Source: Nitrosomonas sp.
GTDB lineage: Bacteria > Pseudomonadota > Gammaproteobacteria > Burkholderiales > Nitrosomonadaceae
Direction: 5' to 3'
Assembly: GCA_017994575.1 (NCBI GenBank)
Contig: JAGOKN010000006.1
Coordinates: forward strand, 1-55,563
Length of the DNA stretch: 55,563 bases
The notes beneath the pieces were generated by a model that was given only the letters and a program-made list of their open reading frames with translations, was not told the origin of the DNA and did no database searches. The position numbers and the translations under genes are program-made. Below, one piece after another: positions 1 through 55,563 of this stretch. Position 1 is the stretch's first letter; every line of letters begins with the position of its first letter.

Positions 1-233
1 TGGCAATCCATTCGGATTATCGTGACTTGGGACACGGCAATCGTTTGCTCAAACATATCGAAAGCAAAACCATTGCCCAAGGCATCCATAAATTATTTGT
101 GCTTACAACGCACGCCACCCATTGGTTTATTGAACACGGCTTTACCGAAGCCACCCCTGCTGAATTACCCAAAGCCAAACAGAATTTATACAATTATCAA
201 CGCCGCTCGAAGGTATTGATCAAACACTTGTGA
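1..233 (+). CDS. argA: N-acetylglutamate synthase ArgA, C-terminal end (partial)
   Basis: Only the last 77 residues are inside the window; the frame is already open at the first base. The visible part is the C-terminal GNAT acetyltransferase half of amino-acid N-acetyltransferase, which makes N-acetylglutamate from acetyl-CoA and glutamate as the first step of arginine synthesis. The sequence shows the acetyl-CoA-binding turn (DLGHGNRLL, the usual Q/RxxGxG/A region), then LFVLTTHATHWF and the closing LYNYQRRSKV stretch, all of which I associate with ArgA. The amino-acid-kinase-like N-terminal half would lie to the left. It sits directly before the yggX-like gene on the same strand. Confidence 0.85.
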   Translation, partial: AIHSDYRDLGHGNRLLKHIESKTIAQGIHKLFVLTTHATHWFIEHGFTEATPAELPKAKQNLYNYQRRSKVLIKHL

Positions 234-343
234 TTCAACCGGAGTCATTTAAATTCACAGCAATGGTTTACTGATTGCGGTGAACCTTTCATAATGTCGG
301 CTTTTTCTTACCGATTATCTTTATTGACTGATCTGGAGCACAA

Positions 344-616
344 ATGGCAAGAATGGTGAAATGTATTAAATTGGGTCGCGAAGCCGAAGGCCTGGATTTT
401 CAAACTTATCCCGGCGAATTGGGCAAACGTATCTTTGAAAATGTCTCCAAAGAGGCCTGGCATCAATGGATCGAACACCAAACCATGCTGGTCAACGAGA
501 ATCGCTTAAATCTTTCAGATATCAAGGCGCGCAAATATCTGGCTGAACAACTGGAAGCGCATTTTTTTGGGGCGGGGGCGGAGAAACCGGTGGGTTATGT
601 TCCTCCTGAGAATTAA
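344..616 (+). CDS. yggX: Fe(2+)-trafficking / oxidative damage protection protein YggX
   Basis: A 90-residue protein of normal family length. It keeps the YggX hallmarks: an early Cys (MVKCIKLG), the EGLDF segment, [17 protein letters not shown] and [12 protein letters not shown]. Family members are small cytoplasmic proteins linked to iron supply and protection of iron-sulphur clusters from oxidative damage; the biochemical mechanism remains debated. The ATG at 344 follows a GGAG (334-337) and gives the expected N-terminus. It lies 110 bp downstream of argA on the same strand, a neighbourhood I recall from other betaproteobacteria. Confidence 0.92.
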
Positions 617-710
617 CCTTAATTTTTGACAGGATACCTAAACAGGTTAAGGGGCGAACTTTAATCCGTCTCAAAGAGCGAAGCGAACGATCTGAACTGC
701 TAATTAGGTA

Positions 711-1351
711 CTATTGCCATGTATCTATACGTCTAAATTTCTTTTCTTCATCAAAATATTTAGAATCTTCAATTAACTCTGACGTTTCGCTTGAAGGAGT
801 GTATTTATATGATGCGACAACATCCGCGACACGATAATCCCCGGGAATTCCGCCTTTTTCATATGCCTCTAATTTTTTCTTTAATTCCTCAGGTGCATTT
901 GTATCTTGAATGACAGCATTAACAACTTTTTTCACGTGATCTTCGCGGTAGGTGTTATAGAAAAACTCCGTTGTTTTATCTATTTGATCCTTTGAAACAC
1001 CAAGATCATGAAGGCTATCTTCTATTTCTTTTATTTGCTCGTAGCGATACTTTAGTGGAATATACTGTAACCTCCGATGGTGCATTGTAACCTCAGTTAC
1101 AATTGGCTCAGAAAGTTTTACCGCAACAAGTTGCAGTTTTTCTATTGTTGCATAGGCTTCATTTACAGCATCTCTTAACTCAGCTTCAAATCCTGCTCCT
1201 TTGAATTTCTTAATTTTTCAATGTATGCAAATGCCAGAATTAAGCATCCCGCAAGAATTGATGCAGTCATTTGGCTAACCTTATCCATAGCGCCAAATAC
1301 CACAGGCACAATGAAAATATACAACCATGCAAGAAATCTTATAGTTCTCAT
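711..1351 (-). pseudogene. frame-broken small membrane protein gene (unknown function)
   Basis: Two overlapping minus-strand frames look like one gene. The first (1351 to 1175, 58 aa, ATG preceded by GGAGAA) encodes two hydrophobic stretches (residues 5-21 and 33-46) and then a charged linker. The second frame is open from 1217 to the stop at 711 (168 codons) but has no ATG until 1085, although the 44 residues before that Met look like protein. Moving from the first frame to the second needs a -1 shift (or one extra base) in the shared window 1175-1217, which contains A-runs. The joined product would be about 210 residues: two membrane helices followed by a charged, helical cytoplasmic part. 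Alternatives are a sequencing or assembly indel, true decay, or programmed frameshifting. I do not recognise the family. Confidence 0.5.
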
Positions 1352-1410
1352 AGATTCAGCATTTCTCCGATGTTTTATGGATGCTTAACTAGATTGGGTT
1401 CTCGAAATGA

Positions 1411-1569
1411 CACAATAGCTTACGTCAAACTGTCATCATAGCAAATCAATTGAGATCCGCAAAACAGGATGAGTCAGCCGATAGAGAAAGACTAAAAATG
1501 TACTCTGAATTGAGTTCTGGCGATGCGAATCGGAACGCAAAACTTAGGGAAAACTACAGAATTTTTTAA
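1411..1569 (+). other. possible coding remnant upstream of the hairpin
   Basis: A 52-codon open frame on the plus strand has a composition rich in Ser, Asp, Arg, Lys and Asn and looks protein-like, but has no ATG until 1498; a TTG at 1450 would give 39 residues. It ends 4 bases before the 1574-1620 hairpin. It may be the tail of a lost gene or noise. I recognise no family. Confidence 0.2.
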
Positions 1570-1573
1570 ATTT

Positions 1574-1620
1574 TAAGCCTATGATAGATTGTGCAAACGT
1601 CACAACCCATCATAGGCTTA
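1574..1620. repeat. long nearly perfect hairpin downstream of fba
   Basis: TAAGCCTATGAT at 1574-1585 is matched by its exact reverse complement at 1609-1620. Inside these arms TTGTG and CACAA form a second stem, so the 47 bases fold into one hairpin with a small symmetric internal loop. It lies 21 bases after the fba stop. Neither strand has a proper T-tract after it, so it is not a textbook intrinsic terminator. It may still end or protect the fba transcript. Confidence 0.6.
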
Positions 1621-1641
1621 TTGAATACTACTCGTTCTGAC

Positions 1642-2706
1642 TTACTTAATAATCGCGTTTAACTCGCCTTTAGCATAGCGATTCGCCATACTTTCCAGCG
1701 AAATCGGTTTGATTTTACCAGCCTGTCCGGCACAACCAAATGCTTCAAAGCGGGCCTTACAAATGTCTTTAGCTGCTGCGGTGGCTTCTTTCAGGAATTT
1801 GCGTGGATCAAAGTTGCTTTTATCCTTTTCCAGACTACGACGAATCGCGCCGGTCATGGCTAAACGGATATCGGTATCGATATTCACTTTGCGCACGCCA
1901 TATTTGATGCCTTGTTGGATCTCTTCCACTGGCACGCCATAGGTTTCTTTGATATCACCACCATATTGACGAATGATTTCCAGCCATTCTTGCGGCACCG
2001 AACTGGAACCGTGCATCACCAGATGGGTGTTCGGAATACGTTGGTGGATTTCTTTGATGCGTTGAATAGCCAGAATGTCGCCAGTTGGCTTACGGGTAAA
2101 TTTGTAAGCGCCGTGAGAGGTTCCAATGGCAATCGCCAACGCATCCACGCCGGTTTTGCGCACAAAATCGGCAGCCTCTTCCGGATCGGTCAACAGTTGA
2201 TCGTGCGATAACACACCTTCTGCACCATGTCCGTCTTCCGCCTCTCCCATACCGGATTCCAATGAACCCAGGCAACCTAATTCCCCTTCAACGGAAACAC
2301 CCACTGAATGAGCGATATTTACCACTTCAGCAGTGATATCAACATTGTATTGGTAGGTAGATGGTGTTTTAGCGTCGGCTTGCAAGGAACCATCCATCAT
2401 GACACTCGAGAAACCACTGCGAATTGCATTGACACACACGGATGGCGATGCGCCATGATCTTGATGCATTACGATGGGTATATGCGGATAGGCTTCAACG
2501 GCTGCCTCAATTAAGTGACGTAAAAATGCTTCACCGGCATATTTTCTCGCGCCTGCTGAACCCTGCATAATGACCGGGCTATTACACTCATCAGCCGCCT
2601 GCATGATCGCCTGGATTTGTTCCAGATTGTTAACGTTAAAAGCAGGCAAGCCATAGCCATTTTCTGCCGCGTGATCGAGTAGTTGTCTTAATGATACGAG
2701 TGCCAT
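1642..2706 (-). CDS. fba: class II fructose-bisphosphate aldolase
   Basis: The 354-residue product is the Zn-dependent class II aldolase that interconverts fructose-1,6-bisphosphate with glyceraldehyde-3-P and dihydroxyacetone-P; in autotrophs it also forms sedoheptulose-1,7-bisphosphate (CbbA role). HQDHG at residues 81-85 carries the catalytic Asp and a Zn ligand. The acidic [12 protein letters not shown] region, the later MHGSSS metal/substrate motif and KVNIDTD phosphate-binding segment are intact. The length fits the Calvin-type subgroup. The ATG is preceded by AAGGAG. It is the last gene of tkt-gap-pgk-pyk-fba and is followed by a large hairpin. Confidence 0.95.
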
Positions 2707-2833
2707 TTAATTCTCCTTCAAAAAATTATCTGAATATGATCCTGATTTAATACAAACGCTTGTTCTTTTAAAATCTTTGATTCTTTTCACCGTTGCTATC
2801 GTTATTCCTGATCGGCATTGCATGCCGGTCAAC

Positions 2834-4285
2834 TTACGTGGCATCCACACCTTGTCTTAATTTCCATTCGCCGACTTTGATAATCTTCATCGTATTGGTG
2901 CCGCCTGACTTACCGACCGGTTCGCCGATCGTCATCACCATAATATCACCATTACGCACGACGCCACGTTTGAGTAGCTCATCTTCAGCAAGATTTAGAA
3001 TAATCTCAGGATCGTTGAGCCCTTCTCCAAACTCCACCGGATAAACACCTCTGAAAAGTGTCACTTTACTTCGGGTTTCTGCATTTGGACTCAATGCAAA
3101 AATAGGCACTTTAGAGCTTCTGCGTGACATCAGCAATGCAGTCACGCCGCTTTGCGTCAATGCCGCAATTGCGCGTATCTGCAAGCCGCTGGCAGTAAAC
3201 ATGGTTGCGCGAGCAATGGCTTCTTCAATCGTGGCAGGGCTTGTGTTGGCCATACGCTTATCATGATTGACCAAATATTCCTTCTCAGCTTCCAGACAAA
3301 CCCTAGCCATGGCTTCTACGGCTTCAACCGGATATTCACCTGCTGCCGACTCTGCTGATAACATGACAGCATCCGTGCCATCCAATACCGCGTTGGCTAC
3401 ATCAGATACCTCAGCACGCGTCGGAATGGGATTGGTGATCATGGATTCCATCATTTGCGTCGCGGTAACCACTAATTTGTTATTAGCTCTTGCTGCTCGA
3501 ATCATCTTTTTTTGTAGCGCTGGAACAGCGGCATCTCCCACTTCAACGGCCAAATCACCGCGCGCCACCATGATGGCATCTGAAGCATCGACGATATCAT
3601 CCAATGCAAGGATGGCTTCAGAACGCTCAATCTTAGCCATGATCATACTTTTACCACCAGCCTCAAGCATTAATTGACGAGCTTGCCGAATGTCATCGCC
3701 GGAGCGTACAAATGAAACAGCCAGATAATCGGCATTAAATGCTGCGGCTGTTTTAATATCTTCCATATCCTTAGCGGTCAGCGCAGGCGCACCCAATCCA
3801 CCGCCTTTGCGATTAATGCCTTTATTATTCGACAGCACGCCACCTTGCTCAACCACGCAAAATACTTGATGCCTTCGAACCATGGATACGCCGAGCACTA
3901 TGCGACCATCGTCCAACATCAACGTAGCACCTGTCTCCAGATCATTAGGCAGCTCTTTGTAATCTAATCCGACTCTTTCCTGATTTCCCAGTTCACAGTG
4001 CGAATCCAGAATAAATTTATCACCTACTTCAAGCCTGATTTTACCGTGCTCAAACTTACCAATACGTATTTTTGGTCCCTGCAAGTCGGCCAAGACTCCG
4101 ACGGTATGACCCAATCCACGCGCCAAAGAACGTGTCATCTCAGCATACTCAATATGTTGTTCGCGCGTACCATGAGAGAAGTTAATTCGAACAACATCAA
4201 CTCCAGCTTGAATCATGCGCTCCAGTACTTTTGGGTTACCACATGCAGGACCTAGTGTTGCTACAATTTTTGTTCTTCGAATCAT
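2834..4285 (-). CDS. pyk: pyruvate kinase
   Basis: The 483-residue product transfers phosphate from phosphoenolpyruvate to ADP. Visible marks are the N-terminal RRTKIVATLGPA, the active-site segment IMAKIERSEAI with the catalytic lysine, ARGDLAVE, and the ATQMMESM...PTRAEVSDVANA stretch leading to DGTDAVMLS. The C-terminal domain is complete. It starts 21 bases after the pgk stop. Pyruvate kinase inside a Calvin-cycle-type block suggests that fixed carbon is drawn towards pyruvate from the same transcript. Confidence 0.95.
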   Translation of the reverse strand: MIRRTKIVATLGPACGNPKVLERMIQAGVDVVRINFSHGTREQHIEYAEMTRSLARGLGHTVGVLADLQGPKIRIGKFEHGKIRLEVGDKFILDSHCELGNQERVGLDYKELPNDLETGATLMLDDGRIVLGVSMVRRHQVFCVVEQGGVLSNNKGINRKGGGLGAPALTAKDMEDIKTAAAFNADYLAVSFVRSGDDIRQARQLMLEAGGKSMIMAKIERSEAILALDDIVDASDAIMVARGDLAVEVGDAAVPALQKKMIRAARANNKLVVTATQMMESMITNPIPTRAEVSDVANAVLDGTDAVMLSAESAAGEYPVEAVEAMARVCLEAEKEYLVNHDKRMANTSPATIEEAIARATMFTASGLQIRAIAALTQSGVTALLMSRRSSKVPIFALSPNAETRSKVTLFRGVYPVEFGEGLNDPEIILNLAEDELLKRGVVRNGDIMVMTIGEPVGKSGGTNTMKIIKVGEWKLRQGVDAT

Positions 4286-4306
4286 TGTCTTCTTTATTCT
4301 TTACGA

Positions 4307-5485
4307 TTAATTGGCGCGCGTTTCTAATATTTCAACAGCTGGTAATTTTTTCCCCTCTAAGAATTCCAGGAATGCACCACCTGCGGTTGATATATAAGAT
4401 ACTTTGTCATAAATATCATATTTCTGAATGGCAGCAATGGTATCGCCGCCACCTGCCAGCGTGAAGGCGCTAGTTTCTGCGATTGCTCTGGCAATTTTCT
4501 CCGTTCCGGCGCCAAATTGATCGAACTCAAACACACCTACCGGTCCATTCCAGACTACTGTTCCTGCTCGCATAATAATGTCAACCAGTTCTTGCGCGCT
4601 TTTAGGACCGATATCAAAAATCATTTCGTCATCATTCACATCACCTGCATCTTTTAGTACAGCAGGTTCATTCGCATCGAATTTTTTCCCTACCACAACA
4701 TCAACTGCAATAGGAATTGATGCATTACGCTTCGCCATTTTATCCATAAGCGCTTTAGCAGTGGGTACCAAATCATCTTCACACAGTGATTTACCTACAT
4801 TTTTACCCGTTGCTTTCAGGAAAGTATTGGCAATACCGCCACCTACCACGAGTTGATCGACTTTTTCAGATAGAGATTCGAGCACTGTTAGCTTGGTTGA
4901 AACTTTGGAGCCACCCACAATAGCCACCATCGGCCGTGCCGGATTGAGCAATGCTTTGGTCAATGCTTCTAATTCTTCAGTTAACAAAATCCCCGCACAT
5001 GCCACCGGCGCATACTTGGCAATACCATGCGTTGATGCTTCTGCACGATGCGCAGTACCAAAAGCATCCATCACGAAGACATCGCACAATTTTGCATATT
5101 TTTGCGCAGTTTCTTCTGAATTTTTCTTTTCACCCTTGTTTATACGGCAATTTTCCAACACAACCAATTCACCATCGGCTATCTCAAGACCGCCCTCCAC
5201 CCAATCTTTAATTAAGCGCACTGGTTTATTCAGACGCTCCGCTATATTATCGGCTACAGGTTTGAGTGAATTTTCTTCAGTCCATAGTCCTTCTTCAGGA
5301 CGCCCCAGATGCGAAGTCACCATCACCTTAGCACCTTGTTTGAGACAGTGATTAATGGTCGCCATTGAGGCAGTAATGCGCGCATCGGATGTCACTTTGC
5401 CATCTTTCACAGGCACATTCAGATCAGCGCGTATAAATACACGTTTACCCTTGAGATCAAGGTCAACAAGTTTAATAACAGACAC
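4307..5485 (-). CDS. pgk: phosphoglycerate kinase
   Basis: The 392-residue product interconverts 3-phosphoglycerate and 1,3-bisphosphoglycerate with ATP/ADP. The signature RADLNVP is at residues 19-25, SHLGRP and the C-terminal GPVGVFE and GGGDTIAAI nucleotide-binding segments are present, and the length is normal. The start codon is GTG (5483-5485) with GGAG about 9 bases upstream; it gives the usual N-terminus, and no better ATG exists. It follows gap after 142 bases that contain a small hairpin. Confidence 0.95.
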
Positions 5486-5518
5486 GGCAAGCTCCAGAAT
5501 TGTCTTAAAGAAAAGTAT

Positions 5519-5541
5519 AAAGGATAGCCAAGCTACCCTTT
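5519..5541 (-). other. hairpin between gap and pgk
   Basis: On the minus-strand RNA, AAAGGGUAGC pairs with GCUAUCCUUU across a 3-base loop, with one G-U pair. The sequence after it (ATACTTTTCTTT) is only moderately T-rich. It could be a weak attenuator or an mRNA-stabilising stem that sets different gap and pgk levels. Confidence 0.4.
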
Positions 5542-5627
5542 ATATATTAACTAATTGAATATCAAAGTTGAGATAGCAATCAAAGTTTTATTGTTGCACT
5601 TTCAATTGCATATCCTCTAACACATTA

Positions 5628-6653
<1,026 letters not shown>

Positions 6654-6700
6654 TTAATTTATGGGTAATAAATGATCACCCACAACTGCTTACATAAAAA

Positions 6701-8716
6701 TTAGAGAATTCCTTTTACCGTCTTAACCACATTCTCAACAGTAAAACCAAAATGTTTAAATAACACATCCGCGGGCGCCGATTCACCAAAGGTATCCATT
6801 CCCACTACAGCGCCATCCAAGCCTACGTACTTGCGCCAGAAATCTGTCACGCCTGCTTCAATAGCGACTCGGTTGATACCTTTTGGCAAGACAGCCTCTT
6901 TATAGGATGGTTCCTGACGATCAAATATATTGGTACAAGGCATGGAAACAACGCGCACATGAATACCTTCATCTGCTAACGTTTTTTGCGCACTTATTGC
7001 CAATCCAACTTCCGAACCTGTTGCAATCAAAATGGCTTGCGGCTTTCCATTTCCTGCTTCGGACAATACATAACCACCCTTGTCAATAAGTTTGATCGTG
7101 GCAGCATCTCGCTTCTGGAAAGGCAAGTTCTGACGACTGAATATTAATATTGAGGGACCATCTTTACGTTCGATGGCGCGCGCCCAAGAAACCGTTGATT
7201 CCACCGTATCACAAGGACGCCATACATCCATATTAGGGATATAACGCAATGTTGACGTTTGCTCTACCGGCTGATGGGTCGGTCCGTCTTCACCCAAGCC
7301 GATCGAATCATGAGTAAATACAAATATATTGCGAATTTTCATCAATGCCGCCATACGTAATGCATTGCGAGCATATTCCGAAAACATCAAAAATGTTGCG
7401 CCATAAGGAATCAATCCACCATGCAGTGACAATCCATTCATCATGGCACTCATACCAAATTCACGCACGCCATAATAAACATAATTACCACCTGTCTGCT
7501 GACTAATTCCTTTCGAACCTGACCATATAGTCAAATTGGATCCAGCCAGATCAGCAGAACCACCGAGCAGCTCTGGTAAGACGGGTGCCAAACCTTCAAT
7601 TGCATTTTGAGAAGCTTTACGACTGGCGATCGTTTCTGCCTTGGCATTGACTTGATTGATCACGCTATCGACATGACTCTGCCAATTGGCAGGCAACTCC
7701 CTTGCCATACGGCGATTAAATTCAGCCGCTTCGGTTGGATACCTTTCTGCATATTCGGCAAACTTTTGATTCCATTCGGTTTCAAGTTTTTGACCTTTTG
7801 CTCTTGCATCCCAAGCACTATAGACCTCCTGGGGAATCTCAAAAGGTGGGTGGTGCCATCCAATGTGCGGACGGGCCGCCGCAATTTCCGCATCACCTAA
7901 TGCAGCGCCGTGTACTGAATGAGTATTCGCCATATTAGGCGAACCCAATCCGATGACCGTTTTGCAACAAATCATTGATGGTTTATTATTGACTTTCTTG
8001 GCAGCTTCAATCGCTGCTTCGATTGCAATCGGGTCATGTCCATTGACATTAGGAACTACATGCCATCCATAGGATTCGAACCGCTTTGGCGTATCGTCCG
8101 TAAACCAACCTTCCACATGACCATCGATAGAAATACCGTTATCATCGTAAAAACAAATCAGTTTGCCTAAGCCTAATGTGCCGGCCAAGGAACAAGCTTC
8201 ATGAGAAATCCCTTCCATCAAACAGCCGTCACCCAGAAAAACATAAGTATGATGATCAACAATGTTGTAACCTGGACGGTTAAATTCAGCGGCCAGCACT
8301 TTTTCAGCTAATGCCATGCCAACTGCATTGGTAATGCCCTGGCCCAGTGGGCCTGTCGTGGTTTCTACACCAGGTGTATAGCCGTACTCAGGATGTCCCG
8401 GTGTTTTGGAATGAAACTGACGAAATTTCTTGATTTCTTCCATTGGCAAGTCATAACCTGTCAAGTGCAACAATGCATAGATCAACATGGATCCATGACC
8501 ATTGGACAGGATAAACCGATCACGATCAACCCATTCCGGATTGCTAGGATTATGACGCAGGTGATGAATCCACAAAACTTCAGCAATTTCGGCCATACCC
8601 ATAGGCATACCGGGGTGGCCAGAATTGGCTTTTTGTACAGCATCCATTGCCAATGCTCGAATCGCACTGGTCAAATCTTTAAACACCGGCGCATCAAAAT
8701 CCTTAAATGTACCCAT
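6701..8716 (-). CDS. tkt: transketolase
   Basis: The product is a 671-residue thiamine-diphosphate enzyme moving two-carbon units between ketoses and aldoses in the Calvin and pentose-phosphate cycles. The ATG at 8716 is chosen over the in-frame upstream start at 8800 because AAGGGGG precedes it at good spacing and it gives the usual N-terminus. HPG is at residues 34-36; the ThDP motif starts GDG at 162-164 and ends near DDN 191-193. The central [13 protein letters not shown] segment with the catalytic Glu/His is present. It is the first gene of the carbon block, behind a clear promoter-like sequence. Confidence 0.95.
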
Positions 8717-8761
8717 CGATACTAACCCCCTTGAATTTTCAACAAATAGAAACGACCGAAC

Positions 8762-8781
8762 TGCATATTTAAGAATATGCA
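8762..8781. promoter_or_regulatory. palindrome between tkt promoter and start codon
   Basis: TGCATAT and ATATGCA form a perfect 7-bp inverted repeat around the 6-base TTAAGA. It sits 46-65 bases upstream of the tkt ATG, about 11-30 bases downstream of the predicted transcription start. This is a common position for a repressor operator. It could instead form an RNA stem in the leader. Confidence 0.4.
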
Positions 8782-8798
8782 TCGGAAGCAAAATTAGC

Positions 8799-8827
8799 AT
8801 TATCCCTTAAGATAGAGGATACGACAA
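8799..8827 (-). promoter_or_regulatory. sigma-70-type promoter for the tkt-gap-pgk-pyk-fba block
   Basis: On the minus strand, TTGTCG (8827-8822) and GATAAT (8804-8799) are separated by exactly 17 bases, matching the -35 and -10 consensus at 4/6 and 5/6. Transcription would begin near 8792, giving a leader of about 75 bases. This is the best promoter match I found in front of the carbon block. Confidence 0.5.
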
Positions 8828-8879
8828 CTGCATTTTGCGCATAAAACCAATCCAGTAGCAGCAAATTTCCCTTGCAGAA

Positions 8880-10145
8880 TCAGTTTCCTCGCAATTTAAT
8901 TCCCAGCAATTTAATTTTGCGATACAGATGAGTGCGCTCAAGCCCGGCTCGATCAGCGACACGGGTCATATTGCCATTTTCTTGGTCTATTAATCTTTCA
9001 AAGTAAGTCTTCTCAAATAAATCACGCGCTTCACGCAATGAAAGATCAAGAGGGATTTCCGGAGCAACTGAAGATGAAGCGGATTCTGGAAAAACCATTG
9101 CCTGTTGAACAGCCTCAACCGAAATCTCATCCCCAGCACAAGTCAAAGCCAGCGAATGCACAACCCCAGTAAGCTGTGTAAGATTGCCTGGCCAGTCATA
9201 ATTGCGCAAACAATTCAGAGCAGCAGTACTAAAATGGATTGTTGACGCGGCCTCACCTGATTCGACAAAGCGCGACAAAATTTGATTGGCCAACTCAGGA
9301 ATATCCTCCCGATGCGCCCTCAATGCCGGAATACCAATACTCAGACTACTTAACACCTCAAATAATTTGGGATGGTAAGCGCCTTGCGCCGTCAATTCCG
9401 CCAATGGCTGAGATGTTGCACACACCAATCGGACATTATATTTCTCCAACTTACTCAATACCAATAACAAGCCTTTTTGCGCTAACTTACTGATCTCACC
9501 AACATCTTTCAAAAACAATACTCCGTCACGCGCAAGCTCCAATAAATCCAGCGGCGATTCGGCTAATGACGTCAGTGTTTCAGGTTCTACCCAAGGAGTA
9601 TTAGGGCGATGCATAAATTTTGCGCATATCTCCACCCCAACGCCCGGCTCTCCCATTAGCAGCAAAGGCGTTTTGAGATTTGCAACTTGCTCCAATCGTT
9701 TTCTAAGATCGGCAATCAGAGGGCCTTTACCCAAACTGGCCAGAGAAAGGAGTGCTGTGTGTTGTTTGCTTTGCCCTCCTCGCAAAGCCTTACTAACGGT
9801 ACTGAGCAGCTTCTGCAAAGGTATCGGTTTTTCCAGATATCCAAATGCACCAATACGCGTCGCCTCAACCGCAGTATCAATCGTGCCATGTCCGGACATC
9901 ATAATGACCGGCATCGTCAACATACCGCTGCTGGCCCAATCTTTCAACAAGGTAATTCCATCGGTGTCAGGCATCCAAATATCCAACAACACAAGATCCG
10001 GACGCGTTTGGCTCCGCCAAACACGAGCCTGTTCAGCATTTTCTGCTAGTGCCACACGATATCCTTCATCACGCAAAATTTCAGACAACAATTCGCGTAT
10101 GCCAATTTCGTCATCAACAACAAGTATCGTATTGTTTGTTATCAT
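8880..10145 (-). CDS. ntrX: NtrX-type response regulator with degenerate AAA+ domain
   Basis: 421 residues. Receiver domain 6-120 with acidic DD at 11-12, phospho-acceptor Asp55 and Lys106 (FGYLEKP) intact. The central region is recognisable as an NtrC-family AAA+ domain but lacks its working parts. The Walker A lysine is replaced (GEPGVGVE, residues 165-172), the Walker B acidic pair reads KD (213-214), and no GAFTGA loop is visible. A Fis-type helix-turn-helix closes the protein (TRVADRAGLERTHLYRKI). It should therefore bind DNA when phosphorylated but not activate sigma-54 polymerase by ATP hydrolysis. It follows ntrY after 166 bases. Partner assignment is from gene order. Confidence 0.85.
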   Translation of the reverse strand: MITNNTILVVDDEIGIRELLSEILRDEGYRVALAENAEQARVWRSQTRPDLVLLDIWMPDTDGITLLKDWASSGMLTMPVIMMSGHGTIDTAVEATRIGAFGYLEKPIPLQKLLSTVSKALRGGQSKQHTALLSLASLGKGPLIADLRKRLEQVANLKTPLLLMGEPGVGVEICAKFMHRPNTPWVEPETLTSLAESPLDLLELARDGVLFLKDVGEISKLAQKGLLLVLSKLEKYNVRLVCATSQPLAELTAQGAYHPKLFEVLSSLSIGIPALRAHREDIPELANQILSRFVESGEAASTIHFSTAALNCLRNYDWPGNLTQLTGVVHSLALTCAGDEISVEAVQQAMVFPESASSSVAPEIPLDLSLREARDLFEKTYFERLIDQENGNMTRVADRAGLERTHLYRKIKLLGIKLRGN

Positions 10146-10311
10146 CTAAGGTGTTCTCCGCCTCTTTACCGCCAAAATCTAATCAGCTTATTCACAACTG
10201 TCATTTTTTTGAATCATCCGTTCATTCAACATGCATCCAATCTATTGATAGATGTCGAGTATGAATAATTTTACCCATCTTCTCTGCAATCGCCCATTCA
10301 ATCATTTAATT

Positions 10312-12483
10312 TCATACCAACTTGTTCTCTCTCATTGATATATTCTTTTCTACGGTTGGTAAAATAATTGAAATTTGCGCCCCGCGCGGCTTAATATTTT
10401 CAACATGAATAATACCTTCGTGTTCCTCAACAATTTTTTTAACAATAGGCAATCCCAATCCTGTTCCGCGTGATTTGGTCGTTACATAAGGTTCAAAAAC
10501 CCGCGCTCTGATCTCATCCGGGAATCCGCAACCATTATCGCGGATACTCAATTGCACCCCCCCATGCACCATTTCAGTCTTGACTTCTATCTCCGGTTCT
10601 ACTGTTTCAATCAACGCATCCTGAGCATTCTGCAATAAGTTATGCAGCACTTGACGCAGCTGCGCGGAATCTCCTCTGACCATCGGCAAATCGTTCGCCA
10701 ATGCCGGCCTAATTTGCACATGCTTACTCTGATCCGCGGCCATGTTTGTTGCCTCATACAAAGTCAACACCTCACGCACCAAACGATTGAAATCCAGCTG
10801 GCGTAATTCTAATTCAGGAACGCGGGCATACTGATTAAATTCATTGACCATCCTTTTCAGCGCCTCTACCTGATTGACGATTGTTTCGGTAGAACGTCGC
10901 AAAATTCTGGCATCGTCTTCATTTAACTTATTGATCAACTTGTGCTGCACTCGCTCGGCGGACAATTGAATAGGCGTCAGCGGATTTTTAATTTCATGCG
11001 CGAGTCGGCGAGCGACTTCACCCCACGCAACCGCACGCTGTACTTGCAGCAGATTAGTAATATCATCAAAAACCACTACACCGCCCCCGCCCGATATTTC
11101 CGGCAATCGCGTCCCCCTTAACAGCAACACTTGATGTTTGCCTTCGCTTGTTTGCGTTAACTGACGCTGCCACACACCCGTTTCTCCAGAATTAAATCCT
11201 TCTCTGATTTCGGCAACCAGTGCATTAAGTTGGGATTCATTATCCACGCACCCTTCAATGATTGAGCCATCCAAACTGATCATCGGCACTTGCAGTATCT
11301 GCTCCGCACTGCGATTTGCTTTGGACAACATCAATTGAGCATCGAACACCAGCACACCCGATGAAAGATTGGCCAAAATACTTTCCAGATGCGCGCGCGC
11401 GCTTTCCACTTCCTGTTGATTATGCTGCGCGATCGCTCGCGCTTCTTCCAGTTGCTGCGTCATCAAATTAAAGGATTCTGTCAACACCCCCAACTCATCC
11501 CGGCTCTGAACCATATGACGACGACTGTAATCCCCTTGCGCAATGGCACGCGTGCTCTCCGCCAGCATACCCAGTGGAGCGCTTAATTTCTCGCTGAGCA
11601 ACGACGCAGTCGCTAACGCCGAACATAATGCCAGCAACAATGCCAGCGTCAGCGTAACGCTATACAATCGGGTTAATCCCTGACGTGACAAAGAAAGCTC
11701 CTGATAATCCTGATATCCAGCTTCAACTCTCTCGGCATCCTTTGCCAATTGCACCGGAACCGGTTGAAGCAACTGCAGCACCCTGATATCTTCTTTCAAG
11801 CTCAAAACATTAACAGGAGCCACTACGCGCAAATATAAGCCTTTACCCGTAATAGTCTCGACTGCGCTATACGCTTTCTGCATTCTTACATGACGCATCA
11901 CAGCCGCATTAGGCTTCTCAGGAAACAACGCCAAATTACTTTCACTGGAAAATGCGATGACTTTTCCATCCTGATTAAACAAAGTTGCTTCTTCAATTTG
12001 TGATTGCAGCAGCAATTCATTGAGCAACAATAAAGGGGGATTGGAAGATTCAGACAATGCCAATGCCGTCGCTTGCGCTTTTTTTTCCAATTCACTCAAC
12101 AAGTTCTCAAGCATGGTCTGCCCCAAACTCAAACCTCCTTCAAGAGCGCGATCCACTTTAACATCAAACCAGGATTCAATACTTTTCTCGAGGAATTGAA
12201 CAGATACTGCATACACCAAAGCACCCGGAAGTATCGCCATCAATGAAAAAACAAGCATCAAACGTAGTGCCAGCCTAGATCCAAAAACACCCGACTTGAG
12301 CCGACGTCTGAATCGCCATAATAAAAATCCCACGATAACCATGAGAAATAATACGAAGGCGATATTGATACCCAACAATAAGCGGTATTTTCGTTCAAAG
12401 AACTCGGTATTGGCGCCAGCCGTCGCCAGCAAGAAAAGCATGACGGCCCCCAATCCTGCGCCAATAATGAGCACATATTTCAT
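10312..12483 (-). CDS. ntrY: NtrY-type membrane sensor histidine kinase
   Basis: 723 residues. Hydrophobic segments lie near 3-22, 36-57, 72-95 and 275-297, with a periplasmic sensing region between the third and fourth. A HAMP linker (about 298-350) and PAS-like domain (about 365-470) follow. The HisKA box RRLAHEIKNPLTP puts the phosphorylated His at 496. The HATPase domain has the N-box LLQNAQDAL, DNGCGFP and GTGLGLPIV. This is the NtrY layout; NtrY/NtrX pairs are linked to nitrogen, redox or envelope responses in other proteobacteria. The start ATG overlaps the DUF4390 stop by one base, so translation is coupled. Confidence 0.9.
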   Translation of the reverse strand: MKYVLIIGAGLGAVMLFLLATAGANTEFFERKYRLLLGINIAFVLFLMVIVGFLLWRFRRRLKSGVFGSRLALRLMLVFSLMAILPGALVYAVSVQFLEKSIESWFDVKVDRALEGGLSLGQTMLENLLSELEKKAQATALALSESSNPPLLLLNELLLQSQIEEATLFNQDGKVIAFSSESNLALFPEKPNAAVMRHVRMQKAYSAVETITGKGLYLRVVAPVNVLSLKEDIRVLQLLQPVPVQLAKDAERVEAGYQDYQELSLSRQGLTRLYSVTLTLALLLALCSALATASLLSEKLSAPLGMLAESTRAIAQGDYSRRHMVQSRDELGVLTESFNLMTQQLEEARAIAQHNQQEVESARAHLESILANLSSGVLVFDAQLMLSKANRSAEQILQVPMISLDGSIIEGCVDNESQLNALVAEIREGFNSGETGVWQRQLTQTSEGKHQVLLLRGTRLPEISGGGGVVVFDDITNLLQVQRAVAWGEVARRLAHEIKNPLTPIQLSAERVQHKLINKLNEDDARILRRSTETIVNQVEALKRMVNEFNQYARVPELELRQLDFNRLVREVLTLYEATNMAADQSKHVQIRPALANDLPMVRGDSAQLRQVLHNLLQNAQDALIETVEPEIEVKTEMVHGGVQLSIRDNGCGFPDEIRARVFEPYVTTKSRGTGLGLPIVKKIVEEHEGIIHVENIKPRGAQISIILPTVEKNISMRENKLV

Positions 12484-13085
12484 TACTGGCCTTTAATTTG
12501 AAACGGTTGATCCGGTGCAGGCAATTTCATGCGCCATTCCAGCTTGTCAGAACTCAGATCCCATTTTTTGGAACCCAATGCTTCTACCTGGAATGGCTTA
12601 GGCATTCGCGTCAAATCAAGCCAAACACGTAATGAGGCAGTGTACTCAATATCTGGCTTTAATTCGGACTTGACGGTCAATGAATAATCATGCAACTGAC
12701 CCAGAGCCTTTAGCGCTTCCTGTAATGTGTTAAAAGTTTGTGAAAATGAAGGATGATTCAAATGATATTGGCGAGTAAGCGCATAATACCTCAATCCAAC
12801 CCTGGATTTACCACGCGCCACTTCTTCGTCAAGCCAGTACCAGCTGGAATCTATCAAACTGAATTTAGTGACAAAATAAAGCACGATGCCTTTTTCAAGC
12901 GCCTGCTCCAGGGTAGAGTTAAGCACAATGTCAGAATCCACACTGATTTCATAACCTTGTCCAACTGCCGCCAAATTGACAGACTTTATCTGTATGCTCT
13001 CTGCTTGAGTAACTGCAAATGGCATTAGCAGCATCAAAAATAAGCATATGATATAGAAGGGCAGGAACTGTGCGCGCGGCATCAT
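12483..13085 (-). CDS. DUF4390 domain exported protein
   Basis: About 200 residues from the ATG at 13085, which is 4 bases after the rsmB stop; a second ATG follows at once. An upstream in-frame ATG at 13193 is rejected because it would lie deep inside rsmB. The N-terminus has a signal-peptide or membrane anchor (FLPFYIICLFLMLLMPFAV). The rest has beta-rich segments such as RYYALTRQYHLNH and LRVWLDLTRMPKPF typical of DUF4390. Function is unknown; the gene lies between rsmB and ntrY in many betaproteobacteria, and the overlap with ntrY suggests a shared envelope role. Confidence 0.8.
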   Translation of the reverse strand: MMPRAQFLPFYIICLFLMLLMPFAVTQAESIQIKSVNLAAVGQGYEISVDSDIVLNSTLEQALEKGIVLYFVTKFSLIDSSWYWLDEEVARGKSRVGLRYYALTRQYHLNHPSFSQTFNTLQEALKALGQLHDYSLTVKSELKPDIEYTASLRVWLDLTRMPKPFQVEALGSKKWDLSSDKLEWRMKLPAPDQPFQIKGQ

Positions 13086-13089
13086 TTGG

Positions 13090-14367
13090 CTAAACTTTAT
13101 GCAGCAAGGTATAAAAGAAACCATCATGTCGATCATCGGGCAACAATTGTCCATCAACCATCGTCGCCCCTGAAAGGGGCAATGAACATGCATCAGGATG
13201 ATGTTTGAGAAATTTCGCTATCTGCATTGTATTTTCTTCAGCAAAGATTGAGCAAGTGACATAAAGCAACTTACCACCTCTTTCCAGAATTTTCCATAAA
13301 GCATTAAGGATTGCTTGTTGACTTGTTGCAAACTTCGCTAGATCGCTCTCGCGCCGCAACCATTTAATGTCGGGATGGCGGCACACCACACCTGATGCGG
13401 AACAAGGCACATCTGCCAAAATACGGTCAAACAACTGACCATCCCACCATTCATCGGGATTTGATGCATCCCCACACACCAACCGTTCCGCGGTCATATG
13501 CATGCGATCCAGATTCTGCCGTACCTGAGCTAATCTGCCCGAATCATTATCCAGTATAGTCAACGATATATCCGCCAATTCCAGTAAATGAGTGCTCTTG
13601 CCTCCTGGCGCCGCACAGGCATCCAGCACACGCATGCCGTCTCGAACATCCAGAAATGGCGCTGCCAACTGAGCGCCCGCATCCTGCACAGTCACCAAGC
13701 CGTCATTAAAACCGGGCAGATGTTCCACCATCACTGGCTGAGTCAACTGAAGAGCGCCGCCCCACAGCCATTCTGCACACATATTCTGCTCTAACAATCG
13801 CTTTCGATAATCGTCAATACTGATGTTACGTTGATTAACTCGCAGAGTCATGGGAGGGTGCTTGTTATTTGCTTCCAGTATCGCCCGAAAATTTTGTGGA
13901 TATTGCCAACGCAATTTATCAATCCACCATTGTGGATGCGAATAGCACCCAATTTCTTTTTCAGCAGCTTTCATCAGCAGATTTTCACGTTGCCGGATAA
14001 AATTACGCAAAATGGCATTGACCAAGCCTTGCATTCCCTCTCCATGCGCCAATGAACGCGATGCGGTCACTGCCTGATCCACAACGGTATGTGCCAGCGT
14101 CTTGCTATATTGCAGTTGGTATAAACCTACCAGCAGCAAATGATGCAGGCTCTTGTCCCGCAATGATTTCTTTAATAACAAACCAAGAATTGTTTCCAGT
14201 TGCCCATAAAAACGCAGTACGCCATAGCTTAAATCTTGAATAGCGCCCCTTTGCTGTTTCGACAACGTTGGGTCATCACGCCAAGCTTCTTGCAAAACCC
14301 CGGTCAAACTTGCTCCGGCCAGCACTTTGGTTACCGCAGAAGCTGCGGTCAGTTGTGCTTTAATCAT
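13090..14367 (-). CDS. rsmB: 16S rRNA (cytosine-967-C5)-methyltransferase RsmB
   Basis: 425 residues. The N-terminal NusB-like helical domain (about 1-135) is followed by a SAM-dependent methyltransferase domain. DACAAPGGKSTHLLEL binds SAM, ADVPCSASGVVCRHPDIKW carries the motif IV cysteine, and LLYVTCSIFAEEN carries the motif VI cysteine that attacks cytosine. All key residues are present. The start overlaps the end of fmt by 8 bases, as expected for this translation-linked operon (def-fmt-rsmB). Confidence 0.95.
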   Translation of the reverse strand: MIKAQLTAASAVTKVLAGASLTGVLQEAWRDDPTLSKQQRGAIQDLSYGVLRFYGQLETILGLLLKKSLRDKSLHHLLLVGLYQLQYSKTLAHTVVDQAVTASRSLAHGEGMQGLVNAILRNFIRQRENLLMKAAEKEIGCYSHPQWWIDKLRWQYPQNFRAILEANNKHPPMTLRVNQRNISIDDYRKRLLEQNMCAEWLWGGALQLTQPVMVEHLPGFNDGLVTVQDAGAQLAAPFLDVRDGMRVLDACAAPGGKSTHLLELADISLTILDNDSGRLAQVRQNLDRMHMTAERLVCGDASNPDEWWDGQLFDRILADVPCSASGVVCRHPDIKWLRRESDLAKFATSQQAILNALWKILERGGKLLYVTCSIFAEENTMQIAKFLKHHPDACSLPLSGATMVDGQLLPDDRHDGFFYTLLHKV

Positions 14368-15316
14368 GATCGAGTGACGAATGATTTATTGCAGCAAAAT
14401 ATTCGCCGGGTTGCATGCTGTTGCCAGAAAGATAGTCAGCAGCGCTCAACTTCTTGCCACCGGGCTTTTGCATCACTTCAATCCGCAACAAACCCGAGCC
14501 ACAAGCCACGACGATACCGTCTCGATCAGCCGCGATAATTTCTCCCGGTTGGCCTACTCTTCCGTTAACCACGCTTGCTTGCCAAATCTTCAATAGATTA
14601 TCTTGAAAATAAGCAAAGGCTCCGGGACTAGGATTAAATGTTCGCACAACGCGATCCAACTGTTCGGCAGTCTGTTGCCAATCAATCTCTGCGTCCGCTT
14701 TTTTAATTTTAGCTGCATAGCATGCTAGCGCCTCATCTTGTGCAACAGGAGTCAGCTTTTCTTGTTGCAGCAGCATCAGCGCTTCCACGACACTTTGCGC
14801 GCCCAGAAAACCAAGTTTGTCATGCAGCGATTGCGTGGTGTCATTCTGCGCGATGACTATGTTATGTTGCAATAAAATGGCCCCCGTATCCAATCCTGCA
14901 TCCATCTGCATAATCGTGATACCTGTCACATGATCTCCCGCCAGAATAGCCCGCTGAATCGGCGCGGCACCCCGCCAGCGCGGCAATAATGAGGCATGAA
15001 TATTCAAGCAGCCCAAACGAGGAATGCTGAGCACAGCTTGCGGCAAAATAAGCCCATATGCAGCAACAATCATCACATCTGCATGCAATGACTGCAAATG
15101 CACTTGTATGTCAGCAGCTTTAAGTGTCAATGGCTGTAACAATGCCAGCTTATGCTGCTGAGCCAGCAGCTTGACTGCGCTGGATGCAGTCTTCATCCCT
15201 CTACCGGCAGGACGGTCCGGTTGAGTCAGCACCAAATTAATCTCATGCCCCGCCTTTATCAGAGCATCCAGTGCAATGGCCGCAAACAAAGGTGTTCCAG
15301 CGAAAATAATTTTCAT
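14360..15316 (-). CDS. fmt: methionyl-tRNA formyltransferase
   Basis: 318 residues, normal length. It formylates initiator Met-tRNA with 10-formyl-tetrahydrofolate. The N-terminal FAGTP, the catalytic triad Asn105, His107 (LNIHASLLPRWRGAAPIQ) and Asp143 (MDAGLDTG), and the C-terminal tRNA-binding domain with FNPSPGAF are visible. It lies 131 bases downstream of def, which removes the formyl group later. Confidence 0.96.
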   Translation of the reverse strand: MKIIFAGTPLFAAIALDALIKAGHEINLVLTQPDRPAGRGMKTASSAVKLLAQQHKLALLQPLTLKAADIQVHLQSLHADVMIVAAYGLILPQAVLSIPRLGCLNIHASLLPRWRGAAPIQRAILAGDHVTGITIMQMDAGLDTGAILLQHNIVIAQNDTTQSLHDKLGFLGAQSVVEALMLLQQEKLTPVAQDEALACYAAKIKKADAEIDWQQTAEQLDRVVRTFNPSPGAFAYFQDNLLKIWQASVVNGRVGQPGEIIAADRDGIVVACGSGLLRIEVMQKPGGKKLSAADYLSGNSMQPGEYFAAINHSSLDHD

Positions 15317-15447
15317 CTTAAGGATGTTTTGTAAGCCATTTGTCAGTTAGATTATGAAACAGTAATTCAGCGCTATTTACATTGGAAAAACATTGATTTG
15401 GTGAGTCCTATCATGCGAACCCCGCCATTTTCCCCTGAAATCATTGA

Positions 15448-15951
15448 TCACATTGTACTGCGTTGCTTTTTCTTGAGTTTTGCCAGAGTCCGTATTTGCT
15501 TAAGTTGTGACCAGTACTCAACAAACACTTTACCCACTAAATGATCCATCTCATGCTGAATACAGATTGCCAACAATCCATTGGCATCCAGAACAAAGGA
15601 TTCTCCTTCGGCATTCAAAGCCTTCACGGTAACAGCCTCCGCTCGCTTTACCTTCCCATAAATACCCGGAACAGATAAACAACCTTCTTCATAATCAGAA
15701 ACACCGTGGCTAGCAATAATTTCAGGATTGATCAGAACCAGCAACTGATCGTGTGTTTCAGAAGTATCGATGACAATTATGCGCTGATGCACATCCACTT
15801 GCGTAGCTGCCAGTCCTATTCCAGGAGCTGCGTACATCGTCTCAGCCATGTTCTGTATTAACGAGCGGATTTTATCAGTGACTTGAACAACAGGAACCGC
15901 TACAGTATGCAACCGCTCATCGGGGTATTGTAATATTTTTAATATAGCCAT
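15448..15951 (-). CDS. def: peptide deformylase
   Basis: 167 residues. All three deformylase motifs are intact: GIGLAATQ (44-51), EGCLSVP (89-95) and HEMDHL (133-138); Cys91, His133 and His137 bind the metal and Glu134 is catalytic. It removes the formyl group from nascent proteins. The ATG has no evident ribosome-binding site; an A/T-rich leader precedes it. It is transcribed away from the LysM gene, so the 95 bases between them should hold divergent promoters. Confidence 0.96.
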
Positions 15952-16046
15952 AAAAAATTATGTAGATTTATAAACCAAATGCTTATTTAGACCTTATCAT
16001 TAGCCCGTTATTCTGCGCGCTCTATAACCTGCCATTGGAGTCAATT

Positions 16047-17081
16047 ATGCGAATGCCTATTATATCTATGATTTTCTTACTAGGCCTGCTTTCTGTTGCG
16101 CCAGCTCAAGCTGCAAACATTATACTGCGGAGCGATGCTCCCGATCACTACGTTGTCGTCCCCGGCGATACTTTATGGGGGATCGCTTCCCGGTTTCTAA
16201 AAGACCCCTGGCGCTGGCCCGAGATATGGGGATTTAATCGTGAGCAGGTCAAAAATCCGCACAAGATTTATCCTGGTGACATCGTGATTCTGGACAAAAC
16301 ATCACATGGCAGTCGTTTGCGTCTGGCTGAGGACAGAGGTGGTCTGAAAACGGTCAAGCTTTCCCCTCAAATACGCACAGAGCAATCCAGCACAGCTGCT
16401 ATTCCCAGCATTCCAGCAAGCGCAATTGAACCTTTTCTGAGTCAACCATTGGTCATTGAAAAAGATGGTCTGATCAATGCGCCTTATATACTTGGCTCCA
16501 GTGAAAATCGCGTTATTTTAAGCGCGGGAAATATAGTTTATGTCAGTGGACTGCCAGAAGACAAAGGTTCAGCATGGCAAATTTTCCGCCCCGGAAAGGC
16601 ACTAAAAGATCCTGATAATGAAGATCAGATTCTCGGCTATGAAGCAACCTACCTAGGCAATGTCAAAGCCAGCGCTTTCGCTGACATCAGCACTGTTACC
16701 ATTACGCGCGCCTCAGAAGAAATTCTCAAAGGAGACCGCTTGGTACCCTCGCCTGACACCATTTTCAATAATTACGTACCCCACGCACCAGATTCTGCAA
16801 TCAGTGGACGAATCATTTCTGTCTATGGTGGCGTCACCGAAATCGGCAAAGGCGCCATCATCACACTTAACAAAGGTGAACTGGATGGCTTGGAAATGGG
16901 TCATGTGCTTGCCATCTATCGAAAAAGTCAAACCAAAAATCTCGAAGAGGAAACTGTACAACTGCCTGACGAAAGAACCGGACTGGTATTCGTATTTCGT
17001 GTTTTTGAGAAATTAGCCTATGCATTGGTCGTGCAAAGCACACAATCTATTAAAATCCTGGATGCTGTTAAAACCCCCTAA
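16047..17081 (+). CDS. LysM domain exported protein
   Basis: 344 residues from ATG 16047, chosen over an upstream TTG because GGAG sits 8 bases before it. A signal peptide covers about residues 1-22 (cut after APAQA). A LysM domain follows at about 35-80 (YVVVPGDTLWGIASRFLKDPWRWPEIW...YPGD), expected to bind peptidoglycan. The remaining 250 residues lack a known catalytic motif that I can see. This gene precedes dprA in many betaproteobacteria and is often annotated as a LysM peptidoglycan-binding protein. Confidence 0.88.
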   Translation: MRMPIISMIFLLGLLSVAPAQAANIILRSDAPDHYVVVPGDTLWGIASRFLKDPWRWPEIWGFNREQVKNPHKIYPGDIVILDKTSHGSRLRLAEDRGGLKTVKLSPQIRTEQSSTAAIPSIPASAIEPFLSQPLVIEKDGLINAPYILGSSENRVILSAGNIVYVSGLPEDKGSAWQIFRPGKALKDPDNEDQILGYEATYLGNVKASAFADISTVTITRASEEILKGDRLVPSPDTIFNNYVPHAPDSAISGRIISVYGGVTEIGKGAIITLNKGELDGLEMGHVLAIYRKSQTKNLEEETVQLPDERTGLVFVFRVFEKLAYALVVQSTQSIKILDAVKTP

Positions 17082-17099
17082 AGCTGACGCATTTCATTC

Positions 17100-18200
17100 A
17101 TGAAACATGCACCGGACATTGAATCCTGGCTCAGTCTCAGTCTGATTGATGGTTTGGGCGGCGAATCCATTCGGCGACTTTTGATTGCTTTTGGCAATCC
17201 CATCGCAATCTTTTCGATGCAATCCACAGCACTCGAGCGGATCGTAAAAGCGCCTATTGCCAAGCGCATCAAACAAGGCGCAGACCCCAATAAGATTGCC
17301 AGCACACTCAAATGGTTAGAAGATCCCAACAACGCGGTCATAACCTTAGCTGATGCGGATTATCCTGCACAACTACTGAATATTCCCACTCCACCGCCTC
17401 TCCTGTATTTCAAAGGGTGCAGAGAACTCCTGAAACGACCCGCTTTAGCGGTTGTTGGCAGCCGCAACGCTACTCCACAGGGTTTATCTAATGCTGAAGC
17501 CTTTTCTGAAGCAGCCAGCAATGCCGGGCTTTGCATTGTCAGCGGCATGGCACTAGGCATCGATACGGCCGCTCATCATGGCGGCTTGCGCGGCTCTGCT
17601 GGCAGCATCGCAGTTGTCGGCACCGGTCTGGATATTGTTTATCCGGCCAAAAATCACCCATTGGCTCATAAATTAGCCAAAGAAGGCGCGTTGATTTCCG
17701 AATTTCCACTCGGCACACCTGCTATAGGCAGAAACTTTCCACGCAGGAATCGGATTATCAGCGGCATGAGTCAAGGATGCTTGGTGGTAGAAGCCGCATT
17801 ACGCAGCGGATCTCTAATCACAGCGCGCCAAGCTCTGGATCAAGGGCGCGAAGTGATGGCCATTCCCGGCTCAATCCATTCTCCACTATCGAAAGGTTGT
17901 CATGCTCTGATTAAACAAGGCGCGAAACTGGTAGAAAGCACGCAAGATATTTTGGATGAGCTCAGCTACCTACCATTAATCACGAGTACAAATAGTCGTA
18001 AACATGAAGAATTTATTACTGAGCAATCAGCTGAAAACACCGTATTACTCAAACATCTAGGCTATGATACCGTAGATATTGACACTTTGTGTGTACGTAG
18101 TGGCTTGACGGCTGAAGTAGTATCAGCCATGCTATTAACGCTAGAGCTTGACGGTCAGGTTAGTAGTTTACCAGGTGGATGCTACCAAAGAATCCAATAA
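17100..18200 (+). CDS. dprA: DNA-processing protein DprA
   Basis: 366 residues. DprA protects incoming single-stranded DNA and loads RecA during natural transformation. An N-terminal helical region precedes the Rossmann-like domain: VVGSRNATPQG, IVSGMALGIDTAAHHG, VVGTGLDIVYPAKN, ISEFPLG, FPRRNRIISG, VVEAALRSGSLITA and AIPGS are all present. A C-terminal winged-helix-like domain ends the protein. It lies 18 bases after the LysM gene and is probably cotranscribed with it. This suggests competence potential but does not prove it. Confidence 0.94.
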   Translation: MKHAPDIESWLSLSLIDGLGGESIRRLLIAFGNPIAIFSMQSTALERIVKAPIAKRIKQGADPNKIASTLKWLEDPNNAVITLADADYPAQLLNIPTPPPLLYFKGCRELLKRPALAVVGSRNATPQGLSNAEAFSEAASNAGLCIVSGMALGIDTAAHHGGLRGSAGSIAVVGTGLDIVYPAKNHPLAHKLAKEGALISEFPLGTPAIGRNFPRRNRIISGMSQGCLVVEAALRSGSLITARQALDQGREVMAIPGSIHSPLSKGCHALIKQGAKLVESTQDILDELSYLPLITSTNSRKHEEFITEQSAENTVLLKHLGYDTVDIDTLCVRSGLTAEVVSAMLLTLELDGQVSSLPGGCYQRIQ

Positions 18201-18267
18201 CGCCTGACGAAAAGCCATCTAGAAATTGCAAATCCTGTAAACATACTTGCAACTTATTAAACACAAT

Positions 18268-18726
18268 ATGTTCGAAATACTCGTTTATTTATTTGAAAAT
18301 TACTTTGATTCGGGCAGCTATCCGGATTCTGCGACGTTGACTCGTAAACTCACCATGGCTGGGTTTGCAGATGAAGATATTACTGAGACGCTTGATTGGC
18401 TCTCAGAGCTTGCACGACATGACACCGGCAATTATCCGGCCAGTTTTGCTGAGAATGACTCCTTTCGCTGCTATACCAATTATGAAATGGAAAGAATCGA
18501 TACCGAAGGCAGAGGATTCATTTGTTTTCTGGAACAAGCCAACATCATTAATCCATTACAACGTGAATTGTTGATTGACCGGGTGTTGGCGATGGATGAG
18601 AATTCATCCAGTCTCGAGAAAATTAAATTGATTGTACTCACCGAGCTCTGGATCCAAAATCAGCTGACTGATGACACCATACTTGAGAAATTACTGATCG
18701 TCAGCGACTCTCATTACCGGCATTAA
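18268..18726 (+). CDS. smg: Smg protein (DUF494)
   Basis: 152 residues from ATG 18268; the longer TTG start at 18247 is rejected because MFEILVYLFENYF is the usual start of this family. The product is acidic and helical and includes the conserved GFICFLEQANI segment. Smg occurs between dprA and the topoisomerase gene across beta- and gammaproteobacteria; its function is unknown. Confidence 0.92.
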   Translation: MFEILVYLFENYFDSGSYPDSATLTRKLTMAGFADEDITETLDWLSELARHDTGNYPASFAENDSFRCYTNYEMERIDTEGRGFICFLEQANIINPLQRELLIDRVLAMDENSSSLEKIKLIVLTELWIQNQLTDDTILEKLLIVSDSHYRH

Positions 18727-18747
18727 TACTTAATCGTATTCTTTATC

Positions 18748-18767
18748 TTGCCGTAACCAAACGGCAA
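18748..18767. other. small hairpin after smg
   Basis: TTGCCGT and ACGGCAA form a 7-bp stem around a 6-base loop, 22 bases after the smg stop. There is no T-run after it on either strand, so termination activity is uncertain. Confidence 0.25.
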
Positions 18768-18892
18768 TCCGAATTGAAAGTGTTTAATACACCCATTAAA
18801 TATGCTTGCCATCATTATTCTTTATAGCCATTCAGCAATAACGAACATGCTTAACCAAGCATTCATAATGCGTGATCACTCACAGGAAATTC

Positions 18893-21421
18893 ATGAGTAA
18901 ATCTCTAATCATTGCTGAAAAACCTTCTGTTGCCGCAGACATCGCTCGGGTACTGGGTAATTTCACCAAGCACACGGACTACTTTGAAAGCGATCAATAT
19001 ATCGTATCTTCAGCGGTGGGGCATCTGCTAGAACTCGCTATCCCAGAAGAATTCGAAGTAAAACGCGGCAAATGGAGTTTTACTAATTTACCGGTTATAC
19101 CACCACGATTTGATTTAAATCCCATTGAAAAAACCTCCGCGCGTTTAAAGCTGCTGAGCAAACTCATCAAACGCAAGGACGTTGAAGTTATCATCAATGC
19201 ATGTGACGCGGGACGTGAAGGCGAGTTAATTTTCTATTATATCGTGCGCCACGTCGGCACCAATAAGCCCATTAAGCGGCTTTGGCTGCAATCCATGACA
19301 CCTGATGCCATTCGCGATGGATTTACCAAATTATTAGACAACTCCGAAGTGCAATCGCTGGCTGAAGCAGCTGTCAGTCGCTCAGAATCAGACTGGCTGG
19401 TCGGAATCAATGGCACGCGTGCCATGACTGCTTTTAATTCACAAGAAGGTGGATTTCATAAAACCACTGTTGGGCGGGTTCAGACTCCAACTTTAGCCAT
19501 TCTTGTCGAGCGCGAAGAAAAAATAAAAAAATTTCGCCCACAGAATTATTGGGAAATTCATGCCACATTTGCAACTGACGCTGGTCATTATATCGGCAAG
19601 TGGTTTGATGAAAAATTCAGCAAAGATAAAGTTAATCAAGAACTAAAGCCTGAGAGGCTTTGGGAGCAAGCCAAAGCCGAAGTCATTCGTGATAAATGCC
19701 AAGACAAACCTGGCAGTGTCAATGAAGAAAGCAAACCCAGCAAAGAAATTTGCCCCTTGCTTTATGACTTGACCAGCTTGCAACGAGAAGCCAACAGTCG
19801 CTTTGGTTTTTCTGCCAAAACCACACTCGGCTTGGCCCAGGCATTATATGAAAAACATAAGGTATTGACGTATCCACGGACAGATTCACGCGCTTTACCG
19901 GAAGATTATATTGCTACCGTTAAAGATACTTTACAAAGTTTGGGTAATACCGAGTATGGAAATTTTGCCCAGCAGATTCTGGCATCAAACTGGGTTATTC
20001 CCAACAAACGTATTTTCAATAATGCGAAGATCTCAGACCACTTTGCCATCATCCCGACTTCATTGAATCCGACAAAACTGAATGAAGCCGAAGCAAAATT
20101 ATATGACTTGGTTACCAAGCGCTTCTTGGCAATTTTCTTCCCAGCCGCTGAATTTCTGCTGACCACTCGTATCACCCGGGTTGAAAATGAGCCTTTTAAA
20201 ACCGAAGGCAAAGTCATGGTTAATCCCGGATGGCAAATCGTTTATGGCAAATCAGTCAAAACCGATGATCTGGAAGATAACGCCACGCTCATTGCAATTA
20301 CCCCCGGACAGCCTGTTACGACTGAAGAAATCAAAATCATCGCCAACCAGACTCGCCCACCGGCAAGATTCAACGAAGCCACGTTACTGTCTGCCATGGA
20401 AGGCGCTGGCAAGCTCGTTGAAGACGAGGAGCTACGTGCAGCCATGAGCGCAAAGGGTCTGGGCACACCGGCAACCCGCGCGGCCATCATTGAAGGATTG
20501 GTATTTGAAAATTATCTGCAACGAATGGGACGCGAACTTCACCCAACAGCAAAGGCATTTTCACTAATCACACTATTGCGTGGCCTGAAAGTACCTGAAT
20601 TAATTTCACCTGAATTAACCGGCAATTGGGAATTTCAATTACGTCAAATTGAACAAGGCAAATTAAAGCGTAGCGCTTTTATGGAAAAAATTGCCGAAAT
20701 GACACGCCACATGGTTGAACAGGCCAAAAACAACCGTGGAGAAACTATCGCCGGTGATTTCTCCGTACTTAAATCGCCCTGTCCCAAATGCGGCGGGATT
20801 GTGCATGAAACTTACAAAAAATTTCAGTGCCAGAAATGCGATTTTGCACTATGGAAAATTTTGGCGGGACGCCAATTTGAAATCGAAGAAATGGAAACCT
20901 TAATTACCCAACGTGAAGTGGGTCCCTTACAAGGATTCCGGAGCAGGATGGGACAGTCGTTTAATGCCATTATCAAACTTACCGATACTTTCGAAATGAA
21001 ATTTGATTTCGGTAATAACGAAGAAGAACAAGAGGAAGTCGATTTCAGTGGACAAGTTTCTTTAGGTCCATGTCCTAAATGCAGTCATGCGGTATATGAA
21101 CATGGACTTCATTATGTATGCGAGAAATCTATTGGAGCAGCACGCACTTGCAACTTCAAAACTGGAAAAATTATTCTTGAACGCCCAATTGAACGTGAAC
21201 AAGTCACCAAGCTGCTGGAATCAGGCAGAACAGATCTTCTCACTAAATTCATTTCTAAAAAAGGCAGGCCATTTTCAGCTTATTTGGTCAGAAATGCAGA
21301 TGGGAAGATTGGTTTTGAGTTTGAACAAAAGGCTCCCAAGAAAGCGACCGAAACCAAACCTAAAACTAGACAATCAAAAACTAAAACACCGAGCGCTGTG
21401 GTTGAACAACCACAAGAGTAA
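18893..21421 (+). CDS. topB: DNA topoisomerase III-like type IA topoisomerase
   Basis: 842 residues from ATG 18893, which has AGGAA 6 bases upstream; an upstream in-frame ATG is less likely. The N-terminal Toprim domain starts SLIIAEKPSVA and has the acidic DAGREGEL motif (105-112). Tyr327 in VLTYPRTDSRAL is the strand-cleaving residue. Two C-terminal zinc-ribbon-like cysteine clusters (CPKCGG...CQKC and CPKCSH...C...C) and a terminal repeat (KFISKKGRPFSAYL) follow. The long C-terminal extension resembles the topoisomerase III form found after smg in betaproteobacteria. It relaxes negative supercoils or unlinks DNA. Confidence 0.92.
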   Translation: MSKSLIIAEKPSVAADIARVLGNFTKHTDYFESDQYIVSSAVGHLLELAIPEEFEVKRGKWSFTNLPVIPPRFDLNPIEKTSARLKLLSKLIKRKDVEVIINACDAGREGELIFYYIVRHVGTNKPIKRLWLQSMTPDAIRDGFTKLLDNSEVQSLAEAAVSRSESDWLVGINGTRAMTAFNSQEGGFHKTTVGRVQTPTLAILVEREEKIKKFRPQNYWEIHATFATDAGHYIGKWFDEKFSKDKVNQELKPERLWEQAKAEVIRDKCQDKPGSVNEESKPSKEICPLLYDLTSLQREANSRFGFSAKTTLGLAQALYEKHKVLTYPRTDSRALPEDYIATVKDTLQSLGNTEYGNFAQQILASNWVIPNKRIFNNAKISDHFAIIPTSLNPTKLNEAEAKLYDLVTKRFLAIFFPAAEFLLTTRITRVENEPFKTEGKVMVNPGWQIVYGKSVKTDDLEDNATLIAITPGQPVTTEEIKIIANQTRPPARFNEATLLSAMEGAGKLVEDEELRAAMSAKGLGTPATRAAIIEGLVFENYLQRMGRELHPTAKAFSLITLLRGLKVPELISPELTGNWEFQLRQIEQGKLKRSAFMEKIAEMTRHMVEQAKNNRGETIAGDFSVLKSPCPKCGGIVHETYKKFQCQKCDFALWKILAGRQFEIEEMETLITQREVGPLQGFRSRMGQSFNAIIKLTDTFEMKFDFGNNEEEQEEVDFSGQVSLGPCPKCSHAVYEHGLHYVCEKSIGAARTCNFKTGKIILERPIEREQVTKLLESGRTDLLTKFISKKGRPFSAYLVRNADGKIGFEFEQKAPKKATETKPKTRQSKTKTPSAVVEQPQE

Positions 21422-21464
21422 ACCGAAGCTACTCGCCACTTCCACACAACCACATTATTCAATC

Positions 21465-21508
21465 AAATAAAAAAGGATATTCGAGGTTAGGTAAGACTCG
21501 AATATCCT
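21465..21508 (-). terminator. intrinsic terminator of the 82-aa minus-strand gene
   Basis: AGGATATTCGAG and CTCGAATATCCT form a perfect 12-bp stem with an 11-base loop (21474-21508). Read on the minus strand, the stem is followed by a TTTTTTATTT tail, the normal layout of a Rho-independent terminator. It lies 24 bases after that gene's stop. It could also partly stop topB transcripts arriving on the plus strand. Confidence 0.85.
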
Positions 21509-21531
21509 GCTTGATTGCTATTTCAGAAACA

Positions 21532-21780
21532 TCACGCAGTATAAAAGTTTATGATGTACTTAATGACTCCGCCGGAACCCATAATGATCATAATGAGTCC
21601 ACCCACAATGGCAGTTCCTTCCAAAAGAATAGAAACAAAAGCACGCGCTGTACTTTCAAACTCTTCTTCACCTAGAACATTCTTTCGATTCTCTCTGCGA
21701 TTCTTTACCCACAACTGTAACCAGATAGCGACAGGAATAGCGAGTAGAGAAAACATTAGGGCAATTTCTGCATCTTCCAT
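21532..21780 (-). CDS. small two-helix membrane protein (unknown)
   Basis: 82 residues with hydrophobic segments at about 6-24 and 54-75 and a charged cytoplasmic-like linker between them (KNRRENRKNVLGEEEFEST). A strong terminator follows and the gene sits alone between topB and aroA, so it is an independent transcription unit, which argues for a real gene. I do not recognise the family. Confidence 0.7.
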   Translation of the reverse strand: MEDAEIALMFSLLAIPVAIWLQLWVKNRRENRKNVLGEEEFESTARAFVSILLEGTAIVGGLIMIIMGSGGVIKYIINFYTA

Positions 21781-22066
21781 GAATCAACCTCTTTTTAAAA
21801 ATAGTATGACAATTTGACCTGTGCCGACGCAATCTGGCGTCAGGTAACGGTATCTTTTAAAAGCAGCTCAAATTCAGCGAGCGCTCTTCATTAAAAATCT
21901 ACTGCGATAGATTACCTTAAACAGGATAGTTTAATAAAGATTTTTCCAAATTTAATGAATCTCTGTGAGCAATTTCAACCGATGATTACTCTCTTACAGA
22001 TCAATAAAATTATTCTTTGAATGTTTTTATGGGATATTATCTGTTAATTTTTACACTTCAAACACC

Positions 22067-23389
22067 ATGAAATGGCTTGATCTCCCATCTGTCAAAGCTG
22101 CCCGGGGTATTGTGCAATTGCCGGGATCAAAGAGTATTTCCAATCGAATTCTTTTATTAGCTGCATTAGCAGAAGGCACAACTCATATTCATGAACTGCT
22201 CGCTTCTGATGATACCGCGCGCATGCTGGAAGCACTGACCAGACTTGGCATTTCTATTACTCAAACTGCCAAAAACGATTATTCCATCATTGGAAGCAAA
22301 GGCATATTTCCAGTCGCAAAAGTTGACTTATTTCTTGGTAACGCGGGTACCGCTTTCCGCCCACTGACCGCAGCACTCTCTCTGATGCAAGGACATTATC
22401 GATTATCCGGGGTGCCGCGCATGCATGAACGTCCCATTGCGGACCTGGTCGATGCGTTGCGTCAACTCGGCGCAAACATTACGTACCTTGGCAATACCGG
22501 TTTTCCACCCTTAGAAATCAAATCGGTCGACATGCATCCCGCCAACCGCATCAACCAGGTCACTGTAAAAGGCAATGTTTCCAGTCAGTTTCTAACCGGA
22601 CTACTGATGGCATTACCATTGACAACCAAAGAATCCATTGTGGACGTATCCGGAACCTTAATTTCTCAACCCTATATTCAACTCACTCTTGCCCAAATGC
22701 GGCTTTTTGGAATACAAGTCGAACACACCCACTGGCAGCAATTTAGAATACCTGAGCGACAAAATTATCAAAGCCCAGGACATGTTACGGTTGAAGGTGA
22801 TGCTTCCTCAGCCTCCTATTTTCTGGCCGCGGGCGCTATTGGAAACGGTCCGGTGCGCGTTCAGGGAGTTGGTCGCAATAGCGCCCAAGGGGACGTTCGC
22901 TTTGCTGCCGCGCTGGAAATGATGGGAGCGCAAATTACTATGGGTGAAAACTGGATTGAGGCAAGCAACAACACATCCAGCCGCACCGGCAAACCCCTGC
23001 TCGCTATTGAATTGGATTGCAATCATATTCCTGATGCCGCCATGACGCTTGCGGTTGCTGCGCTATTTGCAGAAGGCTCAACAACGTTGCGTAACATTGC
23101 CAGTTGGCGCCTAAAAGAGACCGATCGACTTGCTGCCATGTCCACCGAACTGCGTAAATTAGGCGCAACCATCGAGGAGGGAACAGATTACTTGCGCGTA
23201 ACACCTCCCATCAACGACCTGACTCCGCACGCGGCCATTGATACCTACGATGATCATCGCATGGCGATGTGTTTTTCACTGGTCTCTCTGGGAGCGCCTG
23301 TACGCATCAATGATCCTGATTGCGTCGCAAAAACATTTCCGGAATATTTCGAAGTGTTCTCACAGATAGCCCAGACTGAATTGAAATAG
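22067..23389 (+). CDS. aroA: 3-phosphoshikimate 1-carboxyvinyltransferase (EPSP synthase)
   Basis: 440 residues, normal length. It joins shikimate-3-phosphate and phosphoenolpyruvate in aromatic amino acid synthesis. [17 protein letters not shown] at the N-terminus binds phosphate; [15 protein letters not shown] is the central signature and [19 protein letters not shown] the C-terminal one. DDHRMAM is also intact. No strong ribosome-binding site precedes the ATG. The order aroA-cmk-rpsA-ihfB is conserved in proteobacteria. Confidence 0.96.
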
Positions 23390-23428
23390 TTTTTATTCCT
23401 CCCTCTATTCAAAGAACGAGATAACCCA

Positions 23429-24109
23429 ATGCAAAAAAATGAAATTCCCGTCATCACCATTGACGGCCCTTCGGCATCCGGCAAAGGCACTATTGCGCAA
23501 CTGGTTGCCAAGAAGCTTGGATTCCATTACTTGGATAGTGGCGCTCTGTATCGCTTGATTGCTTTAAAAGCGTTGCAATCCCATGCCAATATTGAAGATC
23601 AAACTTTACTCGCTCACTTTGCCAGAAACTTAAATGTCAGTTTTGAGGATGAAGCAGTCAGTCTGGATAGTCGAATGGTTACCAATGAGATCCGATCAGA
23701 GCAATGCGGTATTCTGGCTTCTCAAATAGCTGCTTATTCGTCAGTTCGAGAGGCATTAACCGAACGCCAACGCGTTTTTCGTCAACCGCCTGGATTGGTG
23801 ACTGATGGGCGCGATATGGGTTCCGTGATTTTTCCCGATGCCATTCTTAAAATCTTTCTTACCGCTAGCGCGGAGATCCGTGCGCAAAGACGGCATAAGC
23901 AGTTGATAGAGAAGGGAATAGATGCTAACATCGCAGACTTATTGCAGGATATTCAAAAACGTGATGACCGTGATAGCAATCGCAGTATCGCTCCCTTGCA
24001 ACAAGGGATGGATGCAAGATTACTGGACACAACTTCACTAACCATATCTGAGGCGCAAGACACCGTTCTCTCCTGGTATAATGAAATCTTTGCAAAAAAC
24101 CGAGTTTGA
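23429..24109 (+). CDS. cmk: cytidylate kinase
   Basis: 226 residues. It phosphorylates CMP and dCMP. The P-loop GPSASGKGT is at about residues 12-20, LDSGALYR and DGRDMGSVIFPDA bind the nucleotides, and the lid arginine region KRDDRDSNRS is present. It starts 39 bases after aroA and precedes rpsA, the usual order. Confidence 0.96.
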   Translation: MQKNEIPVITIDGPSASGKGTIAQLVAKKLGFHYLDSGALYRLIALKALQSHANIEDQTLLAHFARNLNVSFEDEAVSLDSRMVTNEIRSEQCGILASQIAAYSSVREALTERQRVFRQPPGLVTDGRDMGSVIFPDAILKIFLTASAEIRAQRRHKQLIEKGIDANIADLLQDIQKRDDRDSNRSIAPLQQGMDARLLDTTSLTISEAQDTVLSWYNEIFAKNRV

Positions 24110-24234
24110 ATGTGTAATGACATTATTTCTTAGTATCGCAAATAAGAATAGATTCAACACCTTCAGACATTTTATTAACTAACCCAGCCCGCTAGCTGCA
24201 AATCTAGTTGGGACATTAATCAGGTATTTTTATA

Positions 24235-25947
24235 ATGACTACAGCTTCCACTGCAACCCAACAATCCCCCGAAAGTTTTGCCGCACTCTTTGAAGAAAGC
24301 CTCTCTCGTCAGGAAATGCGCATTGGTGAGGTAATCACCGCCGAAGTGGTTCGTGTTGACTACAATATCGTTGTCGTTAACGCCGGACTCAAATCTGAAA
24401 GCTTCATTCCTGTCGAAGAATTTAAAAATGATCGTGGCGAAATTGAAGTTAAGCCGGGTGATTTTATCAGCGTTGCCATTGAATCTCTGGAAGATGGCTA
24501 TGGCGAGACACGCCTCTCCCGCGACAAAGCCAAGCGCCTGACTGCCTGGCATGATCTGGAAGAAGCCATGGAAACGGGCAAAATTGTAACCGGCATGGTG
24601 AATGGCAAGGTTAAAGGTGGTTTGACCGCCATGATCAATGGTATTCGTGCTTTTTTACCGGGTTCGTTGGTGGATATTCGCCCAGTCAAGGACACCACTC
24701 CTTACGAAAATAAGGAAATGGACTTCAAAGTGATCAAGCTCGATCGCAAACGCAACAATGTGGTGGTTTCTCGCCGTGCTGTCCTGGAAGCATCACAAGG
24801 CGCTGATCGCGAAACCTTATTGTCGAATCTGCAGGAAGGTGCGGTTGTTCAGGGTATTGTCAAAAATATTACCGATTACGGCGCGTTTGTCGACCTGGGT
24901 GGCATCGATGGCTTGCTGCACATTACCGACCTGGCATGGCGTCGCGTTAAGCACCCATCAGAAGTGGTTAACATTGGTGACGAAGTCACTGCCAAAGTAC
25001 TTAAATTTGACCAAGAGAAAAATCGTGTTTCCCTGGGCATGAAACAACTGAGCGAAGATCCATGGGTAGGTCTGTCACGACGCTATCCAGCGCGCACACG
25101 CCTGTTTGGTAAAGTGACCAACTTAACCGATTACGGTGCATTCATCGAGATTGAACAAGGTATCGAAGGACTGGTACACATATCTGAAATGGATTGGACC
25201 AATAAAAACGTTTATCCATCCAAGATTGTGCAACTTGGCGATGAAGTTGAAGTCATGATTCTTGAAATCGATGAAGAACGTCGCCGCATTTCTCTGGGCA
25301 TGAAACAATGCCAGACCAATCCATGGGAAGAATTTGCCGCAAATCATGACAAAGGCGATAAAGTCAGTGGACAAATCAAATCAATTACTGACTTTGGCGT
25401 ATTCATCGGTTTACCCGGCAATATCGATGGCCTGGTACATTTATCTGACCTGTCCTGGCATCAACCGGGCGAAGAAGCCGTGCTAAATTATAAGAAAGGC
25501 GATGAAATTGAAGCCGTGATTTTATCCATCGATGTTGAACGTGAACGCATTTCATTAGGCATCAAGCAAATGGAAGGAGATCCTTTCACCAGCTTCGTTG
25601 CCGAGCACGATAAAAACAGCATCATCGAAGGCACCGTCAAATCAATCGACGCCAAAGGTGCTGTCATTACGCTGGGGAATGACGTTGAAGGCTACTTGCG
25701 CTCATCAGAAATCTCGCGTGATCGTGTTGAAGACATTCGCACACACCTCAAAGAAGGTGACAAGGTTGAAACCATGATCATCAACATTGATCGCAAGAAT
25801 CGCACGATCAATCTTTCGATTAAAGCGAAAGACAAATCAGATGAAACCAGTGCTATGCAAAAAATTAAAACGCCTGCAAACGCTGGCACCACCAGTCTGG
25901 GTGCTTTACTAAAAGCCAAAATGGACAGTAAAAATACAGAGCAATAA
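24235..25947 (+). CDS. rpsA: 30S ribosomal protein S1
   Basis: 570 residues with six S1 RNA-binding repeats starting near residues 30, 117, 203, 289, 376 and 463. The classical [11 protein letters not shown] / [11 protein letters not shown] / TDFGVFIGL strands mark the middle repeats. S1 brings mRNA to the 30S subunit. The 125-base leader after cmk has no gene and probably contains a promoter or autoregulatory RNA. ihfB follows after 9 bases. Confidence 0.97.
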
Positions 25948-25956
25948 GGAAGGTTC

Positions 25957-26247
25957 ATGACTAAATCTGAATTAATAACACGACTTGCGGCACGTTTTCC
26001 GCAACTGGTTACCAAGGATGCTGAGCTCTCCGTCAAGATGATTATTGACGCAATGGCAAAAAGCTTATCCCAGGGCCAGCGCATTGAAATACGCGGTTTT
26101 GGTAGTTTTGACTTAAATTACAGACCACCACGCATCGGACGTAATCCGAAATCAGGCGAGAAAGTAAAGGTGCCCGAGAAATATGTGCCTCATTTCAAAG
26201 CCGGAAAAGAAATGCGTGAACGTGTTGACTTCAAAGCCGAGAAATAG
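25957..26247 (+). CDS. ihfB: integration host factor subunit beta
   Basis: 96 residues, a DNA-bending HU/IHF protein. The arm motif [15 protein letters not shown] and [10 protein letters not shown] are present, and [16 protein letters not shown] closes the fold. The starting MTKSELI and location after rpsA identify the beta subunit. AAGGAAGG precedes the ATG. A strong terminator follows. Confidence 0.95.
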
Positions 26248-26290
26248 CAAATAGTTAAGCTAAGTTAAGTTGTGACAAGACTTAGCGATG

Positions 26291-26338
26291 ATTTGGGCAG
26301 TCAGGTAAATTACATTTACTTTGACTGCCCAAATTTTA
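26291..26338 (+). terminator. intrinsic terminator after ihfB
   Basis: ATTTGGGCAGTCA (26291-26303) pairs perfectly with TGACTGCCCAAAT (26322-26334), and GTAAAT/ATTTAC extend the stem inward. TTTATT follows. This should end the rpsA-ihfB transcript about 45 bases after the ihfB stop. Confidence 0.85.
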
Positions 26339-26413
26339 TTAATTTGAGCATGAATGAATTAGCTATACGCTATATAATTAATTGCCTTTTAACTTGCAGG
26401 ATATAAAATTATT

Positions 26414-26623
26414 ATGATGAACTTAATCACATGGCTTTTGCGCATTGTAGTTTTTGTCATTCTTGCTGTATTTGCCTCTAAAAACTCACAACCAGTCATG
26501 TTGCAATACTATCTGGACAAATCAATCGAACTTCCCCTCAGCGTCATTCTTCTGGGTTCTTTTGCAGCAGGTATTCTGATCACTTTTTTATTTGCCCGGC
26601 GCCGCTGTCACCCCAGTAAATAG
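26414..26623 (+). CDS. lapA: short LapA-like (DUF1049) inner membrane protein
   Basis: 69 residues with two membrane helices at about 4-22 and 40-62, the LapA layout ([20 protein letters not shown] then [14 protein letters not shown]). LapA works with LapB in lipopolysaccharide assembly control in enterobacteria. Here the usual charged C-terminal tail of about 30 residues is missing, and the next gene is pyrF, not lapB. The ATG at 26414 is followed by another ATG. Confidence 0.8.
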
Positions 26624-26637
26624 CCCCAGAAATCGAC

Positions 26638-27336
26638 ATGAAAGATCCTTGCATCATCGTTGCATTGGATGTTAGCAGTTCTACAGAAGCTTTGAGGCTG
26701 GCCGACAAACTTGACTCCGGTTTATGCCGCCTGAAGGTGGGAAAAGAACTTTTCACCGCCGCCGGACCGCAGCTAGTTGAACAATTGATGCTCAAAGATT
26801 TTGATATTTTTCTTGATTTAAAATTCCACGACATTCCCAATACCGTAGCCAACGCATGCAAAGCGGCAGCCAATCTCGGCGTCTGGATGGTTAACGTTCA
26901 TGCGCTGGGTGGACGCAAGATGTTAATGGCTGCCCGAGAAGCGATACCTCCAGGATCAACCAGACTCATTGCAGTCACTTTACTGACCAGCATGGATCAG
27001 AATGATCTCATGGATATTGGTTTACAAGGCACGCCGGAGGAAATCGTTGAACGCTTGGCGCGCTTAGCACAGGACTGCGCGCTGGACGGTGTGGTTTGCT
27101 CCGCTTTGGAGGCAAAAAAACTACGGCAACAATTCGGTAAAGACTTTTGTTTGGTAACTCCAGGCATTCGCCCCTCTGACGGCCAGGCTGATGATCAGAA
27201 AAGAATTAGCACACCCCGACAAGCCATACAGAATGGATCAAGTTATTTAGTCATCGGCAGGCCGATCACTCAGGCCAATGATCCACGCCTAATGTGCCAG
27301 CAGATCAATTCAGAAATAACCGGTTTAATAGCTTAA
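26638..27336 (+). CDS. pyrF: orotidine 5'-phosphate decarboxylase
   Basis: 232 residues, normal size. It makes UMP from [17 protein letters not shown] contains the active-site Asp60, Lys62 and Asp65. VTPGIRP and the phosphate-binding VIGRPI near the C-terminus are intact. It starts 14 bases after lapA. The stop codon TAA (27334-27336) is part of the left end of the inverted-repeat element that follows. Confidence 0.96.
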
Positions 27337-27479
27337 CAGGTCGTTGAAAAACGTTTTCGAGGCAGCCGGTACAAGGCAGAAACAGGCAAAAAAGCGCAGT
27401 TTATGTGTAATAAATGAGCATTTTGAGCCTGTTTTTAACACCGTAGCGGCAACGCAGATAGTTTTCAACGGCCTGTTAA
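27333..27479. repeat. MITE-like inverted-repeat element at the pyrF stop
   Basis: The left end TTAACAGGTCGTTGAAAAAC and the right end GTTTTCAACGGCCTGTTAA are inverted copies of about 19 bp, differing at one core base and in the length of the A-run. A second pair, AAACAGGC and GCCTGTTT, lies inside, so the 147 bp can fold into a nested hairpin. The interior encodes nothing recognisable. From memory, similar short repeats recur between genes in betaproteobacterial genomes. It may also act as the pyrF terminator. Confidence 0.6.
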
Positions 27480-27555
27480 AGGAGAATGCCTTAGCCACAT
27501 TCAGTCATTTTCTGAAGGCGCGAAAATCGGCATAAAATCCACATCTGCCTTATTA

Positions 27556-27798
27556 TCAAAGTAACTTTACCAGTGCGGCGATAACCGCCACTTGTCCCAA
27601 CGCTAATCCAACACTCCATTTAATTAACCGATTCTCCATTTCCATCAAGTCACTTTTGGAAAACAATTGAGTATCCATTGCCTCGGCAAAAGCGTCCTTT
27701 TGCGCTTCCGCAATCGCTGCCGCCTGATCACGAGGCACGCCCGCTTTTTCCAGCTTATCGATAAATTTTAGCGTATCAAATGTAACAGATGCCATCAT
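27556..27798 (-). CDS. DUF1640-like coiled-coil membrane protein
   Basis: 80 residues. The N-terminus reads SVTFDTLKFIDKLEKAGVPRDQAAAIAEAQKDA, which I associate with the DUF1640 (CCDC90-like) family. A charged helix (SKSDLMEMENRLIKW) and one C-terminal membrane helix (62-80) follow. GAAGG lies 4 bases before the first ATG (27798) and 7 before the second (27795), so either may be used. Function is unknown; bacterial members are small inner-membrane proteins. It follows the RTX protein gene but is separated from it by a terminator. Confidence 0.75.
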   Translation of the reverse strand: MMASVTFDTLKFIDKLEKAGVPRDQAAAIAEAQKDAFAEAMDTQLFSKSDLMEMENRLIKWSVGLALGQVAVIAALVKLL

Positions 27799-27934
27799 TG
27801 AACCTTCATTTAATTTAACCTAAAAAACAATCAATAGTCATATAGCATAATCAACACCCTATTTTTTAATCTTTAAGCATAAACACTATTTTTTCAAAAA
27901 ACTTGATCTCTGTTTTATTCTCCCCTAAAAGAAA

Positions 27935-27967
27935 AAACCGCCCTTAGTTTCCTAAGAGCGGTTTTAT
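27935..27967 (-). terminator. intrinsic terminator of the RTX/S-layer gene
   Basis: On the minus strand, AAACCGCUCUUAG pairs with CUAAGGGCGGUUU across a GAAA tetraloop, with one U-G pair, and TTTCTTTT follows. This is a textbook Rho-independent terminator. It lies about 70 bases after the stop of the 761-aa gene. Confidence 0.92.
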
Positions 27968-28033
27968 TCAAAGCGTATGCTACTAGCTTAGATAGAGAAA
28001 TTCCATCTTCACTTTATTTATTATCTTTCTTGC

Positions 28034-30319
28034 TTAGAATATGAAGTCGTCTGCATTGACTTCAGCACCTGTAACACCGACCAAGAGAATCTGACCTTCA
28101 AATGCATCGCTGGTGATCAATACACCGGCGGCTACGTCAGTAGCTACCAGATCATCAATACCATTGGTGAGGCCGAGTGCTGACAAATCGATATTGTCAT
28201 CGGTCAAATCGCCACCTACCTCAATATCATCAATGGCTACATTGCCGGTAAAAGCAGTAGTGAACACAAATGTGTCGGTAAATCCTAATGTACCAAACAG
28301 TTCTGAAGCTTCGTCACCGCCCCCAACGTCATCAAAATCATAACTAGCGGTGGCAGTTGCGCCCAAATCGGCTAACGTGAATGTGGTGCCATAACCCAAA
28401 GTATTAGCAGTCATTTCAAAACCACCTGTTTGACCGGTCAAATCAATGTTAGCGATTTTAACGGTTGCATCGTTGGTGGCATCAGCATCAGTAATATCTG
28501 TGATGATGATATCGCCCGCGCCTGCAAAACTCAATGCTGACACGCCATCGGTTTCAATTGCGGTAAATGTGGTGTCATCAGTATCTGCAGTGGTGGTTAC
28601 GTTCACTGTTTCAACGCCAGTCACATCTAAAGCAGCTATTGTAGTCGCGGCTTCTGCATTAATCGTTAAACCGAGGGTATCTTCATCACCGACGGAAGTC
28701 ACGGCAATAGCAGCTGTTTGATTATCCTGAACTTCAATGGTGCCCGCATCAAGATTATCAACGGTCAAACCTATCACATCGCCTGCAAGCACGATTTTTG
28801 TAAACGCAAAGTCAGCATTATCAAAGGTATTGCCGCCAACTCCTGCTGCACCCAATTCGAGTATTTCAAAAGCAGTGTGCGCTGTTGCATCTAAAGCAGT
28901 AGCATCATCAGCATCGGCGAATGCTATAGTGTCTTCACCGTCACCACCTGCAACCGTATCAAGATTATCCAAAGCTGCCGCTGCAAACGCAACTCTGTCA
29001 TCGCCAGCACCGGCATCAATGGTGTCATCTCCGGCACCTGCGGTAATATCATCATTACCTGAGCCGCCTGTGACGGTTAAATCAGCAGCAGCACCGGTCA
29101 GATCAACAGTAACACCTCCGGTATTGCCAGAAGCATCCACAGTTTCCAATGCAGTCACATCAACAACAGCGGCAATTGATCCATCACCGGTCACGGTCAA
29201 TCCTGTGATAGCAGTAAATGCTGACACATCAACAAAGTTCTCGCCGGTTGCAGCAATGCTCATGGTTTCAATCGCAGCGGCATCGGTTGTCGAATCAACA
29301 ACGGCATCGGTGGTGTCATTACCAGCGCTGGTAACTGCCAAGGCCAGATTATCTTCGGTACCGGTTACGTCATCAAAGGTGTCGATATCTGTAGTTGATC
29401 GGGTATTTCTGAGACCAAAAGTCGCTGCAATCGGTGCAGTGGTATAAGTCAAAACTGCTGCACTTGATGACACATCATTCCAAATTTGCTCAGCACCGGT
29501 GGTATCGCCAAAGTCAACATCTGAGCTGGTTACAGCACGAATATTTAAAACTTCAATATTTGAAACGACTGGAGCAATATTGTCAGCATCCAGCGTTGCA
29601 TTCAGTGTGTCTCTGCCAGCGCCGCCATCGAGAATATCGATATTTTCCAGACTATTTACTAATCCGCTAAAACCATCATTGACTACTGCAGCGGTAAAGG
29701 TGTCATTACCTGCGCCGCCGGTAAAGATGTCTGCACCAAATGTAAGTGTAAATGTTCCACCTACGTTGGCGCCTTGACCAATGCTATCCAAGTAGGCTGC
29801 AGCATCTTCCGCAGTGGTTGGGCTGCTTGCTGACACGCCTGCCAGAATGGATTGCAGGGTTGCCAAATCATTGGAAGAGTGTTCTTTAGAATACAACTCT
29901 GCTACCAGTGCTTTGTTGTTCAACAGCGCGGCTGCATCAGCAAACAATTCTGGTGCTGGATCAGTAGACAGGAAAGCAACTGCGTTGAAAACAAGCTCTC
30001 CGATGCCTACGCCGGCTTCGAGTTGCTCTGTAAAGAAAGCCGCAGCCAGAGAACCTGCACTTTCCGGATCAGCTTCATCAGCCACGAGACCAAAATTAGC
30101 CATCAGAACATCGACTTGGTCTTCAACGGTAACTCTACCGGCCATAATGCCGTTGGTAAATGATGAATGAGCTGCCAAAGCATCAGCCAACTGCCTTGTA
30201 GTCATACCGCCTTCTATCAAATTTGCGAAGTCCGTTAATATGCTGCCACCAGGCGCTGCATTGTACAAACCTGCGACAATCTTCAGAATTTCAGTTTCCT
30301 GTGTTTTTGGTATAGCCAT
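28034..30319 (-). CDS. RTX / S-layer-like secreted surface protein
   Basis: 761 residues, very rich in Asp, Thr, Ala and Val, acidic, and without a single Cys. There is no N-terminal signal peptide. Residues 1-180 are a helical, Ala-rich domain. RTX calcium-binding motifs follow at 201-208 (GGAGNDTF), 232-239 (GGAGRDTL), 418-443 (GGSGNDDI, GAGDDTI, GAGDDRV) and 458-465 (GGDGEDTI), within long Thr/Val-rich beta repeats (such as VTALETVDASGNTGGV). The C-terminus ends DDFIF, typical of type I secretion signals. The features resemble RsaA-type S-layer proteins and RTX adhesins. AAGGGAG precedes the ATG. The likely exporter is the type I system at 44.8-49.3 kb; that pairing is inferred. Confidence 0.85.
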   Translation of the reverse strand: MAIPKTQETEILKIVAGLYNAAPGGSILTDFANLIEGGMTTRQLADALAAHSSFTNGIMAGRVTVEDQVDVLMANFGLVADEADPESAGSLAAAFFTEQLEAGVGIGELVFNAVAFLSTDPAPELFADAAALLNNKALVAELYSKEHSSNDLATLQSILAGVSASSPTTAEDAAAYLDSIGQGANVGGTFTLTFGADIFTGGAGNDTFTAAVVNDGFSGLVNSLENIDILDGGAGRDTLNATLDADNIAPVVSNIEVLNIRAVTSSDVDFGDTTGAEQIWNDVSSSAAVLTYTTAPIAATFGLRNTRSTTDIDTFDDVTGTEDNLALAVTSAGNDTTDAVVDSTTDAAAIETMSIAATGENFVDVSAFTAITGLTVTGDGSIAAVVDVTALETVDASGNTGGVTVDLTGAAADLTVTGGSGNDDITAGAGDDTIDAGAGDDRVAFAAAALDNLDTVAGGDGEDTIAFADADDATALDATAHTAFEILELGAAGVGGNTFDNADFAFTKIVLAGDVIGLTVDNLDAGTIEVQDNQTAAIAVTSVGDEDTLGLTINAEAATTIAALDVTGVETVNVTTTADTDDTTFTAIETDGVSALSFAGAGDIIITDITDADATNDATVKIANIDLTGQTGGFEMTANTLGYGTTFTLADLGATATASYDFDDVGGGDEASELFGTLGFTDTFVFTTAFTGNVAIDDIEVGGDLTDDNIDLSALGLTNGIDDLVATDVAAGVLITSDAFEGQILLVGVTGAEVNADDFIF

Positions 30320-30792
30320 GGGAGCTCCCTTGATATAAAAATTAAAAATGATTACGAAAGTAAATTACTTGCAAGTTTTTCACTTTTCACTTTGTCTCTA
30401 TGTAATTTCCACTGTACCTTACGCAACCAATAAACTGCCTAGCAGAAGTTACCACAAAAGCCAAGTTAAAGCGCATTCTGCCCAAAACCAACCTGCTTTG
30501 CAAGTAAGTATCCGAAGTTTCCATTCAGAATGTTGCTTATTTACAACATTGCGCAGCACTATACCAGCAATCATAGAGAGTCGCGCTTTTAAATAAGTGG
30601 CAAAGATATGCTTTATTTGCAAAAAAGACGATTACTGGCGCGCCTCTTGAGGGAATTGCTTCTTTATTTCTCAGCAAACGGGAAATTCTGAATGCATTTG
30701 TGCATAATTCAGCGACAATCTGCTTTTCCTGCATGATTTTGCTTTCATATCTGCGATAATATTCAAATTAACGCACTTTCAATCCTATTTTA
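30320..30792. other. divergent intergenic region, RTX gene / wzm operon
   Basis: This 473-bp AT-rich stretch separates the RTX gene (leftward) from wzm (rightward). The short open frames in it have no recognisable protein features. A perfect palindrome GGGAGCTCCC (30319-30328) overlaps the RTX ribosome-binding site and could hide it in a hairpin. On the right, an extended -10-like sequence precedes wzm. No strong -35 or other RNA was seen. Confidence 0.5.
30752..30760 (+). promoter_or_regulatory. possible extended -10 promoter for wzm
   Basis: TGCGATAAT fits TG-N-TATAAT (extended -10) and would start transcription near 30767, about 26 bases before the wzm start. There is no convincing -35 hexamer, consistent with an extended -10 promoter. 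Confidence 0.3.
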
Positions 30793-31623
30793 TTGCGTCT
30801 GTTGAACATTACCTTCTTTGAAATTTTTCTCAGTCTGAAGCGACATTACCCTCTGATCCTGCAATTGATCAAAAGAGAGGTTGTCGGTCGCTACAGAGGC
30901 TCGCTCTTGGGCATGTTGTGGTCGCTGATCAATCCCATTTTGATGCTTGCCATCTATACATTTGTTTTCAGCGTGGTATTTAAAATCCGCATGGATCAAC
31001 AAGACGGCAGCATTTATGATGACAAATTTGCTTTCGCTTTAGTGTTATTTGTCGGGCTGATTATTTTCAATCTGTTTTCTGAATGTCTGTCACGGGCACC
31101 CGGATTGATTCTTGCCAATGTTAACTATGTTAAAAAGATCATTTTTCCGTTGGAAATTCTGCCCTGGGTCAATTTAGGCTCCGCGCTGTTTCATGCCGGC
31201 ATCAGTTTTTTAGTGCTATTGGGCTTTTTATTGATTATTGATCATCCCATTCACTGGACATCGATCTATCTACCGATTATTGTGCTTCCGCTGCTTTTCC
31301 TCATCCTGGGCTTATCCTGGTTTCTCGCATCCATTGGCGTGTTTGTGCGCGATATCGGACAATTTATTGGTTTGATTTTAACTATGCTGATGTTTATGAG
31401 CCCTATTTTTTATCCCGCATCTGCACTGCCAGCATCTGTTCGTGATTATTTATTTTTGAATCCGCTCACCTTTATCATTGAGCAAACGCGCACAGTGATT
31501 TTATATGGCCAGTCACCCAACTGGATCGGTCTTGCTGTCTACTATGCAATCGCTTTACTGATCGCATGGGTCGGTCTGATATGGTTTGAGAAAACACGCA
31601 AAGGGTTTGCTGATGTCCTTTGA
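30793..31623 (+). CDS. wzm: Wzm-type polysaccharide ABC transporter permease
   Basis: 276 residues. KREVVGRYRGSLLGMLWSLINPILML at the start is the ABC-2 family signature of O-antigen/teichoic acid exporters, and about six membrane helices follow. With Wzt it exports a lipid-linked polysaccharide across the inner membrane. No ATG exists upstream of the conserved region; TTG at 30793 (or TTG at 30802) is the likely start. The stop overlaps wzt by 11 bases. Confidence 0.88.
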   Translation: MRLLNITFFEIFLSLKRHYPLILQLIKREVVGRYRGSLLGMLWSLINPILMLAIYTFVFSVVFKIRMDQQDGSIYDDKFAFALVLFVGLIIFNLFSECLSRAPGLILANVNYVKKIIFPLEILPWVNLGSALFHAGISFLVLLGFLLIIDHPIHWTSIYLPIIVLPLLFLILGLSWFLASIGVFVRDIGQFIGLILTMLMFMSPIFYPASALPASVRDYLFLNPLTFIIEQTRTVILYGQSPNWIGLAVYYAIALLIAWVGLIWFEKTRKGFADVL

Positions 31624-32860
31624 TCTCGCCCCCCAGGCAGCAGCTATCAGGGCTTCCAAGCTGTCCAAATGCTATCAGCTGTACCATCATCCCAAAGATC
31701 GCTTAAAACAGTTCCTGTGGCCACACAAATGGCTGGGTGCACGACAATATTACCGAGAATTATGGGCATTGCGCGACATTGATTTGATGGTAAAGCCAGG
31801 GGAAGTCGTGGGCATTGTGGGTCAGAATGGTTCGGGAAAATCGACGCTGTTGCAATTAGTCTGCGGCACTCTGACGCCTACCTATGGTGAAGTGCAAATC
31901 ACCGGCCGTATTGCAGCCCTACTGGAGCTTGGCGCCGGATTCAATCCCGAATTCACCGGGCGCGAAAATGTATTGATGAGTGCTGCGATTATGGGATTGA
32001 GTTCGGCAGAAATCGCGCATCGGCTTGAAGATATCATTGATTTCTCCGGCGTCCGTGATTTTATCGACCAGCCCGTCAAAACTTATTCCAGCGGCATGTA
32101 TGTGCGTTTGGCATTCTCAGTAGCGATCAATGTAGACCCGGATATTCTGGTTATTGATGAAGCTTTGTCGGTCGGCGATGGTGCTTTTGCGCACAAATCA
32201 TTTTCCAGAATCATGCAAATGCGCGATGCGGGCAAAACAATACTATTCTGCTCTCATTCGCTATTTCAGGTTGAATCATTATGCGCGCGCGCGCTATGGA
32301 TTAATCAGGGACAAGTAGTCGAAGATGGTGAATCCGCGCAAGTGGTTTCCGCTTATCAAGCCTTTCTGGATAAAAGCACACCCAATTCATCACCTCAACA
32401 AGCGCCCATTGCGAGCAAAAACACCACAACACCGGGCAGTGCGCATCTTGAAAAGATAAAATTGCAAGCAAATGGCATTGACACGCAGCATGCAATTATC
32501 ACCAGCGGCCAATCCAGCATCACCATAGACGTTACCTTTGCTTCAGATCCCTCATTACCTTGCCCCAATCTAGCCATGGCATTGCACAACGAGGATGGAA
32601 GAATTATCACTAGCGCAGCAACCTGGGAAGATCAATTTTCCATACAGCGCGCATCTGATGGCTCGGGTCAGATTTGCCTCAGATTGGATCACCTGCCACT
32701 GCTTAAGGGCACGTACCTGATCAATATCTATCTACTCTGTGATCGCGGTCTGCATCTGTTCGATTCAGCAGAGAGGGTTGCCACCTTGCAAGTAAGGCAG
32801 GCAGGCCGCTTACAAGGTTATTTTTCAATTCCTCATCAATGGGAAAACCATAATATTTAA
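31613..32860 (+). CDS. wzt: Wzt-type polysaccharide ABC transporter ATPase with C-terminal binding domain
   Basis: 415 residues from ATG 31613 (an upstream TTG is less likely). ATPase domain: Walker A GQNGSGKST (70-78), signature YSSGM, Walker B ILVIDEALSVGD. A linker rich in Ser, Gln and Thr follows. The last 150 residues form a beta-sandwich Wzt_C-like domain (LAMALHNEDG, LPLLKGTYLINIYL). In O8/O9-type systems this domain recognises a chemically capped chain end before export. It overlaps wzm and ends 4 bases before the methyltransferase-GNAT gene. Confidence 0.9.
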   Translation: MSFDLAPQAAAIRASKLSKCYQLYHHPKDRLKQFLWPHKWLGARQYYRELWALRDIDLMVKPGEVVGIVGQNGSGKSTLLQLVCGTLTPTYGEVQITGRIAALLELGAGFNPEFTGRENVLMSAAIMGLSSAEIAHRLEDIIDFSGVRDFIDQPVKTYSSGMYVRLAFSVAINVDPDILVIDEALSVGDGAFAHKSFSRIMQMRDAGKTILFCSHSLFQVESLCARALWINQGQVVEDGESAQVVSAYQAFLDKSTPNSSPQQAPIASKNTTTPGSAHLEKIKLQANGIDTQHAIITSGQSSITIDVTFASDPSLPCPNLAMALHNEDGRIITSAATWEDQFSIQRASDGSGQICLRLDHLPLLKGTYLINIYLLCDRGLHLFDSAERVATLQVRQAGRLQGYFSIPHQWENHNI

Positions 32861-32864
32861 TATA

Positions 32865-34694
32865 ATGACCAAAACCGCTCATTACCATTCAGCACAATCT
32901 GATACGCAGTCTTATCACCAAACTGACCCTGTTGATCCACTGGCAGTAACCTCACCTTCGCCTTTTAAACACTTGACCTTTCCACTGAATGTGTATGCGC
33001 ATGCGCTATTGTTAGAGGAAGGAAAAGCTGATTATTTGCACTTCGGATTGTTCCAAAATGACCAAGCCAGTCTACAGTCAGCGCAACAATTTTCAACGGA
33101 TTTGCTGATATCGAAGCTCCCTCCTCCGCCCTGCCGGATTTTGGAGGTTGGAGTCGGCCTGGGAACCACCTTTTCCTTGCTGAACAAGCGCGGCTATGAT
33201 GTCCATGGCATTACTCCCGATGCACAACAGATTGCTTATATCCAGGAATCCCAAGGCGCGGGAATTTCCATCAGTTGCCAAGCCTTGGAAGATTTCACGG
33301 CTCCGGCAGAAAGCTTTGATGTAGTCTTATTTCAGGAATCAGCTCAATACATCGAGCCATTGGATATTTTTAACAAAGCATTGGATTTGTTACCAATGCA
33401 AGGTGATTTGCTCATTATTGACGAATTCGCACTCAAGCGGACGCAAGCAGGCATGGAAGGATTACACCAACGGGATGAGTTCGTGGCGCTTGCGCAACGA
33501 TTTGGTTTTGACCTGATCGAGCAGATTGATTTATCAGCGATGGCAGCCCCCACACTTGAATACATGTTGAGCCTTGTCGGCAAGCATCAAGATCGTATCA
33601 TCAACGATCTTGAGCTGAGTAATGAAATGCTCACACAGTTAAACGCATCCAACCAGGCCTACCGGGAGAAATATGCCAATCAGAGATTTGGATATGGTTT
33701 GCTGCACTTCAAGAAAAGAGCTCAACCCAAATGGCATCTGCGGCAAATAAAAAAAGAACATATGCCGGCAGTACTCGACTTATTTAAGAACACATTCCAT
33801 CACTCCATGACTCCGGCAACTTGGCAGTGGAAATATGGCCATCATTCCGGATATCAAATTGGCGTATGGCGTGATGATCAATTAATCGCTCACTATGGCG
33901 GTTGCGGTCGCAGGATTCTGTTTTTTGGCCAGCCTCAGAACGCAGTACAAATTGCTGATGTCATGGTGAATTCGAACGATCGTGGCATTCTCACCAAAAC
34001 AGGTCCTTTCTGCTTGATGGCGGCAACCTTTCCTGAGCGATTCGTCGGGTATGGAAAACCATTTCTGTTGGGTTTTGGTTTTCCGAATGAACGAGCCATG
34101 AAAGTTGCTGAGCGGCATGGGTTATATGCAGAAGTGGGCTGCATGACGGAATTTTGTTGGCCATCATTGCCTAAATTGCCGCTCATGGGAACCAAGCTGC
34201 GGCAGCTGGATGGACATCTTCTGGAAGATGACAAGGCTGCTGTCATTATTGATGAATGCTGGCAGCAAATGGCTGGAGATTTGCGCGATGCCATGGTTGG
34301 CATACGTGATTGGAATTATTTAAAACATCGTTATCTCCATCATCCAACCCAGCAATATCAAATCATATTGGTCAAAAATCGTTTCGGAAAAAAAGCACGG
34401 GGCGTATTAGTGCTGCGTCATGATTCAACGAGCTGTGAAATCATGGATATGATTGCTCCTCTCTCTGAAATTCCTTTACTGATCAAACATGCTCGGCGAA
34501 TTGCTGGGATTGCTGGTTATCGCGAAATTTCCTGCCGCATCACAAAAAACTTCGCATCCTATTTTGTGAATACGGGAGGCATTCAACATCCGCTCAATAT
34601 CCATATACCAGCCACTATTTGGACTGACGGCCCATCCGTTGAATCTCTCCGTAACCATTGGTGGTTAATGAGTGGAGACACAGATTTTCGTTAA
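32865..34694 (+). CDS. SAM methyltransferase - GNAT acyltransferase fusion
   Basis: 609 residues with two enzyme domains. The N-terminal class I methyltransferase (about 75-260) has the SAM motif ILEVGVGLGTT (92-102) and post-motif GYDVHGITPDAQQI. After a short linker, residues 290-600 form a GNAT-like acyltransferase (RQIKKEHMPAVLDLF, NSNDRGILTKTGPF, GFGFPNERAMKVAERHG). It follows wzt after 4 bases, so it should act on the same glycan. I infer capping or modification of the exported chain. The fusion is unusual to me; no exact family name can be given. Confidence 0.72.
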   Translation: MTKTAHYHSAQSDTQSYHQTDPVDPLAVTSPSPFKHLTFPLNVYAHALLLEEGKADYLHFGLFQNDQASLQSAQQFSTDLLISKLPPPPCRILEVGVGLGTTFSLLNKRGYDVHGITPDAQQIAYIQESQGAGISISCQALEDFTAPAESFDVVLFQESAQYIEPLDIFNKALDLLPMQGDLLIIDEFALKRTQAGMEGLHQRDEFVALAQRFGFDLIEQIDLSAMAAPTLEYMLSLVGKHQDRIINDLELSNEMLTQLNASNQAYREKYANQRFGYGLLHFKKRAQPKWHLRQIKKEHMPAVLDLFKNTFHHSMTPATWQWKYGHHSGYQIGVWRDDQLIAHYGGCGRRILFFGQPQNAVQIADVMVNSNDRGILTKTGPFCLMAATFPERFVGYGKPFLLGFGFPNERAMKVAERHGLYAEVGCMTEFCWPSLPKLPLMGTKLRQLDGHLLEDDKAAVIIDECWQQMAGDLRDAMVGIRDWNYLKHRYLHHPTQQYQIILVKNRFGKKARGVLVLRHDSTSCEIMDMIAPLSEIPLLIKHARRIAGIAGYREISCRITKNFASYFVNTGGIQHPLNIHIPATIWTDGPSVESLRNHWWLMSGDTDFR

Positions 34695-34940
34695 ACATCG
34701 GTTCAACTGCGTAAGGTTGCAGCTGGAGAGAATCATTAGGAAGAATTTACTAATCAATAACTTTAAAAGAACTCATTGATATACACATGCCCCTATCGAA
34801 AGAATCTGTTATTTTAAAGCTTATCCATAACTATGATTTCTTTCCATTAAGGGTACAGCTAGGGAAAAACAAAGTGATCTTGTAGTTGATAAATTCGATT
34901 CCGAGTCTTAGAACAGAAGTTAGCCCGGCACTTTCAGAAT

Positions 34941-35684
34941 TTAAGCACAGCTTGTACTGCTGCGTTGCTTACGGCGTGGCGCTTTATTTGAATTGGAATC
35001 AATATTTTTATTATGGCAGAGACGATATCCATATCCATAAATTGTCAAAATATCCCAATTATTTTGTACAGAAAAATTAAGTTTGTTACGAATACGACTG
35101 ATATGTGTGTCTACAGTACGAGTATCAATTTCAGCAGAAAATCCCCATATTTTTTCCAACAGATGAACTCTCGAGAAAAGTTTGTTGGGATTCTGAAATA
35201 GATAGCCAGCAAGTGAAAATTCTTTTTGTGTCAATCCGGCATCTTCTCCATCCATCATTATTTGCTGATTCGACAGATCAATTTCGTAAGGCCCAAAGTG
35301 CAAACTAGTCGGTTGTTTCTCACGACTCCGACGTGCTAATGATTCTATCCTGGCAAGTAATTCAAAATATCGGGAAGACTTTACAAAATAATCGTCAGCT
35401 CCCATATGCAATACATTCACCACATCGGATTCACTAGTACGAGAGGTAACGCATATAATAGGAATATGCCAATCAAGGTTTTTGCGTATCCATTCGAGCA
35501 CTTCTCCTGCAGTTCCATCAGGCAACACCCAATCCACAATGAGTAGATCAAATTTCTCATGCTTGAGTGCATCCAGAAAAGAAGCGATTGTTCCAAAGAA
35601 TGCGCACTGATGCTGCGTTGGTGAGAACAATAGCTCATAAATAGATATCTGAGTTGCTTCGTCTTCAAGTATTCCTAGGCGCAT
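34941..35684 (-). CDS. OmpR-type response regulator (orphan)
   Basis: 247 residues. Receiver domain 1-120 has acidic residues ED at 7-8 and the phospho-acceptor Asp in LIVDWVLPDG; the conserved lysine is in YFVKSSRY, where the usual Pro after Lys is replaced by Ser. An OmpR/PhoB winged helix (about 135-230) ends with TIYGYGYRL. No histidine kinase is adjacent. The C-terminus has a charged tail (KAPRRKQRSST). It lies between the polysaccharide export operon and mnmE, pointing towards mnmE's end, and its targets cannot be read from the sequence. Confidence 0.88.
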   Translation of the reverse strand: MRLGILEDEATQISIYELLFSPTQHQCAFFGTIASFLDALKHEKFDLLIVDWVLPDGTAGEVLEWIRKNLDWHIPIICVTSRTSESDVVNVLHMGADDYFVKSSRYFELLARIESLARRSREKQPTSLHFGPYEIDLSNQQIMMDGEDAGLTQKEFSLAGYLFQNPNKLFSRVHLLEKIWGFSAEIDTRTVDTHISRIRNKLNFSVQNNWDILTIYGYGYRLCHNKNIDSNSNKAPRRKQRSSTSCA

Positions 35685-35961
35685 AGATGGTTAAGTTCTT
35701 GAGCTGCTAACCGATATTAATTAGCTACTTATTTATGAATACAAATTATTAATTGCTGTTATTAGCAAGAAATCATTTAAGGTTCACTTTAAATCGGATA
35801 TTTGAAGTTATTTCTTAAGTGGAATTTCAAGTGGAGGAAATTGCTTTTCTCTAAAACTGATGGGATCGTGTGAAACAATATTGTGCCACTATGTGGCTAA
35901 AAGTATTTTTGATTAAAGATCTATCAACGGCTTTGGCTTTAGCTGCCAATGCAGATTGAGG

Positions 35962-37320
35962 TTATTTTCCTATACAGAAATGAGAAAATATTTCGCCTAG
36001 TAAATCATCTGCGGTAAATTGTCCTGTGATTGACGATAGCGCACATTGTGAAAGTCTAAGCTCTTCAGCGAGCAGCTCCAGTTGATCCTCATTTTCTGTA
36101 AAACTTCGAGCAATATCAAGATGAATCTGTGCCAGCTTAAGCGCCTCCAAATGTCGCTGTCTAGCCATAAATAGTCCTTCACCAGCAGGATTAAATTGCC
36201 AGCCGACAATCTCCAATATTTTTTTGCGCAATAATTCAATGCCAGCACCAGTCTTTGCAGATAGATGAATTTCGGGATTGTTTTCTTCATGCTCTATCTT
36301 GGGGTTTTGACGCAACAAGTCAATTTTGTTAAATACGGTAATTCTGGGTTTATCAGTAGGAATATGACTATTTACCTGATTTGCTGCACAAATCTGCTGT
36401 TGGTTACTATCGACTAACCAGATTACCATATCAGCATGTTTGATCGCTGCATGTGTGCGCTCAATCCCTTTTTGTTCGACAATATCATTGGTTTCCCTCA
36501 ATCCCGCTGTATCTATAATATGAACAGGTATACCTGAGATCATAATCGTACGTTGTATAGTATCGCGAGTAGTTCCTGGGATTTCGGTTACGATGGCAAT
36601 CTCTTCTTCAACCAATTGATTCAATAGGCTAGACTTACCGACATTAGGCTCGCCTACCAATGCAATTTTGATACCTTCTTGCAATAAATTTCCTTGCCTT
36701 GCATCGTTAAAGATTTGTTCAAGTTGAGAGTAAATATGCTCTAGCCTGATTTTGATTTGGATTGTCTGCAAGTTATCAATTTCATCTTCCGGAAAATCAA
36801 GGGTCGCTTCTATCAGCATGCGCAGCGTAATTAACAAACTTACCAGCTCTTCAATTCTGGATGAAAAACGACCTTGCAAAGAATTAATAGCACAGCGAGC
36901 AGCTTCTATAGTACTGGCTTCAATGATATCCGCGACGCTTTCAGCCTGAATTAAATCAATTTTATTATTGAGATAAGCACGCAACGTAAACTCACCCGGC
37001 TGTGCCAAACGCGCACCTGCCGAAAGGCACTGACTAAGCAATAAATTCATCACTGCCGGACCGCCATGCCCTTGTAATTCAAGAACATCCTCACCTGTGT
37101 AAGAATTGGGAGCTGGGAAATAAAGAGCAATACCTTGGTCAATGACTTGCCCATTAGTATCAAGAAATTTACTTAAGCATGCACTACGTGGCTTAGGGAA
37201 TTTGCCTAGAATTATTTTTGCTAGGTTTGTTAAGGATTTACCAGAAATACGAACCACACCAATGCCGCCTCGTCCGGGTGGTGTTGCAATTGCAGCAATA
37301 ATATCAGCAGCAGGTACCAT
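35962..37320 (-). CDS. mnmE: tRNA modification GTPase MnmE
   Basis: 452 residues. With MnmG it modifies the wobble uridine of several tRNAs. The N-terminal folate-binding domain starts DIIAAIATPPGRGGIGVVRISG. The inserted G domain has GEPNVGKSS, TTRDTI, DTAGLRET and NKIDL. The C-terminal CIGK with its catalytic cysteine is intact. It is the last gene of rpmH-rnpA-yidD-yidC-mnmE. Confidence 0.97.
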   Translation of the reverse strand: MVPAADIIAAIATPPGRGGIGVVRISGKSLTNLAKIILGKFPKPRSACLSKFLDTNGQVIDQGIALYFPAPNSYTGEDVLELQGHGGPAVMNLLLSQCLSAGARLAQPGEFTLRAYLNNKIDLIQAESVADIIEASTIEAARCAINSLQGRFSSRIEELVSLLITLRMLIEATLDFPEDEIDNLQTIQIKIRLEHIYSQLEQIFNDARQGNLLQEGIKIALVGEPNVGKSSLLNQLVEEEIAIVTEIPGTTRDTIQRTIMISGIPVHIIDTAGLRETNDIVEQKGIERTHAAIKHADMVIWLVDSNQQQICAANQVNSHIPTDKPRITVFNKIDLLRQNPKIEHEENNPEIHLSAKTGAGIELLRKKILEIVGWQFNPAGEGLFMARQRHLEALKLAQIHLDIARSFTENEDQLELLAEELRLSQCALSSITGQFTADDLLGEIFSHFCIGK

Positions 37321-37348
37321 TTATAATCTCCATGGTTGCCACTTTGAA

Positions 37349-37380
37349 TGCAGATTATTCCTTAAAAAGAATAATCTGCA
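37349..37380. other. hairpin between yidC and mnmE
   Basis: TGCAGATTATTC (37349-37360) and GAATAATCTGCA (37369-37380) form a perfect 12-bp stem with an 8-base loop in the 68 bases between yidC and mnmE. No T-run follows on the minus strand. It may be a processing, stabilising or pausing element that separates the two messages. Confidence 0.5.
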
Positions 37381-37388
37381 CTTATCGT

Positions 37389-39311
37389 TTACCTTCTCTT
37401 TGATTTTCTTCCAGTGATATTGCTTTTGGGTTTGGCAGGCACTTTATTTTTTACAGTATCCGCTGCCTGTGATAACTGCTCGACATCTCCGGAAGTACTA
37501 TCGGTTTCTTCAAGCACCTCTGCTTTGCTACTGATTTCTTCCTCAGCAGAAGTATCTAATTGGGACTGATCTTCCGTAGCTGATTCAGGTTTATTTTTTC
37601 TTTTTTTCTTGTTTTTATCTTTATTGGCCTCTGCTTGCGCTTTGTTCTCAAACATTCTGGTTATTTGCCATTGCTGAGCAATTGAAAGAATATTGTTGCA
37701 AAGCGAATAAAGAACCAAGCCAGATGGAAAAAAGAAAAAGAATACACTGAATGCAACAGGCATTATTTGCATTACTTTTGCCTGAATGGGATCCGCAGGT
37801 GTGGGACTAAGTTTAGATTGAATCCACATTGATACACCCATAATTAACGGGAGCACATAATAAGGATCCGGCACAGACATATCAGTAATCCACAGTGCCA
37901 ATGGCGCATATCGTAGCTCAACGGCAGCCATGAGCGTCCAAAATAAGGCAATAAACACCGGGATTTGGACCAAAATAGGCAAACATCCGCCCATTGGATT
38001 AATTTTTTCTTCTTTGTAAAACTCCATCATCGCTTGATGCATTCGCTGGCGATCGCTGGCATATTGTTCACGTATTCGTTGTAACTTTGGTGTTACCAAT
38101 CTCATTTTTGCCATTGAGCGATAGCCTGCGGCAGACAATGGAAAGAAAATAAGTTTAACAGTTACTGTCAACAGGATAATGGCTGCCCCCCAGTTATCTA
38201 CCAATGAATGATAGAAGGAAAGCAGCCAAAACAATGGCTTAGCAAGCACAGTTAACCAGCCATAGTCAACGGTCAATTCTAGACCCGGTGCTAACTCTGC
38301 CAACTTATTCTGTTCTTGTGGCCCTGCATACAAAGGCATGATGATGTGCTTAGTTTGACCTGACTCAACAGCACCAACGGGAGCAATAACGCCCGCAGTA
38401 TATTGATTATGAGCCAAGCGCTTTGCATAAAATTCACGGGGAGTTTGCGGAGCTGGCAGCCAGGCCGTCAGAAAATAGTGCTCCAACATGGCTATCCAAC
38501 CATTATCGGCATTAGTTGGATACTCGGCTTTATTCTTGTCTAAATCAGAGAATTTTATTTTTAAAAACTTTTCTGCTTCGGTGTACATAGCTGGACCAGT
38601 ATACGACTGGACCATTGTGCCAGCACCTGTAGGTTCGTTTGAGTCCCGCAGCATTTGAAAATACGAGAATGGAATAATTGTAATATCACTCTGATTTGTA
38701 ATTTCAAACTCCACATCGACAACGTAACTACCTCGATGAAAAGTAAAAATTTTCGCAACTTGTATACCATTTACTTCTGGGGCCAGAAGGCGCACTACAA
38801 TCTTATCCTGATTCGGCTTCAACTCATAATTATACTGATTGGAGTCCAGCGTGTACTTTGTTTTATGACTGGGTAAACCATCGCCAATCAATCCTGATTG
38901 GGCTACTTGAAATCGGGCAGCTTTATCTAATAGTAATTCATAAGGCTTATTTTTATCTTCTCTGGATGGATGTTGTATTAAACCGAGTTGGCGTATATCG
39001 CCCCCCGCCGTGTCAATCTCGGCTACAACCATATCAGTTGTAATTTTAACTTTTTCACCAGTCACGAATAGATTCGGTGTGATAGATGAATTGGCACCCT
39101 CTATTCCAGATGGCACTCCAGATTCGCTAACTGAAGAAGTCAGTCCATCACCCGGGACTGGCAAAGGGTCATGTAGCTGGTTAGAGGAATTCGGAGCAGC
39201 TCCAGACATGACTTGCGAAGCAGGTGGATATAATTCTTTCTGCCACGCATCCCATAGAAAAAGCAATGAAGTAGAGAAAATGATTATAAGTACAAGTTTT
39301 TTTGTTTCCAT
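37389..39311 (-). CDS. yidC: membrane protein insertase YidC
   Basis: 640 residues, longer than the usual 540-560. The first membrane helix is at about 7-20 and a periplasmic domain follows. The conserved insertase region has WGAAIILLTVTVKLIFFPL, the helices MGGCLPILVQIPVFIALFW and FPSGLVLYSLCNNILSIAQQW. The last 85 residues form a lysine-rich then Ser/Glu-rich low-complexity tail (KKKRKNKPES). YidC inserts and folds inner-membrane proteins, alone or with Sec. It follows yidD after 167 bases. Confidence 0.96.
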   Translation of the reverse strand: METKKLVLIIIFSTSLLFLWDAWQKELYPPASQVMSGAAPNSSNQLHDPLPVPGDGLTSSVSESGVPSGIEGANSSITPNLFVTGEKVKITTDMVVAEIDTAGGDIRQLGLIQHPSREDKNKPYELLLDKAARFQVAQSGLIGDGLPSHKTKYTLDSNQYNYELKPNQDKIVVRLLAPEVNGIQVAKIFTFHRGSYVVDVEFEITNQSDITIIPFSYFQMLRDSNEPTGAGTMVQSYTGPAMYTEAEKFLKIKFSDLDKNKAEYPTNADNGWIAMLEHYFLTAWLPAPQTPREFYAKRLAHNQYTAGVIAPVGAVESGQTKHIIMPLYAGPQEQNKLAELAPGLELTVDYGWLTVLAKPLFWLLSFYHSLVDNWGAAIILLTVTVKLIFFPLSAAGYRSMAKMRLVTPKLQRIREQYASDRQRMHQAMMEFYKEEKINPMGGCLPILVQIPVFIALFWTLMAAVELRYAPLALWITDMSVPDPYYVLPLIMGVSMWIQSKLSPTPADPIQAKVMQIMPVAFSVFFFFFPSGLVLYSLCNNILSIAQQWQITRMFENKAQAEANKDKNKKKRKNKPESATEDQSQLDTSAEEEISSKAEVLEETDSTSGDVEQLSQAADTVKNKVPAKPKSNITGRKSKRR

Positions 39312-39478
39312 TGTTTATCTGATCAGGTTGTTTTTCTGGACATAGCTGCTAGAAGTGGATGATCTAAGCTTAAAATTGATAATAATATCTGATTTTTGCT
39401 TAATTTCATTGTAGCAGCTACTTTGTCGATTTTTTAATAGGTATGCGCGTAAAACTTCAGTATAGAATGAAAAAATCT

Positions 39479-39688
39479 TTAAGGTACAGGCTCATAGCCC
39501 CCCTTGCACCAAGGATTACATCGCAAAATACGCCAAACACTCAGGCGTGTTCCATGCAATAACCCGTACTTAGCGTATGCCGCACAGGCATAATGAGAGC
39601 AGGTCGGGCTAAAACGACACGAAGGTGCCAAAAAAGGACTAATGCAATACTGGTAAAATTTTATAAGAGCAATAATTAACCGAGACAT
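39479..39688 (-). CDS. yidD: membrane protein insertion efficiency factor YidD
   Basis: 69 residues of the normal small size. [19 protein letters not shown] and the final [13 protein letters not shown] are family hallmarks. YidD supports insertion of membrane proteins near YidC. Its start overlaps rnpA by 13 bases, so the two are translated together. Confidence 0.95.
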
Positions 39689-40026
39689 CTCTGTAATTCA
39701 AACATCAGTAATTTAGTTTCAGTGATTAATTGCATTGATTCATTCTTGGTAATAGAACGTTTCACTCGAATTACCCAATCCATTTTTCTTAATTGCTCAT
39801 GATCATCATGTCGACTCTTACGAAATGCTTCTCGCAATAAACGTTTAATCCAATTCCGCTTAACTGCATGCCGTTCAATTTTTTTTGAAACAATTAATCC
39901 GAGCCGCGCACATCCGACATCATTGGGTTTTGCATAGATCTGAACCAAATGGCTACTGGCCTGACATTTCAGATTAATTGTTTCAGCAAATTCCGCTGGT
40001 TTATGCAATCTGCAATTCTTTGGCAA
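39676..40026 (-). CDS. rnpA: ribonuclease P protein component
   Basis: 116 residues. It is the protein part of the tRNA 5'-end processing enzyme. The RNR-type segment [16 protein letters not shown] and [18 protein letters not shown] are visible. Located between rpmH and yidD, overlapping yidD. Confidence 0.95.
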
Positions 40027-40070
40027 GGAATATATTTCAGTTGCTCTAAAAATAAAAAATTAAAGCCCAA

Positions 40071-40205
40071 TTAAACACTCAATCGAGCACGACCTTTTGC
40101 TCGTCGAGCCCGAATCACTGCCGCACCACCACGCGTTCTCATGCGCACAAGGAATCCATGGGTACGTTTTCTTCTGGTAACTGAGGGTTGATATGTACGT
40201 TTCAT
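40071..40205 (-). CDS. rpmH: 50S ribosomal protein L34
   Basis: 44 residues, found by reading the minus strand directly. [18 protein letters not shown], then the Arg-rich GRARLSV end are the L34 pattern at the exact family length. The ATG is at 40205-40203 and the TAA at 40073-40071. It precedes rnpA by 44 bases. Confidence 0.97.
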
Positions 40206-40241
40206 TTCTCTCTCTAATTTCTTTTGTCAATAGAACCGCGT

Positions 40242-40271
40242 ATTACAACTTGTTATAGGGTCCTATGTCAA
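40242..40271 (-). promoter_or_regulatory. sigma-70-type promoter of rpmH-rnpA-yidD-yidC
   Basis: On the minus strand, TTGACA (40271-40266, 6/6) and TGTAAT (40247-40242, 5/6) are 18 bases apart. Transcription would start near 40235, about 30 bases before rpmH. This is the strongest promoter match seen in the window. Confidence 0.7.
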
Positions 40272-40463
40272 TACTATTTTCAAAAGATAAGCTAGCAATT
40301 CATTAGACAAAAAGCATTTACAGGCAAGATATAGAACTCTAAAAAATTTAGAAAAAAATTATCATTCAATAGCTTATAATAGAACAATCACATCTCAACT
40401 AATACCTGCACACTCAAATTTAGAATAAAAATATTGGGAACCATATATTTAGCTAGCCATTTA

Positions 40464-40556
40464 TTAAAATCTGTAGTAATTGAGATCCGATTTTTCTCTG
40501 TCACTACAGCTAAATTCTCGCGGTTGTGCAGAGGTCTTACTGATTTGATTCTTCAT
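40464..40556 (-). other. 30-codon open frame with strong Shine-Dalgarno, over an IS end
   Basis: A minus-strand frame of 30 codons begins with ATG at 40556 after AGGAGGAGAAG. Its 5' part crosses a sequence (40523-40539) that matches the end of the small element at 43.9 kb (AGACCTCTGCA core). It may be chance. No family is recognised. Confidence 0.2.
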
Positions 40557-40760
40557 CTTCTCCTCCTCTCAAATCATTTTATCTCCGGAAAAACCGGAGC
40601 GATTCAATTCGACTTTAGATGTCCGATCACGGGTTCCACGGCTTGTCGGCATCCACGCCCCGAAATCCGAGACCGACAATGATTTGCTTCTGCGTTGATC
40701 CTGCATTTTCGAGTAAAATCTGTGTCTGGGTGAATTGCTGATGAAAAAAGGTAATTGAGC
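40523..40760 (-). pseudogene. IS5-family transposase remnant with an IS end
   Basis: On the minus strand about 40740-40604, two frames give IVGLGFRGVDADKPW and then AVEPVIGHLKSN, which together match the C-terminal part of an IS5-family transposase with a frameshift between them. Further stops follow. At 40523-40539, GTTGTGCAGAGGTCTTA resembles the terminal repeat of the 43.9-kb element. A CTCCGG-AAAAA-CCGGAG hairpin (40583-40599) lies within the remnant. No functional gene remains. Confidence 0.6.
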
Positions 40761-40807
40761 AACTACGTAATAATAGTTGGCATCTAATTTGTTAGAGGGC
40801 GCTAAAA

Positions 40808-43030
40808 ATGAATTTTCTTTTTGGAGAAAACTCAAAGTATCCTATTTTAGAATTACAAATCCCTAATGAAGTACTGCAGAATTGGCAAATTACTACTGAT
40901 TTAATAGCTGAATTGGTTGGTGTGCCAGTGGCATTAATCATGCGCGTACATGAAAAAGAAATTGAGGTCTTCGTTAAAAGTCATACTGAAGGTAACGTTT
41001 ACGAGCCGGGTGAAAAAGCGTCGCTCGATATAGGCTTGTATTGCGATAGAGTCATGTTAGACCGAAATGAATTATTGGTTCCCAATGCGCTGAAAGACCC
41101 TGATTGGGATCATAATCCTGATATTGTACATGGCATGATTTCTTATTACGGCTTACCTTTACTTTGGCCTTCAGGGGATATATTTGGTACTTTTTGTGTT
41201 TTGGATGTGCGGGAAAATGAATATTCAAAGAAATATTTTTATTTAATTGAGCGCTTTAGAGCTAGCATTCAATTAAATTTATCAACGATATATGACATTC
41301 ATCAGAAAACACTGGAAGCAAAGCGAGCGCAAGAAAGCATTCAAATATTGTCTCAGGCGCTGGAACAAAGCCCGGTATCGGTAGAAATCACTGATCTTGA
41401 GGGTAACATCGAATACGTTAACAAGGCACTTGAACAAATTTCAGGATATAGCGCTAGTGACGTATTGGGGCAGCGATCCTTGGTATTTGCTGTAAGTAAA
41501 ATGCTTCCGAGCAGATTTTGTGAATTATGGAAAACAACTACTGCTTTGAATCTGTGGCGAGGCGAGGTGCAAAGTTACAAAAAAAATGGTGAGGTATTTT
41601 GGGAAAGTGTGCAGGTTTCGCCAGTATTAGATAAGGGGCATAATCTAAGTCGTTTTTTAGTGATCAAAGAAGATATTAGCAAGCAAAAGCAACAAGAAGA
41701 ACAAATTTTATTTCAAGCGCTGTACGACACGTTGACTCAACTACCTAATCGGGCTTTAGTATTGGAAAACATGAAAAATATGCTGCATGATGCGGAACGT
41801 GCAAAAAAGAACGCTGCGGTATCGTTTCTAGATCTAGATGATTTTAAAAAAGTTAATGATACCATGGGTCACGAGGAGGGCGACAAGCTGTTAGTCGAAA
41901 TGGCCCAGCGTTTAACATCTGTCGTTCGAAAACAAGATACTGTGGGTCGTTTAGGAGGTGATGAGTTTGTTGTACTGCTAGGTGAAATTAGTAATATCAG
42001 TGATGTTGCCTCAATTATTGTCAATATTCTCGCGCAATTTAAGCAAGGGTTTCGCTTACTTGGACAAGATTTTTTATTGACAGCTAGCTTGGGTGTTGCT
42101 CTCTATCCGCAGGATGGGAAGGATACGGCAGAATTATTACGTCATGCGGACACAGCGATGTACCGTGCGAAACAGCAGGGTAGGGGCGGTTATTGCTATT
42201 ATACAGATACCATGAATCGCGAACTACAACGCAGGCTTAAGGTAGAAGCGCAATTGCGCAATGGATTGAAATACAATGAATTCCATTTGTGTTATCAACC
42301 TTTAATTAGTATTCAAAATCGCACACTTGCGGGTGCGGAGGTGCTCTTAAGGTGGAATAACGCAGAGTTGGGTGCAGTAAGACCAGATGAGTTCATTCCT
42401 ATTGCGGAGCAATCTGGGTTGATTGAAGAGATAGGCAAATATGTGTTTTCTCAAGCCTTGACCTGGATGGCTCAATGGCAGTCGCATCTGCCCAGTAATT
42501 TTAAACTGGCAATTAATATTTCTCCTCGGCAGTTAAGAGATGTTGGATTTTTACCTTTCATTTCTGACGTAATTGCACAATCCGGTGTTTCCGGAGAAGT
42601 TTTGGAATTAGAAATTACTGAAGGTATGTTGCTGAGTGGTAAACCAGAATTCGATAAATTACTGACGGTAATCAAACCAATGGGCATAGGTTTATCAATG
42701 GATGATTTTGGCACGGGGTATTCTTCGCTCAGTTACTTACGTAGCTATTCATTTAATAAGTTGAAAATTGATCGCAGTTTTATACACGATATAACTGACG
42801 ATGTTGGAGATAGAATCCTCGTACAGGCATCCATTGCTATGGCCCATGGCTTGGGATTGAAAGTAGTGGCAGAGGGAGTGGAAACTGAAGAACAATTAGC
42901 ATTCCTATCCGAGCTAGGCTGTGATATTGCCCAGGGATTTTTTTTTAGTAAGCCACTCATCGAATCCGAAATGGAATGGTTTATTCTGCATGGCGATTTT
43001 AATAGTGGAGGTGTAAATAATTTTGTGTAA
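40808..43030 (+). CDS. GAF-PAS-GGDEF-EAL cyclic-di-GMP enzyme
   Basis: 740 residues, no membrane helix. GAF-like sensor about 20-165, PAS about 180-290, diguanylate cyclase 300-465 with GGDEF at 383-387 and an inhibitory RxxD site (RKQD, 374-377) five residues before it. The phosphodiesterase domain begins near 475. Its EAL triad reads EVL (511-513) but NISPRQL, LEITEG, DDFGTGYSS, KIDRSFI and AEGVETEEQ are intact, so both activities may be present. It would set c-di-GMP levels in the cytoplasm, commonly tied to biofilm and surface polysaccharide. GAGGG lies 10 bases before the ATG. It is bordered by IS debris on both sides. Confidence 0.93.
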   Translation: MNFLFGENSKYPILELQIPNEVLQNWQITTDLIAELVGVPVALIMRVHEKEIEVFVKSHTEGNVYEPGEKASLDIGLYCDRVMLDRNELLVPNALKDPDWDHNPDIVHGMISYYGLPLLWPSGDIFGTFCVLDVRENEYSKKYFYLIERFRASIQLNLSTIYDIHQKTLEAKRAQESIQILSQALEQSPVSVEITDLEGNIEYVNKALEQISGYSASDVLGQRSLVFAVSKMLPSRFCELWKTTTALNLWRGEVQSYKKNGEVFWESVQVSPVLDKGHNLSRFLVIKEDISKQKQQEEQILFQALYDTLTQLPNRALVLENMKNMLHDAERAKKNAAVSFLDLDDFKKVNDTMGHEEGDKLLVEMAQRLTSVVRKQDTVGRLGGDEFVVLLGEISNISDVASIIVNILAQFKQGFRLLGQDFLLTASLGVALYPQDGKDTAELLRHADTAMYRAKQQGRGGYCYYTDTMNRELQRRLKVEAQLRNGLKYNEFHLCYQPLISIQNRTLAGAEVLLRWNNAELGAVRPDEFIPIAEQSGLIEEIGKYVFSQALTWMAQWQSHLPSNFKLAINISPRQLRDVGFLPFISDVIAQSGVSGEVLELEITEGMLLSGKPEFDKLLTVIKPMGIGLSMDDFGTGYSSLSYLRSYSFNKLKIDRSFIHDITDDVGDRILVQASIAMAHGLGLKVVAEGVETEEQLAFLSELGCDIAQGFFFSKPLIESEMEWFILHGDFNSGGVNNFV

Positions 43031-43034
43031 ATAT

Positions 43035-43085
43035 GTTGGCGCTAACTAAAAATTGACCACCTATGCTAATTCAAAATTGACCAGG
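43035..43085. mobile_element. probable IS21-type terminal remnant
   Basis: Immediately after the GGDEF-EAL stop, AAAATTGACCA occurs twice (in AAAAATTGACCACC and CAAAATTGACCAGG) within 40 bases. Repeated AAATTGACCA near an end is typical of IS21-family elements, from memory. No transposase genes accompany it. Confidence 0.4.
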
Positions 43086-43105
43086 CGTTATAGCGACACA
43101 GCGTA

Positions 43106-43554
43106 CTACATCGCTGTGGATAAGTCGACCAGACTGAGATGGTTTTTTCTTATAGCGAGTATTTTGTTTTTCCCGCGATTGGATTCTCTCCTTTGCGTAT
43201 GTTGTTGATAATCAAAAACCCGACTGGCCACCTTTTTTAACCCAACGCGCTTCAATATCGACACCGGGTTGAGTGATTGCAATGACCCGCATGGATGTTG
43301 TGCGTCTGTTTCGTCATCACTCTCTTCGCGATCACTCACTACTTTATAGGCAAGCCTAGTCTTTGGCTTACGGGGGCTATGCGTGATGCTGGCGTCAACG
43401 TGACACTCAGTGGCTACAATAACATTACGCAGCTGAATTGGGGATTGATTTGCTCTAATAAGCCATCCCACACTTTTACTACCGTTAGCCGCGTTCTAAA
43501 TCGCGATAATACAGAATGATCCGATACTTCATCTTCCAGTGACAATCTCAGAAA
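43106..43554 (-). pseudogene. IS5-family transposase, decayed
   Basis: Read on the minus strand from 43554, one frame gives LSLEDEVSDHSVLSRFRTRL and ends at a stop. Another frame then continues VDASITHSPRKPKTRLAYKV and VVSDREESDDE. A third frame restores a KKGGQSG-type segment. These are consecutive pieces of an IS5-family transposase broken by at least two frameshifts. The catalytic DDE set cannot be assembled in one frame. Confidence 0.75.
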
Positions 43555-43556
43555 TC

Positions 43557-43867
43557 GCCTTTACGGGCTGTGGTCATCATATAGATAGCCATCAACCATT
43601 TTTGAAGTAGTAAGCGTGATTCTTCTAACGTTGTCCCAGTTCTAACACTAAAGTGCTTTCTACAATCTTTGCAGCGGTATGGCATTGGCTTTTGATCTTT
43701 GCATTCAAAAATTTAGGCTTCCGCAATGAGGACAGTATTTGTCATTTGATCAGCGCTTTACTTCAAAGAAAGTACGCGCTGATTCTTCGTCTGGAAATTT
43801 TTTGAAGAAGAAATTTTCTGAAGAAGTCGTATAAACTTAATACTTCCGGTTTTTCTTGAACTGACAT
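43557..43867 (-). pseudogene. IS1595-family transposase N-terminal remnant
   Basis: The minus-strand ATG at 43867 begins MSVQEKPEVLSLYDFFRKF, then a near-duplicate of about 17 bases throws the frame. The next frame reads DEESARTFFEVKR, stop (TGA where Trp is normal), then CPHCGSLNF, and a third frame RCKDCRKHFSV and LLLQKWLMAIYMMTTARKG. This is the zinc-ribbon and linker of an IS1595-family transposase; the catalytic half is absent. It joins the IS5 remnant directly at about 43555. Confidence 0.75.
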
Positions 43868-43912
43868 TAACACTTCTTGGCTAGTTACATATATAGTTCC
43901 CAGAATATTTAA

Positions 43913-44022
43913 GAGACCTCTGCATAACTGGCTCTATCGAATGCGTGAGCTCTGTAAGCATTTGATTTCATTATGATGGAAATGAACAGAAAAGCTCAAA
44001 AACACAGTTATGCAGAGGTCTT
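43913..44022. mobile_element. small IS5-like inverted-repeat element (MITE)
   Basis: AGACCTCTGCATAACTG at 43914-43930 is matched by its perfect reverse complement at 44005-44021, giving 17-bp terminal repeats around about 75 bp. TTAA occurs at both flanks and may be the 4-bp target duplication expected for IS5-type insertion, although the outermost bases differ (GAG versus AAAG). No gene inside. The same end sequence appears singly at 40523-40539. Confidence 0.65.
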
Positions 44023-44239
44023 TTTAATGTAGTACTTGTGTCTGATTGTAAATTTTTAGTAGCGAATTTACACTTCACTCATAGGAAATTGAGATTATTC
44101 CTCAAATAGGTATTGCAAATTCAAGCATCCTCGTTTTGATTAGTCTCATTTAAAATGATTCGACAAAGACTATGATAGAGGTCTCTGATATACAAAGATT
44201 CTTAAGCATAAAAACGTTACTAGAGGAAGCAATTAGATT
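44023..44239. other. AT-rich leader upstream of the DUF5658 gene
   Basis: TGTAAATT and AATTTACA form an 8-bp inverted repeat (44048-44073). GAGGAA lies about 12 bases before the ATG of the next gene. No RNA gene or clear promoter was found. Confidence 0.3.
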
Positions 44240-44707
44240 ATGACCGAAACATCCCAGTTTTTAGACAATCGATATCAAAATCGTCGTCAAAATATGCCAT
44301 TCTTCTGTGCTTTTCATCTGGGAATTAAAGCTGGAAGAAGGGTTAGTGAGCGCAGAGCAGGAAGGGGAAAGCCCAGATATGTTGATTATTATGCAAATCA
44401 TTTGATGCTTTGTACGATTGCTATTTTATTTTTTTGTATACTTGATGCATTTCTGACTCTAAATATCTTAGCTCAGGGCGGTGAAGAACTTAATTGGTTT
44501 ATGGCAAACTTGATCGAAAATAGCACAGAAAAATTTATTGGTTTTAAATTTACACTGACTTCTCTGGCACTCATATTACTTGTTATTCACCAAAATGTTC
44601 AACTAACGAAAAATTTACGTGTAAGGCATATTAAGTACATGATATTATTCTCCTATAGCACTCTAATCAGTTACGAGTTATACCTACTGGAGTTGATGGC
44701 TGCTTGA
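44240..44707 (+). CDS. DUF5658-like membrane protein
   Basis: 155 residues. A basic N-terminal region (KAGRRVSERRAGRGKPRYVD) precedes three or four membrane helices: about 55-75, 98-117 and 130-150. LDAFLTLNILAQGGEELNWFM resembles the DUF5658 core. Function is unknown. It lies alone between the IS graveyard and the convergent tolC. Confidence 0.7.
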   Translation: MTETSQFLDNRYQNRRQNMPFFCAFHLGIKAGRRVSERRAGRGKPRYVDYYANHLMLCTIAILFFCILDAFLTLNILAQGGEELNWFMANLIENSTEKFIGFKFTLTSLALILLVIHQNVQLTKNLRVRHIKYMILFSYSTLISYELYLLELMAA

Positions 44708-44773
44708 TATTTGCTCAAAACTAACTAGAAAGTGACTGTGAGAAAGCACATTCTTTATCGATCATTAGCTTAT

Positions 44774-46126
44774 TTATCGTAAAACAGAAGATTGATGATG
44801 ATTGATAATAAAATAACCAGCAATATTTCTTAAGTCATCAAGAACCAAGGTACCGGAAGCTAGTTGCAATCGTAAATACGCAAGTAAATAGTTATATCTG
44901 GCTTCTGCAAGATCACGTCTAGCGGTATGTAATTGTTGTTGAGCATCCAAGAGATTCAAATTTATCCGTATGCCCCCCCGAATACTTTTTTGTGTAGCGT
45001 CAACCAGCAATTCGGCCGACTTGACAGCAAGCTCCAGTGATTCAATTCTTTTAACACCACTTAATAGCAAATTATATTGTTTACGTAGCTCAACCAATAC
45101 TTTATGGGTTATGGCATCTAAATCAGCTTCCGCACGCGCATAATTTGCTTTTGCTTGAGCAGTGAGAGCATTTACACGCCCACCTGCATATAAAGGGACA
45201 TTGACCTCAAAACCGATGGTACCGAATTCGGCATCTTGCCCTCGTGTAATAAAGGATCCTCGGTCATTCTTTGTTAGACTCGCCACCAAATCAACACGTG
45301 GCGCATGACCAGCAAAACTTTTTCTAATTTCTTCTTTACCTGATGTCACGGTATGTCGCTGTGTCAACAACTCTGCATTGCGCTCCATGGCTAAAGCATA
45401 CCAATTATCATAATCCTGAAGTTGGATAGCATTTGAACTGAACGTGTCGGATAAATGGTCCAATTGGATTATCTTCTGTCCTACAATCGATTCAAGCTTA
45501 AGCTGTGCGACTTCCAGCTCATCTTTCGCTTCAATGACGCGCGCTTGAGCTATCGCATGCTTCGATTGTGTCTCAAGCACATCGGTCGTAGTCCCTTCCC
45601 CTTTCTCTAACATGCGCTCATTGACACGTTTCAGTTCTTCCAAGGAATTAAGTTGAGTTTCAGCAAGTTTTACGTGATCCTGCGCAAGCAATGTTTCCAC
45701 ATAGGCTTCTATCAATCGAACCACAAGCTGTTGACTACGGCCGGTAAATTTAGCGCGACTAGATTCCGCCTGCGCTTTTCCAATCCGATAGCTAGCAAGT
45801 GCTTCCATATTAATTAAAGGCTGGCGCAAAGATAATGTAGTCACTTGACTATCAAAATCAAGCGAACTAGAAGTACCATTTTGCACTATGGTTCCAGAAC
45901 TTTTACTCTGTGAATGAGTGAACGATAAATTAGGTAGCAAATTTGCCAGACCAATGGCCTGAGCTTGCTGCCCAGCTTCATTTTCATGATAGGCAGAGCG
46001 ATAGATCGGATCATGCTCCAATGCCGCTTCATAAGCCTCTAAAAGACTGAGTGCCTGAGCATGGCCGATCTGGGTTAAAGCAATAGCACAGACAAGGCTA
46101 GCAATTCTTTTTCGAGCGAATCTCAT
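44774..46126 (-). CDS. TolC-family outer membrane channel of a type I secretion system
   Basis: 450 residues. A signal peptide covers about 1-25 (cut near HAQA). SLLEAYEAALEHDPIYRSA is the conserved start of the mature protein; the two outer-membrane-efflux repeats and long coiled regions follow. It forms the trimeric channel through periplasm and outer membrane. It begins 5 bases after the HlyD-type adaptor gene, so prtD-hlyD-tolC form one operon. Confidence 0.92.
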   Translation of the reverse strand: MRFARKRIASLVCAIALTQIGHAQALSLLEAYEAALEHDPIYRSAYHENEAGQQAQAIGLANLLPNLSFTHSQSKSSGTIVQNGTSSSLDFDSQVTTLSLRQPLINMEALASYRIGKAQAESSRAKFTGRSQQLVVRLIEAYVETLLAQDHVKLAETQLNSLEELKRVNERMLEKGEGTTTDVLETQSKHAIAQARVIEAKDELEVAQLKLESIVGQKIIQLDHLSDTFSSNAIQLQDYDNWYALAMERNAELLTQRHTVTSGKEEIRKSFAGHAPRVDLVASLTKNDRGSFITRGQDAEFGTIGFEVNVPLYAGGRVNALTAQAKANYARAEADLDAITHKVLVELRKQYNLLLSGVKRIESLELAVKSAELLVDATQKSIRGGIRINLNLLDAQQQLHTARRDLAEARYNYLLAYLRLQLASGTLVLDDLRNIAGYFIINHHQSSVLR

Positions 46127-46131
46127 CTCAA

Positions 46132-47484
46132 TTACTCTTCACTCATAGATGAATGAACGCGATCTAAAATGGGCTTGAATAGATAACTCATCAACGACCG
46201 TTCACCTGTTTTAATAAATATCTCCACCGGCATACCTGCTCTAATCTGCTGATCAGATAATTGTTTCATACCTTCAGGAGTGACCTTGGCTTTTATATTA
46301 TAATAAGGCAAACCGGTACGCTCATCGGTTAAGCGATCTGCGGATACTTGGGTAACGGTTCCTGGAATATTCGGCGTCTTCTTTTGATTAAGCGCAGAAA
46401 AAATCAGATCAACATCAAGACCAATATGCACCTTGTCAATCAAATGGACAGGTACTTGTCCAGTAATCACTAATAAATCATCGCTGGGAACGATATCCAT
46501 CAACTTGAATCCTGACCCGATAACCCCTCCCTCTGTAAATACATTCATGCCCACAACAATACCATCAACAGGAGCTTTAACTTCTATGTTGGCTAACTCA
46601 AAATCCTGTCCGATCAAGCGGCTGTTCAGCGCATCCGCCTCTCGCTGAATATCTGATAATTTTTGTCGCACTTCCTTTTGGTGTTCTTGTTGCAGTTGGA
46701 TGCGGCGCTGTTGCAGCTCGGCTATCTGGCGCTGGATACGACCGATGTTACCAATATCCGCTGAAATTTCACCGGTTAGTTGAGTATACGTGCGCTCAAG
46801 ATCCAAAACACGATTGCGAGGTACAAAACCATCGTTTGCCAAATCACGCAAGTTAGAAACTTGCTCTTCTATTAATTTCAACTGCTGACTTTTACTCGCT
46901 TTTGATGCCTCAAGACCACGTAGTTGCACCTTTAACCCAGCGGAATTTTCGTCTAGAGCAGCGATCTCATGATGCAATGCTAACTTCCGCGATGTGAACA
47001 ACTGATTCTGAATGATCATGCTGTTGGCAATACGTAAATCCTCTTGTTGTGACAACAACTCGGCAGGAAATGTAATTTCATGCTTACCATCACGCTCTGC
47101 CAGCAAACGCGCTTCCACAGCACGCGCGGCGTAGAGCTGAACACGGGTTATTTCAGCTTGCGCTTTGGTTTGAATATCGTTCATGCGCACTAACACTTGG
47201 CCCAACTTAACATGATTCCCTTCCTTCACCAGAATGCTATCGATAATTCCGCCAGTTTGATGTTGCACAGCCTGAAGATTGCTTGCCACGGTCACCGTGC
47301 CTGAAATCGGCACACCTTTATCCAGAGGCGCAAATGATGCCCACAGAACAGATCCTAAAAAACCGACCAAAACAATCCACCAACCAAGTTTGGTATGAAT
47401 GGTTTCATCAGTTTCAACTAGACTGGATTTGTCGACCGGAATGCTCTCAATAATTGTCTCTTTTTCTTTAGCAACAAGCTTCAT
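46132..47484 (-). CDS. HlyD-family membrane fusion protein of a type I secretion system
   Basis: 450 residues. One membrane helix at about 33-50 (WWIVLVGFLGSVLWASFAPLDKG) anchors the protein. A lipoyl/barrel-sandwich segment (VQHQTGGIIDSILVKEGNHV), long coiled coils (about 125-285) and the second half VKAPVDGIVVGMNVFTEGGV follow. The C-terminus has the conserved GMPVEIFIKTGER. It links the ABC transporter to TolC. CAGGGAT precedes the ATG. Confidence 0.93.
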   Translation of the reverse strand: MKLVAKEKETIIESIPVDKSSLVETDETIHTKLGWWIVLVGFLGSVLWASFAPLDKGVPISGTVTVASNLQAVQHQTGGIIDSILVKEGNHVKLGQVLVRMNDIQTKAQAEITRVQLYAARAVEARLLAERDGKHEITFPAELLSQQEDLRIANSMIIQNQLFTSRKLALHHEIAALDENSAGLKVQLRGLEASKASKSQQLKLIEEQVSNLRDLANDGFVPRNRVLDLERTYTQLTGEISADIGNIGRIQRQIAELQQRRIQLQQEHQKEVRQKLSDIQREADALNSRLIGQDFELANIEVKAPVDGIVVGMNVFTEGGVIGSGFKLMDIVPSDDLLVITGQVPVHLIDKVHIGLDVDLIFSALNQKKTPNIPGTVTQVSADRLTDERTGLPYYNIKAKVTPEGMKQLSDQQIRAGMPVEIFIKTGERSLMSYLFKPILDRVHSSMSEE

Positions 47485-47543
47485 TATTATCCCTGTTCGA
47501 TGATCCGTATTTTTTCAATGAGTAATAAACGGTGATACACAAT

Positions 47544-49328
47544 CTAACTAGCTTCTGGATTAGTCGCATTAGTCGGCATTGGATTCTGAGTAGCTTGCTT
47601 CTTGGCTTCCTTCTGCGCCAGAAGTGCTTGTTGAGCTTGTTGCTGTTGCTTGTTTAAAGCCTCAATCACCTGATTGGTAGGCCCAAACAGCTTGGCTGCT
47701 CCATCCTGTAGCAATAGCAACTTACTGGTGACACTGATAATACTGGTGCGATGGGTAATTAAAACAATAGTTTTCCCACGTTTACGTAAATCAGTCAATG
47801 CAGCCAATAGCGCCTGCTCACCGACATCATCCAGATTTGAATTTGGTTCATCTAACACAATCAATGAAGGGTCATCATACATGGTGCGCGCCAAACCAAG
47901 GCGTTGTTTTTGTCCACCCGACAGGCCTGCGCCGCCATCCCCCAATGGAGTGTCATAACCTTCAGGCATATTCAAAATCATTTCATGCACGCCTGCCCGT
48001 TTGGCAGCAAGAATGACCTTTTCTGCGTCAATTTCTCCGAAACGTGCAATATTCTCGGAAACAGTGCCTGCAAATAATTCGATATCTTGTGGCAAATAAC
48101 CGACATATGGCCCCAACTCATCTTTGTTCCACAGATAAACGTCGGCACCATCCAATCGTACTTTGCCAGCCGCCGCTGGCCATACACCAACCAATAAGCG
48201 TGCCAGTGTGGATTTTCCTGAACCGCTGGGACCAATGATGCCGAGTACATCTCCAGCAGCAAGAGAAAAAGACAATCCCTTGATAACAGGAACCTTACTG
48301 CCGGGCGGGATCGCGGTCACATTTTCAACCGCAATAACACCAGTAGGTTTGGGAAGTGCCATCCCTGCCTCTCGAGCAGGATTTTGTTCAAGCAATTTGG
48401 TCAAGCGCTCATAAGCACTGCGCGTATTGCCAATCTGTTTCCAGACACTGATCAACAACTGAACCGGTGCAATGGCTCTGCCCAACAAAATTGAACCCGC
48501 AATCATCATGCCAGGGGTAATGCTGTTATCTAAAACCAGCAAAGCACCCAATCCCAACATCAGGGATTGCAATGCAACCGTACAAGATTTGGAGAGCGCG
48601 GTAACAATACCGGCTTTTTCACTGGCTTCAGCTTGCAAGTTTAAAAAACGGCTATGTAATTTGTACCATCGGGATTGAATATTTGGCAACATACCCATGG
48701 CCTCAATCACCTCAGCATTACGCAGATTATTCGATGCCACATTGGTTGAGGCAATGGCCATTGAATTTGCTTCCGCCAAAGGTTTGTGTGAGATTTTTTC
48801 GTTGATGTACGCCAGAGCAATTAATATGGCCGTGCCGCATAGCGCAAAAACGCCTAAACCAGGATGAAACATAAAGATAACGAACAAATAGATCGGAAAC
48901 CAGGGCGCATCAAAAAAAGCAAACAAAGCGTTGCCAGTCAAAAACTGCCTCAAGTTGGTTAAATCCTTCAATGCCTGCCCAGCATTGCCATCACCTTGCT
49001 TTAAACTTTGCTCAAAAGCTGCGGTATACACGCGCTTATTCAGTTTCATATCAAGCTGGGCGCCAACTCGAATCAGTACAAAGCTGCGCACATATTCCAA
49101 GGCACCCATAAAGCTATAGGCACCGATCATAATCAATGTCAGCATCAGCAAAGTCATTTCGTTGCGACTGGTTAATACGCTGTCATAAAGCTGCAGCATA
49201 TAAATGGCTGGCATGAGCATCAGCATATTGATGACCGCACTAAAAACACCAATATTACGAAAAGTTTTTTTAAAGCTGGCTAATACTTGCGCAACTTCAT
49301 TTTGTGGAGCTTTAAATTTGAATTTCAT
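47544..49328 (-). CDS. type I secretion ABC transporter (PrtD/AprD type)
   Basis: 594 residues. The N-terminal membrane domain has about five or six helices (for example 30-50 and 60-80). The ATPase has Walker A GPSGSGKST, signature LSGGQKQRLGLAR and Walker B LIVLDEPNSNLDD. It lacks an N-terminal peptidase domain, matching exporters of proteases, lipases and S-layer proteins with a C-terminal uncleaved signal. The C-terminal tail is Gln/Ala-rich. It is the first gene of the secretion operon; its likely cargo is the RTX protein at 28-30 kb. Confidence 0.93.
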   Translation of the reverse strand: MKFKFKAPQNEVAQVLASFKKTFRNIGVFSAVINMLMLMPAIYMLQLYDSVLTSRNEMTLLMLTLIMIGAYSFMGALEYVRSFVLIRVGAQLDMKLNKRVYTAAFEQSLKQGDGNAGQALKDLTNLRQFLTGNALFAFFDAPWFPIYLFVIFMFHPGLGVFALCGTAILIALAYINEKISHKPLAEANSMAIASTNVASNNLRNAEVIEAMGMLPNIQSRWYKLHSRFLNLQAEASEKAGIVTALSKSCTVALQSLMLGLGALLVLDNSITPGMMIAGSILLGRAIAPVQLLISVWKQIGNTRSAYERLTKLLEQNPAREAGMALPKPTGVIAVENVTAIPPGSKVPVIKGLSFSLAAGDVLGIIGPSGSGKSTLARLLVGVWPAAAGKVRLDGADVYLWNKDELGPYVGYLPQDIELFAGTVSENIARFGEIDAEKVILAAKRAGVHEMILNMPEGYDTPLGDGGAGLSGGQKQRLGLARTMYDDPSLIVLDEPNSNLDDVGEQALLAALTDLRKRGKTIVLITHRTSIISVTSKLLLLQDGAAKLFGPTNQVIEALNKQQQQAQQALLAQKEAKKQATQNPMPTNATNPEAS

Positions 49329-49470
49329 CTAATAAGTGGTTATGACAGAAAAATGTATGCTATGTAGGTATTATTCTAAAAAACAAAGATAGGCAAAACC
49401 CGGCTATCATAACGCATTTAATTCTCATGGAATATGCAATCTATTGAATCAGCGGCAATTATAATTGTCG

Positions 49471-50358
49471 TTAATCAGTTTTCCTAGGCAAATCTTCTTG
49501 CGCCAAACTAAACGATCTGGGGAAAAAGTTTAGATCCTGTTTGGCGTCTGAGCAATCAAATCTTAAATCCTGATTCATTCTTTCCGCCATCGCTGCGGTC
49601 CAGCTTTGATAGCGCGGCAACCATCTCAATCCCCATGTAGCCATCTGAAATAACCAGAGTGGGATAGTGAATATACGGGGTCTGCGTTTCAGTGCCGCAA
49701 ACACCCGTTTTACCATTTCACGGTAATGCAAGGTTTCCCCTCCCGTTAAATTATAGGAACGATTGGCCAAATTCAAAGCACTGATGGCAGAACAACAGGC
49801 TGAAGCGACATCTTCAACATGCACCGGTTGTCTTAATCCATAGGCCGGTCCGAGGACAGGAAAGAAACCAAATCGACGAATAAATTTTGCTATTTCAGCA
49901 ACATTCTTATCGCGTCCATAGCCATAAATCAGTGTCGGACGAAGAATGATCCAATCTATTCCATGAGCCTCTGCCCATGCTTGCACAAGCTCCTCGCCTT
50001 TTATTAATTGCAGTGCAATCTCCCTTTCGCTGAAATTCGAGGATGTTTCTTTAGTGAATCGACTGGTGGAAGATAATACAACAATCCGTTGAGCGCCACA
50101 GGCCGATAAGAGACCGAAGTACTCCGATAATACCCAGATTGGTGCAACGCATAGCCAAGTAGAAATGTTATGCATTCCCATATTCTCACTTGCTTGCTCA
50201 GATATTCCGAGTTGCTGCCACCTGATATTTGGGTGGGTTTGTGGCACCGGATGACGAGAAAAGGCAGTAATATGCCAATTATCCCGCACAAGCTGCTTGA
50301 GCAAACATTCCCCAAGCAGGCTGGTTGCCCCCAGCAATCCAATATATCGTACATTCAT
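49471..50358 (-). CDS. NAD(P)-binding SDR-type epimerase/dehydratase-like protein
   Basis: 295 residues. YIGLLGATSLLGECLLKQL at the N-terminus is a variant dinucleotide-binding glycine motif. LRPTLIYGYGRDKN and the substrate-binding VHVEDVASAC match atypical extended SDRs. The usual YxxxK catalytic pair is not visible, so it is an atypical member. Whether it works on a nucleotide sugar is inferred from the glycosyltransferase that precedes it by 6 bases. Confidence 0.75.
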   Translation of the reverse strand: MNVRYIGLLGATSLLGECLLKQLVRDNWHITAFSRHPVPQTHPNIRWQQLGISEQASENMGMHNISTWLCVAPIWVLSEYFGLLSACGAQRIVVLSSTSRFTKETSSNFSEREIALQLIKGEELVQAWAEAHGIDWIILRPTLIYGYGRDKNVAEIAKFIRRFGFFPVLGPAYGLRQPVHVEDVASACCSAISALNLANRSYNLTGGETLHYREMVKRVFAALKRRPRIFTIPLWLFQMATWGLRWLPRYQSWTAAMAERMNQDLRFDCSDAKQDLNFFPRSFSLAQEDLPRKTD

Positions 50359-50364
50359 ACTTTT

Positions 50365-51255
50365 TCAGTGCCTTACAATCAGTTGTCTCACTGCATAGAA
50401 CACAACAGTAACGCCAAAACGAAACCATATACCCACTGCAACCAATCCCATCAGTACGCTTGGATATTGTTGGCGGAAAAATTTTTGATAAAAGCGCAGC
50501 ATGCTTTTATGCTTATGCCAAGCGACGAAAAATGGACGACCCCGACTGCAAGTACCTTGAAAATGTGTAACTGGAGCATCGGGCACAAAAACAATCTTCC
50601 AGTTCTTTTGCTTAAAACGCATGCACCAATCCAAATCTTCGCAATGCAAGAAATAGCCTTCATCCCAGACGCCCACGTCTTCAATGGCTTCTCGCCGCAC
50701 CAGCATCAGCGCTCCTGAGATTGCTTCCACTTCGATAGATTCTTGAGGTAACGGTTGCTTGTGCAAATGAAAGTCAAAAAATATTTTAGGCCAATATTTT
50801 TCCAGATGATATAAGCCAAAAGCCCTGACAAAAGCACGCCACGGCGAAGGAATGGCACGCCTTCCGCCACCTTGCTCAGAGCCATCCGGATTAGTCAGAT
50901 AGCCCCCGACCATACCAATAGTTGAATCCGATTCTAATACTTGCACCAAATGTTTTAATACCCCACTTTGAAGCATACAATCCGGATTCAAAAACAGAAT
51001 GTAGGGTTGTGTTGCGGCGTTCAGTCCTTTATTACAACCAGCTGCAAAACCGATATTGCTTTCAGAGCGGATAATGCTCAGTCGGTTTTCTAAAGAGAAT
51101 TCAGACTCCAGGTTTAACACACTGGAGTCTGATGAAGCGTTATCGACCACGATAACTTGCCGTGCCTGTTCAAGCGCAGCATGAACGCATCTTGTCAGCA
51201 ACGAGCCGGCATTGTAATTGACGATAATAACCGTTACTGAATCAAGATCAAGCAT
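50365..51255 (-). CDS. family 2 glycosyltransferase (WbbL-like)
   Basis: 296 residues. VTVIIVNYNAGSLLTRC, VVDNASSDSS, GFAAGCNKGLNAA and LFLNPDC are the GT2 donor-binding motifs; GGGRRAIPSPW and ISGALMLVRREA follow. One hydrophobic C-terminal helix (about 265-290) probably binds the membrane. Such proteins add rhamnose or a related sugar to lipid-linked or secreted glycans. It overlaps no gene but is 6 bases from the SDR gene and divergent from the three-domain glycosyltransferase. Confidence 0.9.
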   Translation of the reverse strand: MLDLDSVTVIIVNYNAGSLLTRCVHAALEQARQVIVVDNASSDSSVLNLESEFSLENRLSIIRSESNIGFAAGCNKGLNAATQPYILFLNPDCMLQSGVLKHLVQVLESDSTIGMVGGYLTNPDGSEQGGGRRAIPSPWRAFVRAFGLYHLEKYWPKIFFDFHLHKQPLPQESIEVEAISGALMLVRREAIEDVGVWDEGYFLHCEDLDWCMRFKQKNWKIVFVPDAPVTHFQGTCSRGRPFFVAWHKHKSMLRFYQKFFRQQYPSVLMGLVAVGIWFRFGVTVVFYAVRQLIVRH

Positions 51256-51497
51256 ATGTAAGTATTTAGAAACTCCCTATTCAGCTTAAAGATACATTAG
51301 TAATCAGCGTCAGTCATATGATCCATATCACATCACTCTGCAATTTCTTACCGATTACCCATCTGCAATTGTGGCATGACGATCATCCCAAATTCCCTGA
51401 CCACAATGCAGTGTCATGCAATGAATCATGTTCATCAAATCGTTAGCGTTGTGCGGAAATATACATTAAAATTTTGCGCTTCGTACAGGTATAGAAC
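51256..51497. other. divergent intergenic region between glycosyltransferase operons
   Basis: 242 bp with no open frame of note. Promoters for both directions should be here, but no strong -35/-10 pair was found. Confidence 0.3.
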
Positions 51498-51743
51498 GTG
51501 TTACGCCATAATGACACCTTATTGATCTTCATTGCATCGGCTTTATTCGCAACGACCAAGGAAAAGGCCGCTCTTCCAATACTGGAAACTATTGAAATGC
51601 TTGCTGACTTTACCGATAAAAAATCTTCAATTATCAATTCCGGACAATTCAAAAGGATGATTAATCAGCTACATCCCCTTGTAATAAATCAAAGTCCGCT
51701 TCTTGGTCTCAGTCCGATTCAACCGTCTAGTAAGCCAGCATGA
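51498..51743 (+). CDS. small unknown protein coupled to the large glycosyltransferase
   Basis: 81 residues from GTG at 51498. A hydrophobic start (LLIFIASALFATTKEKAA) is followed by a polar segment. The TGA stop overlaps the ATG of the next gene as ATGA, typical of coupled translation, which supports it being a true gene. The start codon is uncertain. No family recognised. Confidence 0.55.
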   Translation: MLRHNDTLLIFIASALFATTKEKAALPILETIEMLADFTDKKSSIINSGQFKRMINQLHPLVINQSPLLGLSPIQPSSKPA

Positions 51744-54700
51744 ATATGCTTACGACGCCTGCGCAACCTCTGGTGAGCATCATCATCCGCAGCATGAATC
51801 GATCGACACTTGCAGAGGCTCTCGATTCTGTGTGCAGTCAGATTTATCCAAGCATTGAAGTCATCGTCGTCAATGCCAAAGGTGGCGATCATACCGACCC
51901 TACCTCAAACTGTAATCGATTTCCGCTGCAACTGATCAATCAGGGCGGAAAACCTATGGGACGGAGTGCTGCCGCCAATGCCGGTTTGGAAGCAGCTCAA
52001 GGGAATCTATTGGGCTTTCTCGATGATGACGACTTGTTGCTCCCTGAACATGTGACACGTCTCGTTGAAGCCTTGGATACTCATTCAATGGCTGTCGCGG
52101 CCTATTCGTGCGTACATGCGCTAGATTTTAACGGGAATTTGCTACGTGAATTTGCCACGCCATTCGATACAGTTTCGCTGCATCTAGCCAATTTCTTGCC
52201 TATCCATGCTGTTTTATTTCGCCGCCAGGCATACACAACAGGAGCCCGCTTCGATGAAGCACTGGATCTCTGCGAGGATTGGGATTTCTGGATACAGATT
52301 GCCCAACAAGGTGATTTCATTTTCGTGGATGCCATGACAGCAATTTATCGCATTGGCGGAGAGAGCGGATTTGCCATCATAGGCGATCCAGAGCTTGCCA
52401 GAGCAGCTGAACAAGCCGTTTGTGCGAAGTGGCAAATCCGCATGAATGCAGACTTGTTCTATGAAGTTGTCAATCGGGCACGCACCTTCCCAAAATTACA
52501 AGAAGCACAAGTACATAACGATCATCTTCAATTTGAAGTGAAAGATTTAAAACGCATGCTGACGGATTCGAATCGAATATTGAGCAAAGCAAATCAAGCT
52601 CAATCGGAGTTGCATCGTCTGCACGAGGATACAATCGCAATGTACGAAAATTCGCGTTCGTGGCTCATTACCAGGCCACTGCGCAAAATTTCCACTCAGG
52701 TATATTTAGCCAAGCGCGCCTGGCTTGGATTTGGTTTGTTGGATTGGCATGCACGTTTGCGGGTATTAGCTTGGCTAATGAGTGGACAAATAGCACCTGC
52801 GCGACGCAAACTATCTCTCGCCGTCCAAGCAACTGATGAGGTATCGCACCAAAGCGCATTACCAGCTGCTGCTACACCGCGTATGCACGAGAACCAGCCT
52901 TCCCTTCCGGCTTTACCGGAGCGGATCGATGTTTTGATTCCGATCTACAATGGTTTTGAATTTCTGGCGCCATTATTCGATAGCCTGGAATGTGCGCACA
53001 GCACTCCATTTCGTTTGCTGGTTTGCAATGACGCAAGCACGGACGAGCGCGTGCAACCTTGGCTGGAGCAGCGTTTACAGGATTTCCCTGATGCCATCCT
53101 GTTATGCAACGAAAACAATTTGGGATTCATAGGAACCGTCAATCGCCTGTTTGCGCAAGTAATGAATGATTTTGTGCTGCTCAATTCGGATGTGCAGGTG
53201 CCCCCATTCTGGCTTGAACGTTTGTTTGCACCGATGCTAGCAAATTCACAAGTGGCGAGCGTCACCCCATTTACCAATGCGGGTGCGATTTGCAGTTTTC
53301 CGCAATTTTTCATCGATAACGAGCTGCCACAAGGACTGAATGCACTGGCAGTGGATACGGTGCTTGCACGCCTTAAGGATGTGACAGCCATTGAGATCTC
53401 ATCAGGAGTCGGCTTTTGCATGGCCATTCGCTGGGAAGTTGCAAAACGCATCGGTTTATTTGATCCTATTTTTGGCAAGGGTTATCGCGAAGAAAATGAT
53501 TGGTGCGCACGAGCCAAGGCATTGGGCTACCAGCATGTTTTGGCCCCCAATCTGTTTGTATATCATAAGCATGGCGGTTCTTTTCCCTCTCAGGAGCGCC
53601 AGACGCTTGCTGATCGCAATGAAGCAATATTGCGTGCGCGTTATCCGGGATTGTTCGACTACTACGAGGATTTTATTCGACGCGACCCTATTCGACCACT
53701 CAGGGATTTTTTGTATCTGATGGTACTGGCAAAGCAAGCCGACCGCCCCGCTCTAGTGATTATTGACAACGCAATCGAAGGAGGAGCCTATGCGTATAGC
53801 CGTGAATTGATCGCTAATACTCTGGAGAGTGGAACGCCCGTTCTGCATTTACTCGATGATTTTCGTACGAGTGAATTACGCGCCGAATGGATGTCATCCA
53901 CCGAACGTTCGGTTCTGAATTTTAGCGATTACGCTGCATGGGGACGAGTGATTTCAGGCATCCAGGCAGGCAGCATTCTCATCAACAACCTTTATTCTTT
54001 CCGACAACCGATGGCGTTTTTGCATTGGCTGACTGATCAATCAGATATCGGTAATGTTCCTATCAGCATTGCTTTGCACGATTTCTTCATGCTGTGCCCG
54101 AGCCTGTTTCTCATCGATAGCGAACGCAACTATTGCGGCTTACCCGATAGCGCGACCTGCCATGATTGCTTTAGTCGCTTACCTATCGATTTCTCCGTTG
54201 GCGCTGACTCGATTGCTGAATGGCGCGCAACCTGGAAAAAGGCGCTGGCAATGATCGATAGCATAGTGGCATTCTCTAACAGTACGCGCGATTTATTCAT
54301 CCGCATCTATCCTGAATATGCCGAAAAAGTCGTGGTACAACCACACTCTATGGCACGCTTCCGCCACCATTCTATTTCGGTGGATCTAAACAAGCCGCTG
54401 CATATCGGTGTCGTTGGATCAATCGGTTGGCAGAAAGGCTGGAACATTGTCAAGCAATTATGCGAGGAAATCGATTCACGTCGCTTGCCGTATCGAGTCA
54501 CGGTCATTGGCGCCATGGTGCCGAATTTTTCCGCCGATTGCCTGAATGTAACAGGGCGCTATGAAAGAACCGCCTTGGCATCAGCCATTGAGCAATCGGG
54601 TGCGAATATCTTTCTGTTTCCATCGATCTGGCCGGAGACCTTTTCCTATGTTGCGCACGAATTAATGGCTTGCGGCGTTCCGCTGTGCTGTTTCAATCTC

Positions 54701-54850
54701 GGGGCTCCTGCCGAAGCAGTGGCGAATTACTCTACCGGATTGTTGCTAGACTACCAAGCCTCACCCGCTATGCTGCTCGAGCAGATGGAAAATTTTCGTG
54801 CACAGCTTTTGCATATGCGCAAGGAGAATGAGTGCCAATCTGCTGGTTGA
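51740..54850 (+). CDS. three-module glycosyltransferase (GT2-GT2-GT4)
   Basis: 1036 residues with three transferase modules. Module 1 (about 10-245) is GT2: VSIIIRSMNR, FLDDDD at 93-98, CEDWDFW. A coiled linker (252-300) and the NSRSWLITRPLRK junction follow. Module 2 (about 395-640) is GT2-like: IDVLIPIYNG, NDASTD (430-435), LLNSDVQ, and REENDWC. Module 3 (about 665-1030) is GT4-like: GVVGSIGWQKGW and PSIWPETFSYVAHELMACGVP with the E-x7-E pair. No membrane segments. Such proteins build glycans with several sugars; the acceptor is unknown. Coupled to the 81-aa gene by ATGA. Confidence 0.9.
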   Translation: MNMLTTPAQPLVSIIIRSMNRSTLAEALDSVCSQIYPSIEVIVVNAKGGDHTDPTSNCNRFPLQLINQGGKPMGRSAAANAGLEAAQGNLLGFLDDDDLLLPEHVTRLVEALDTHSMAVAAYSCVHALDFNGNLLREFATPFDTVSLHLANFLPIHAVLFRRQAYTTGARFDEALDLCEDWDFWIQIAQQGDFIFVDAMTAIYRIGGESGFAIIGDPELARAAEQAVCAKWQIRMNADLFYEVVNRARTFPKLQEAQVHNDHLQFEVKDLKRMLTDSNRILSKANQAQSELHRLHEDTIAMYENSRSWLITRPLRKISTQVYLAKRAWLGFGLLDWHARLRVLAWLMSGQIAPARRKLSLAVQATDEVSHQSALPAAATPRMHENQPSLPALPERIDVLIPIYNGFEFLAPLFDSLECAHSTPFRLLVCNDASTDERVQPWLEQRLQDFPDAILLCNENNLGFIGTVNRLFAQVMNDFVLLNSDVQVPPFWLERLFAPMLANSQVASVTPFTNAGAICSFPQFFIDNELPQGLNALAVDTVLARLKDVTAIEISSGVGFCMAIRWEVAKRIGLFDPIFGKGYREENDWCARAKALGYQHVLAPNLFVYHKHGGSFPSQERQTLADRNEAILRARYPGLFDYYEDFIRRDPIRPLRDFLYLMVLAKQADRPALVIIDNAIEGGAYAYSRELIANTLESGTPVLHLLDDFRTSELRAEWMSSTERSVLNFSDYAAWGRVISGIQAGSILINNLYSFRQPMAFLHWLTDQSDIGNVPISIALHDFFMLCPSLFLIDSERNYCGLPDSATCHDCFSRLPIDFSVGADSIAEWRATWKKALAMIDSIVAFSNSTRDLFIRIYPEYAEKVVVQPHSMARFRHHSISVDLNKPLHIGVVGSIGWQKGWNIVKQLCEEIDSRRLPYRVTVIGAMVPNFSADCLNVTGRYERTALASAIEQSGANIFLFPSIWPETFSYVAHELMACGVPLCCFNLGAPAEAVANYSTGLLLDYQASPAMLLEQMENFRAQLLHMRKENECQSAG

Positions 54851-55020
54851 AATAGCTACTGACCCAAACAATTTGCGACAGAGATCAAATATTCAGATTT
54901 ACGGATCATCGTTAAGATTCAATTCTGGATTATTAGTTATGGCCTGGGCTGGTACACTAAGATTATTATTTTTAACCTCTTTTTCTTACAAAAGAACAGT
55001 CACTTTTTCTATAACCCATA

Positions 55021-55473
55021 ATGACAATATCAGTAAAACGCTTGCTTGGTTGGATTTTACGGTTGATTGTTCGAGATTCACAAAAACAAGAAGCATGCAG
55101 GCAATGGGCAAGGCGCGTTCGCTTCTCATCGGGCATGAGCAAGCAGAGCTGGTTCGACAACGGCTATCTTCATCTTCCGGAAGTCCAAATAAAGTCGCAA
55201 GGAACCATCCATAGTGCAGTGCTGCGCGCTATTGCAGTGTCGCCTCAGTACGTTTTTGCGCTTGAACAACTGGATCCCCCGATATCAGCTCCCATCATAA
55301 ATGAAGCGGAAGATAGGCGGCTGACATTTTGCTGCAACATTTGCGGTGCCATGAATACAGACGTTGCGCTCAATCTCGTCAGTGAGCGCGAAGCGCCATC
55401 TTGTAAAAAATGTGGATCAAGTCTGCGAGTGCGTTCAGTAGTCGGTCCTGCGAAACGCTTGGAAACCCTATAA
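55021..55473 (+). CDS. small protein with four-cysteine zinc-like motif (possibly truncated)
   Basis: 150 residues. The second half has CNICG and CKKCGSSLRVRSVV about 30 residues apart, similar to the zinc-binding N-terminal segment I associate with some glycan-modifying methyltransferases. The methyltransferase domain itself does not follow; the frame stops at 55473 and no clear continuation is seen in the remaining 90 bases. It may be a stand-alone zinc-ribbon protein or a broken gene. Start ATG lacks a clear ribosome-binding site. Confidence 0.5.
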   Translation: MTISVKRLLGWILRLIVRDSQKQEACRQWARRVRFSSGMSKQSWFDNGYLHLPEVQIKSQGTIHSAVLRAIAVSPQYVFALEQLDPPISAPIINEAEDRRLTFCCNICGAMNTDVALNLVSEREAPSCKKCGSSLRVRSVVGPAKRLETL

Positions 55474-55563
55474 ATGTTCGAATGCATGCGAATTAGCAAA
55501 CGCTGAAATTCCTGGGAAATTATAATATAGGCATCAAAAGCTGAGGGAATTAGGGGAAACTTA

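What the first reader, a model, noticed from the sequence alone, without database searches (positions are those of the whole stretch)
30793..34694. Polysaccharide exporter coupled to a methyltransferase-GNAT fusion: candidate chain-capping system
wzm and wzt overlap and the fusion starts 4 bases after wzt. Wzt carries a C-terminal domain of the type that reads a capped chain end. In known O8/O9-type systems a methylating enzyme makes that cap. The fused GNAT domain suggests a second chemical step (N- or O-acylation) on the same chain, which would be a new variant of the cap.
Basis: inference. Interest (0 to 1): 0.7.

Follow-up and report, generated by a model that had tools for sequence, protein, structure and literature searches.

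The report
Acyltransferase-linked surface-glycan exporter in Nitrosomonas
An ammonia-oxidising bacterium carries a sugar-chain exporter tied to a two-part enzyme whose acyl-transfer half is kept more faithfully in its relatives than its methyl-transfer half, which suggests that the chain is marked for export by an acyl group, with methylation as a frequent extra.

Summary
In detail: wzm overlaps wzt, and four bases later comes a 609-aa methyltransferase-GNAT fusion. The window is Nitrosomonas. In all 71 Nitrosomonas genomes found with this GNAT it lies downstream of a Wzt of the same kind, so the coupling is real.

The SAM motif is damaged in 20 of 58 fusions and the methyltransferase is absent from the gene in 11 genomes; the GNAT is kept. 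In a class sample, 10 of 10 genomes with strong GNAT homologs carry a Wzt C-domain, against 79 of 359 others. Of 33 background Wzts, the four with C-domains nearest the window's are the only ones with a PF03279 acyltransferase gene seen nearby. I infer that this Wzt subtype reads an acyl-marked glycan, with methylation a frequent extra.

The fusion is not WbdD-like: no kinase, no coiled-coil signal. The neighbourhood includes an S-layer-like RTX gene (47 of 58 loci) and a PIG-L deacetylase (55 of 60). Local wzm is missing or truncated in 19 loci, each in a genome with a second wzm.

No glycan or enzyme activity was tested.

The parts
30793..31623 (+). wzm, ABC-2 permease of the polysaccharide exporter (TTG start)
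   Evidence: PF01061 E 1.4e-26; relatives at the same place at 67-99% identity
31613..32860 (+). wzt, ATPase with C-terminal glycan-reading domain (Wzt_C, DNA 32435-32824)
   Evidence: PF00005 and PF14524 above cut-off; start codon read
32865..34694 (+). methyltransferase-GNAT fusion, 609 aa; SAM motif I (residues ~92-102) intact here
   Evidence: PF08241 and PF13527 above cut-off; motif intact
33720..34694 (+). GNAT half of the fusion, the part shared with the GNAT-only homologs
   Evidence: alignment A2, 30 of 30 members match PF13527
28034..30319 (-). divergent RTX protein, S-layer-like: conserved N-terminal ~180-260 residues, variable remainder
   Evidence: PF00353 E 7e-10; residues 1-180 54% against 260-761 31% mean identity over 36 loci plus the window
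44774..46126 (-). TolC-like outer-membrane protein of a type I secretion system, possible exporter of the RTX protein
   Evidence: PF02321 E 2.6e-55
46132..47484 (-). HlyD-type membrane fusion protein
   Evidence: PF13437 E 5.5e-17
47544..49328 (-). type I secretion ABC ATPase/permease (PrtD-like)
   Evidence: PF00005 and PF00664; similar genes lie within 9.5 kb downstream of the fusion in 13 of 60 other loci and in the rtx-wzm-wzt locus L176
49471..50358 (-). NAD-dependent epimerase-like gene of the glycan cluster
   Evidence: PF01370 E 3.1e-12; similar genes downstream of the fusion in 23 of 60 other loci
50365..51255 (-). glycosyltransferase family 2
   Evidence: PF00535 E 7.9e-24
51740..54850 (+). 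multi-domain glycosyltransferase, 1036 aa
   Evidence: PF00535 and PF00534

Best explanation
This is an ABC-transporter-dependent surface-glycan system in which the fusion makes the mark that the Wzt C-domain reads, and the essential mark is an acyl group placed by the GNAT half. Likely course: glycosyltransferases build a lipid-linked chain in the cytoplasm; a PIG-L-type deacetylase frees an amino group on a sugar; the GNAT half acylates it; where a working methyltransferase is present, it adds a methyl group to the same residue; the Wzt C-domain binds the marked residue and Wzm-Wzt exports the chain. In most Nitrosomonas the glycan is probably the anchor for the RTX S-layer-like protein, which leaves by the type I secretion system encoded nearby. 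Shown here: gene order, domains, conservation, decay of the methyltransferase, genome co-occurrence, acyltransferase neighbours. Inferred: acyl transfer as the reaction, the sugar amine as target, the chain end as site, recognition by Wzt, and the S-layer role.
For: (1) Wzt upstream of the GNAT gene in 71 of 71 Nitrosomonas genomes that have it (window). (2) Methyltransferase decays: SAM motif damaged in 20 of 58 fusions (GxGxG itself lost in 18), domain absent from the gene in 11 genomes; all 58 keep DV[MI]V and the WWL..GD.D end of the GNAT half. (3) Class sample of 369 genomes: strong GNAT homologs in 10, all 10 with Wzt_C (one, G323, below the curated cut-off), against 79 of the other 359 (p 4.5e-7; 7.7e-6 without the two Nitrosomonas). 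(4) Wzt_C of 6 of 8 GNAT genomes outside Nitrosomonas scores 81-119 bits to the window's; the best of 33 background Wzts scores 62, even where GNAT and wzt are unlinked (G156, G408, G301). (5) Among those 33, the four nearest C-domains are the only ones with a PF03279 acyltransferase gene in the roughly 4-kb stretch taken around wzt (4 of 4 against 0 of 29; all four above the Pfam cut-off); the ATPase domain shows no such trend (p 0.29). (6) G057 and G026, Nitrosomonas lacking the GNAT, have a PF03279 acyltransferase directly after wzt, followed by a Methyltransf_24 domain. (7) PIG-L within 9.5 kb downstream in 55 of 60 loci; this genome's one PIG-L sits in a matching glycosyltransferase cluster on another contig; in L126 PIG-L, GT2 and GNAT are one protein. 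(8) RTX N-domain in 70 of 71 GNAT genomes against 3 of 14 other Nitrosomonas.
Against: Methyltransferases keep turning up with the acyltransferase: G060 has a GNAT fused to an unrelated FkbM-type methyltransferase, and L036, L037, L041, L159, L165, L176, L177 have others beside the acyltransferase; I did not check whether the GNAT-only genomes have a methyltransferase elsewhere. The GNAT half is not untouched either: 7 of 58 fusions lack the RG of its putative coenzyme loop, and its last part is only slightly better conserved than the methyltransferase (56% against 53%). Two of the 8 outside genomes (G323, G449) have a Wzt_C of another subtype (5 and -1 bits), and 3 weak GNAT homologs have no Wzt_C. 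For the GNAT link the ATPase domain is also closer (p 2.9e-4), so that part is not specific to the C-domain. Four genomes carry both acyltransferase types (G009, G072, G074, G342), so they are not strict substitutes. Thresholds were set after seeing the scores; without the two rows that helped build the acyltransferase profile, the neighbour test is 2 of 2 against 0 of 29, p 0.002. The Wzt_C profile did not match solved Wzt domains by sequence, so the pocket could not be compared. Structure models were unusable (pLDDT 39 and 50).
Confidence: 0.43

Rival explanations
1. The fusion decorates internal residues or a nucleotide sugar used in every repeat (an N-acyl, O-methyl sugar), and Wzt merely reads a polymer that contains it. 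It is then a sugar-tailoring enzyme, not a cap enzyme.
For: Neighbourhood rich in glycosyltransferases and PIG-L; in G156, G408 and G301 the gene stands apart from any glycan gene, as a tailoring enzyme might; no coiled-coil ruler.
Against: The constant neighbour in Nitrosomonas is wzt itself; there is a link to a Wzt C-domain subtype.
Confidence: 0.25
2. One reading: the methyl group is the mark that Wzt reads, as in O8/O9-type systems, and GNAT adds a second group to the same residue.
For: A methyl cap is the ligand of a solved Wzt C-domain (PMC9445017, passages); SAM motif intact in 38 of 58 fusions, the window among them; methyltransferases of other Pfam types stand beside or are fused to the acyltransferase in L036, L037, L040, L041, L159, L165, L176 and L177.
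Against: 20 of 58 fusions have a damaged SAM motif and 11 genomes lack the domain in this gene, with Wzt kept.
Confidence: 0.15
3. The acylated residue is a lipid-like anchor at the reducing end, as in the Vi antigen capsule, so the acyltransferase makes the membrane anchor that the exporter needs and not a terminator.
For: Vi antigen is exported by an ABC transporter and needs a terminal acylated HexNAc for efficient export; its acyltransferase VexE belongs to the LPLAT proteins (PMC9597891, passages); PF03279 genes stand after wzt in relatives.
Against: The window genome (85.8% complete) has no match to the slot-type acyltransferase profile; GNAT enzymes usually use short acyl-CoAs (recalled); the Wzt C-domain of Aquifex reads a non-reducing end.
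Confidence: 0.1
4. The fusion modifies the RTX protein, like the HlyC acyltransferases of RTX toxins (which have a GNAT-like fold; recalled).
For: The RTX gene is divergent and adjacent in 47 of 58 loci, and the 11 genomes where it is not adjacent have an RTX N-domain elsewhere.
Against: In those 11 loci the fusion stays with wzt and not with the RTX gene; no RTX match lies in the ten loci taken from other genera; no HlyC-family match.
Confidence: 0.05

Closest known systems
Capped-chain Wzm/Wzt exporters with a carbohydrate-binding domain (E. coli O8/O9a, Aquifex aeolicus; PMC9445017 and PMC3482155, passages)
   Same: Wzm, Wzt ATPase (best solved matches 6amx and 8dku; that these are the Aquifex protein is recalled), Wzt_C domain, a modifying enzyme encoded directly after wzt
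   Different: The constant modifying domain is a GNAT, the methyltransferase often decays, and the C-domain profile matches no solved one by sequence
WbdD and other coiled-coil chain terminators (PMC3482155, PMC11231755, passages)
   Same: Two-domain enzyme with an N-terminal methyltransferase, encoded beside the exporter
   Different: GNAT in place of kinase; no coiled-coil signal above shuffled sequence. In this genome a methyltransferase with such a signal sits at the second exporter (L132)
Vi antigen with VexE (PMC9597891, passages)
   Same: ABC-exported glycan whose export depends on an acylated terminal amino sugar; relatives of the window carry PF03279 genes after wzt
   Different: VexE is an LPLAT protein acting for the reducing end; the window uses a GNAT and a Wzt with C-domain
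Caulobacter RsaA S-layer on LPS O-antigen (PMC6978808, passages)
   Same: RTX protein with a conserved N-terminal part and variable remainder; T1SS and glycan genes in one neighbourhood
   Different: No sequence match of the N-domain to solved RsaA; binding to the glycan not tested

Membership tests
Wzm/Wzt exporter with C-terminal carbohydrate-binding domain | ABC-2 permease plus Wzt ATPase in one operon | tested here: met
   PF01061 and PF00005, overlapping genes
Wzm/Wzt exporter with C-terminal carbohydrate-binding domain | Wzt_C domain above the curated cut-off | tested here: met
   PF14524 39.3 bits against 30.4
Wzm/Wzt exporter with C-terminal carbohydrate-binding domain | Cap-binding pocket like that of Aquifex or O9a | tested here: inconclusive
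   Profile A6 gave no match to solved Wzt domains, only chance-level hits; no model of the domain was made
Wzm/Wzt exporter with C-terminal carbohydrate-binding domain | Export depends on a terminal cap | not testable with these tools
   Needs genetics and glycan analysis
WbdD-type terminator | SAM methyltransferase domain | tested here: met
   PF08241 E 2.2e-8, motif I intact in the window
WbdD-type terminator | Kinase domain (O9a type) | tested here: not met
   No kinase in the Pfam scan; GNAT instead
WbdD-type terminator | Coiled-coil molecular ruler | tested here: not met
   Heptad score 0.55, within its 20 shuffles (up to 0.62); positive contrast L132 scores 0.65, above all its 20 (a rough home-made test)
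GNAT acyltransferase | GNAT domain above curated cut-off | tested here: met
   PF13527 34.3 bits against 25; 30 of 30 members of A2 match
GNAT acyltransferase | Canonical coenzyme-binding motif A | tested here: inconclusive
   The conserved stretch after DVMV differs from the textbook Q/RxxGxG/A (motif recalled) and its RG is missing in 7 of 58 fusions
RsaA-type S-layer protein | RTX repeats and a type I secretion system | tested here: met
   PF00353; T1SS genes at 44774-49328; that they secrete this protein is inferred
RsaA-type S-layer protein | N-domain homologous to the O-antigen-binding RsaA N-domain | tested here: inconclusive
   No match to RsaA in PDB sequences; model pLDDT 50, not searched by fold
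Vi-antigen-like acylated terminus | PF03279-type acyltransferase of the slot kind in this genome | tested here: not met
   No match in G000 with profile A7 at E<=1e-5 (genome 85.8% complete); present in relatives G057 and G026

The most novel reading that the evidence does not exclude
There is a class of Wzt exporters whose C-domain reads an acyl mark. The mark is made by either of two unrelated acyltransferases (GNAT or PF03279), with methylation a frequent extra recruited from several methyltransferase families. In several Nitrosomonas lineages one remote Wzm serves two Wzt proteins with different C-domains, so that the ATPase alone chooses the cargo, and the exported glycan anchors an RTX S-layer.
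Probability: 0.3. Interest if true: 0.78.

Novelty: new variant of a known kind. Interest (0 to 1): 0.6.

Why it matters
Known export caps, as listed in a paper seen here in passages, are methyl, (methyl)phosphate or an added sugar such as Kdo (PMC9445017). An acyl-marked end would add a chemical class to the export code and give a handle on what unassigned Wzt C-domains bind. The natural series (fusion intact, methyltransferase decayed, GNAT alone, PF03279 plus methyltransferase) lets the roles of the two groups be tested in ammonia oxidisers. The wzm-loss pattern makes the idea of one permease shared by two Wzt proteins directly testable.

Tried and rejected
Rejected: GNAT acting on the RTX protein (see rivals).

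Led nowhere: AlphaFold2 of the fusion (3 rows, pLDDT 39) and of the RTX N-domain (2 rows, pLDDT 50); neither was searched by fold. Profiles of the GNAT half, RTX N-domain and Wzt C-domain found no convincing solved relative. No match in phages. The search for related loci in genome contigs gave two loci.

Weak or neutral tests: partial Mantel for the RTX N-domain with the Wzt C-domain gave r 0.39, the same as with the Wzt ATPase domain, so no sign of specific co-evolution. On a Wzt tree the wzm losses need at least 5 changes, but only 2 independent pairs stand on well-supported branches (5 on all branches), too few for significance. The Fisher values ignore relatedness.

Selections and limits: the 33 background Wzts were chosen by me at steps down the list, in stretches of about 4 kb, so an acyltransferase further off would be missed. 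Wzt of G342 was taken as the best of three. Profile A7 includes L043's 300-aa gene, which itself matches no Pfam family. L058 (contig edge) is outside the 19 but counted as lost. L102/L103 (one fusion split over two contigs) and L040 were left out of the motif count. The window itself is not among the 60 and 58 loci. An earlier count said 19 of 67 informative loci; the correct figure is 19 of 69 with the window.
Full report
What is there. The window lies in a Nitrosomonas genome (its 93% relative L071 is titled Nitrosomonas sp. RBC050; own genome 85.8% complete). wzm, wzt and the fusion look like one operon: wzm 30793-31623, wzt from an ATG at 31613 to 32860, fusion 32865-34694. The domain claims hold above curated cut-offs. 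Directly upstream and divergent is a 761-aa RTX protein (28034-30319). Downstream, beyond a response regulator and genes I take for mnmE and yidC by eye, the window carries TolC, HlyD and PrtD-like genes of a type I secretion system, an epimerase and two glycosyltransferases.

Distribution in Nitrosomonas. A search of 125 family genomes found the protein in 76 at E<=1e-3; five of these are weak methyltransferase-region matches, leaving 71 Nitrosomonas genomes out of 85. With the window they comprise 59 fusions (one split over two contigs), 11 GNAT-only genes and one fusion (G060, L040, 633 aa) of the GNAT to an unrelated FkbM-type methyltransferase. Wzt lies upstream on the same strand in all 71: close by in most, 3.3-4.4 kb away in three GNAT-only loci (L036, L037, L041) where glycosyltransferase, PF03279 and methyltransferase genes intervene.

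Which half matters. In 58 alignable fusions the SAM motif I is damaged in 20 (GxGxG itself lost in 18). All 58 keep DV[MI]V and the WWL..GD.D tail of the GNAT half, but 7 lack the RG of its putative coenzyme loop; three (L043, L050, L066) are altered in both. Mean pairwise identity over 36 fusions was 53% for the methyltransferase, 67% for the first part of the GNAT half and 56% for its last part. In the window lineage both halves are constrained (dN/dS about 0.14 and 0.13). So the methyltransferase probably works here but has decayed in a third of the fusions, more often than the GNAT. Against a simple 'methyl is dispensable' reading, other methyltransferases recur: FkbM-type fused in G060, Methyltransf_23-type beside the acyltransferase in L036, L037, L041, L159 and L165, Methyltransf_24-type in L176 and L177. 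Whether the GNAT-only genomes have one elsewhere was not checked.

Beyond the genus. In a class sample of 369 genomes, 13 had GNAT-half homologs at E<=1e-6: 10 strong, 3 weak. Wzt_C was found in 89 of 369; all 10 strong and none of the 3 weak have it (Fisher p 4.5e-7, or 6.5e-5 with the weak ones counted). In G156, G408 and G301 the GNAT gene stands apart from glycan genes and wzt lies on another contig; permease relatives lie on yet other contigs. Compared with the window's Wzt_C, the C-domains of 6 of 8 such outside genomes score 81-119 bits; the best of 33 background Wzts scores 62. G323 and G449 do not fit. The ATPase domains of these Wzts are also closer, so this comparison alone does not single out the C-domain.

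An acyltransferase slot. Among the 33 background Wzts, the four whose C-domains are nearest to the window's (62, 46, 41 and 32 bits) are exactly the four with a PF03279 acyltransferase gene in the stretch taken around wzt, all four above the Pfam cut-off. ATPase-domain similarity shows no such trend (p 0.29). Two Nitrosomonas without the GNAT (G057, G026) keep the wzm-wzt-glycosyltransferase-epimerase-secretion order; in both, the gene after wzt is a PF03279 acyltransferase, followed by a Methyltransf_24 domain (at the head of a 1314-aa glycosyltransferase ORF in G057, a 311-aa gene in G026). In G057 the rtx gene is divergent beside wzm; in G026, whose wzm and wzt are interrupted in the assembly, it is on another contig. 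I saw no PIG-L match in those two stretches. Four genomes hold both acyltransferase types. I read the common factor as acylation, with a methyltransferase frequently in attendance.

Deacetylase link. A PIG-L deacetylase, alone or as a domain of a large glycosyltransferase, lies within 9.5 kb downstream of the fusion or GNAT in 55 of 60 loci with at least 5 kb of sequence. In the window's genome the only PIG-L found is on another contig, in a matching glycosyltransferase order. In L126 PIG-L, GT2 and GNAT are one protein. Deacetylation followed by re-acylation of an amino sugar is the simplest reading, not shown.

Not a WbdD. The known terminators combine catalytic domains with a coiled-coil ruler (PMC3482155 and PMC11231755, passages). 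The fusion lacks a kinase and shows no heptad signal above shuffles; the 684-aa methyltransferase after this genome's second wzt (contig C13) does show one. The second exporter therefore looks like the classical methyl-type system, and the window's exporter like something else in the same cell.

Loss of the permease. In 69 loci with enough sequence (window included), wzm is missing or truncated in 19. All 19 genomes have a second wzm elsewhere, against 2 of 50 with an intact local wzm; four Wzt motifs are kept in all 19 apart from a Walker B pattern miss in one. At least five changes on the Wzt tree are needed, with too few independent pairs for a significance claim. Some truncations may be assembly faults, but G010, G089 and G091 are one-contig genomes. 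The simplest reading is that the local Wzt works with the remote permease.

RTX partner. A divergent RTX gene stands within 1.2 kb in 47 of 58 loci. Its N-terminal part is 54% identical on average, the rest 31%. The N-domain is present in 70 of 71 genomes with the GNAT system and in 3 of the 14 other Nitrosomonas (p 2e-10 ignoring relatedness); two of the 70 and one of the 3 are weak matches. By analogy with Caulobacter RsaA, which binds O-antigen with its N-domain (PMC6978808, passages), I infer that the glycan anchors an S-layer-like coat. No sequence match to RsaA supports this.

Literature. Of the held papers none contains Wzt, Wzm, GNAT and methyltransferase together, and none held four of the five terms of a search for two Wzt proteins. 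A broader search for acyl caps found 72 papers, of which I saw 15 as titles and abstract starts; none of these announces such a system. Acyl-dependent ABC export has a precedent in the Vi antigen (PMC9597891, passages). A terminal sugar bearing both acyl and methyl groups in ABC-type O-antigens of Bordetella is recalled, not read.

Verdict. Observation confirmed; interpretation partly supported and re-weighted from methyl towards acyl. New variant of a known kind; mechanism at 0.43 because no chemistry was tested.

Noticed in passing
window 30793 and relatives L031, L034, L041: wzm appears to begin with a non-ATG codon (TTG in the window; the first in-frame Met is about codon 41), and the relatives' reading frames begin in the same way.
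   Followed up: partly
L132 (own genome contig C13), 3639-7811: A second wzm-wzt with a different Wzt_C (115 bits to the Pfam model) followed by a 684-aa methyltransferase with a C-terminal coiled-coil signal: probably the classical methyl-capped exporter of this cell.
   Followed up: partly
L040 778-2679 (G060): The GNAT of this family fused to an FkbM-type methyltransferase (PF05050) instead of the Methyltransf_11 type: an apparently independent methyltransferase-GNAT fusion.
   Followed up: partly
L044, L050, L058, L062, L089, L098: Here the wzt-fusion pair has no wzm and stands divergent to dnaA (dnaA confirmed by Pfam in L044 and L098; by eye in the others); L063, L092, L094 and L097 lack wzm and RTX too but were not looked at for dnaA.
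   Followed up: partly
L036, L037, L041: GNAT-only loci in which a GT4, a PF03279 acyltransferase and a methyltransferase stand between wzt and the GNAT.
   Followed up: partly
L126 7504-10104: One 866-aa protein with PIG-L, GT2 and a C-terminal GNAT of this family.
   Followed up: no
L073 (G083), near 7900-8706: The closest relative of the window lacks the first ~72 residues of wzm, and its RTX gene starts only 47 bases away; a recent deletion or an assembly fault.
   Followed up: no
window 44240-44707: A DUF5658 protein beside the type I secretion genes; ORFs of 154-156 aa with a look-alike start lie in L176 and L177 (by eye, not compared with the window's).
   Followed up: no
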